Source: a virus
IMG/VR virus record: IMGVR_UViG_3300018048_001459
Span: 1 to 39,220 of that record
Length of the DNA: 39,220 nucleotides
Strand: one strand, 5' to 3'
In this document: one piece after another, positions 1-39,220 of the stretch
How positions within the stretch are numbered: the stretch's first letter is position 1
How the letters are laid out: each line of letters begins with the position of its first letter
Made by a program: the position numbers and the translations under genes
The notes under the pieces: generated by a model
Databases searched by the model: none
The model's input: only the letters and a program-made list of their open reading frames with translations
What the model was told of the DNA's origin: nothing

Positions 1-1
1 A

Positions 2-3000
2 AAAGAACATGTACTTCTTCTAGATAATCAAACAGTATTTGGAGATGTGATATACGATCCTGCACCTGGTTACAGACAAGAAAGAATTAAAGTTCTTGGA
101 TATAGAACTGATAACTGGAACGGTAGTTTAAATATTCCTGGGTTTATATATGATAATGCAAAGCCTACAGAATGGGAATCCTGGAAAGATTATACTATTG
201 GTGATCTTGTAAAATACAAAGAGTTTTTCTACAGTGCAGATAAAAAAGTTCCGGGCACAGAATTGTTTAATGCAAACGATTGGAATAGATTAGCTAACGA
301 ACCAACACCTGGTCTTCTTACTAACTTTGATTATAAGATAAATCAGTTTAATGATTTCTATGATTTAGATAGTGATAACTTTGATACAGAACAACAAAGG
401 TTAGCACAGCATTTAATAGGATACCAAAAAAGACAGTATCTAGAAAATATTATTAATGATGACGTAAGTCAGTACAAGTTTTATCAAGGCTTTATATTAG
501 ACAAGGGATCAAAAAATTCTCTTACTAAACTATTTGATGCACTTGCAAGTGCAAATCAAGATAGTTTAAATTTCTATGAAGAATGGGCTATTAAAGACGG
601 ACAGTACGGAGCAAGTGAAGGTTTTGAAGAAGTTGAATATCTATTAGATGAAAAGAAATTTAGATTAGATCCTCAGCCAATATTATTAACTAATGAAGTT
701 ACAGGTCGAGAAACTGATTTAGTTTATAGAATAAAAGAATACCAAACTTATTTAAAAAGTAATAATTATAACCATGCACCATTTCCGGCCAAGTATATAG
801 AAACTGGATATACAAAGAATAGTGGCTATGTAAATTACGACGATGTTAATAAAGTTGTCGGAGCATATGACGATATAACTGGTATAAATTTTGACGACTT
901 AGATAATCAAGCATATGTCTGGGTAGGCAATGTTGGCAGAAGTTGGAATGTATATCAACATATTGTAATTGATTATAAAATTGAATCAATACAATCTGCA
1001 CCAAATGAATTTACGATAACAGTTAATGCAACACCATTAGATATTAATACTGGTGAAATACTAGGTATATTTGATGTATATGTAAACACTTATGCACCAA
1101 ATATATATGATAGTACAGAGCAAGTAACACAAACTGAAGTTCCTCTTAAAGGATTTTTTAAAGTTAAAAGTGTTTCATTAAACAAAATTGTATTTGAAAC
1201 TACACAAGCTATAAATCCAGTTGAGAAGTGTGTAGGGCGTCTAACAAAACTTATTCCTGTAAGAGTTGCTAATATAAATGAAGCAAATACTCTTGCAGAA
1301 CAAGAAATAGATTCAAATGAAAAAATATGGATTGATGATGGCGGTAACGGAAAATGGGTCGTTATACAAAATAAAAATAAGTTTGATGTAAACCAAGAAA
1401 TTTCAAATAGTGAATCAGGAACTGGTCATGAATATGGATCAGCCATGGCAGTTGATGCAAGGAATGTAAGTTTAGCAGTTGGTGCTCCAAACTTTGGAGA
1501 CGGAAAAGTTTATATCTATAATAGAGCAAGTAACGCATTAAACTACAGCTTACAACAAGTATTAGAACCAGACTTAAACATTGCAAACGCAGGACAGAAA
1601 TTTGGTTACAGTGTTGCAATGAGTGATGATGCAAAATATTTGCTAGTAGGTGCACCATATGCATCTAATGTTAAGACTGACTTTAAAGATGGCTTTGTAT
1701 CTACAGAAAACTATAGCGCAGGAGAGATTGTAAGTCTTAATAATAGTTTATGGCAAGCAGATATAGATATTCTTGGTGCAGTTGGTAATATTGAATTTTC
1801 TAGTTTTGATAGTGTTGCACAAATTAATTATGCACTAAACAATGACACACAAGATGCTGAAGAAATACCTATTATATTAACTGGTGATTATCCGTTTACT
1901 AATATTACTACAGACCATTTCTTAGTTCGTGCACCTAAAGATATGTATTCTGGTACAGGTCCAGGCGATCAATTATTTTTAAGATGGAATAGTTTATCTA
2001 ATGCTAATCAAACACAAATTAATTTAGAAGAAAGAGAACCTTTCGGCGGCGCAGTTCCGTATATTAGTAAAGCATATTTAGAATCCAATCACACTGTATT
2101 TTATAAAATAGATGCAATACTTTTTGTTGATGCATCTAATAATATTCCTAATGTAGGCGACATTGTAACCACACAAGGTGCAACAGGTAAGGTAGTTTAT
2201 ACACACAATGAAGATGCACAACTAACAATCTATGTAAACGAAGTCAATGGAGAGTTTCCAAGAGAACAAAGTTTGTTTATTAATGGCAATGACTTTGTAG
2301 GTGAATACCAAAGACTTGGACCAGCTGAACAAATTAACACTAGTGATTATTACGGTGGATATTGGTTTATACAATCTAGCCAACCGTATGCAGTTGGAAG
2401 CATAAACAGCGACAGCGGTAAGTCACTGGTGTATAAAGATATTATAACTGATAGCACAGTTAGCGGAAATTATTATTATCAAAGTTTAGATTATGCAACA
2501 AATGTTCAAAGTAGTGAAAATATAATTAATAGTTATATACAAAGTTTGAGTTTCCAAGGCTCTCCAGGACCACTTGGCAGTTCAGATCCGATATTAAGTT
2601 CTAAATTTGTTGTTCGTGTTCCTAGTGCATTAAGTAATGTAAGCTCAATAGGAGAAACATTTACACTTTACTTGAACAATCTTCCAGATACTGTATCTAC
2701 AGTACAATTTAGTAATCCTGTTTCACTAGGCGCTAATGAAATCATTACGCAAGAAGTTACAGGCGCTACTGCTAGAGTAATTGAAGCAACAACATCTAGT
2801 TTAACAGCAAAGATTGATACTGTAAGCGGATCTTTTGATACTGTAAACTTTATATCATTTAGCGTTTCAGGAAACTTAGGACTTAAATTAACACGCACAC
2901 CTGTTGTTGATTTTGTTGACAACCCAAGCACAATTGGTATGACATTTGGTGTAACAAACAAAACCCATACTATTGATGATATTTGGGACGGATATATTAC

Positions 3001-6000
3001 ATATAGAAATACAAAGTCATTAAACGGCGAACCATTTGAACCTATAGTAGGACAAACTGTTAGAGATAAAAATACTTTAGCTACAGCAGAAGTTGCATAT
3101 TATCAAAGAAGTTTAAATGATGTAACTATTTTTGTAAAAAATATAACCGGAACTTGGAGTAATGGTAACCAGTTTGGCGACAATGCAGAAATTGAATTTT
3201 TACCATTCCTTGCAGGACCCGATCCTGACAATTATGGTAGAACAGGAATTTACACAGTTAACCGTGTTATGGGTCAGATACAAAGAGTAAGTTTAGGATA
3301 CAGTGCTGCAGGCATAGGTAAAATGTTCGTTGTTGACACAGGTAATCCAATTCCTTTAGTAGTTGGTGATTTCAGATATGATACTCAACTGGGAGCAAAT
3401 ATTGTACTTGATCCAATTTCAGGAAACTTCTTATATTTAGAACCAAATGACAATTTTGAATATTGGATTTATAAAGAAAAATCAAATGTATTAGGTATTC
3501 CTAGACAAGCAAATATACCGTCTAGTCAAAACCTTGATTGGACAGAAGTTTATAAAATTCCTACTAGCACTACCGGTAATGCAAGTTCGTTTGCTAACGA
3601 AGGAATATATTATGTTTATCAAAGAAACAATGCTGGAAACTATATTAGTTTTGGAAGTTTTGTAGGTCCACAAAGAAGATCAAATAATTATTTAGGAACA
3701 AAAGTTGAACTTGCTAAAAATGCACAAGATGTTTATAGAGGTTATATAAGTGCTCCTGGAGAGCTAACAGTTGAAAATCCAGGAAGAATCTATTTTATAA
3801 AAAATGGAACAGAAAACGGCAATTTATATAACTGGGAATATTCTAAAAATAAAAACTTTAAAGGCGAATTTAGTTCGACAGCAGATTACTTTACTGGCGA
3901 CATAGTTTATCTAAGTAACAAATTATATGTTGCAGCAACAAATATTATAGCCGGAGATTTTGATACCCTACAGTGGGATAGCACTGATGATTTAGTTGAT
4001 TATGTTGGCTATGTACCTAATGACACTGGACTAGTTGTTTTAACTGATAGCAGTTATGCTATAGGTGATGCATTTGATTCGTCTAACATTATAGCAGGTG
4101 ATAGTACAGTATTGGATCAAGGTTCTATGTATGACTTTGCAACAAGTTATGATGTTACTCCCAACGGTGAAGTATTAGTAGTAACAGCAAAGTACGGAAA
4201 TGATAAACCTAATCTTGTTGTAATTTATAGAATACTACAAGGGCAGTATTTAAGATCTCAGCAAATTGCTGCTCCTAGCGACACAGAAGCATTTGGAGAT
4301 GCTATTGCAATCAGCAATGATGGATTAATGATTGCCGTGTCTGCACCATTAGACGATTCTGTAAAAAATAATCAAGGTAAGGTTTATATCTATACACAGC
4401 AAAATGGACAGTTTGTTTATTCACAAACATTACTAAGTCCAAATAATAAAACTGCTGAATTATTTGGAAACAATATAGACTTTGATGGAAATAGACTTAT
4501 TGTAAATGCTAGGAACGGTGATAATTCAGTACCAACAACATTCGATACTTATTCATCACCACTAGAAGGATATGTATTAGATCCAAAGTCTCGAATTAAT
4601 GAAACTCCGACGTTCTTTGATAATAACTTTACAGAATTTAAATCATATTATGAAGATCAGGGATCGGTATATGTATACGAAAGAATTAATAATTCTTTAT
4701 TGTATGCACAACAGTTGTCCTATCAAAACGAAAACACGCCGATATATTACTTTGGTAGAAACTTTAAATTAAAGAATAATCACATTTATGTTGGATTACC
4801 AACTGTAAGTAGTAATAATGTCTTTACAGGAACAGTTGTTGACTTTAGATTACCCGACACACAAAATATTTACGAATATCTAAGACAACCAAAAGATACT
4901 GTGGATGTAAATAAAATTAAAAGAGCTATTCTTTATAATACAAAAACAAATAAATTAATAACCTATCTTGATTATATTGATCCTATCCAAGGAAAGGTTG
5001 CAGGTCCTGCAGAACAAAATCTTTCTTATAAGACTTATTATGATCCAGCGTATTATACTAACGGCGATGCTTCGGTTACTATAGCACCTGGTGCAAGTTG
5101 GGGACCAGAGCAAGTAGGACAGTTGTGGTGGAATTTAACAAATGCTAAATTTGTTAATCCTTATCAGAGCAATGTAATATATTCTGCAAATAATTGGAAC
5201 AAATTATTTGAAAGCAATACAATTGATGTGTATGAATGGGTAGAGTCAACAGTTTTACCTAGTGTATGGAATCAACAAAGTAATACAAAAACAGGAATTG
5301 ATCAGGGTATTGATGGAGTGAGCTTGTATGGCGATACTGTATATTCTTCTAGACAGATATACGATAGTATAAGTCAATCTTTGCAGACAAAGTACTACTT
5401 CTGGGTTAAAAACAAAAGAACAATACCTGATGTAGAATTTAGAACAATGTCAGCGTTTGATGTTGCTGCTTTAATTACTGATCCTAAAGGTCAAAATTAT
5501 AAATTTGCTGCATTAATTTCGCCAAATAGTTTTACAATTTTTAACTGTGACAGTTTCTTGGAAAATGATGATGTTGCATTTAGTGTTCAGTATTGGACTA
5601 TTGATAATCAGAATATTAATATTCATAATCAATATCAAATTGTTACAGAAGGCCTTGCAACCAGCAAGCCTAATAGAGATATTGAAAGAAAGTGGTTTGA
5701 TAGCCTGGTCGGTTATGATGAGCAAAGCAAACAGGTTCCGGCTCCAGACTTATCACCAAAACAGAAATATGGTATTCTTAACAGTCCGAGACAAAGTTGG
5801 TTTGTTAATAGTGCAGAAGCACTAAAACAATATATTGAAAGAGTTAATAGTGTTCTTAAAGTTAATCTTATTGTTGACAATAAGAGTTTAACTAGACTAG
5901 AAGATAGAGAACCCGAACCAACTGCTGTTTCAAGAGTATATGATACAACAGTTGACAGTGTAGCAGAACTAGAATTTATAGGTGTAGCAAAAGCAACACA

Positions 6001-9000
6001 AGCCCAAATGACACTTGTAGTTGAAAACGGTATTATTACTGATGTAAATGTAATAAATCCTGGTAGAGGTTATCTTGTTGCTCCGACTTATAAAATTATA
6101 GGTACAGGGTCCGGCGCAGAATTAGAGTTTACAATTAATAATCTTGGGGTCATAACAAATGTGTCTGTTTTAAAAGGCGGAAGCAATTACAGTTCTACAG
6201 ATACTATCACAATTCGCAAGTATACTGCTTTGGTTAAAAATGACGAAACAATCCAAGGTAAATGGGCTCTTTATGAAAGAGATAGTGTACGCAGTTTGTG
6301 GCAAAGAATAGCCAGTCAATCATATGATGTTTCTTTGTTCTGGAATTACATTGATTGGTACGCTACAGGTTATAATGAGTTTACTGAAGTTAACTTTGTA
6401 ATTGACGGAGCATATGAACTACAAGGAATCAATGATGATCTAGGCGATATTGTCAAGATAAAAAATATTGGAACAGGCGGCTGGCTGCTATTAAGAAAAA
6501 TCAATGTATTAGATGATGTTGATTATACTGTAAACTATGAAACAATTGGTAGACAGAATGGTACAATAGAATTTAAGAATACATTATATGACACAACTCA
6601 AAGTGCAGTTGGGTTTGATATAATTAGTTTTGACTCACAATTCTTTGATAGTGTTCCGTCTACTGAAATACGAACAGTACTTAATGCTGTTAAGTATGAT
6701 TTGTTTACTGAAGAACTTGAAATAGAATATAATGCATTATTCTTTAGCAGTTTGAGATATGTATTCTCAGAACAAAACTATGTTGATTGGGCATTCAAAA
6801 CAAGTTTTGTAAAAGCAAAACATAATGTTGGCGAACTAAGAGAAGATATCACATTTAACAATGATAGCCTTCCAAGTTACGAAGATTATTTAGAAGAAGT
6901 AAAACCATTTAAAACAAAACTAAGAGAATATTTAAGTGCTTATGAAAAAATTGAAAATAGCTCTAGCAGAGTAACTGATTTTGATTTACAGCCTACTTAC
7001 AATAGTGATACAAAAAATATTCAACCGCAGAATGTTAAGGTTATTAATAATAATCTAATAGGTATTAACGACAAGTTAAGTTCGTATCCATTTAAAAACT
7101 GGACTGATAATGTAGGATTTAAAGTTACTGAAGTTCAAATTGCAGACGGCGGCAGTGGCTACCAACAAGCACCTATTGTTAAATTTAGCGGCGGCGGCGG
7201 CACCGGCGCAAAAGCAGTAGCAAAACTTGGTGCTAATGGAAAAATTACTAGTGTAGAAGTTACTAATAAAGGTTCGGGATATTTAAGTGCTCCTACTTTA
7301 ATACTTTCTGGCAGTGTTTCAGAAACTGGAAAACCTGCCAAGTTAAGTGTAATTATCGGTGATGGTTTACCTAAGAGTATGCTTAATATTATCAAGTTTG
7401 ATAGAATAAGCGGAAATTATTTTATTACATATCTTCAGGAAACTGAAACATTTGTTGGTACAGGATCAAAATACATATTCGATCTAAAATGGCCAATGGA
7501 TTTAAAAAATACAAATGTAACTGTAACAGTTGATAATATCGAATTATTAAGAAGTGAATACACCTTTGAAAATGTAAAAGATAAAACTAAAGGGTATACT
7601 AGATACAATGGAAGAATAATTCTTGCAGAACCTGTAGCAGTTAGTACATCTATTGTTATTACATACAAAAAAGCAGTAAGTCTATTAACAGCCCAAGACA
7701 GAATTAATCTTGCATATAATCCTACTACAGGTCAACTTGCCAAAGACATTACACAACTAATGGAAGGCATCGATTATGGTGGTGTCGAAGTCAAGAGCTT
7801 TGATTTTGGCAGTCCAAGCGGATGGGATACTGCACCTTGGTTTACTAGCGAATACGATACTTATGATACAACTTATGAAGATGAAGTATTTTTACTAGAT
7901 GGCAGCACAATTAGTATACAATTAACTAAACCACTTGAAAATGGCGTACAGTATAATATATACTTAAATGATGTAAGAATCGACGATCCAAACTTTGGTA
8001 CAGGTGATCCTGTAAGTAATCCAAATGCAATATGTCAAAGTATTACAGGTGATGGTGTTCAAACAACTATATTCTTAGACAATGACGGACTTAATATTAA
8101 TGGAGAAGGAGGTGCACCAGCAGATGCAGAATACAACAATGGTGCATTGATTGCCGAGAACAATGGTACAGTGTTTAACAGAGCCCTAACTATAAACGGA
8201 TTGAAACTGGTTGTTGCAGGAGCAGTAGGCGGACAACTAGCAGTACCAGATGAATGGGCATTGAAAACAGCAAGAACATTTGAATTAATGACCGATCCTA
8301 ACGGTGCTGGCATTAACACTACACATCAACGCAATTTTCTTAAAACACTAAAAGGTGACGTAGGAACGAAACACGCAGGAATACCTACAGTACAAAGAGT
8401 TGGCTATGGCGGCGGAAGTACATATACACCTAACTGGTTAGAAGATGCCGGCATACCAAGTTATGCAGGACTACAAGCATTCAATGACAGTGTTGCTCAA
8501 AAGGATATGGTATGGTATAGAAATATCAACGGAAACAATCCTCCAACACAGCGTAGAGATATCGAAGAAATATTCGAACACATATTCCACACCATACACG
8601 CATTTGGTATTCCGGGTGCAGTGCCTGGCAGTTCAGACGCAGTAGAAATGAATCCAGATATTAGAATTGGTAATGAACCAAGTTTCGATTGGCAAAACAC
8701 AGCATTACATCTTGCTATGAAAGAAGCAATTGACGCAGGATTATATGATCCAAGTGGTTATGCTCCTGATTGGAATACAGATCCAGAGAAAGCGGCAGTG
8801 GCATACACAGAATACACTTACTTGTTAAACTGGTCAATGTGGGATATGAGTGTATACTGGGACGGCGGCTCCCTTAGTCCTGAATGGGATGATAGTTTAA
8901 AGACACCAGCAGGTATGTTGGCAAATAACCCATTAGGTTATGCATTGTTCAATACATACTTTGCTCCAGTGTTGAGCAAACCAGATTTTGCCACAATAGA

Positions 9001-11656
9001 AAGTATCTTTGGCGAAAATGACACAGGCGTGTCAGGATATGTTGTTGATGTAATTGCATCGGGGGGCGACGGTGTAGGAGCAGATGACGAAATTATTATA
9101 AGAAAATCTACAAGCGATGGAAGTTTCCTTCCTATACCAGGCACATACGATACATTGTTAACCGGCGGAAGTTTACAGTATGATACAGCACGAGGTATTT
9201 CTGCAGAGGAAATAAACATAGACGGTGACGGATTCTTTACACCAACATCTAGTAGAGGACCTGACGAAGATTTACCTGGTAGAGTTTTTGATACAGTTGA
9301 TATACAAGTTTATGAGCGACCAACAACTGGTGCAAGTCAAATTACACAAAGAAATTACACAGGAGATGGCACCACAACTACATTTGCTATAGGAACTACT
9401 CCTGTATCTGAAAACAATTTATTTGTTAAAGTAGGATATTCATTAAAATTAATAGATACAGAATATAAAATAGATTATGAAAATCAGAACATAATATTTA
9501 CAACTGCACCTACAAGCGGCTCACCTGTGAACTTAGTAACACTGGGTTACAGCGGTGCAAATATTCTTGACATTGACGAATTCATAGCAGATGGAAGTAC
9601 TGCTGATTTCTTAACTAATATCTCTTACACAACTAATATGAGTAGTTTAGTTACAATAGACGGTAAACAAATACCACATGTATTAGTAAGAAGCAACAGT
9701 TCTTATGCAGCATCAAACAGAGTTGTGATTAGATTTGCTCAACCACCTAAAGCTGATGCTACTGTAAGATTTGCAATATTTGAAGGCATTGTACAAAATT
9801 ATAGTGCAGTTACTATTGACACATTTGAAAGTGACGGCAGTACTACATCTTATAATCTTACACAAACACCATTTACACAAACACCAACAGAATGGTTTAC
9901 TATTGTTAAGATTAATGATGAAATATTAAATGCAGGATATACAGAAAAGTTTGTTTTAACTGATAGCAGAGAGTATCAATTAAAGCTATGGCAAGTTCCT
10001 GCAGGTAGTGTTTCCTCAGATCAATTAAGACTTTATCTGAATGGTACAGAAATAGAATATATCAGAGATTGGAATTATACTGCATCTGGTGCATACGATC
10101 CGACATTCCCGGATAGCGGGCAAGATGCTAGTAAAATAATACTTAATCCAAATGTTGGCAGTGTAGGTGACACATTAAGAGTATATATTACAGGGTGGGA
10201 CGATAGCACACAAAGTGGTGGCGATTATCGTTACGGATATTTTAACCAGGATGGTGAATTTGTAAGCACACCGGGCACACTTTATATTAATAAAAATTAT
10301 GCTGTTGGCGATAACATTACAGTGTATCAATTTAGTAATCACGATAGTCAAGGGATAGAAAGACAAAATCTTGATGTTGTTGAAAGAACTATTTTATCAC
10401 CGGGTACAAATTCTAGTTCGCAGAAATTCCAACTAGATGGTAGTACTGCTTCTATAAATCTTCTTCCTGCATTAGATTATAACAAGCAATATGCATTGTA
10501 TTATAATAATACAAGAATTGATGATCCTAACTACGGATCCCCAGAACAGACTAATAATAATGCAATTACTACAACAGTGCAGGGTGCCGGTCAAAATATA
10601 TTTGATTTGCAAGCTATTGGATTATTAACAACAGCTGGTGACATATTTGAAATAGTAGAATTAGATGCTATTATTATTCCAGACTCTGGAACAGCAGACT
10701 GGTATGAATTAAGACAACTAAGATTAGGTTATATTAATTTACAAAGTCCAGCTGTAGACGATCAGTATGTTTGGGTATCTAAAAATGGTAACCTATTAAA
10801 TTCATCAGTTGATTATGTTATTACACCAGATAAAATGCGTGTTAAGTTAAAAGAGCCATTAACAGATGATGACACAATAGAAACATTCCATTTTGCTAAT
10901 CAAAGTTTAAAGAATAAATTTGGTTGGAGACAATTTAAAGATATTTTAAATAGAGATGTTTACAAGAGATTAGATGGTGCTAAAAACTTTAGACTAGCCG
11001 AAACTCTTAACTGGTACGACAAAGTTATAAGTGTAGAAGATGGAACAAACCTACCAGATCCAGTACCTGGTTCAAAGTATCCAGCAGTTGTGTTTATTGA
11101 TGGTGAAAGAATTGAATATTTTAGAAAAGATGGCAACTACTTAAAACAACTTAGAAGAGGTACACTTGGAACTGGTGTAAAAGAATCATATGATATAGGA
11201 ACTGAAATATACGATCAAAGTATAACAGCAACTATGCCATATAAAGATGAAACATTAACAACAATATTCACAGCAGACGGCACAAGTGCAACATATGAAT
11301 TAGATTTTACTCCTACGCACGGTGTAAACGAGTTTGAAGTATTTGTTGCAGGCCGCAGATTGAGAAAAACATCTTTACAGTCTTATCAGCTAGATACAGA
11401 CATAAGAACAGCATATGCAACTGCTGGTCAAAGTATAAATCAAGATTCACCAGAAGGTGATGTAACAATACCAGCAGAATTTTCGTTACAAAACGGTAAT
11501 GAACTTGTATTGTTAGAAACTCCAGGAGAAAACCAGAAGGTTATAATTGTTAGAAAACAGGGAAGATTGTGGACAGATCCAGGAACACCAGTCAGTGAAG
11601 CAAATACAGACATTGGTAGATTCTTACGATCAGCACAGGTTGACTTGCCCGGATAA
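2..11656 (+). CDS. Giant modular virion structural protein, 5' end outside window
   Basis: The reading frame is open from base 2, so the GTG at 47 is internal and the gene starts upstream; at least 3,884 residues are encoded here. The composition is that of an extracellular beta-rich phage structural protein (Asn, Thr, Ser, Asp, Tyr rich; almost no Cys). Numbering from base 47, visible parts are: FG-GAP/VGAP beta-propeller-like repeats near residues 455-545 and again about 1360-1600; two pairs of GSGYxxAP repeats (nt 6040-6200 and 7140-7330); a helical, His-containing block around 2690-2980; and a C-terminal third of repeated modules starting DGSTxxF (nt 7440, 9350, 9570, 9810, 11270). Two modules share RIDDPN (nt about 7978 and 10515). 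Proteins of this size lie next to tail-fibre genes in marine T4-like phages. I infer a baseplate- or tail-associated fibre or adhesin; the exact position in the particle cannot be told. Confidence 0.9.
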   Translation, partial: KEHVLLLDNQTVFGDVIYDPAPGYRQERIKVLGYRTDNWNGSLNIPGFIYDNAKPTEWESWKDYTIGDLVKYKEFFYSADKKVPGTELFNANDWNRLANEPTPGLLTNFDYKINQFNDFYDLDSDNFDTEQQRLAQHLIGYQKRQYLENIINDDVSQYKFYQGFILDKGSKNSLTKLFDALASANQDSLNFYEEWAIKDGQYGASEGFEEVEYLLDEKKFRLDPQPILLTNEVTGRETDLVYRIKEYQTYLKSNNYNHAPFPAKYIETGYTKNSGYVNYDDVNKVVGAYDDITGINFDDLDNQAYVWVGNVGRSWNVYQHIVIDYKIESIQSAPNEFTITVNATPLDINTGEILGIFDVYVNTYAPNIYDSTEQVTQTEVPLKGFFKVKSVSLNKIVFETTQAINPVEKCVGRLTKLIPVRVANINEANTLAEQEIDSNEKIWIDDGGNGKWVVIQNKNKFDVNQEISNSESGTGHEYGSAMAVDARNVSLAVGAPNFGDGKVYIYNRASNALNYSLQQVLEPDLNIANAGQKFGYSVAMSDDAKYLLVGAPYASNVKTDFKDGFVSTENYSAGEIVSLNNSLWQADIDILGAVGNIEFSSFDSVAQINYALNNDTQDAEEIPIILTGDYPFTNITTDHFLVRAPKDMYSGTGPGDQLFLRWNSLSNANQTQINLEEREPFGGAVPYISKAYLESNHTVFYKIDAILFVDASNNIPNVGDIVTTQGATGKVVYTHNEDAQLTIYVNEVNGEFPREQSLFINGNDFVGEYQRLGPAEQINTSDYYGGYWFIQSSQPYAVGSINSDSGKSLVYKDIITDSTVSGNYYYQSLDYATNVQSSENIINSYIQSLSFQGSPGPLGSSDPILSSKFVVRVPSALSNVSSIGETFTLYLNNLPDTVSTVQFSNPVSLGANEIITQEVTGATARVIEATTSSLTAKIDTVSGSFDTVNFISFSVSGNLGLKLTRTPVVDFVDNPSTIGMTFGVTNKTHTIDDIWDGYITYRNTKSLNGEPFEPIVGQTVRDKNTLATAEVAYYQRSLNDVTIFVKNITGTWSNGNQFGDNAEIEFLPFLAGPDPDNYGRTGIYTVNRVMGQIQRVSLGYSAAGIGKMFVVDTGNPIPLVVGDFRYDTQLGANIVLDPISGNFLYLEPNDNFEYWIYKEKSNVLGIPRQANIPSSQNLDWTEVYKIPTSTTGNASSFANEGIYYVYQRNNAGNYISFGSFVGPQRRSNNYLGTKVELAKNAQDVYRGYISAPGELTVENPGRIYFIKNGTENGNLYNWEYSKNKNFKGEFSSTADYFTGDIVYLSNKLYVAATNIIAGDFDTLQWDSTDDLVDYVGYVPNDTGLVVLTDSSYAIGDAFDSSNIIAGDSTVLDQGSMYDFATSYDVTPNGEVLVVTAKYGNDKPNLVVIYRILQGQYLRSQQIAAPSDTEAFGDAIAISNDGLMIAVSAPLDDSVKNNQGKVYIYTQQNGQFVYSQTLLSPNNKTAELFGNNIDFDGNRLIVNARNGDNSVPTTFDTYSSPLEGYVLDPKSRINETPTFFDNNFTEFKSYYEDQGSVYVYERINNSLLYAQQLSYQNENTPIYYFGRNFKLKNNHIYVGLPTVSSNNVFTGTVVDFRLPDTQNIYEYLRQPKDTVDVNKIKRAILYNTKTNKLITYLDYIDPIQGKVAGPAEQNLSYKTYYDPAYYTNGDASVTIAPGASWGPEQVGQLWWNLTNAKFVNPYQSNVIYSANNWNKLFESNTIDVYEWVESTVLPSVWNQQSNTKTGIDQGIDGVSLYGDTVYSSRQIYDSISQSLQTKYYFWVKNKRTIPDVEFRTMSAFDVAALITDPKGQNYKFAALISPNSFTIFNCDSFLENDDVAFSVQYWTIDNQNINIHNQYQIVTEGLATSKPNRDIERKWFDSLVGYDEQSKQVPAPDLSPKQKYGILNSPRQSWFVNSAEALKQYIERVNSVLKVNLIVDNKSLTRLEDREPEPTAVSRVYDTTVDSVAELEFIGVAKATQAQMTLVVENGIITDVNVINPGRGYLVAPTYKIIGTGSGAELEFTINNLGVITNVSVLKGGSNYSSTDTITIRKYTALVKNDETIQGKWALYERDSVRSLWQRIASQSYDVSLFWNYIDWYATGYNEFTEVNFVIDGAYELQGINDDLGDIVKIKNIGTGGWLLLRKINVLDDVDYTVNYETIGRQNGTIEFKNTLYDTTQSAVGFDIISFDSQFFDSVPSTEIRTVLNAVKYDLFTEELEIEYNALFFSSLRYVFSEQNYVDWAFKTSFVKAKHNVGELREDITFNNDSLPSYEDYLEEVKPFKTKLREYLSAYEKIENSSSRVTDFDLQPTYNSDTKNIQPQNVKVINNNLIGINDKLSSYPFKNWTDNVGFKVTEVQIADGGSGYQQAPIVKFSGGGGTGAKAVAKLGANGKITSVEVTNKGSGYLSAPTLILSGSVSETGKPAKLSVIIGDGLPKSMLNIIKFDRISGNYFITYLQETETFVGTGSKYIFDLKWPMDLKNTNVTVTVDNIELLRSEYTFENVKDKTKGYTRYNGRIILAEPVAVSTSIVITYKKAVSLLTAQDRINLAYNPTTGQLAKDITQLMEGIDYGGVEVKSFDFGSPSGWDTAPWFTSEYDTYDTTYEDEVFLLDGSTISIQLTKPLENGVQYNIYLNDVRIDDPNFGTGDPVSNPNAICQSITGDGVQTTIFLDNDGLNINGEGGAPADAEYNNGALIAENNGTVFNRALTINGLKLVVAGAVGGQLAVPDEWALKTARTFELMTDPNGAGINTTHQRNFLKTLKGDVGTKHAGIPTVQRVGYGGGSTYTPNWLEDAGIPSYAGLQAFNDSVAQKDMVWYRNINGNNPPTQRRDIEEIFEHIFHTIHAFGIPGAVPGSSDAVEMNPDIRIGNEPSFDWQNTALHLAMKEAIDAGLYDPSGYAPDWNTDPEKAAVAYTEYTYLLNWSMWDMSVYWDGGSLSPEWDDSLKTPAGMLANNPLGYALFNTYFAPVLSKPDFATIESIFGENDTGVSGYVVDVIASGGDGVGADDEIIIRKSTSDGSFLPIPGTYDTLLTGGSLQYDTARGISAEEINIDGDGFFTPTSSRGPDEDLPGRVFDTVDIQVYERPTTGASQITQRNYTGDGTTTTFAIGTTPVSENNLFVKVGYSLKLIDTEYKIDYENQNIIFTTAPTSGSPVNLVTLGYSGANILDIDEFIADGSTADFLTNISYTTNMSSLVTIDGKQIPHVLVRSNSSYAASNRVVIRFAQPPKADATVRFAIFEGIVQNYSAVTIDTFESDGSTTSYNLTQTPFTQTPTEWFTIVKINDEILNAGYTEKFVLTDSREYQLKLWQVPAGSVSSDQLRLYLNGTEIEYIRDWNYTASGAYDPTFPDSGQDASKIILNPNVGSVGDTLRVYITGWDDSTQSGGDYRYGYFNQDGEFVSTPGTLYINKNYAVGDNITVYQFSNHDSQGIERQNLDVVERTILSPGTNSSSQKFQLDGSTASINLLPALDYNKQYALYYNNTRIDDPNYGSPEQTNNNAITTTVQGAGQNIFDLQAIGLLTTAGDIFEIVELDAIIIPDSGTADWYELRQLRLGYINLQSPAVDDQYVWVSKNGNLLNSSVDYVITPDKMRVKLKEPLTDDDTIETFHFANQSLKNKFGWRQFKDILNRDVYKRLDGAKNFRLAETLNWYDKVISVEDGTNLPDPVPGSKYPAVVFIDGERIEYFRKDGNYLKQLRRGTLGTGVKESYDIGTEIYDQSITATMPYKDETLTTIFTADGTSATYELDFTPTHGVNEFEVFVAGRRLRKTSLQSYQLDTDIRTAYATAGQSINQDSPEGDVTIPAEFSLQNGNELVLLETPGENQKVIIVRKQGRLWTDPGTPVSEANTDIGRFLRSAQVDLPG

Positions 11657-11659
11657 ATA
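11652..11659 (+). promoter_or_regulatory. Putative T4-type late promoter box GATAAATA
   Basis: GATAAATA matches the NATAAATA form of the T4-like late promoter, which is read by a phage late sigma factor. It overlaps the stop codon of the giant structural gene and lies 18 bases before the next start codon. The same octamer type recurs before two further structural genes (16268 and 17816), which argues against chance. The function is inferred. Confidence 0.5.
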
Positions 11660-11677
11660 ACACAGTAGGATAAAGAA

Positions 11678-12292
11678 ATGAACGATAATTTTAATGACAA
11701 AAGTGGTATACTAATTAAAGGTCATATTAAAATATATGATCCTGAATCTAACGAAGTTTTTATTGACAAGAACAATGCAATTCATTATGAAAATATGAGT
11801 ATTGCTCTTGCAGATAGTATTGGTAATAGAGGTCAGGGTTGGATCTATGAAATGAGCTTTGGCAATGGCGGCACTAGTGTTGATCCTACAGGTATTATTA
11901 CATACTTAACACCTAATAGCACAGGCACCAATGCAAGTTTATATAATCAAACATATACAAAAATTGTAGACGACAACAGTGTTAATAACACAGATCCAGT
12001 TAGAAACAAAATTGAAACAAGACATGTTAGCGGAACAAATTATACAGATGTTCTTATAACTTGTTTATTAGACTATGGTGAGCCGAGCGGCCAAGACGCA
12101 TTTGATACAGCTACAGATCAAAACAGTCTGTATGTATTTGACGAACTAGGGCTCAAAGGATATTCTCCATCAGGAAGCGGAAATCTTTTAACTCATGTTG
12201 TATTCCATCCTGTACAAAAAAGTTTAAACAGACTAATTCAAATTGACTATACTGTGAGAATACAGAGTCTTGCAGGAACAGTTGGAGAATAA
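11678..12292 (+). CDS. Virion structural protein, T4-like phage family
   Basis: 204 residues, soluble, no signal peptide or membrane segment. The start is supported by AGGA seven bases upstream. The N-terminal half (SGILIKGHIKIYDPES, then a segment around IHYENMSIALADSIGNRG) and a Gly-rich loop (FGNGGTSVDPTG) resemble small structural proteins that sit between the giant structural gene and the fibre genes in T4-like cyanophages. The C-terminus is predicted beta-rich. It lies 21 bases after the giant gene, behind its own late-promoter-like box, and 3 bases before the first tail-fibre gene, so co-expression with the fibres is likely. I infer a virion or tail connector role from context and family resemblance; no catalytic motif is visible. 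Confidence 0.85.
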   Translation: MNDNFNDKSGILIKGHIKIYDPESNEVFIDKNNAIHYENMSIALADSIGNRGQGWIYEMSFGNGGTSVDPTGIITYLTPNSTGTNASLYNQTYTKIVDDNSVNNTDPVRNKIETRHVSGTNYTDVLITCLLDYGEPSGQDAFDTATDQNSLYVFDELGLKGYSPSGSGNLLTHVVFHPVQKSLNRLIQIDYTVRIQSLAGTVGE

Positions 12293-12295
12293 TAG

Positions 12296-14317
12296 ATGGC
12301 ATATACTATAGCATATACAGATCAAGCAAACAAAGGTACAATAACTGTAGAAGATAATACTATCAATACAGAAACTTCCTTAGGATTGCCTGGCAAAAAT
12401 ACAACAGCTTATGGTACAACTATTGCTACTAACTTTCTTCATCTATTAGAAAATTTTGCAAGTGCCACAGAGCCAGCTACACCAGTTGAAGGACAGTTAT
12501 GGTACGACAGCACACCAGGTGTAGAACAATTAAAAGTATATGATGGCACTAACTGGGTTGCCAGTGGCGGCCTTAAAAAAGCAAGTTCGGCACCACAAGC
12601 AGGACAAAGTTTAACTGGAGACCTTTGGGTTGATACAGATAATCAACAACTTTATTTGTTTAGCGGTTCTGGTTGGGTATTAGTTGGTCCAAATTTCAGT
12701 GATGGTCTAGTAACAGGCGCATCTCCGATTACAGTAGTAGGAACTGATGATAAAAATTATAATGTATTACAAATCGAAGTTGATGCAAAGCCTGTTGCAC
12801 TTATAGCCAGTCAAAGTTTTACACCTAAGATTGTTATACCTGGATTTAGCACACTAAACCCTGGTATTAATCTTTCTGCAAATAATATCACAGGATCTGG
12901 TGTTCCTAAGTTTTATGGAACTGCTGAAAAGGCAGAAGGTTTAATTGTAAGTGGAAACACAGTAGCTGCAGGAAATTTTTTAAGAGGAGATGTAACAAGT
13001 ACAACAGCATTTCCTTTGAATATTCAAAACAATTCGGGAATTAATTACGGAATTAACGCTGAAATGAATATTGGCGTTGCAGGAAATGCAGGAGTATTCC
13101 AACATAATATTGCTGGATCTAGCATGGACTTTAAGGTTAAGAATGACGGAATTCTTAAGAATATTCTTAGACTTGATAGTGATTTAAAAGTTGGTATTAA
13201 TAATGTTGCTCCTGATCAAGAGCTTGATGTTACAGGTAATATTCAAGCAAGCGGCTTTATTAGATCAACATCAACAACAGATAGTTCAAATTTCACTACA
13301 GGAAGTATTAGAACATCAGGCGGATTAGGTGTTGCTAAAAATGTTAATATCGGCGGCGCCCTAAAAATTACAGGAACTACAACTACTACTGCTGTACAAC
13401 CAGATCAAAATAATACTAGAAGTATTGGTAGCACAAGTGCAAAATATGCAAACATATATGCAACAACATTTTTTGGTAATTTAACAGGAAATGTAAGCGG
13501 TACTGTTAGTGGTAGAGCAGGTAGTGCTGATAGACTTACTAGTGCAACTACATTTAGATTTACAGGTGATGTTACTGCTGATGATATTGTGTTTGACGGA
13601 CAAACCGGCAGCACTCTTAAGATATTTGATACTCAAATAAGCAATGATATTGTTGCAGGCAAAACTGTTGTGTTGACTTCACAAGCAGATGATGAATTTT
13701 TAATTAACAGAACTACTGGTTCAACAGGTCTTAAAAAAATAAACAGACAAAACTTGTTTGCTGCAATCCAAGGCACTGTGCCTGTTGGTACAGTTGTACC
13801 ATATGCAGGATCAGCAGCACCAATAGGTTGGTTGTTATGTGACGGATCAGAAGTGTTAATAAGTTTATACGGCGAATTACACGATGTAATACAAAATACT
13901 TATAAACCTACTGCTGCTTCAGGGTATTTTGGACTACCTGATTTAAGAGGTAGAATGATTATGGGTCCAGATAATATGGGCGGAACCAGTGCCAATGTTG
14001 TTACAGCAAATGCTGCAGATGTAGTAGGTGCTAAAGACGGTAACGAAACTGTAACTATAACCACTGAAAATCTTCCAGAACACGAACACGATATGCGTGG
14101 CGACAGTGGTGACCAGTATTATGCTCTTAGAGACGTAAGTGGAACACCAAATGATAACGAAGCGATTGTATATGATTCACCAACAGGTACAGGCGCTGGT
14201 CAAGCCTATCCAAGTAGTGGCGGTGTATTATTAGGTTCTGGAGAAACACTTGGAAATGCACTCAACATTATGAATCCGTTTATGACAATGAACTGGATTA
14301 TCTATCACGGAGGGTAA
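12296..14317 (+). CDS. Tail fibre protein with phage tail collar domain
   Basis: 673 residues. Residues 1-200 form a module shared with the next two genes (a segment with ENFASATEP, then GQLWYD, KVYDGTNW and GDLWVDTDNQQLY), presumably the part that attaches to the virion. The middle is a repetitive Ser/Thr/Asn/Gly fibre region (NIGGALKITGTT; a segment around SIGSTSAKYANIYATTF). Residues about 493-570 are a phage tail collar domain (GTVVPYAG...PIGWLLCDGS...FGLPDLRGRMIMG). A His-x-His motif (LPEHEHDM, H596 and H598) follows, as in short tail fibre tips where such pairs can hold a metal ion. It ends MTMNWIIYHGG, typical of this family. GGAGA lies eight bases before the start. Likely trimeric and involved in receptor binding; the receptor is unknown. 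Confidence 0.92.
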   Translation: MAYTIAYTDQANKGTITVEDNTINTETSLGLPGKNTTAYGTTIATNFLHLLENFASATEPATPVEGQLWYDSTPGVEQLKVYDGTNWVASGGLKKASSAPQAGQSLTGDLWVDTDNQQLYLFSGSGWVLVGPNFSDGLVTGASPITVVGTDDKNYNVLQIEVDAKPVALIASQSFTPKIVIPGFSTLNPGINLSANNITGSGVPKFYGTAEKAEGLIVSGNTVAAGNFLRGDVTSTTAFPLNIQNNSGINYGINAEMNIGVAGNAGVFQHNIAGSSMDFKVKNDGILKNILRLDSDLKVGINNVAPDQELDVTGNIQASGFIRSTSTTDSSNFTTGSIRTSGGLGVAKNVNIGGALKITGTTTTTAVQPDQNNTRSIGSTSAKYANIYATTFFGNLTGNVSGTVSGRAGSADRLTSATTFRFTGDVTADDIVFDGQTGSTLKIFDTQISNDIVAGKTVVLTSQADDEFLINRTTGSTGLKKINRQNLFAAIQGTVPVGTVVPYAGSAAPIGWLLCDGSEVLISLYGELHDVIQNTYKPTAASGYFGLPDLRGRMIMGPDNMGGTSANVVTANAADVVGAKDGNETVTITTENLPEHEHDMRGDSGDQYYALRDVSGTPNDNEAIVYDSPTGTGAGQAYPSSGGVLLGSGETLGNALNIMNPFMTMNWIIYHGG

Positions 14318-14323
14318 GAATAG

Positions 14324-16255
14324 ATGAGTTATAGACTAAACAGAACTGATGGTGAATTACTTGTCGATTTAACCGACGGTATTCTCGATACTACTACCAC
14401 AGATATTACCCTCATTGGAAAAAATTATAAAGGTTTTGGTGAGTTTCTAAATGAAAATCTTATCAAAATTATGGAAAATTTTGCTTCAACTAGTCAACCT
14501 GCTAACCCTATGGTTGGACAGTTATGGTATGACAAGCAAGACGCAAGATTAAAAGTATATGATGGTACAGTTTTTAGACCAGCAACAGGATCTGTTGTTA
14601 GCAGTACACGACCTAGCAACTTAAATGCAGGCGACTTATGGATTGATAACGAAAATAATAAGTTATATATATGGGACGGAACTGACTTAACATTAGTAGG
14701 ACCTGATTATGATGCAGGACAAGGAAAAACAGGCTTCGAAGTTGCAAGTCAACTAGATAGTACAGATGTTCAGCGCACAATTCTTAAATTGTTCTTAGGT
14801 GGCACACTAGTAGGTGTTTATTCTCCAGAAACTTTTTATATTCCTCCGGAATTCGCAATAGCAGGTTATCCTTTAGTTGCCGGTGATGCACAAAATAGAC
14901 AATTATTAGAAAAAGGATTCAATGTAGTTAGTGCAGAGTTTTTCTATAGAGGAACAGCGACTGCGGCAAAGGGTTTATTAGACGATGCTGGGGTAACAAA
15001 AACAGCTACTGACTTTGTTCCTACAACAGGCAATGCAGCTATGACTGGAAGCCTAAAAATTAAAAACTCAGCAGGTTTAAGTGTAGGAATTGGCGAAACA
15101 GAATATGCAATACTTAAAATTGCAGGTACAACAACCACACTTGAAGCACAACAGAGTAATGCAGATATTGCTTTAAGGGTAAAAACAGGTAGTAGTTTCA
15201 TTAATGCTTTATATGTTGACACTAGTGAACAAAAAGTTGGTATATGGAAAGCAAATCCGAGCTATTCTTTAGATGTTACAGGAACAGGTCGCTTCACAAG
15301 TAATCTTACTGTAGGCGGAAATCTACTTGTAGAAGGTGATACTACTTATTTTAACACTACGACACTTAGAGTAGAAGATAAAAATATTGAATTAGGACTA
15401 CTAGATGATAGCACAGAAGGCGATGATAATGCTATAGACGGTGGCGGAATTATATTAAGAAGTTCAAACGGATCTAAAGATTGGACTTGGGAACAAACAA
15501 CAAATAGTTATACATCTAATGTTGATATTGATCTAGATGAAAATGTAGGAAATCCTGTTCCGTCTTATAATATAGGCGGCACAAGTGTTTTAACGAAAAC
15601 AACACTAGGAAGCACAGTTACAAGTGCATTAGGTGTTACAATATTAGGTGTTCAGTCAGAACTTACAGTTGATGATATAAAATTAAATGGTGCAACAATT
15701 CAAAGAATCAATGGCGCAGGCCTAAATGTTGTTGCTGGCGGCGATATTACTATTGATAGTCAAAATATTACAGGATTAGCAGAACCAACTACAAGCACAG
15801 ATGCAACAACAAAAAATTATGTAGATGTTCAAATTGCTAATCAAGATGTTTACCTTAGTATGGACGTCACTGGCTTAACTGATCCAGCTGCTATTGGATC
15901 AGGTGACGGACCAAAAGACAGTATTAAAACACTTTTACAAAATATGAAAGCGGCGTCTAGTGTTGAAGATGGAACAACAGCATATGTTTTAGCTACATCA
16001 TATTCTGGTTCAACAGTTTCTGGTATTGTTGTTGATATTACAACAAGTCCAAATACTTCAGGAGTGTTAACTAAATCAGTTATTAGTGTTGATAAAGACA
16101 ATATTTCAAGTAGTGAAAGTGTTATTCAAGATATTAGCCAAAGTAACGCTGCTAGTGGTACAATCAACCTTACAGCAACAAGATATATTTACGAATACAC
16201 AGCATCTAGTGATGTTTGGGTGTTTGTAAGAAGAACATTACAGACGGTAACTTAA
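14324..16255 (+). CDS. Tail fibre protein, second of three paralogues
   Basis: 643 residues. The first 200 residues repeat the attachment module of the preceding gene (GKNYKGFGEFLNENLIKIME, GQLWYDK, KVYDGT, GDLWIDNENNKLYIWDG). Around residues 340-360 is FNTTTLRVEDKNIELG, a motif common in long fibres of marine T4-like phages, next to a beta-helix-like stretch (GGNLLVEGDT). The C-terminal 150 residues are Ser/Thr rich and end in a beta-strand-like YIYEYTASSDVWVFVRRTLQ; no collar domain is present. A strong ribosome site (GGAGGGT) inside the end of the preceding gene lies eight bases upstream of the start. Tandem duplication with a different tip suggests a distinct receptor-binding or spacer role in the same fibre assembly. 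This last point is inference. Confidence 0.88.
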   Translation: MSYRLNRTDGELLVDLTDGILDTTTTDITLIGKNYKGFGEFLNENLIKIMENFASTSQPANPMVGQLWYDKQDARLKVYDGTVFRPATGSVVSSTRPSNLNAGDLWIDNENNKLYIWDGTDLTLVGPDYDAGQGKTGFEVASQLDSTDVQRTILKLFLGGTLVGVYSPETFYIPPEFAIAGYPLVAGDAQNRQLLEKGFNVVSAEFFYRGTATAAKGLLDDAGVTKTATDFVPTTGNAAMTGSLKIKNSAGLSVGIGETEYAILKIAGTTTTLEAQQSNADIALRVKTGSSFINALYVDTSEQKVGIWKANPSYSLDVTGTGRFTSNLTVGGNLLVEGDTTYFNTTTLRVEDKNIELGLLDDSTEGDDNAIDGGGIILRSSNGSKDWTWEQTTNSYTSNVDIDLDENVGNPVPSYNIGGTSVLTKTTLGSTVTSALGVTILGVQSELTVDDIKLNGATIQRINGAGLNVVAGGDITIDSQNITGLAEPTTSTDATTKNYVDVQIANQDVYLSMDVTGLTDPAAIGSGDGPKDSIKTLLQNMKAASSVEDGTTAYVLATSYSGSTVSGIVVDITTSPNTSGVLTKSVISVDKDNISSSESVIQDISQSNAASGTINLTATRYIYEYTASSDVWVFVRRTLQTVT

Positions 16256-16267
16256 TGTATGAAAAGC

Positions 16268-16275
16268 GATAAATA
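16268..16275 (+). promoter_or_regulatory. Putative T4-type late promoter box GATAAATA
   Basis: GATAAATA in the 38-base gap before the third fibre gene, 18 bases upstream of its ATG. The distance to the start codon is identical to that at 11652 (box end to ATG 18 bases). A strong ribosome site, AGGGG (16283-16287), follows. It fits the NATAAATA late promoter of T4-like phages. Confidence 0.55.
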
Positions 16276-16293
16276 AACATATAGGGGTAAGAG

Positions 16294-17811
16294 ATGTCAT
16301 ACACAATAAACAGATATAATACTGCTCAGCTTACAGTAGTCGAAGATGGTACTATTGACCAAACCACCGATTTAAAACTTGTCGGTAAGAACTATGCTGG
16401 GTATGGAGAAATACAAAACGAAAACTTTGTATTCTTATTAGAAAATTTCGCAGGTGCAAATCAACCACCGAAGGCTTTAAACGGTCAAATTTGGTTTGAT
16501 ACTGCAAACAGTAAACTAAAATTTTATGATGGTACAAAATGGAGAACAACTGGCGGCGCCGAAGTAAGTAGCACTACCCCTGCAGGACTTGCTGAAGGTG
16601 ATTTTTGGTGGGACACCGGAAACGAACAGTTGTATGCATATAACGGAACATCATTTGTACTAGTTGGGCCACAAGGCGTTGGCGAAACAGTAACTCAATT
16701 CCAAAGTACTAATATTAGAGACAATACTGGTACATCAAGACCTGTTATTAAAAGTGTTATTAACGATGAAGTTATTCATATCATCAGTGCTCAGCAATTC
16801 ACAATAGGAAGTGAAGATGCAAGTGGTTATCCAGGCTTTGATGTTATTAGACAGGGCTTAACACTTAAAAATACAATTAACTCTACAGGCGGAGTTACAT
16901 CTACTTCACATAGATTCTGGGGAACAGCATCAAATGCATTAAAACTTAATGGTATAGATGCAAGTGATTATGTTGTTTCAAGAGCAGGTGAATCAACTTC
17001 GTTTACAACATTAACAGAATTTGCTGATATCGGTGTAGCCATTGGTGACTCAAACGATTTAGTAATTAAGATTGTTGATGATAACAAAGGATTGATTGCT
17101 AACGAACAAGGACAGCAACTATATTTCCAAGTACAAAACGCAAGTGCGGCACAAAAAATGCCATTGCGTCTAACTGCAACAGCAATTTTACCAGGTTATA
17201 GTAATGTAAGCGCCTGGACAGGAACAGAAACAATTAATATTGGTGCAAGTGGTAATGCATTTAGCACAGTTTATGCTACTACATTTAGTGGTACTGCTAC
17301 AAACTCACAAACACTCGAAGTTGGCGGAGTATCAAGAAGTGCAAGTACTAGTGCAACAGCAAATACTGTTGCCGCAAGAGATGGTTCAGGACATTTGTAC
17401 GCAAATGTTTTCCAAGGAACGTCGACAGCAGCTCAATTTGCTGACTTGGCTGAAAAGTATACAGCTGATGCAGACTATGAGCCTGGCACAGTATTAGTAT
17501 TTGGCGGCGAAGCAGAAGTTACAGAATGTAAATCATTTTGCGATACAAGATTAGCTGGTGTTGTTTCAACAAATCCGGCACACTTAATGAACAGCAAAAT
17601 CGAAGGTGTTGCAATAGCACTAAAAGGTAGAGTTCCTTGTAAAGTAGAAGGACCAGTTAACAAGGGTGACATATTAGTCACAGGACCAACTGCTGGAACT
17701 GCTACAACGCTTAGAAATGACAGTGCATCTCCAAGTCCTTGGTGCGTAATTGGAAAAAGTTTAGAAGACAATTCCGACGAAGGCGTCAGACTAGTAGAGA
17801 TTGCAATTTAA
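16294..17811 (+). CDS. Tail fibre protein with peptidase G2-like C-terminal domain
   Basis: 505 residues. Residues 1-200 carry the same attachment module as the two preceding genes (GKNYAGYGEIQNENFVFLLE, GQIWFDTANSKLKFYDGTKW, GDFWWDTGNEQLYAYNG). The middle has short fibre repeats (NIGASGNAFSTVYATTFSGT). From about residue 380 the C-terminus is a conserved fibre tip (DLAEKYTADADYEPGTVLVF, then DTRLAGVVSTNPAHLMN, RVPCKVEGPVNKGDILVTGP). This resembles the chaperone-like, autocleaving tip domain of the peptidase G2/IMC type seen in many marine phage fibres. I infer trimerisation or maturation by this tip; self-cleavage is not proven by the sequence. AGGGG precedes the ATG by six bases. Confidence 0.9.
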   Translation: MSYTINRYNTAQLTVVEDGTIDQTTDLKLVGKNYAGYGEIQNENFVFLLENFAGANQPPKALNGQIWFDTANSKLKFYDGTKWRTTGGAEVSSTTPAGLAEGDFWWDTGNEQLYAYNGTSFVLVGPQGVGETVTQFQSTNIRDNTGTSRPVIKSVINDEVIHIISAQQFTIGSEDASGYPGFDVIRQGLTLKNTINSTGGVTSTSHRFWGTASNALKLNGIDASDYVVSRAGESTSFTTLTEFADIGVAIGDSNDLVIKIVDDNKGLIANEQGQQLYFQVQNASAAQKMPLRLTATAILPGYSNVSAWTGTETINIGASGNAFSTVYATTFSGTATNSQTLEVGGVSRSASTSATANTVAARDGSGHLYANVFQGTSTAAQFADLAEKYTADADYEPGTVLVFGGEAEVTECKSFCDTRLAGVVSTNPAHLMNSKIEGVAIALKGRVPCKVEGPVNKGDILVTGPTAGTATTLRNDSASPSPWCVIGKSLEDNSDEGVRLVEIAI

Positions 17812-17815
17812 TGAC

Positions 17816-17823
17816 TATAAATA
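17816..17823 (+). promoter_or_regulatory. Putative T4-type late promoter box TATAAATA
   Basis: An exact TATAAATA, the T4 late promoter consensus, in the 36-base gap before the gene at 17848. It is followed by AAAGGA (17835-17840), a good ribosome site. This is the strongest of the three late boxes in the window. Confidence 0.6.
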
Positions 17824-17847
17824 AGTGCGTAGTTAAAGGAAGTTAAT

Positions 17848-18798
17848 ATGGCAGTAAGCACCGGCGATACAATTACAGCAGCTCAATATAATGGCTTACA
17901 AAGTCGTGTTAATACTGTTATGGGAACAGGATCCGGAACCACCGGTTATGGACAGACCTTAGCAAGTGGACAAGTAAGTGTTGGACAAACAATTACTGCT
18001 AACCACTTTGATACTTTAAGAACAGATATAAACAAAGCAAACAACCACCAAAGCGGAACTAATGCTGCAATTGGTGATATTGCTGTAGGACAGGTTATTG
18101 GCGCAGATGCCAGTGGAACAAGTATTAGTGCATTAACAGTATTAGACGAAGGTTTTAACGATTACGAAACTGCAATAGGCGTAATTGAAACTAACAAGTT
18201 TCTTATTAATGCTGGCAATAGCAGTGTTGAAGCAGCAACTTCGAGTACAAGGACAACTGCCTGGAACAGCGTAGTTAACCATGAATTTACAGTATCGTTT
18301 ACTAGTGCTGATGCTCGAAGATATTTCTTTAACAGCGGCGGCGAAATCCGTTTTTCAGCATCTAGATCAGGCGGCGCAGGATCAAAAGATTCTGATTGGA
18401 CTACATTGTTATCCAATATGGGAACAATTAAATTTGGATATACAAGTACAACTGCTACAGGATCTGGAACTGGATCAAGTATTGGTAATATTGATCTTAC
18501 CGGAACATATCAAGTTATTTTTCAAAAGAATGGTTCAGGCAACTATGCAGAAAACCAATATGAAATTCAAGCAAGACAAGATAGTGCTACAATATTGCGT
18601 TTCAATGTAAGATTTGAAGATAATGACTTGGGCGATCAGCAACCTGTAGGACCACAAGGTATTGATCCAAACCCAGCAGGACCAGCAATTGACGAAGATG
18701 TTACAGGTACACTTACAAGCACAATTCAACAGCTTCGTGCCACAGGTAGCAATGTTAGTGTTACTGGACCAAGTTACACAAACACAAGCAATTTATAA
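17848..18798 (+). CDS. Fibre-like virion structural protein
   Basis: 316 residues, no Cys. The N-terminal 75 residues hold a twice-repeated pattern: DTITAAQYNGLQSRVNTVMG followed by GSGTTGYGQTL, then GQTITANHFDTLRTDINKA. This repeat is familiar from structural proteins near the fibre genes of T4-like cyanophages. The middle is beta-rich (FTVSFTSADARRYFFNSGG; SGTGSSIGNIDLTGTYQVIF), the C-terminal 70 residues are Pro/Gly rich (GPQGIDPNPAGPAIDEDV) and probably flexible. It has its own late-type promoter and ribosome site and closes the structural module. A role as a fibre or tail accessory protein is inferred; the exact location in the particle is unknown. Confidence 0.85.
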   Translation: MAVSTGDTITAAQYNGLQSRVNTVMGTGSGTTGYGQTLASGQVSVGQTITANHFDTLRTDINKANNHQSGTNAAIGDIAVGQVIGADASGTSISALTVLDEGFNDYETAIGVIETNKFLINAGNSSVEAATSSTRTTAWNSVVNHEFTVSFTSADARRYFFNSGGEIRFSASRSGGAGSKDSDWTTLLSNMGTIKFGYTSTTATGSGTGSSIGNIDLTGTYQVIFQKNGSGNYAENQYEIQARQDSATILRFNVRFEDNDLGDQQPVGPQGIDPNPAGPAIDEDVTGTLTSTIQQLRATGSNVSVTGPSYTNTSNL

Positions 18799-18810
18799 GC
18801 CAATAAATCA

Positions 18811-18839
18811 TTGACAAACTGCTATTTCTTGTATATAAT
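18811..18839 (+). promoter_or_regulatory. Consensus sigma-70 promoter
   Basis: TTGACA (18811-18816), a 17-base spacer, and TATAAT (18834-18839): a perfect match to the bacterial sigma-70 consensus with ideal spacing. Transcription would start near 18846, and the ribosome site TAGGAG (18849-18854) sits six bases before the ATG at 18861. It lies exactly at the junction between the late structural genes and the long enzyme operon, so it probably drives that operon from the host polymerase early in infection. Confidence 0.85.
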
Positions 18840-18846
18840 ATACAAG
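18828..18846. promoter_or_regulatory. Perfect 19-bp palindrome over the -10 box, candidate operator
   Basis: CTTGTATATAATATACAAG: two 9-bp arms around one central A, without mismatch. It covers the TATAAT box and runs to the expected transcription start. Repressor operators often sit there. There is no run of T after it, so it is not a terminator. The binding protein is unknown and chance cannot be excluded, because the core is AT-rich. Confidence 0.45.
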
Positions 18847-18860
18847 ACTAGGAGTTTCAT

Positions 18861-19196
18861 ATGGATAACAGACTTTCATCTGCATTAGAATTTGCCAATT
18901 ATTCTCACGCACTTTTTAATCAAAAAAAAATAGCTTACCAAAAGTTTCTTGATTCTTGTGTACATTATCATAATGCGGGCAAGTTTACTATAACACAAGA
19001 GTTTATAACTTCATGTGAATCACAAGAAAAATCTGCAATTATTCTTGACGATAATAATATTCCTGTACACATAGAGAATACAACTAATTTCTGTAAGTCT
19101 ATAAAAGAAAAGTATAATAATGCATTGTCAAAATACTACACTGAATACCAAAAAATTACAGCAAGTAAAACGGTACAGGGAATTGTAGATGTCTAA
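18861..19196 (+). CDS. Small conserved phage protein of unknown function
   Basis: 111 residues, first gene of the operon behind the sigma-70 promoter, with a good ribosome site (TAGGAG). It starts DNRLSSALEFANYSHALFNQ and continues with a predicted helical N-terminus, a short strand region (SAIILDDNNIPVHI), and a second helical half (a stretch around FCKSIKEKYNNALSKYYTE). No enzyme motif, membrane segment or signal peptide is visible. Similar small proteins stand beside tail-fibre or glycosyltransferase-like genes in T4-like cyanophages, to my recollection; their function is unknown. The end overlaps the next start by eight bases, so the two are translationally coupled. Confidence 0.8.
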   Translation: MDNRLSSALEFANYSHALFNQKKIAYQKFLDSCVHYHNAGKFTITQEFITSCESQEKSAIILDDNNIPVHIENTTNFCKSIKEKYNNALSKYYTEYQKITASKTVQGIVDV

Positions 19197-19983
19197 AGGT
19201 GTACTTGTTTTTGCCTTTAATAATGAGCAGATAGATTACATAAAGCAAGCAAAAGATCTAGCCAAGCGAGTAAAACAACATCTTGGACTACCTACAACTG
19301 TAGTTACTGATATAGATATTATCGATGATGATTTTGATACCGTTGTTAAGTTTGATGGTAATACGCATTTGTCTCAAAAAACATACAGGAACGGATCAGA
19401 TAGTATTAAGTTAAATTTTAAAAATTGTGCAAGAGTATTTGCATACGAGCTATCTCCTTATGACGAGACTATTATCTTAGACAGTGATTTTATTATATGC
19501 AATAATGATTTTTTAAAATGCTTTGAGCAAACTAAAGAATTATTAATGTATCATAATAGTTTTGATTTAACTGGAGCAAGAGAAATAACAAACGAATTTA
19601 AATGGATTAGTGATACAGGGCCAAAGTTTTATTGGGCAACTTCTGTTTACTTTAAGAAGTCTAAATTTACAAAAATGTTTTTTGACTTGTTAGAACACAT
19701 TTATGAAAATTACACATACTATAGAGTTTTATATCAATTAGAAACAAGAGTATACCGGAATGATTTTGCATTTAGTATTGCAGTGCATATTCTAAATGAT
19801 TTTATCGATGCAGATATTCTAGGAGAGTTTCCAGGTACAAAATATTATGTAACTGATAGAGACACACTATTAGAATTAGATAATGAAAACTTGTTATTTC
19901 TTTCCGAAAAAAACACAATAGTAAGAACAAAAGAATTAAATGTACACTGTATGAATAAATTTAGTTTGGATAATTTATTATGA
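19189..19983 (+). CDS. Glycosyltransferase-like protein (GT-A type)
   Basis: 264 residues. The N-terminus GVLVFAFNNEQIDYIKQAKD followed by LPTTVVTDIDII is a nucleotide-sugar-binding type Rossmann half. SPYDETIILDSDFIICN carries a DxD-like triad (D98-S-D100) at the end of a strand, as expected for metal and UDP/GDP-sugar binding in GT-A enzymes. Then follows WISDTGPKFYWATSVYFKKS, the kind of acceptor-side segment seen in GT8-like proteins. No membrane segment. It overlaps the next gene by four bases and resembles it (shared SPYDET...SD), so the two are probably paralogues acting in one pathway. Sugar donor and acceptor are unknown; glycosyltransferase activity is inferred from fold-type motifs only. 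Confidence 0.75.
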   Translation: MSKGVLVFAFNNEQIDYIKQAKDLAKRVKQHLGLPTTVVTDIDIIDDDFDTVVKFDGNTHLSQKTYRNGSDSIKLNFKNCARVFAYELSPYDETIILDSDFIICNNDFLKCFEQTKELLMYHNSFDLTGAREITNEFKWISDTGPKFYWATSVYFKKSKFTKMFFDLLEHIYENYTYYRVLYQLETRVYRNDFAFSIAVHILNDFIDADILGEFPGTKYYVTDRDTLLELDNENLLFLSEKNTIVRTKELNVHCMNKFSLDNLL

Positions 19984-20735
19984 CACAAGGATATTTAATA
20001 TATGCACAAGGAGATATGCATATAAAATATGCTATACATTGCGCCGAAAGTTTAAAAAACTTAAATGATACTAGACCGATTAGTCTAGTTACTGATAGAA
20101 AAATAGATAACAACTTATTTGATAAAGTTATTGTTGTAGAAAAAAACAAAGATAAATTTCATGTAGTTAATAGGTCAAAGTTAATACAATGGTCACCTTA
20201 TGACGAAACTACGGTTATCGAAAGTGATTGTTTAGTTACACAGAATTTAGAATATTGGTGGAAAAGGAATAGTGATAAAGACTTGACTTTTATTAGTCAA
20301 GCATATACATACAGACAGCAACCATTAGATATAACTTATGATAGAAAAACTTGGATACAAAATGATTTACCTAGTCTTTATGTAGCATTTCATTATTTTA
20401 AAAAAACAGAGTTTACAAAAAGATTTTTTGATTTAGTATTAGAAATTAATACAAATCTTGAACTTTATAAAACATTTTTACCAAATAGAAATCCTAAAAT
20501 TCCAAGCATGGATATTGCAATTTGTTTAGCCACAAAAATTTTAGATTGTTATAACGATGTAGCATATACATCAATAGATCCTATGTTTGTTCATATGAAA
20601 CCGTTTGCACAAGGATTAGAAACTCCTTCCGAAGAATGGTCGGATAAATTAGGATTTTATAAATCTAATAATGATTTGCATATAGGTACCTTTAAACAAA
20701 AAGGTGTTATACATTATATTGAGGATGTTGTTTAA
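19980..20735 (+). CDS. Glycosyltransferase-like protein, paralogue of preceding gene
   Basis: 251 residues. It shows the same order of elements as the gene before it: an N-terminal GYLIYAQGDMHIKYAIHCAE, RPISLVTDRKID, and SPYDETTVIESDCLVTQ, where the acidic triad is E81-S-D83 instead of D-S-D. The middle LPSLYVAFHYFKKTEFTKRF parallels KFYWATSVYFKKSKFTKMF of its neighbour, and a late segment IPSMDIAICLATKILDC matches DFAFSIAVHILND. A GT-A-like fold is therefore likely. The Asp to Glu change at the first triad position is tolerated in some families but could mean a changed donor or loss of activity. Overlaps both neighbours (ATGA at the start, TAATG at the end), so translation is coupled. Confidence 0.72.
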   Translation: MTQGYLIYAQGDMHIKYAIHCAESLKNLNDTRPISLVTDRKIDNNLFDKVIVVEKNKDKFHVVNRSKLIQWSPYDETTVIESDCLVTQNLEYWWKRNSDKDLTFISQAYTYRQQPLDITYDRKTWIQNDLPSLYVAFHYFKKTEFTKRFFDLVLEINTNLELYKTFLPNRNPKIPSMDIAICLATKILDCYNDVAYTSIDPMFVHMKPFAQGLETPSEEWSDKLGFYKSNNDLHIGTFKQKGVIHYIEDVV

Positions 20736-21217
20736 TGTTTTATGTATATTACGAAAAAGAAAAAAGAACAATAATTTCAATTACTAATGAAAAAAATAAT
20801 TCTTTACAAGATTTTGTAGTAAAACAAGAAGAAGAAATTCTTGATTTTATTACAGGAAATAGAAATACAAACGACTATGTGTTAGATAAAGATTTTAATT
20901 TTACTTTAATAGAAAAGTATAAAAATAAGTTTGAGGTTGATCAGTCTTTTCATAAAATTGAAAAAACTGAAGATGCTGATCTATTAGTATTACATAACAG
21001 TAAATGGAAATTTAAAAAGTCTTCCGAGATAACCGGTAATCTATTTTTTGTAATAACAGAAAAAGATAATCCTAATAAATTAATTAGAGCTATTCATTTT
21101 CCAGCAACAGATTTAGATTGCGAGTTTAATTTTAAATATCCAATTGAAAAAGATATAAACAATATAAGCATATGGATATTACATAAAACATTTGCTAAAT
21201 GTTCGTTGGAGACATAA
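20735..21217 (+). CDS. Hypothetical protein
   Basis: 160 residues, Lys/Glu/Asn rich and strongly AT-biased. I do not recognise a family. The N-terminus (MFYVYYEKEKRTIISITNEK) looks like two beta strands; the middle is charged (KFEVDQSFHKIEKTEDADL), and the end holds IRAIHFPATDLDCEFNF and a hydrophobic NNISIWILHKTF. No Cys motif, no membrane span, no signal peptide. GAGGA nine bases upstream serves as ribosome site inside the preceding gene. The start shares its A with the stop of the gene before, and its own stop shares an A with the next start. Its place between glycosyltransferase-like genes suggests an accessory part in the same pathway; this is inference. Confidence 0.75.
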   Translation: MFYVYYEKEKRTIISITNEKNNSLQDFVVKQEEEILDFITGNRNTNDYVLDKDFNFTLIEKYKNKFEVDQSFHKIEKTEDADLLVLHNSKWKFKKSSEITGNLFFVITEKDNPNKLIRAIHFPATDLDCEFNFKYPIEKDINNISIWILHKTFAKCSLET

Positions 21218-23685
21218 TGAGTCAAGAATTTAAAGTTTATGATTATGATATAATTTATCTTAGCTATGATGAACCTAATGCTGAAGAAAATTATTATGAC
21301 CTAAAACAAAAAATACCGTGGGCAAAAAGAGTACATGGTGTAGAAGGCTCAGATGCTGCACATAAAGCCTGTGCAGAACTTGCTACAACTGAACGCTTTA
21401 TTACTATTGATGGCGACAATAAGATTAATAGAAAGTTTATAGGAGAAGTACTACATTTTGCAGATGATGTAGATTTAAGCAAGTGTGTAATTAGTTGGAG
21501 TGCGTATAACATGATCAACGGATTAACATACGGCAATGGCGGAATTAAATGTTGGCCAACTGAGCTTGTTAAAACTATGCGTACACACGAGAATGCAGAC
21601 CCAAACAATGCACAGGCCCAGGTAGATTTCTGTTGGGATTTAGAATACTTACAAGTTGATAGAATTTATAGTTATGTTTATAATAACGCTACTCCGCAAC
21701 AAGCCTGGCGAGCAGGATTTAGAGAAGGTGTTAAAATGAGTTTGTTGGAAGGACTCCCAGCAGATTCTAAACAGTTTACTAATCAAATTCCTAAAAAGAA
21801 TTTAGACAGATTACGAATATGGTGTAATATTGGCGAAGACATTCCCAATGGTAAATGGGCAATTTATGGTGCCAGAGAAGGTTGCTATAAAACAAACTGT
21901 ACAGATTGGGATCATGTAAATGTTAGAGATTTTGAATACCTAAATAATTTATGGAAAGAACAGTATAGCAAAATAGATGAAGATAAACTTGACCATGAAA
22001 TAATAGGATTAGGATACACACTAAATCATGATTTAGATTTAGCAATACCAGTTGACCAATATAACAAAGAACAAAGTAAATTTTTTAAAAGTGTTTATGT
22101 TCCTCCAGAAAGAACACCGCAGACTTTCCTTACAGAAAAGCAAACAGCAGAATATGACATTGTAATGATAACATACAATGAGCCTAATGCTAATAAAAAT
22201 TATGATACTCTAAAAGAAAAATTTCCAAGAGCAAAAAGGGTTGACGGAGTAAAGGGTATTCCTAATGCACATAGAGAAGCTGCTAAACTCTGTACTACAG
22301 ATTTAATTTGGATCGTAGACGGCGATGCTGAGATAGTAGATGGATTCAATTTTGATTATAGATCACCTGACACAGAAAAGAATTATGTAAAAGTTTGGCG
22401 TAGTGTAAATCCTATTAACGGTTTAGAATACGGTTACGGCGGAATAAAATTATTTCCTAGACAAGCAACTCTTAACATGGATATAACAAAACCTGATATG
22501 ACAACAAGCATAAGCAGGCATTTTAAACCTATTAAAGTTGTAAGTAATATTACTGCGTTTAACACAGATGCGTTTAGTGCGTGGAAAAGCGGATTTAGAG
22601 AATGTGCAAAATTAGCAAGCAGTATAATTGACAGACAGAAACAAAATGAAACTGATGAAAGACTTGATATTTGGTGTGAAGATGCAGATGAAAAAATTCC
22701 ATTTGCTAAACAAGCCGTCGCCGGCGCTAGAGCAGGTAGAGAATTTGGAACTGCTAATAAAGCCAATCTAGAAGAATTAAATAAAATTAATGATTTTGAT
22801 TGGCTCAAGGAACAGTACAATCAAAATTATGGAATAGTACAAGAACAGCCTATAGAATTAAATGAAGACGAAGTAAAAGATTTATTAGATAGATTTGAAA
22901 TATTGTATCAAGGTCCAGTAACAGATATACGCAGGTTTTATAATGACAAAGATTTTAATAGTTTAAAAAGACTTGTCACAGGACACGAAGATATTTTTAA
23001 AGTTTTAGATAATGATCAATATGCATTATGGAGAACTTTAGACAAACTAACACACAGTCGATATATTAAACCTTTAAAAGCATTGTACAACAATCCTAAA
23101 TTTGATAAAGATTGTTTTAGTAGAGGACAACTTAAAAGCAAACTGTGGTTAGTAGAAAATTTAAAACAATTAGATATTGAATTAGGTAATGTTTTTATTT
23201 GTGCAGGTTGGTACGCAACTGTTGTTCCTATGCTACAAGAACAACAAATAAAATTTAATAAAATTAGGAGTTTTGATATTGATCCTGATGTTTGGAAGAT
23301 AGCAGAAACTTTTAATAAAACACTTACAACTGATAACTGGAAATTTAAAGCCCAAACTTTAGATATACAAATACTAAAATACAACGAGTTTGAGTTTGAA
23401 ACTATAAAAAGTAATGGTAGCATAGAAAAGTTAAAAGAAAGTGCAAACACTATAATTAACACTAGTTGTGAACATATTGCAAATTTTGAAGAATGGTATG
23501 CAAAAATACCAACTGGTAAATTAGTTATATTACAAAGCAATGATTTTTTTGGCATTGACGAACATGTAAATTGTGTTGTTGATTTAAATTATTTTGCAAA
23601 TCAAACACCACTAACAAAATTACTTTATGAAGGAGAACTTCCTTTAGAAAAATATACAAGATTTATGAGAATTGGATATAAGTAA
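21217..23685 (+). CDS. Fusion: two glycosyltransferase-like domains plus methyltransferase-like domain
   Basis: 822 residues from the ATG at 21217, chosen over an in-frame ATG at 21199 because GGAGA stands four bases before it and it forms the TAATG overlap used elsewhere in the operon. Two homologous N-terminal domains follow each other: YDIIYLSYDEPNAEENY with DGD 65-67, and YDIVMITYNEPNANKNY (from 313) with DGD 368-370. Shared later motifs are INGLxYGxGGIK and AWxxGFRE. The last 250 residues hold a Rossmann-type SAM-binding start (FICAGWYATVVPML near 660, then SFDIDPDVW at 685) and an NTSCEHI segment, as in a methyltransferase-like family common in marine phages. I infer sugar transfer and methylation in one chain; substrates are unknown. 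Confidence 0.85.
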   Translation: MSQEFKVYDYDIIYLSYDEPNAEENYYDLKQKIPWAKRVHGVEGSDAAHKACAELATTERFITIDGDNKINRKFIGEVLHFADDVDLSKCVISWSAYNMINGLTYGNGGIKCWPTELVKTMRTHENADPNNAQAQVDFCWDLEYLQVDRIYSYVYNNATPQQAWRAGFREGVKMSLLEGLPADSKQFTNQIPKKNLDRLRIWCNIGEDIPNGKWAIYGAREGCYKTNCTDWDHVNVRDFEYLNNLWKEQYSKIDEDKLDHEIIGLGYTLNHDLDLAIPVDQYNKEQSKFFKSVYVPPERTPQTFLTEKQTAEYDIVMITYNEPNANKNYDTLKEKFPRAKRVDGVKGIPNAHREAAKLCTTDLIWIVDGDAEIVDGFNFDYRSPDTEKNYVKVWRSVNPINGLEYGYGGIKLFPRQATLNMDITKPDMTTSISRHFKPIKVVSNITAFNTDAFSAWKSGFRECAKLASSIIDRQKQNETDERLDIWCEDADEKIPFAKQAVAGARAGREFGTANKANLEELNKINDFDWLKEQYNQNYGIVQEQPIELNEDEVKDLLDRFEILYQGPVTDIRRFYNDKDFNSLKRLVTGHEDIFKVLDNDQYALWRTLDKLTHSRYIKPLKALYNNPKFDKDCFSRGQLKSKLWLVENLKQLDIELGNVFICAGWYATVVPMLQEQQIKFNKIRSFDIDPDVWKIAETFNKTLTTDNWKFKAQTLDIQILKYNEFEFETIKSNGSIEKLKESANTIINTSCEHIANFEEWYAKIPTGKLVILQSNDFFGIDEHVNCVVDLNYFANQTPLTKLLYEGELPLEKYTRFMRIGYK

Positions 23686-24200
23686 TGGAAACTAAAATTA
23701 TTGTAATAGACAATTTTTATGACAATCCTGATAGTGTTAGAGCACTTGCTCTTGAACAAGAATTTAATGTAAAAGGCAACTTTCCAGGTCGTAGAACAAA
23801 AAGTTTTTTATCGCAAGAAGCTAAAGATAAAATTACAAAAATTTTAGGAAACATATCATGGAATGATGAAGATGGAAGTACAGGAAGTTTTCAATATACA
23901 ACTGCATTAGAAAGAAGTTGGATTCATAGAGATGTAAGGGAATGGGCTGGTGTATGTTATCTAACACCTAATGCACCTGTTCAATCTGGAACAATACTGT
24001 ATCAAGATAGAGAAATAAACAGACCTAAAGAAGTTTATGATTTAACAAAATTTAAAAAAGATATAACAATAGAAAATGTGTATAATAGATTAATCCTTTA
24101 CAAGGGTGATCTTTTGCATAAAAGTGATACATACTTTGGCTTAGAAAAAGAAGAAGCAAGACTGTTTCAGGTTTTCTTTTTAGGAGAGTTAAATGCTTGA
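23685..24200 (+). CDS. 2-oxoglutarate/Fe(II) oxygenase-like protein
   Basis: 171 residues. It begins KIIVIDNFYDNPDSVRALAL, the usual opening of small phage oxygenase-like proteins (DUF6445-type). The metal-binding triad of the double-stranded beta-helix oxygenases can be read as H81-R-D83 (SWIHRDVREWAGVCYL), H145 (GDLLHKSDTYFG) and the 2-oxoglutarate-binding R159 (EEARLFQVFFL). All key residues are present, so it is probably active, perhaps as a hydroxylase of a sugar, peptide or small molecule. The TAATG overlap with the preceding methyltransferase/glycosyltransferase fusion and the eight-base overlap with the next gene place it in the same pathway. Family assignment is fairly sure, substrate unknown. 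Confidence 0.82.
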   Translation: METKIIVIDNFYDNPDSVRALALEQEFNVKGNFPGRRTKSFLSQEAKDKITKILGNISWNDEDGSTGSFQYTTALERSWIHRDVREWAGVCYLTPNAPVQSGTILYQDREINRPKEVYDLTKFKKDITIENVYNRLILYKGDLLHKSDTYFGLEKEEARLFQVFFLGELNA

Positions 24201-24414
24201 AAAACTTACACTTAGACAATTACAAACTGAAAGTGCAAAAGCTCTAAGTACTATGGAAGCTACAAACAATAACATATATCAGTTTAATAAAGAAGCACAT
24301 CATAACAGTCATAATTGGTACAAAGTTGTAATACAGTGGTACATAGATGAATACGGAGACTTACCCAGCAAGGTTGGCCCAGGAAAAGATATAAAGTTGG
24401 TAATGGATGTATAG
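24193..24414 (+). CDS. Small protein of unknown function before the first radical SAM gene
   Basis: 73 residues with a strong ribosome site (GGAGAG, five bases before the ATG). It starts with a helical LEKLTLRQLQTESAKALSTM and ends with WYKVVIQWYIDEYGDL and a Gly/Pro/Lys tail. It contains no Cys. It overlaps the preceding oxygenase gene by eight bases and the following radical SAM gene by eight bases (ATGTATAG). Small genes next to radical SAM/SPASM genes are sometimes peptide substrates or recognition proteins, but this one has no obvious leader/core layout, so that idea is weak. Otherwise unrecognised. Confidence 0.75.
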   Translation: MLEKLTLRQLQTESAKALSTMEATNNNIYQFNKEAHHNSHNWYKVVIQWYIDEYGDLPSKVGPGKDIKLVMDV

Positions 24415-25474
24415 ATACGAAGACATAAAAGCAATTCATTTAGAGGTTACACAAAACTGTCAAGCCAGTTGTCCTATGTGTGACCGTAACATGAATGGCG
24501 AAGGAATTAATCCGCATATTAATCTAGATGAACTTACACTAGAAGATTGTAAAAAGATATTCCTTCCTGAGTTTGTACAACAACTTAATACTATGTATAT
24601 GTGTGGCAACCTGGGTGATCCTATTGTTGCTCGAGATACACTTGAAATATTCAAATACTTTAGAGAGCATAATCCCACTATGTGGTTAAGCATGAATACA
24701 AATGGAGGAGCTAAAGATGAAAAATTTTGGACTGAACTTGCTACGGTGTTTGGCCGCAACGGTTGCGTTATTTTTTCTGTGGATGGTCTCGCAGATACCA
24801 ATCACATATATAGACAAAATGTAGTATGGGAAAATGTTGAACGCAACATGCGGACATTTATAAATGCCGGTGGCAGAGCCCGTTGGGACTTTTTAATTTT
24901 TGAACACAATCAACATCAAGTTGATGAAGCTGAAGCACTTGCTAACGAGTGGGGTGTTGAAAAGTTTATGAAAAAGAAAACAGGAAGATTTGTAGATGCA
25001 AAGACTAACAAGAAAGAAACTCACCAAGCCAAAGACCGCAAAGGCAAAAATACAACAGAACTCAAAAAGCCAGACACAAAGTACCAGAACAAAGCTCTTA
25101 CTAAGCAAGAAACTATCTTAAAAAAATACGGCAGTATGGATGCATATTATGACGCTACGCCGGTGATATGTAAAGTAAAGAAAGAAAACAGTTTGTTTAT
25201 TACAGCAGAAGGATTAGCACTACCGTGTTGTTGGACCGCTGGCCGAATGTATAAGTGGTGGCATAAAGATCCTAAAGTAGAACAGATATGGGATTTTATT
25301 CCTAATAAAAATGCACTTGATGCCCGCAACGGCCTTGACAAAGTATTTGATACAGGCATATTTAATAGAATACAAGACAGTTGGAATAAGCCTAGTTGCG
25401 CCGAAGGCAAACTAAAAGTATGTGCTACAAAGTGCGGCGCCGAGTTTGATCCATTTACAGAACAGTTCAAATAA
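24407..25474 (+). CDS. Radical SAM protein with C-terminal SPASM-like domain
   Basis: 355 residues. The radical SAM iron-sulfur motif is C18-QAS-C22-PM-C25 right after a strand (AIHLEVTQN). The usual GGEP motif is replaced by GNLGDP (68-73), a known variant. FSVDGLADTNHIYRQNVVWE (123-142) is typical of SPASM-type enzymes. A Lys-rich linker (residues 187-245) leads to a C-terminal domain with C255, C274-C275, C331, C339 and C343, which can hold an auxiliary cluster. The enzyme would cleave S-adenosylmethionine to start radical chemistry on an unknown peptide, sugar or small molecule. Arg codons are mostly CGN here, unlike several neighbours that favour AGA. No strong ribosome site; coupling to the preceding gene is likely. 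Confidence 0.92.
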   Translation: MYRYEDIKAIHLEVTQNCQASCPMCDRNMNGEGINPHINLDELTLEDCKKIFLPEFVQQLNTMYMCGNLGDPIVARDTLEIFKYFREHNPTMWLSMNTNGGAKDEKFWTELATVFGRNGCVIFSVDGLADTNHIYRQNVVWENVERNMRTFINAGGRARWDFLIFEHNQHQVDEAEALANEWGVEKFMKKKTGRFVDAKTNKKETHQAKDRKGKNTTELKKPDTKYQNKALTKQETILKKYGSMDAYYDATPVICKVKKENSLFITAEGLALPCCWTAGRMYKWWHKDPKVEQIWDFIPNKNALDARNGLDKVFDTGIFNRIQDSWNKPSCAEGKLKVCATKCGAEFDPFTEQFK

Positions 25475-25481
25475 GTACAGT

Positions 25482-26897
25482 ATGACCGATAAACCATTGC
25501 CTTCTGAAACCTTCTGTGCGTTACCTTGGCTACATCTTTCAAGTAGACCTGACGGAAAAATGCGAACATGCTGTACCTCAAATGCAAGTAGTGTACAAGA
25601 TCCCGATTCAAATATAAAAATAGGAGGCGGAGAAGTTGGCATTGTAAAAAATGATGACGGTATTCCTGCTAACTTTAATCATACTACTCTAGAACAAGCA
25701 TGGAACAGTAGTTACATGCGTAATGTTCGTAAAATGATGTTGCGTGGCGAAAAGCCTGCTAGTTGTTTAAAGTGTTACAAAGAAGAAGAAGCAGGTCATC
25801 TTAGTAAACGCAACTGGGAAACAGAATATTGGGGCAATAGATACGACCTGCAGCAGTTGGTAGATGAAACTAAAGAAGACGGTAGTATTCCTCCTAAGAT
25901 ACGCTACATCGACCTTAGAATGGGTACAAAGTGCCAACTAAGTTGTGTTATGTGTAGTCCACATGATAGTTCAGGCTGGGTTAAAGATTGGCAAGCAATT
26001 TACCCTGAAATGCAAAATCAAAAACTGAAAAATACAAGCCAGTGGAAAAACAAAGGTCAAGTACACGGCGCAAGTTACAACTGGCACAAAAACAATCCCA
26101 GATTTTGGGCTGACTTAATGGATCAAATCCCGCATATGTATCAATTATACTTTGCAGGTGGTGAAAGTCTTATTATTGATGAACATTATGAATTACTCGA
26201 AGAATGTATCAAAAGAGGACATGCTAAAAACATAGAACTTCGCTACAATTCAAATGCTGTAGAATGGAGAGACGATTTGTTTGACTTATGGGCAGAATTT
26301 AAGCGTGTGAGATTTCACTATTCGATAGATGCATTAGGTGAACAAAATGATTATATTCGTTATCCATCACAATGGAAACACCAAGAAGAAGTTTTTTGGA
26401 AACTAGACGGCACAAGTGATAATGTAGAGGTTACAACAGCAACTACTATACTTGCACTAAATGTTGCATACATTCCGGAGTTTGTACAATGGAAAGTTGA
26501 TCAAGGATTTCGTAAATTAAACAAATGGCCTCTTGGCGCAGGAGGCATCAACATGCACTTTGCGTATTGGCCACCACAATTAAATGTTAAAGTTCTACCG
26601 CCTGAAATTAAAAAACAAATCACTGAAAAATATGAAAACGAATTTTATCCTTGGATAGAAGAAAACTGGATGCGGTTTACGGGGGTGAATGAAAGTGGCA
26701 TAACACAAGATCAGTTTTTAAATGCTCCATATGGTATAAAGCGTTTTAAAGGTATTATAAACTTCATGAATGCAGAAGACTGGAGTGCAAGATTACCAGA
26801 AACTAGAGAATATCTCAACCTTGTAAACAAGCGTAGAGGATGGGATGATAAATTCTTAAAAGTGTTTCCTATATTTAAGGATATTATAAATGGCTAA
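25482..26897 (+). CDS. Radical SAM protein with N-terminal twitch domain (copy 1)
   Basis: 471 residues from the ATG at 25482. An upstream in-frame start at 25422 would add 20 residues that overlap the preceding gene and precede the conserved FCALPW opening. The N-terminal half-SPASM cluster is C12, C30-C31, C95, C98; the radical SAM motif is C151-QLS-C155-VM-C158, preceded by YIDLRMGTK. The strand-2 motif reads GGES (226-229) rather than GGEP. SIDALGEQNDYIRYPSQW follows, as in the related copies. It is the longest of the seven copies because of inserts around residues 38-66 and 120-137. The domain order matches the known family of radical SAM proteins with an N-terminal twitch domain; substrate unknown. 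Confidence 0.92.
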   Translation: MTDKPLPSETFCALPWLHLSSRPDGKMRTCCTSNASSVQDPDSNIKIGGGEVGIVKNDDGIPANFNHTTLEQAWNSSYMRNVRKMMLRGEKPASCLKCYKEEEAGHLSKRNWETEYWGNRYDLQQLVDETKEDGSIPPKIRYIDLRMGTKCQLSCVMCSPHDSSGWVKDWQAIYPEMQNQKLKNTSQWKNKGQVHGASYNWHKNNPRFWADLMDQIPHMYQLYFAGGESLIIDEHYELLEECIKRGHAKNIELRYNSNAVEWRDDLFDLWAEFKRVRFHYSIDALGEQNDYIRYPSQWKHQEEVFWKLDGTSDNVEVTTATTILALNVAYIPEFVQWKVDQGFRKLNKWPLGAGGINMHFAYWPPQLNVKVLPPEIKKQITEKYENEFYPWIEENWMRFTGVNESGITQDQFLNAPYGIKRFKGIINFMNAEDWSARLPETREYLNLVNKRRGWDDKFLKVFPIFKDIING

Positions 26898-28062
26898 TCC
26901 TGTATGTAATGCTGTTCATCATGCTTTGTGTATCACTGCATACGGCGCAATAAATCCTTGTTGTTCTAGTAGAGACTTTGTACATATTGATGATGTTCCT
27001 AATATCAAAGATTATTTTTATAATAATCAACATCTTGAAAAATCACGTCAAATAGAATTAACAGATAAATGGTTACCTGAATGTAGTGCCTGTAAGAAAA
27101 AACTCGAAAACGGAATAGACAGCCGTAAAGATAAAATGCTTAGGTGGTTCCCCCATACAGATAAACAATTTACAGAGACAAACAAATATGCTATAGTTCA
27201 CATGGATATAAGTTTTGGTAATAGTTGCAACCAAAAATGTATTATGTGTAACAGTAATTTTTCAAGCCAATGGTTAAAAGATGATATTGCAATGGTAGAA
27301 GAAGCACCGTACATTAGAAATAAATCTCTAATGCATTTTAAAAATTGGAGTTTGAGTTACGACCAGTTAGATCAGATTGCTGATTTGGTAACTGAACATA
27401 CAAAAAAAATTGAAATAAAAGGTGGTGAACCTTTATATGATAAAAGATTTGAATATTTTGTTAATAAAGTTATAGAAAAAAATCCTCATGTTTTCTTTAA
27501 TACAAATACAAATGGCTCTCATTTTAATCAAAAAAATATTGATATGTTAAACAACATTCCTAAAATAGGAATAGATATTAGTTTTGATGGCACAGGAAAG
27601 ATTTATGAATGGATAAGAAATAATAGTTGGGAAGAAGCGGAAAAAAATTATATAGAATGTTTAAAACATATCAAGCATTATTTTGTTCTAAACTATACTA
27701 CGATGGTTTATAATGTTGATCATATAGAAAAGTTTTATAATTGGGCAGCTGATTTGTCACAAAAATATGACAAAGAAGTTCCTTTACATTTTTCACAGAT
27801 AGTTACAACTCCTAAATATCTAGATCCTATATATGCAAGTAAGGATAGGATTTTTGAAGGAATGAGACAAATTGAAAAAATAAAAAATGATCCAAGAGGA
27901 TTTGCTAGTGGAAGTATAATGTTCGGAAGAAGTTTAGAAAAATTACATGCATATCTTGAAAATGGTTTGAAACAAGAAGTTGATTATAGTGGTTATACTC
28001 GTACACATGAATACATGACTAAAATTAGAGGTTGGGACATTAAAGACTATGCTGACATGTAA
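26890..28062 (+). CDS. Radical SAM protein with N-terminal twitch domain (copy 2)
   Basis: 390 residues. Twitch cysteines are C6, C24-C25, C65 and C68 (with VCNAVHHALC adding C14); the radical SAM motif is C113-NQK-C117-IM-C120 after VHMDISFGNS, and GGEP is at 178-181. ISFDGTGKIYEWIRNNSWEE corresponds to the SIDxxGxxxxYIR segment of the other copies, and the C-terminus holds the related TPKYLDP. AAGGA nine bases upstream of the ATG and an eight-base overlap with the preceding gene support the start. Arg is mostly AGA, so base use differs from copy 1. Complete and probably active; the substrate is unknown. Confidence 0.92.
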   Translation: MANPVCNAVHHALCITAYGAINPCCSSRDFVHIDDVPNIKDYFYNNQHLEKSRQIELTDKWLPECSACKKKLENGIDSRKDKMLRWFPHTDKQFTETNKYAIVHMDISFGNSCNQKCIMCNSNFSSQWLKDDIAMVEEAPYIRNKSLMHFKNWSLSYDQLDQIADLVTEHTKKIEIKGGEPLYDKRFEYFVNKVIEKNPHVFFNTNTNGSHFNQKNIDMLNNIPKIGIDISFDGTGKIYEWIRNNSWEEAEKNYIECLKHIKHYFVLNYTTMVYNVDHIEKFYNWAADLSQKYDKEVPLHFSQIVTTPKYLDPIYASKDRIFEGMRQIEKIKNDPRGFASGSIMFGRSLEKLHAYLENGLKQEVDYSGYTRTHEYMTKIRGWDIKDYADM

Positions 28063-29206
28063 AGTTCCATGGATAAGCATAACACTAAGTGGCAATGGTG
28101 ATATTAAACCTTGCTGTGTATTTCGTGGCGGCAAATACAGCATACACAAAGGTGATACCTTAGAAAGTGCTTGGAAAAGTATGGATGATCTCAGAGAAGC
28201 ATTTATAAAAGGAGAAAAACCTGATAGTTGTACGCAGTGTTGGCAGAGAGAAGCAGCTCTAGGACACAGCAGAAGAACTTGGTATGACGACAAACTAACA
28301 AATTGGCCAGAAGAATATAATTTATCTCCAGATATGCAACTAAGGCATATGGATTTAAATTTTGGAAATACTTGTAATCTAAAATGCCGTATGTGTGGAA
28401 GTTGGGGAAGCACTGCTTGGTTCAAAGAAGAGCAGAAGTTAATGGAAATTAATCCCAAGTTTGAAAGAGGTATATCAAATCTAAAACCTACAATTATTCC
28501 TGCAAGTTATTGGCAAGATAAAAAGGAAATGTTCAAATATCTCGAACGCATAGATTTCAAGGGTGGCGAGCCTATGATGCAAGACGGAATGTATGACTTT
28601 CTTGAATATCTTGTTGAATGGGGATATGCTCCTAATATTACAATAGCATACACAACTAACGGAACTAAAACTCCAGAGCGTTTAAAAGAACTATGGCCAA
28701 AATTTAAAAAAGTAAAACTTGTTGTTAGTGTAGAAGGAACTGGAAAATTATATGAATATATACGCGGCGGTGATGTACAATCACTAGAACAACTTAAAGA
28801 AAATATACATTGGTTTGACCAATTTGAAAATCTAAATGGTAGTTTCAACAGTGCTATACAAATTTACAATATATTTGATTTAAATAATTTGCTAGAATGG
28901 TTCCGTGATACAGTTAATGCAAGTCGTAAGTGGCATACAGATCCTAATACATTTAAGTTTGACTGTTTGGTAGTAAACCCAAATTATCTAGATATAAACA
29001 TTATGCCCGACAAATTAAAACAAAAAGCAGTAGAAATTATAGAACAAAAAAATTATAGAAGTCTACAAACTATTAAGTCTGCACTTGGTAAAAGTAGTTA
29101 TGATGAACACAAATGGAATCTTTTTATCGACTTTACAAATCAATTAGATATTATGCGTAACACTAGTATAAAAGATGTGGTACCACAACTAAAGGAGTAT
29201 TTTTAA
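28049..29206 (+). CDS. Radical SAM protein with N-terminal twitch domain (copy 3)
   Basis: 385 residues. The start at 28049, 14 bases inside the preceding gene, is required because the first twitch ligand is already C4 (MLTCKVPW). Further twitch cysteines are C22-C23, C61 and C64; the radical SAM motif is C109-NLK-C113-RM-C116 after RHMDLNFGNT, and GGEP is at 172-175. SVEGTGKLYEYIRGGD and NPNYLDINIMPDKLK are the copy-specific forms of shared C-terminal motifs. No clear ribosome site precedes the start, so translation probably depends on the upstream gene. All cluster ligands are present. Confidence 0.92.
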   Translation: MLTCKVPWISITLSGNGDIKPCCVFRGGKYSIHKGDTLESAWKSMDDLREAFIKGEKPDSCTQCWQREAALGHSRRTWYDDKLTNWPEEYNLSPDMQLRHMDLNFGNTCNLKCRMCGSWGSTAWFKEEQKLMEINPKFERGISNLKPTIIPASYWQDKKEMFKYLERIDFKGGEPMMQDGMYDFLEYLVEWGYAPNITIAYTTNGTKTPERLKELWPKFKKVKLVVSVEGTGKLYEYIRGGDVQSLEQLKENIHWFDQFENLNGSFNSAIQIYNIFDLNNLLEWFRDTVNASRKWHTDPNTFKFDCLVVNPNYLDINIMPDKLKQKAVEIIEQKNYRSLQTIKSALGKSSYDEHKWNLFIDFTNQLDIMRNTSIKDVVPQLKEYF

Positions 29207-30417
29207 TGTTTACTTTAACAAATTGCTGTGTATACATGAATAATTATCCTTTTATTAATAACAAAGGTCAATTGCATTTGTGTTGTAAGAATAACAAATA
29301 CACACTTCCTGGAAATATAAAAACTCATAGTTTAAAAGAAATGTTTTTCTCAAAAGAATATCAAGAGCTAAGAGAAACCATGCTTCAAGAAACAAAATTA
29401 GAAGGATGTGATGTTTGCTATTCTCAAGAATCTAGAAATGAAGACAGTTTCAGAATAAGAACATTAACAAAATTAAGAGGTACAAAAAATAATCTACAAC
29501 CATTCCCAGAAATTAAAATCCAAAATTTAGATTTGCGTGTCGGATCTACTTGCAATTTAATGTGTACTATGTGTCATCCAACTGATAGTAGTAAATGGCA
29601 TGCAAATTATGCGTCATTTGCAAAAGAAGTTAGACAAATGGGCGAAAATCATATCAATATAATTACTTCTACAAATAGTCCTAATTTACTTGATTGGGCA
29701 AATTATGATTCAAGTTGGGATAATATATTTTCAAGTATAGATAACGATTTGAATTTTGTTTATATTGCAGGAGGCGAGCCGTTTTATATTAAGAAATTTC
29801 CAGAGTATATGAGTCGGTTACTTGAAAAGGCACCAAACGCAACTATTGAAATAAACACAAACGCCACAAGACTAATAGAACCAAAACATTTACAAAAATT
29901 AAAAGGTAAATTGCAAATGCGTATTAGTATTGATGGATATAAAAGTACAGAAGAATATCAGAGAGCAGGAACAGATTGGGAAAATAAGATCAAAGTAATC
30001 AAACAATATTCTAAGTATTTCAAAATTATGGCATTTGATATTACATTAACAAGTTTAACAATAAGATCTTTACCTAATCTTGTAAAATTTTTAGAAAACA
30101 AATTTCCAGGTGTGCCTCTTTTGTTTAGACCAGTAGTAAACAGAGAAGGACAGCATATTAATAACTTGCCTTCTGAATTAACAATTGAAACATTGGAATT
30201 TTGTAAAACATTGCAAGAAAAAATTTTACAAAAACCCTCTCTGCGATGGCATTATAATAATGTAAATCAAATTGTTAATCTACTTGAACAAGGTTACAAA
30301 GATGAAATACAAGTTTTACAAAGATTAGTAAAATATTGGGACAATCATACAGGAATGAAACTAGCTAATATAGATAAAGAGTTAGGAGACTGGATACATG
30401 CAGACCATAGCAGTTGA
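29206..30417 (+). CDS. Radical SAM protein with N-terminal twitch domain (copy 4)
   Basis: 403 residues, TAATG overlap with the preceding stop and a strong ribosome site (AAAGGAG). Twitch cysteines are C8 (with C7 beside it), C26-C27, C68 and C71; the radical SAM motif is C116-NLM-C120-TM-C123 after NLDLRVGST, and GGEP is at 189-192. RISIDGYKSTEEYQRAGTDW is the diverged counterpart of the SIDxxGxxxxYIR segment. The C-terminal PKYLD-type motif is hard to find here (only FRPVVNREGQHINNLP in that place), so this copy is among the most diverged. Lys-rich and strongly AT-biased, with Arg mostly AGA. Confidence 0.92.
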   Translation: MFTLTNCCVYMNNYPFINNKGQLHLCCKNNKYTLPGNIKTHSLKEMFFSKEYQELRETMLQETKLEGCDVCYSQESRNEDSFRIRTLTKLRGTKNNLQPFPEIKIQNLDLRVGSTCNLMCTMCHPTDSSKWHANYASFAKEVRQMGENHINIITSTNSPNLLDWANYDSSWDNIFSSIDNDLNFVYIAGGEPFYIKKFPEYMSRLLEKAPNATIEINTNATRLIEPKHLQKLKGKLQMRISIDGYKSTEEYQRAGTDWENKIKVIKQYSKYFKIMAFDITLTSLTIRSLPNLVKFLENKFPGVPLLFRPVVNREGQHINNLPSELTIETLEFCKTLQEKILQKPSLRWHYNNVNQIVNLLEQGYKDEIQVLQRLVKYWDNHTGMKLANIDKELGDWIHADHSS

Positions 30418-31147
30418 ACATAGCAGTCCTAAGCAAGCCCAAGTATTTAAAATTGAATGGAATATGGGCAAGAGATGTAATTTTAATTGCAGTTATTGTG
30501 ACGAATTTACACACGATAACTCAAGTAAGCATTTACCCTATGAAGTAGCTAAAAAAACTGTTGATAAAATTTTAGAAAAAACACAAGGCAAGAAAATCAA
30601 AATAAATTTAACCGGTGGAGAACCTACAGTTAATCCGGAAATTGAAAAAATTGTAGATTACATGTATTCAAAAGGTATAGATGTTGGCATCACAACCAAT
30701 GGCAGTCGTAAATTAGATTTCTACCAAAGAATATTGCCTAAACTTGCTAGTTTAATCTTTAGTTATCATATGGAATACCATGGTAGAGAAGTTTTGCCAG
30801 AAAATATTGTTAGTTTGTATAATCTAGCACAACAGCAAGATCATTATATACATGTACATGTGCATATGATGATGCTACCTACACAATTTGATGAAGCAAA
30901 AACAGCCATAGAATATTTTAAAGAAAATAATGTACCTGTAGTAATGCGTAGGATAAGACCAGCATATAAAAAAGACGATACATCTGTATATAATGCAAAC
31001 GGAAATCTAGTTGAAGGTACTATTGCAAGACCGTTCTATGATGGAACAGTAACACTAAAGTTTAAAGATAAAAATGTTGACTATTCTGGAGGCCAAGATT
31101 ATTATAGTGCAGAAGAAATAGCATACTTGGAGACTAATAATGTATAG
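30398..31147 (+). CDS. Radical SAM core protein, first half of a split gene
   Basis: 249 residues. The radical SAM motif is C27-NFN-C31-SY-C34 after FKIEWNMGKR, with LTGGEPTVNPEIEKI (GGEP 73-76) and ITTNGSRKLD. It lacks the N-terminal twitch domain of its neighbours and stops right after the core, without auxiliary cluster cysteines. The next ORF, in the +1 frame and overlapping by eight bases, supplies exactly the missing SPASM-like part; together they give about 370 residues, the length of an intact radical SAM/SPASM protein. AGGAGA eight bases upstream supports the start, which lies 20 bases inside copy 4. Either two subunits, a frameshifted gene, or a sequence error. Confidence 0.9.
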   Translation: MQTIAVEHSSPKQAQVFKIEWNMGKRCNFNCSYCDEFTHDNSSKHLPYEVAKKTVDKILEKTQGKKIKINLTGGEPTVNPEIEKIVDYMYSKGIDVGITTNGSRKLDFYQRILPKLASLIFSYHMEYHGREVLPENIVSLYNLAQQQDHYIHVHVHMMMLPTQFDEAKTAIEYFKENNVPVVMRRIRPAYKKDDTSVYNANGNLVEGTIARPFYDGTVTLKFKDKNVDYSGGQDYYSAEEIAYLETNNV

Positions 31148-31508
31148 ACGATTAGAAAAACAAAACCGTGCAGGTAGTTTTACCAATGTAGCAACTATTA
31201 GAGACACTGATGAAGAAATAATTTGGGTTGAAGAAAATGTAAATGACATTACAGTACGGCAAGAAAACCAATACAAAGGTTGGATGTGTTGGGCAGGACT
31301 TGAAAGTCTTATGATAAATGCTCAGGGAGATGTGTTTACAGCAACATGCAAAGCAAAACGCATTGGCAACATATACGAAGACTTTAACTTGCCAGACGAG
31401 CCAATGACGTGTCCAAAGGATTGGTGTGCGTGTGCTGCTGATCTTAATACAACTAAAGCAAAAGACAAAGAAAGTGCAAAATATTTGAGAGTGAACAATG
31501 AAGAATAG
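31140..31508 (+). CDS. SPASM/twitch-like auxiliary cluster protein, second half of split radical SAM gene
   Basis: 122 residues. The core reads KGWMCWAGLESLMINAQGD and then TCKAKRIGNIYED: a Cys, a GLxxLxINxxGDV strand pair and further cysteines, as in the C-terminal SPASM or twitch domain of radical SAM enzymes. Cysteines are C50, C70, C91, C96 and C98. There is no radical SAM motif in this ORF. GGAGA six bases before the ATG suggests independent initiation. The frame is closed upstream by a TAG at 31119-31121, so fusion with the preceding ORF would need a +1 shift between there and 31147. Likely works with the preceding protein as a two-part enzyme. Confidence 0.85.
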   Translation: MYRRLEKQNRAGSFTNVATIRDTDEEIIWVEENVNDITVRQENQYKGWMCWAGLESLMINAQGDVFTATCKAKRIGNIYEDFNLPDEPMTCPKDWCACAADLNTTKAKDKESAKYLRVNNEE

Positions 31509-32775
31509 AGATAAAGCACTAAAAAGTTCTACATTTTGTTTGTTGCCATTTATACATATGGCCACAAAAACAGACGGTGATATGAAACTATGTTGTCGCA
31601 GTTGGCCTGTTGGCAACATCAAAGACATATCAATGAAAGAACTTTGGAACAGCGACAAGTACAAAGAAGTTAGAAAGCAATTACTAAACAGCGAACGCCC
31701 ACCAGAGTGTGATGCTTGTTGGCGCCACGAAGACATTGGTGTGCGTAGTATGCGTCAACGCTATAACAAAACAAGAACAGAAATGTTTTTACCTGCGGTA
31801 GATAAAATGGCAGATGATTATTCTATGCCTTTTGAAATACCTGTACTTGAAGCTAAACTGAGTAACTTTTGTAATCTTAAATGTAGAATGTGCCACCCAC
31901 TAGACAGTACTAGTTGGAGCAAAGACTGGAAAGAAATTGAGCATCTTATGCAAGATGCCAACGAAAGTACATTTAGAAAAGTAAGAGAATATGACCTAAC
32001 CACTAAACCATATATAAGTGGATGGGAAGACAGCGAAGGTTTTTGGAAAGAGATGGAAGAACTTGCTCCTCACTTTACAAGAATAGAATTTGCTGGAGGC
32101 GAACCTTTAATAGATCCAATACATTATAAAATACTTCATATGTTAAAACCCTATGGAGAAAATATTACAATTAAATACTCAACTAATCTTACAAAGTTAA
32201 ATTATAAAAAAGATGACATACTTGAGTTGTGGAATCATTTTAAAGGAGTACAACTTTTTATCAGCATCGACGGAGTATATGACACTTATAATTATATTAG
32301 ACAACTAGGCGACTATGAAACTGTAAAAGAAAATATTAAAAAAGTTAACCAACATCCTAAAGTAACATACACAGCTGGTGCATGTACACTTCAAATTTAT
32401 AATATATTTGCGTTACCAGAAATAATGGACGGATTTATAGAAGAACTTGATATAGATGTACATACACACAGAGTAAACTATCCTAAATTTTTAGATTGTA
32501 GAGTAATACCTGCAAATTTAAAAGCAGAACTTGTTGAAGAATTTAAAGTTTATATACAAATTATACAATCTAAAACACATCCTAATTGGACCGAGGAAAG
32601 AAAGCGCAACGCAATTCAACATGTTAACGATGCAATCAGTATGTTACAAGGTGGCGACATGCCTAAACAGATTCCTGAATTTATTGAATTCAGTGATAAA
32701 CTTGATGCAAAACAAAAAGTCAAAAAAACTTGGCGAGAACTGTTACCTAAACTAGCAACTGAACTAGATAAATGA
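31498..32775 (+). CDS. Radical SAM protein with N-terminal twitch domain (copy 5)
   Basis: 425 residues. Twitch cysteines are C14, C32-C33, C71 and C74, in the standard opening FCLLPFIHMATKTDGDMKLC; the radical SAM motif is C125-NLK-C129-RM-C132 after EAKLSNF, and GGEP is at 200-203. SIDGVYDTYNYIRQLGDYET and YPKFLDCRVIPANLK are the shared downstream motifs. It ends in a charged helix with KKTWRELLPKLATEL. The start lies 11 bases inside the preceding SPASM gene, and the stop overlaps the next start (ATGA). The CGC and CGT codons for Arg are more frequent here than in copies 2 and 4. All ligands present. Confidence 0.92.
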   Translation: MKNRDKALKSSTFCLLPFIHMATKTDGDMKLCCRSWPVGNIKDISMKELWNSDKYKEVRKQLLNSERPPECDACWRHEDIGVRSMRQRYNKTRTEMFLPAVDKMADDYSMPFEIPVLEAKLSNFCNLKCRMCHPLDSTSWSKDWKEIEHLMQDANESTFRKVREYDLTTKPYISGWEDSEGFWKEMEELAPHFTRIEFAGGEPLIDPIHYKILHMLKPYGENITIKYSTNLTKLNYKKDDILELWNHFKGVQLFISIDGVYDTYNYIRQLGDYETVKENIKKVNQHPKVTYTAGACTLQIYNIFALPEIMDGFIEELDIDVHTHRVNYPKFLDCRVIPANLKAELVEEFKVYIQIIQSKTHPNWTEERKRNAIQHVNDAISMLQGGDMPKQIPEFIEFSDKLDAKQKVKKTWRELLPKLATELDK

Positions 32776-34151
32776 TAACACAAAAAGAACAAATAGATAG
32801 ACTTAAAATTAAGGATTGTTATATCTGTTATGTAGATTCTCACGGAAAAAGATATGCAGATCCTTTTGTTGAACAGGTTTGTAAAAACATAACAGAATAT
32901 AATGTACTAGATTTAGAATTTTTAAAGCAACCTACTGGGGTTGCAACTAATTTACATGATGCACTAGAACAAGCAAAATCTAGTAATTGCAAGTATTTGC
33001 TCTATGTAGAATTAGGCAATATAATTGATTGGTGTGACGGGATAACCAAAGACATACGAAATTGTATAGATGTTAATCCTGATATAAAATTTATAGGACA
33101 TATACTACAGGCAAAAAATGGTAGTTTTTATATTCATCCACAATTTTTTCTTGTAGATGTAAAATGGGCATTAGAAAATAAAATCTCTGTAATAGAGTCT
33201 GAGGATGAAAATAAAAAATGGCTAGGTCCAGTTTTAGAGCGGAGCCAAGAAAATTTTCACAACAATTATACACCGGTGTGGACAAAAGCAACAGGCGTAA
33301 ATAAAAAATTTAGAGGTAAATTTCGAGGCGCAAATATTATAAAAGCACTAGCAGATACTAATTCAAAATTTATGCCATGGCCCGAGCAGGTAAGAAATAA
33401 AAAAACATTTTTATATCCAACTGTTGCTGAAGAATGTGTAAAAAATAAAACTGTGATTGCAAAAAGTATTTCTACTAGCGGAGCATATATTGCAAACACA
33501 GAAGAAATAAACACAGAAAAATATTATAACTTATCAAAAAAATACAACATAAAACAGATATTCACTCCTGCTAGTGGGCTGAATACTTTTTTATTAGGAT
33601 ATTACATGCAAGTGCCTGATGTGGTTGCTTATGATATTTCGTTGTTGGGTTTAAGTTTTGTTCGTATTGTTAGAGACAAATGGGACGGAACAAACTATAA
33701 AGAATTCATAATGGACGAAATTGTAAATCATAACAGTTTACTTCCTATTTATTATGGAACAGAAACTCATTTAGATAATGCAGATCTGCTAGTAAAAAAT
33801 CTTGGCAAAGACTTTGTTGACTGGTGGCAATATAACAAAAGTAGTTTAGCAACTGCTGAAGTTGATGTATTTGATCATCATACTTGGAATAGATTAAAAA
33901 AGAAATCACTAGGTGATTGTCCTACACTTTTTAATCTCAGTAATATATTACATTATGCGCCGACAGCATCTATTCTTAGTTTGCAAAATAGAATTGATAT
34001 TTTTTCGCAGTTTAGGCACTATTGGTACTCAAGTATTACAAACCCAGAAAATTTAATATTGCAAGGTATGAATCCTATAGATGCAAGTAGGTTATCATCT
34101 GTCACAGAATTAAATAATTATCAAAGCAAAAGATTTCCTTGGAATGTGTAA
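32772..34151 (+). CDS. Glycosyltransferase-like/methyltransferase-like two-domain protein
   Basis: 459 residues. The N-terminal 240 residues (KDCYICYVDSHGKRYADPFV; SSNCKYLLYVELGNIID) look like a GT-A type domain in which the expected acidic triad is replaced by an ELGN segment. From about residue 255, IKQIFTPASGLNTFLLGYYM and VVAYDISLLGLSFVR suggest a Rossmann-type SAM-binding domain: Gly-containing loop, then an acidic residue at the end of strand 2. The C-terminus has FNLSNILHYAPTASILSLQ. The layout parallels the larger fusion at 21217, so the two may be related or may do parallel steps. Both assignments rest on pattern only. ATGA overlap with the preceding radical SAM gene. Confidence 0.8.
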   Translation: MITQKEQIDRLKIKDCYICYVDSHGKRYADPFVEQVCKNITEYNVLDLEFLKQPTGVATNLHDALEQAKSSNCKYLLYVELGNIIDWCDGITKDIRNCIDVNPDIKFIGHILQAKNGSFYIHPQFFLVDVKWALENKISVIESEDENKKWLGPVLERSQENFHNNYTPVWTKATGVNKKFRGKFRGANIIKALADTNSKFMPWPEQVRNKKTFLYPTVAEECVKNKTVIAKSISTSGAYIANTEEINTEKYYNLSKKYNIKQIFTPASGLNTFLLGYYMQVPDVVAYDISLLGLSFVRIVRDKWDGTNYKEFIMDEIVNHNSLLPIYYGTETHLDNADLLVKNLGKDFVDWWQYNKSSLATAEVDVFDHHTWNRLKKKSLGDCPTLFNLSNILHYAPTASILSLQNRIDIFSQFRHYWYSSITNPENLILQGMNPIDASRLSSVTELNNYQSKRFPWNV

Positions 34152-34852
34152 TGAAAAAAGAAATTGTAAAACTTTTTAAACGCAACAGGAAAACAGTGCA
34201 TTACCCTCAGGTAAAACCGTTACCTGACACAATAAATGTAAATGAATTATCTAAATGGATTATGCACGAAAGCAATCTTGCTACATTGCTTTTAGATATC
34301 GAAATACCCTATAAAGAAATGTTTCAAGAAGCAATGGCACAAGAACATTTGTTTGTCAAACACAGAGGAGATGTTTCTCCAGGATGGAGCAGTATGGCAA
34401 TACATGGAACAGCAGTAGATCATACACAACCTAAAGAATATTATTTCAAGGAAAACGCTCCTGACTACAGTTGGACTGAACTAGCAGAACTGTGTCCTGT
34501 TACTAAACAATGGATCAAAAGTTTAGAATTTGATAGATTAGATCGTGTAAGATTTATGAAACTTGATCCAGGAGGATATATAGATCCGCATAGAGATACA
34601 GATGTGCAAGGAATACATGCTTGGAATGTTGCATTAAACAATCCGCAAGGGCATGTTTTTGTTATGGACGGGTATGGTTATGTACCATGGTCAGAAGGAC
34701 AAGTTAGAGGAATAGATGTAAGTAAATATCATAGTGTAGTTAATAATGGTACAGTGCCAAGGATACATATGATTATACACGGAGCATTTGGAAACAAATT
34801 TAGAAAAATAATAGTAGACAGTTATAAAAAAATATATGAAGAACAAAACTGA
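34151..34852 (+). CDS. Aspartyl/asparaginyl beta-hydroxylase-like Fe(II)/2-oxoglutarate oxygenase
   Basis: 233 residues from the ATG at 34151, which forms a TAATG overlap with the preceding stop; an in-frame TTG twelve bases upstream is less likely. The catalytic pattern is clear: RVRFMKLDPGGYIDPHRDTD gives H147-x-D149, then YHSVVNNGTVPRIHMIIHG gives H194 and the 2-oxoglutarate-binding R204. AWNVALNNPQGHVF fits the core strands of this family. The enzyme would hydroxylate an unknown peptide, sugar or lipid. It is unlike the shorter oxygenase-like protein at 23685 in length and motif spacing, so the operon carries two separate oxygenases. It overlaps the next gene by 17 bases. Confidence 0.9.
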   Translation: MKKEIVKLFKRNRKTVHYPQVKPLPDTINVNELSKWIMHESNLATLLLDIEIPYKEMFQEAMAQEHLFVKHRGDVSPGWSSMAIHGTAVDHTQPKEYYFKENAPDYSWTELAELCPVTKQWIKSLEFDRLDRVRFMKLDPGGYIDPHRDTDVQGIHAWNVALNNPQGHVFVMDGYGYVPWSEGQVRGIDVSKYHSVVNNGTVPRIHMIIHGAFGNKFRKIIVDSYKKIYEEQN

Positions 34853-36323
34853 TATAGTGCTTATAAGTACACCTGTTATGGAAACACGGGTACCAGCACC
34901 TGCAATTTATTATTTGAAAGGTGCTCTAAATCCTCACGGGTTTAGTGCAAGATGTTTTGACTTAGTTAGAGACAGCGAAGATCATTTTGGCAAAGAAGAC
35001 AATAAAAAAATAAACAGTTTTTTACTTGCTGATTGGCATGCAGGAATACACGCCGACCCAGAAGATAAAGATATTTACAATTTAATACTTGACTATTATA
35101 GAGATTATGTTTTAGAAAAGATTGCACCTTTAGACCCTAAATGGGTAGGCATAAGTGTGTTTAGCCAAAATAGTCAAAAATCAACACACATACTTTGTAG
35201 AGTTTTAAGAGAAGTTTTACCTGAATCAAAAATTGTTCTAGGAGGAACAGGTCTAGGAGTTGCACTAGGAGGAGAATTAACTTTTGGACAAAATATTATA
35301 GAACAAAATTTTGCAGATTGTTACATTTCAGGTGAAGGAGAAATTGCACTAGTAGAATTATTAAAAGGCAATTACAATTATCCTGGTATAAACAGTCCTA
35401 TGTACAAACAAATTGATGATATAGACAATTTGCCATTTCCAGATTATTCAGATTATCAACAAGATTATGGTGATATAAAAAAGATCACATTAACAGGGTC
35501 TAGAGGATGTGTGCGTAGATGCAGCTTTTGTGACATAGGTGCATTTTGGAAAAAGTTTAGATTTCGCAGCGGAGCAAATATTGCTGAAGAAATTATAAGA
35601 AATAAAAAACTATATGGTTCTAAAACTCATTTCTTTTCAGATAGTTTAATAAACGGAAGTATGAAAGCATTTAGAGATTTTTGTGAAGTAATGGCAGATT
35701 ATCATGCTAAGAATAATAATAAGCAGGATCGGATAAGATGGGGAGGACAATTTATAATTAGAAGTGAAAGACAAAGTCCAGCAGAGGACTATGACTTAAT
35801 GGCTAGAGCAGGTATGAGTTGGGCTAGTATAGGTATTGAAAGTGCTAGTGAACTAGTACGCAATCATATGGACAAACAGTTTACTAACGAAGATATGTAT
35901 TTTAGTATAGATCAATTGATCAAAAACAATATAAGTGTTACTGCAATGTTTATTGTAGGATATCCTACGGAGACAGAAAAAGAATTTCAAGAAAATATTA
36001 AATGGTTAGAATATTATGCTGATAGAAATAGCACTACAATACCAGAGGACAACAGAGGCAAGATTGTTGATATTAATTTAGGACAAACACTGGGCGTATT
36101 ACCTAATAGTCCTTTAGCAGATATGGATGTATACACTGGGCAGGATACTTGGGTGTCTAAAACTGTACCGGGTCTTGATTTTGCAGAAAGAGTCCGTAGA
36201 AGAAAAGAATTATCTCGTGTGGCTAACAAATTAGGATACACTGTGCGTTGGGATGAAAAACAATTACATTTTCTAAATAGAAAATTAGAACGCTGGGAAA
36301 GAAAAGGCAGACCTGTAAAATGA
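34836..36323 (+). CDS. Radical SAM protein with B12-binding-like N-terminal domain
   Basis: 495 residues. Residues 1-195 form a B12-binding-like Rossmann domain (DIVLISTPVMETRVPAPAIY; KWVGISVFSQNSQKS; KIVLGGTGLGVALGG; CYISGEGEIALVEL), followed by the linker IDNLPFPDYSDY. The lower-ligand motif DxHxxG of cobalamin domains is not visible, so cobalamin, if bound, would be bound base-on or without His. The radical SAM motif is C225-VRR-C229-SF-C232, with GIESASELVRNHMDKQ and MFIVGYPTETEKEFQE downstream as in the class B methylase/MiaB-like core. Such enzymes do methylations or ring rearrangements. It overlaps both neighbours and lacks a strong ribosome site. Confidence 0.93.
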   Translation: MKNKTDIVLISTPVMETRVPAPAIYYLKGALNPHGFSARCFDLVRDSEDHFGKEDNKKINSFLLADWHAGIHADPEDKDIYNLILDYYRDYVLEKIAPLDPKWVGISVFSQNSQKSTHILCRVLREVLPESKIVLGGTGLGVALGGELTFGQNIIEQNFADCYISGEGEIALVELLKGNYNYPGINSPMYKQIDDIDNLPFPDYSDYQQDYGDIKKITLTGSRGCVRRCSFCDIGAFWKKFRFRSGANIAEEIIRNKKLYGSKTHFFSDSLINGSMKAFRDFCEVMADYHAKNNNKQDRIRWGGQFIIRSERQSPAEDYDLMARAGMSWASIGIESASELVRNHMDKQFTNEDMYFSIDQLIKNNISVTAMFIVGYPTETEKEFQENIKWLEYYADRNSTTIPEDNRGKIVDINLGQTLGVLPNSPLADMDVYTGQDTWVSKTVPGLDFAERVRRRKELSRVANKLGYTVRWDEKQLHFLNRKLERWERKGRPVK

Positions 36324-36973
36324 GTTTAGAAATTTGGAAAAACAGATATAGTGTAAAAAAATTCTCAGAGCAGGATAATTTTGCAGATGAAATAAATTAT
36401 CTTAAACAAGTTATAGAATATATTCCTATACAAAGAGGAATCAATTCACATTTTTGGTTGTTGTTATCAAATAAAAATGAAAATGAAAGACAGTTTAAAG
36501 ATTTTTTATTTAGAAATGTATTTGCATTGCACGACGGATCAGAACATATGTACCCTATACTAAGCGCACCTTATGTTTTTTTATCTATAATTAATCGCGA
36601 ATATTATGACCAGTTCGAATGTGTAGCAAATGTTGGAGTGCATGCTGGTGTACTTTTATCGGAAGGTTTACGATTGGGATTAGATGTATCTACCTTAAAT
36701 TGTAGAGACATGATAGCTAACAGTCCCAATTCTACTAGTTTAAGAAAACAGTTTGATAGATATGTAAAAGATTGTTTATCTACTAAACTTAAAAAGTATA
36801 AAAAAGAAATAAACAATCCAAAGTTTACTACAAGTCCTAGTATTGCAGTTTGTTTTGGTAAAGGATTGCCTCTGGAAAAACACATGTTTGAAATGGTAGA
36901 CGATAAACCTATAAAAGTAGGACAAAAACAAAAGAAAAAGTTTCCTAATATAGAGATAATAGATGACAAGTAA
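36320..36973 (+). CDS. Nitroreductase-like flavoprotein
   Basis: 217 residues. The N-terminal NRYSVKKF (8-15) is the FMN-phosphate-contacting RRSxRxF-type motif of the nitroreductase family. HFWLLLSNKNENERQF, SAPYVFLSI and NVGVHAGVLLSEGLRLGLDV (104-123) are the counterparts of the usual 'AP..i', 'aaAa.Nl.LaA..lGLG' and C-terminal strand segments; IAVCFGKG near 178 matches the last strand. The C-terminal 30 residues are Lys-rich and extend beyond the fold. The homology is weak but the order of motifs is right. In this operon it might supply electrons or reduce or oxidise an intermediate; that is inference. ATGA overlap with the preceding gene. Confidence 0.8.
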   Translation: MSLEIWKNRYSVKKFSEQDNFADEINYLKQVIEYIPIQRGINSHFWLLLSNKNENERQFKDFLFRNVFALHDGSEHMYPILSAPYVFLSIINREYYDQFECVANVGVHAGVLLSEGLRLGLDVSTLNCRDMIANSPNSTSLRKQFDRYVKDCLSTKLKKYKKEINNPKFTTSPSIAVCFGKGLPLEKHMFEMVDDKPIKVGQKQKKKFPNIEIIDDK

Positions 36974-38120
36974 AACTTTTTGTATATTGCCATGGATGCA
37001 TCTTGCTACAAATGCAAGCGGAAATCTCCGTGTGTGTTGTAATTCAACTCCTGGTCAAAACTTTATTACAAAAGAAGACGGTACACCTTACAAATTGCAC
37101 AAAGACAATTTACAAGAAGCATGGAACAGTGAAGTTTATAATACGATACGAAAACAAATGTTGGAAGGCGAAAGGCCTGAAATGTGTACCCGTTGTTTCC
37201 GCGAAGAAGATGCAGGTGTAAAAAGTGCAAGGCAAGCCTGGAATGAAAAATGGAAAAAAGACGACAACTACACAGTAGATGCACCTTTTGATATTAAATA
37301 TGTGGACTTGCGTTTGGGCAATTTGTGCAATCTAAAATGTAGAATGTGCAATCCCTATGCAAGTAATCAATGGGTTAAAGAGTGGGCACTGGTTGAAGAT
37401 GCACTCGAGCCAAGTGAATATGAACGCCTTAGTAAAATGAGTTGGCCCGAACATGAAAAAACTTGGGAAAATCTTTTTAGCATAGCAGACACTGTTGATG
37501 AAATATATTTGACAGGTGGTGAACCTACTATAATACAAGAACAGCATAGACTACTTGATTACTTTATAGATAAGGGCACTGCTTATAAAATAAAATTAAA
37601 ATACAATACCAATCTTACCAATGTCCCTAAACATTTAATTGACAAATGGACTAAGTTTAAAAGAGTACAGTTAAATTGCAGTATAGATGCTGTGGGAGAA
37701 TTGGATAGATATATCCGGTATCCTAGCAATTGGAACAAGATACAGGAAAATTTTGACATTGTTCGTAAACTAGAAAATGTTTATATTGAAATACATTGCA
37801 CAGTGCAAATGTATAATATATTAAGACTGCATGAATTGTTAGATTGGGCAGAACCTTACGGACATAAAATTTATCTAAATATCTTAAATCATCCTGAATA
37901 TTTAAACATTAGAGTTTTGAATAATGATCTAAAACAAAAAGTCAAAAGCACACTAAACAATTACACACATATACCAAAAGTGCAAGGTGTGATTGATTAT
38001 ATGATGTCTGAAGATTGGAGCGAACGATATCCACAGTTTGTAGAATACACAAATGCTTTAGATAATTCTCGTGAACAGGATCTAAAACAAATTGTTCCGG
38101 AGTTGTTGTATGAACAATAA
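36963..38120 (+). CDS. Radical SAM protein with N-terminal twitch domain (copy 6)
   Basis: 385 residues. Twitch cysteines are C7, C25-C26, C75 and C78, in the opening TFCILPWMHLATNASGNLRV; the radical SAM motif is C122-NLK-C126-RM-C129 after YVDLRLGNL, and GGEP is at 185-188. SIDAVGELDRYIRYPSNWNK is nearly identical to the same segment of copy 1 (SIDALGEQNDYIRYPSQWKH), so copies 1 and 6 are close relatives although eight genes lie between them. HPEYLNIRVLNNDLK is the shared C-terminal motif. The start lies 11 bases inside the nitroreductase-like gene, and the stop overlaps the next start by 11 bases. Confidence 0.93.
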   Translation: MTSKTFCILPWMHLATNASGNLRVCCNSTPGQNFITKEDGTPYKLHKDNLQEAWNSEVYNTIRKQMLEGERPEMCTRCFREEDAGVKSARQAWNEKWKKDDNYTVDAPFDIKYVDLRLGNLCNLKCRMCNPYASNQWVKEWALVEDALEPSEYERLSKMSWPEHEKTWENLFSIADTVDEIYLTGGEPTIIQEQHRLLDYFIDKGTAYKIKLKYNTNLTNVPKHLIDKWTKFKRVQLNCSIDAVGELDRYIRYPSNWNKIQENFDIVRKLENVYIEIHCTVQMYNILRLHELLDWAEPYGHKIYLNILNHPEYLNIRVLNNDLKQKVKSTLNNYTHIPKVQGVIDYMMSEDWSERYPQFVEYTNALDNSREQDLKQIVPELLYEQ

Positions 38121-39220
38121 AACCTATTGTCCGATGCCCTTTGTTACTTTATCAGTTAATCCTGGTAATTATATTTCCCGCTGTATGATGAGCATGACAT
38201 CAATGGGAGATATATCAACTAAAACATATCAAAATAAAAAATTTAAAAAATTAAGAACAGATATGCTAGGTGGTGTTTGGGATCAAGAAGGATGTAGTAG
38301 TTGTTTTATTAAAGAACAAAGCGGATTAACTAGCCAGCGCCAAAAATGGTTAAACAATGAAGAAAAATATCTTGGCAAACACGGTATATATGAAAATAAT
38401 TTAGATATAAAAACTAACAATATACATCATATCTATCTTAATTTTAGTAACATATGTAATTTTAAATGTAGAATGTGTGGTCCGCATTTTAGTAATGCAT
38501 GGATTTCAGATTCAAAAAAATTAAACAAACAAGGTCTAATCGCAGGTAATGAAGAAATTCCTCCCAAGAGTCAAGTTGATATAGATAAATTCTTTTCTGA
38601 ATTTGGTACTAGATTAAATCACTTAACACAGATATGGATTACTGGTGGCGAGCCTTTTATAGACGATAGTATTTTTAATTTTTTTAAAAAATTAGAAAAA
38701 CATACAGATGTAAAAAGTATAAAGGTTAGTATAAACACTAATGGTAGTAAATTAGACATACACAGATTAAACGAACTTTCTCATTTAAAAAATTTAACAT
38801 TAAACTTTAGTGTAGATGCAACAGGTAGTTTGTACACTTATATGAGAGGTTATCAATATTCGTTTGATGAAATACAAGAAAAAATAAATTTATGTATAGA
38901 ACTACAAAAAACACAAAGTAATTTAAATATTGCTGTAAATGGAACATATCAAATATACAATGTACTAAATTTAAAAGATTTTTGGGAATGGGGCAAAACA
39001 ATAGCAGATAGTAAATCTGGAAATTGGATAGAATATAGAACACTGTTAGGCCCGAAACATCTGCAAGCACGACATGCTCCTGTAGATGTAAAAATGCAAG
39101 CAATAAATTTTGCTAAAGAATTAATTAAAAAAGATACATATTACAGTCATAATCATTATCTAGAACAAGTTATAAAAGAATGCAATCAAAGTAGCGAAGT
39201 TGATCAAATTAATAAATTTT
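38110..39220 (+). CDS. Radical SAM protein with N-terminal twitch domain (copy 7), 3' end outside window
   Basis: 370 codons are visible and the frame is open to the window end. The protein starts MNNKTYCPMPFVTLSVNPGN. Twitch cysteines are C7, C25, C62 and C65; the second Cys of the usual CC pair is Met26. The radical SAM motif is C116-NFK-C120-RM-C123 after HIYLNFSNI, and GGEP is at 179-182. SVDATGSLYTYMRGYQYSFD and LGPKHLQARHAPVDVK match the shared downstream motifs, so little of the C-terminus is missing. It starts 11 bases inside copy 6. The C-x17-C spacing is kept, so the auxiliary cluster is probably intact. Confidence 0.92.
   Translation, partial: MNNKTYCPMPFVTLSVNPGNYISRCMMSMTSMGDISTKTYQNKKFKKLRTDMLGGVWDQEGCSSCFIKEQSGLTSQRQKWLNNEEKYLGKHGIYENNLDIKTNNIHHIYLNFSNICNFKCRMCGPHFSNAWISDSKKLNKQGLIAGNEEIPPKSQVDIDKFFSEFGTRLNHLTQIWITGGEPFIDDSIFNFFKKLEKHTDVKSIKVSINTNGSKLDIHRLNELSHLKNLTLNFSVDATGSLYTYMRGYQYSFDEIQEKINLCIELQKTQSNLNIAVNGTYQIYNVLNLKDFWEWGKTIADSKSGNWIEYRTLLGPKHLQARHAPVDVKMQAINFAKELIKKDTYYSHNHYLEQVIKECNQSSEVDQINKF

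Follow-up and report, generated by a model that had tools for sequence, protein, structure and literature searches.

A conserved operon rich in radical SAM genes in a T4-like aquatic myovirus, possibly devoted to glycan tailoring

Radical SAM (rSAM) genes have already been reported in numbers from aquatic phages. The 183 kb genome of the T4-like marine virus TARA_ERS488813_N000010 carries 12 of them (Nishimura 2017, PMC5332604); the passage on this genome reads them as Fe-S cluster proteins tied to Fe-S assembly genes, and makes no mention of an operon, of partner genes or of a link to glycans. A preliminary description of the locus presented here had named single twitch-type genes in marine phages as known; with a multi-rSAM T4-like phage already reported, single genes were not the only known cases. 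In pelagimyophages, the host recognition cluster, located between vrlC and gp14, contains in some phages rSAM cassettes, which vary between close relatives (Zaragoza-Solas 2020, PMC7029224). The cultured Pelagibacter phage Mosig EXVC030M (MT647606) has a comparable island beside its tail fibres, comprising three genes annotated as MoaA-like, two of which have CxxxCxxC, together with AspOx, nitroreductases, a carbamoyltransferase, a methyltransferase and an ArnB-like aminotransferase. We analyzed part of the genome of a T4-like aquatic myovirus (IMG/VR record IMGVR_UViG_3300018048_001459; all 39,220 nt, hereafter the window), in which a single operon encodes ten rSAM proteins in eleven ORFs. 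All window features given with coordinates below lie on the plus strand.

The island is preceded by a giant structural ORF and by ORFs for tail fibres. vrlC was not formally identified in the window, where matches to the vrlC region come from cyanophages and jumbo myophages, and the contig stops before any gp14, the 3′ border of the pelagimyophage cluster. The capsid protein of one related contig is 67–68% identical to those of PA5oct-type and Sinorhizobium phages. A probable virion protein with no PHROG match, v5 (17848..18798), separates the island from the tail-fibre genes, and its position before GT1 is kept in loci retrieved with a glycosyltransferase bait. The operon had been placed at 24407 onward; it actually begins at 18861, after the tail-fibre genes and a perfect sigma-70 promoter, with the small gene v6 (18861..19196; related loci have an ORF of 101–133 aa here). 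Its last gene, T7, is cut by the contig end, and further genes of the array may follow. No membrane spans were predicted in any island protein, and the 39-kb window contains no genes for a flippase, a polymerase or the synthesis of nucleotide sugars.

PF04055 matched ten places, eight above cut-off and two (24443 and 26139) just below. Every rSAM ORF contains CxxxCxxC, all ten motifs are intact, and motif and TIM-barrel core match (PF04055) together place the proteins in the radical SAM superfamily. Seven ORFs match the N_Twi_rSAM family (NCBIfam NF033640; curated cut-off 170 bits, full-length match) over its full length at 182–422 bits: T1 (25482..26897, 421.8 bits), T2 (26890..28062, 182.4 bits), T3 (28049..29206, 310.5 bits), T4 (29206..30417, 205.7 bits), T5 (31498..32775, 356.3 bits), T6 (36963..38120, 408.9 bits) and T7 (38110..39219, cut by the contig end, 224.7 bits). 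The family name denotes a domain, not a function, and the literature searched contained no characterised member. Four N-terminal cysteines (C7, C25, C75 and C78, T6 numbering), which would hold an auxiliary Fe-S cluster, are invariant in all seven proteins, each of which would bind one SAM-cleaving and one probable auxiliary 4Fe-4S cluster. rS1 (24407..25474) has a C-terminal SPASM-like domain and is 46–83% identical to phage and Bdellovibrionota orthologues; its SPASM-like cysteine set (C274, C275, C339 and C343) is invariant in 15 relatives from both groups. Another enzyme is split into an rSAM core, rS_core (30398..31147, PF04055 58.3 bits), and a SPASM piece (31140..31508) with weak SPASM and weak NF038073 matches, which adjoins rS_core in 11/13 loci. 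We rejected a frameshift or sequencing error as the origin of this split because it recurs in independent contigs and on Bdellovibrionota chromosomes. The tenth protein, the class-B-like B12rS (34836..36323), has an rSAM core (PF04055, 67 bits) and a B12-binding-like domain scoring 29.4 bits, under the 32.1 cut-off; no DxHxxG motif was discernible by eye, and the family profile search reached no named equivalog. Matches to rSAM/SPASM RiPP maturase families stayed below cut-off for all island rSAM proteins. The inventory in the preliminary description (ten rSAM proteins from eleven ORFs, seven of them N-terminal twitch, one with a C-terminal SPASM-like domain, one split) is thus borne out; for B12rS, the rSAM core stands and the B12-binding-like domain scores below cut-off.

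Several of the partner proteins are glycosyltransferase-like. GT1 (19189..19983) is glycosyltransferase-like, with a DxD (D98, D100) invariant in an alignment of 14 relatives, and adjoins GT2 (19980..20735; glycosyltransferase-like by alignment and phrog_1903, 35.8 bits) in 51/51 loci. An ORF similar in size to u160 (20735..21217, function unassigned) recurs between GT2 and GTMT. By structure prediction (AF2 pLDDT 82.7) and Foldseek, GTMT (21199..23685) has two GT-A-like domains, the second with an invariant DxD, and a class I methyltransferase domain, in line with the glycosyltransferase-like and methyltransferase-like proteins first noted; matches include the chondroitin polymerase K4CP and NAS/COMT-type methyltransferases, and neither GTMT nor its GT domain has a sequence relative in the PDB. 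u459 (32772..34151; AF2 pLDDT 74.5) combines a GT-A-like N half, which has no DxD, with a Rossmann/methyltransferase-like C half; hydroxylysine galactosyltransferase and the PBCV-1 capsid glycosyltransferase are among its best Foldseek matches, and a single-sequence viral scan gave no matches. GT-A TM-scores were low throughout (0.26 or less by query), and no GT domain of the island reached a Pfam GT family cut-off. Both Fe(II) oxygenase-like proteins noted initially were recovered: AspOx (34151..34852), an Asp/Asn beta-hydroxylase-fold 2OG-Fe(II) oxygenase of family PF05118 (46.3 bits), with PDB profile matches to hydroxylases and with an HxD...H triad and an R that do not vary across 16 sequences, and a 2OG-oxygenase-like DUF6445/phrog_1644 protein (23685..24200; 38.7 and 113.8 bits), whose HxD...H motif reads IHRD...H by eye. 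The nitroreductase-like assignment of NTR (36320..36973), which adjoins T5 in 5/6 loci, received weak support (profile E 0.0098 for a reductase and 0.045 for a nitroreductase, no Pfam match). The conserved 73-aa protein u73 (24193..24414, alignment of 13 relatives) has no assigned function.

Near-whole gene order is common to three other contigs (L158, L159 and L160), which carry T1–T7, rS_core, SPASM, NTR, u459, AspOx and B12rS at ~40–81% identity, except that L160 lacks u459 and AspOx. rS_core is 69–75% and B12rS 75–76% identical to its counterparts in these contigs, and B12rS as a query of viral sequences matched three contigs. A bait with no rSAM gene, the glycosyltransferase domain, found rSAM genes nearby in 69/79 viral loci. 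T1 adjoins rS1 in 60/105 loci, u73 adjoins MTd in 27/36, and u459 adjoins AspOx in 25/34 (shuffled maximum 9); the order rS_core-SPASM-T5-u459-AspOx is kept on either strand, far above shuffles. Bait and adjacency shuffles reject chance clustering and show the locus to be conserved. The preliminary description proposed a dedicated pathway, to be doubted if related phages shuffled these genes independently with no shared partners; this check did not refute it, since the synteny with three contigs, the adjacencies and the non-rSAM bait result all support it. Accessory rSAM genes vary from contig to contig, with up to 23 rSAM genes per whole viral record, and the data are better explained by a conserved core to which differing rSAM genes are added than by a single fixed pathway of ten enzymes.

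The core module (rS1, T1, GT domain and methyltransferase) also occurs on Bdellovibrionota chromosomes, with T1 orthologues scoring 718–819 bits, and the viral T1 sequences form a clade nested among these cellular genes. Some of the modules adjoin O-antigen or surface-polysaccharide genes. Their neighbours include UDP-GlcNAc 2-epimerase, an initiating sugar transferase and Polysacc_synt_2, as well as GT1/GT2-family transferases, an AT3 acyltransferase and UDP-Glc dehydrogenase; asparagine synthase, aminotransferases and carbamoyltransferase lie near some copies, and other cellular N_Twi genes have RmlC/RmlD, DegT and carbamoyltransferase nearby. The near cellular neighbours showed no significant excess of GT2-family transferases (8/111 vs ≤2/111, Fisher P 0.10). 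A provirus origin of the clusters is unlikely, as the flanking genes look like normal chromosomal ones: two clusters have ribosomal L11 and HSP90 nearby (Pfam-confirmed), and others rpoD- and dnaG-like genes (read by eye). A Pfam search of ten neighbours gave an AMP-binding enzyme as the sole match, and no phage structural genes were recognised around the modules. A real pathway is likely because the same gene set recurs in many uncultured phages and in Bdellovibrio-like surface-sugar clusters.

A T4-type late promoter motif, TATAAATA (17816..17823), lies upstream of v5; the 39-kb window has no second copy, although shuffling predicts 8.55, and a motif of this type stands just upstream of the v5-like gene in 11/39 related loci. 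The operon is headed by a perfect sigma-70 promoter (TTGACA-17-TATAAT, 18811..18839, 12/12 match). Across the 39 related loci, 18 of the 47 sites matching at least 11/12 fall inside the 51-nt gap of the island promoter (binomial P ~1e-33), and a late-type ATAAATAA motif replaces the sigma-70 site there in 10/39. Core genes co-occur with the sigma-70 site (T1 in 12/19 sigma-70 loci vs 0/10 late-promoter loci), a comparison that includes several truncated loci and in which phage lineage is a confounder of promoter class. Since about a quarter of loci carry the late motif in this gap, early timing is rejected as a rule for all of them.

We hypothesize, with evenly balanced confidence, that this T4-like myovirus carries the island as an operon for glycan tailoring, whose probable target is host surface polysaccharide. 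The DxD glycosyltransferases (GT1, GTMT) and the GT-like GT2 and u459 would add or hold sugars, and the N-twitch enzymes would introduce radical changes (for example epimerisation, dehydration, dehydrogenation or C-methylation) on the sugar or its carrier; the 2OG oxygenases would hydroxylate and the methyltransferases cap, all in the cytosol. Expressed from a host-RNA-polymerase promoter, the enzymes would yield a product that most likely enters host O-antigen or capsule soon after infection, where the altered glycan could change the receptor and thereby shut out other phages or free progeny. Phages would retain the core (GT-GT-MT-u73-rS1-T1) and exchange their additional rSAM genes, the pattern to be expected from diversifying pressure on glycan structure. 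A glycan role is backed by DxD in GT domains, predicted GT-A folds, cellular surface-polysaccharide neighbourhoods and the comparable Mosig island. Against it, GT-like folds can serve other jobs, tail-fibre genes are the immediate neighbours, and the window has no flippase, polymerase or nucleotide-sugar genes.

The main rival, possible though rather unlikely, is virion modification, whereby the enzymes would glycosylate, hydroxylate and radically modify tail fibres or v5 and so tune adsorption. The operon's place directly behind tail-fibre genes in most loci, the soluble appearance of all island enzymes and the late-type motif in the promoter gap of some loci are consistent with it, as are the capsid glycosyltransferase and hydroxylysine galactosyltransferase matches of u459 next to a hydroxylase; peptides are also frequent substrates of SPASM/twitch rSAM enzymes. 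However, those u459 matches are generic GT-A, the core genes accompany the early-type promoter, and the Bdellovibrionota module is flanked by housekeeping and sometimes polysaccharide genes, with phage structural genes unrecognised there. Virions, DNA and the host surface had all been proposed as targets; the cellular neighbourhoods favour the last, and nothing points to DNA. Some phage DNA modification systems do use rSAM, glycosyltransferase and 2OG enzymes, yet the island sits with tail genes rather than replication genes, no nucleotide-base modification family was matched and the cellular copies lie in surface-sugar regions, leaving DNA hypermodification very improbable.

The dense mix of tailoring enzymes could instead make a soluble small molecule or RiPP-like peptide, with u73, which is short, conserved and placed between MTd and rS1 in many phages, as precursor or carrier; the asparagine synthase, aminotransferase and carbamoyltransferase genes near some cellular copies would suit this. 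We consider it improbable: no rSAM protein reached the cut-off of any RiPP maturase family, there is no export gene, and u73, detected in only 14 loci in one comparison of viral and cellular loci, is evenly conserved, without a variable core. The alignment does not support u73 as a RiPP precursor, and no precursor-like ORF was identified. That no single pathway exists, the rSAM genes being independent morons gathering in a hypervariable host-recognition island, would agree with the varying accessory genes here and in close pelagimyophages (PMC7029224), but the conserved order of the core and of the rS_core-to-AspOx block has already weakened this reading, which we regard as quite unlikely. Overall, the initial observation is confirmed and its interpretation partly supported.

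If the pathway does tailor surface glycans, many carbohydrate-modifying rSAM enzymes would await characterisation: the set is large and widespread in uncultured aquatic phages, predatory-type bacteria have a cellular counterpart, and Mosig on HTCC1062 offers a partial cultured model. NF033640, named for its domain alone, gains a testable function and partners, and the largest rSAM complement seen in one virus record amounts to an unusual investment in oxygen-sensitive chemistry. More speculatively, and doubtful at present, Bdellovibrionota and uncultured T4-like phages may have in common undescribed glycan biosynthesis systems in which N-twitch arrays write radical sugar modifications, with phages that would have acquired the core from Bdellovibrionota-like hosts and would use it to alter the host surface early in infection. 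The open literature searched made no mention of the conserved module, of the link to Bdellovibrionota or of the promoter pattern. For T1, T6 and the GT domain no counterpart was found in Mosig, whose rSAM relatives are only 22–24% identical to the window proteins. Like the pelagimyophage host recognition cluster (PMC7029224), the island is variable, lies by tail-fibre genes and includes glycosyltransferases, with rSAM cassettes in some of those clusters; unlike it, the island is dominated by rSAM genes and has a defined conserved core. Phage serotype conversion through gtr-type O-antigen modification resembles the proposed outcome, an altered host surface glycan, but the island has no membrane flippase or membrane glycosyltransferase and deploys rSAM chemistry instead.

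The upstream part of the 39,220-base virus record encodes an 11.6-kb ORF and tail-fibre- and collar-like ORFs, and from position 18861 to the contig end every long gene lies on the + strand, mostly overlapping its neighbour by a few bases. Ten genes of this island carry radical SAM (rSAM) domains, and seven of them (T1–T7) passed the NF033640 cut-off for N-terminal twitch (N_Twi) rSAM proteins, which bears out the dense array claimed in the preliminary description. Their alignment showed invariance of the CxxxCxxC triad and of four cysteines in the N-terminal region. The remaining enzymes comprised rS1 (from 24407), with a SPASM-like cysteine set at its C-terminus, one enzyme divided over a core and a SPASM ORF (rS_core and SPASM, from 30398 and 31140), and a protein with a B12-binding domain below threshold (B12rS, from 34836). 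Of the partner enzymes proposed alongside the array, the 2OG-Fe(II) hydroxylase AspOx (34151) was well supported, whereas the nitroreductase assignment of NTR (36320) was weak. The ORF at 23685–24200 carries the phrog_1644 label of minor coat protein, which may be wrong for this gene because the family member matches DUF6445 and displays an HxD...H pattern like that of 2OG oxygenases.

Conservation among viruses was examined with the alignment of the seven N_Twi proteins as query against IMG/VR, which returned matches in at least 600 stretches; the best 80 loci of these were examined. Three loci (L158, L159, and L160) retained the order T1-T2-T3-T4-rS_core|SPASM-NTR-T5-u459-AspOx-B12rS-T6-T7 (u459 being a protein with a GT-A-like half) nearly whole, at about 40–81% identity to the window over common genes; L160 lacked u459 and AspOx and carried T4 in another position. 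Whole records contained 3–23 rSAM matches, with the maximum in a 242-kb record. To avoid circularity, a glycosyltransferase domain was also used alone as search bait, and at least one rSAM gene lay within about 10 kb in 69/79 of the resulting loci (36/38 of those longer than 15 kb). The common backbone of these loci consisted of tail fibres, the probable virion protein v5, v6 (the first gene of the island operon), the glycosyltransferase-like GT1 and GT2, u160, a GT-GT-MT protein, u73, rS1, and T1, followed by variable extra rSAM genes. The adjacent pairs u459/AspOx, u73/MTd, T1/rS1, and SPASM/rS_core were each more frequent than in all 200 of 200 shuffles. The idea that these genes serve a dedicated pathway was supported by this adjacency and by the retention of gene order and partners in related contigs. 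Fused proteins of about 850–886 aa with two rSAM domains per ORF were encoded in two genomes (G004 C1:20182–22849 and G009 C1:154926–156737) and in one further locus (L112:13468–16095). The isolate Vibrio phage K566 carries four N_Twi-type rSAM genes; one of them (L089:19439–20701) is annotated only as a hypothetical protein.

Among cellular genome contigs, the N_Twi family occurred mainly in Bdellovibrionota MAGs. In sampled whole genomes, matches were detected in 30/114 Bdellovibrionota vs 3/120 members of the phylum of genome G034, taken as Pseudomonadota, and the difference persisted after excluding already-known genomes (28/112 vs 2/119, Fisher P 4.5e-8). Chromosomal N_Twi rSAM arrays were located in five Bdellovibrionota MAGs: G025 (C1:745000–775000; L253, L254), G026 (C192), G027 (C47; L258, L259), G029 (C15; L260, L261), and G030 (C7; L256, L257). 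A single Bdellovibrionota genome contained up to 33 family matches, and genes of housekeeping type bordered the chromosomal arrays. In these genomes, rS1, rS_core, T1, and GT/MT, the pieces of the core, were repeatedly found together, and rS1 orthologues shared 46–49% identity with that of the window. In the T1 tree, the window's viral clade fell inside a grade of Bdellovibrionota sequences, a placement to be read with caution given the long-branched outgroups. Three loci (L091, L104, and L109) in MAGs that bear the labels Gammaproteobacteria, Neisseriaceae, and Rickettsiales are probably viral contigs put into the wrong bins, since they carry the phage island and their T1 groups with viral sequences.

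Gene context makes the tailoring of a glycan the best-supported role that we infer for the island. The target we favour is the surface polysaccharide of the host; action of the same enzymes on virion proteins is the main rival. The core pieces lie close to surface-polysaccharide genes in two cellular genomes (G075 and G027) and close to UDP-Glc dehydrogenase and GT2-family genes in a third (G121). Within the island, the DxD motif was invariant among relatives of GT1 (19189) and in the second glycosyltransferase domain of GTMT (21199–23685). The AlphaFold model of GTMT (pLDDT 82.7, pTM 0.44) resembled GT-A enzymes with two domains, for instance chondroitin polymerase, joined to a class I methyltransferase domain (Foldseek). 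The model of u459 (pLDDT 74.5) was GT-A-like in one half, which lacks a DxD; its best structural matches, all of low TM-score, include the PBCV-1 capsid glycosyltransferase, COLGALT1, and LH3. No membrane span was seen in any island protein. The best Foldseek methyltransferase matches of the GTMT C-terminal domain include nicotianamine synthase and CntL; from these weak likenesses, the modelled domain might transfer aminobutyrate and not methyl.

The junction preceding the island suggested how the module may be timed. The late motif TATAAATA upstream of v5 (17848–18798) occurs once in the window vs 8.55 times expected by chance, and a perfect sigma-70 promoter occupies the v5–v6 gap (18799–18860). 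Of 39 related loci, 19 had a sigma-70-type site in this gap, 10 had the late-type ATAAATAA, and the other 10 had neither; both placements were far above chance. T1 was present in 12/19 sigma-70 loci vs 0/10 late-promoter loci. This suggests a core module predicted to be expressed early, in a promoter pattern confounded by lineage and locus truncation. Across the window and 38 related loci, the choice between a sigma-70 and a T4-late-type site goes with island content.

In the open-licence papers searched, we found no earlier report of the conserved core, its Bdellovibrionota counterpart, or the promoter pattern. T4-like phages with multiple rSAM genes have already been reported (PMC5332604), as have rSAM cassettes in host-recognition islands (PMC7029224).
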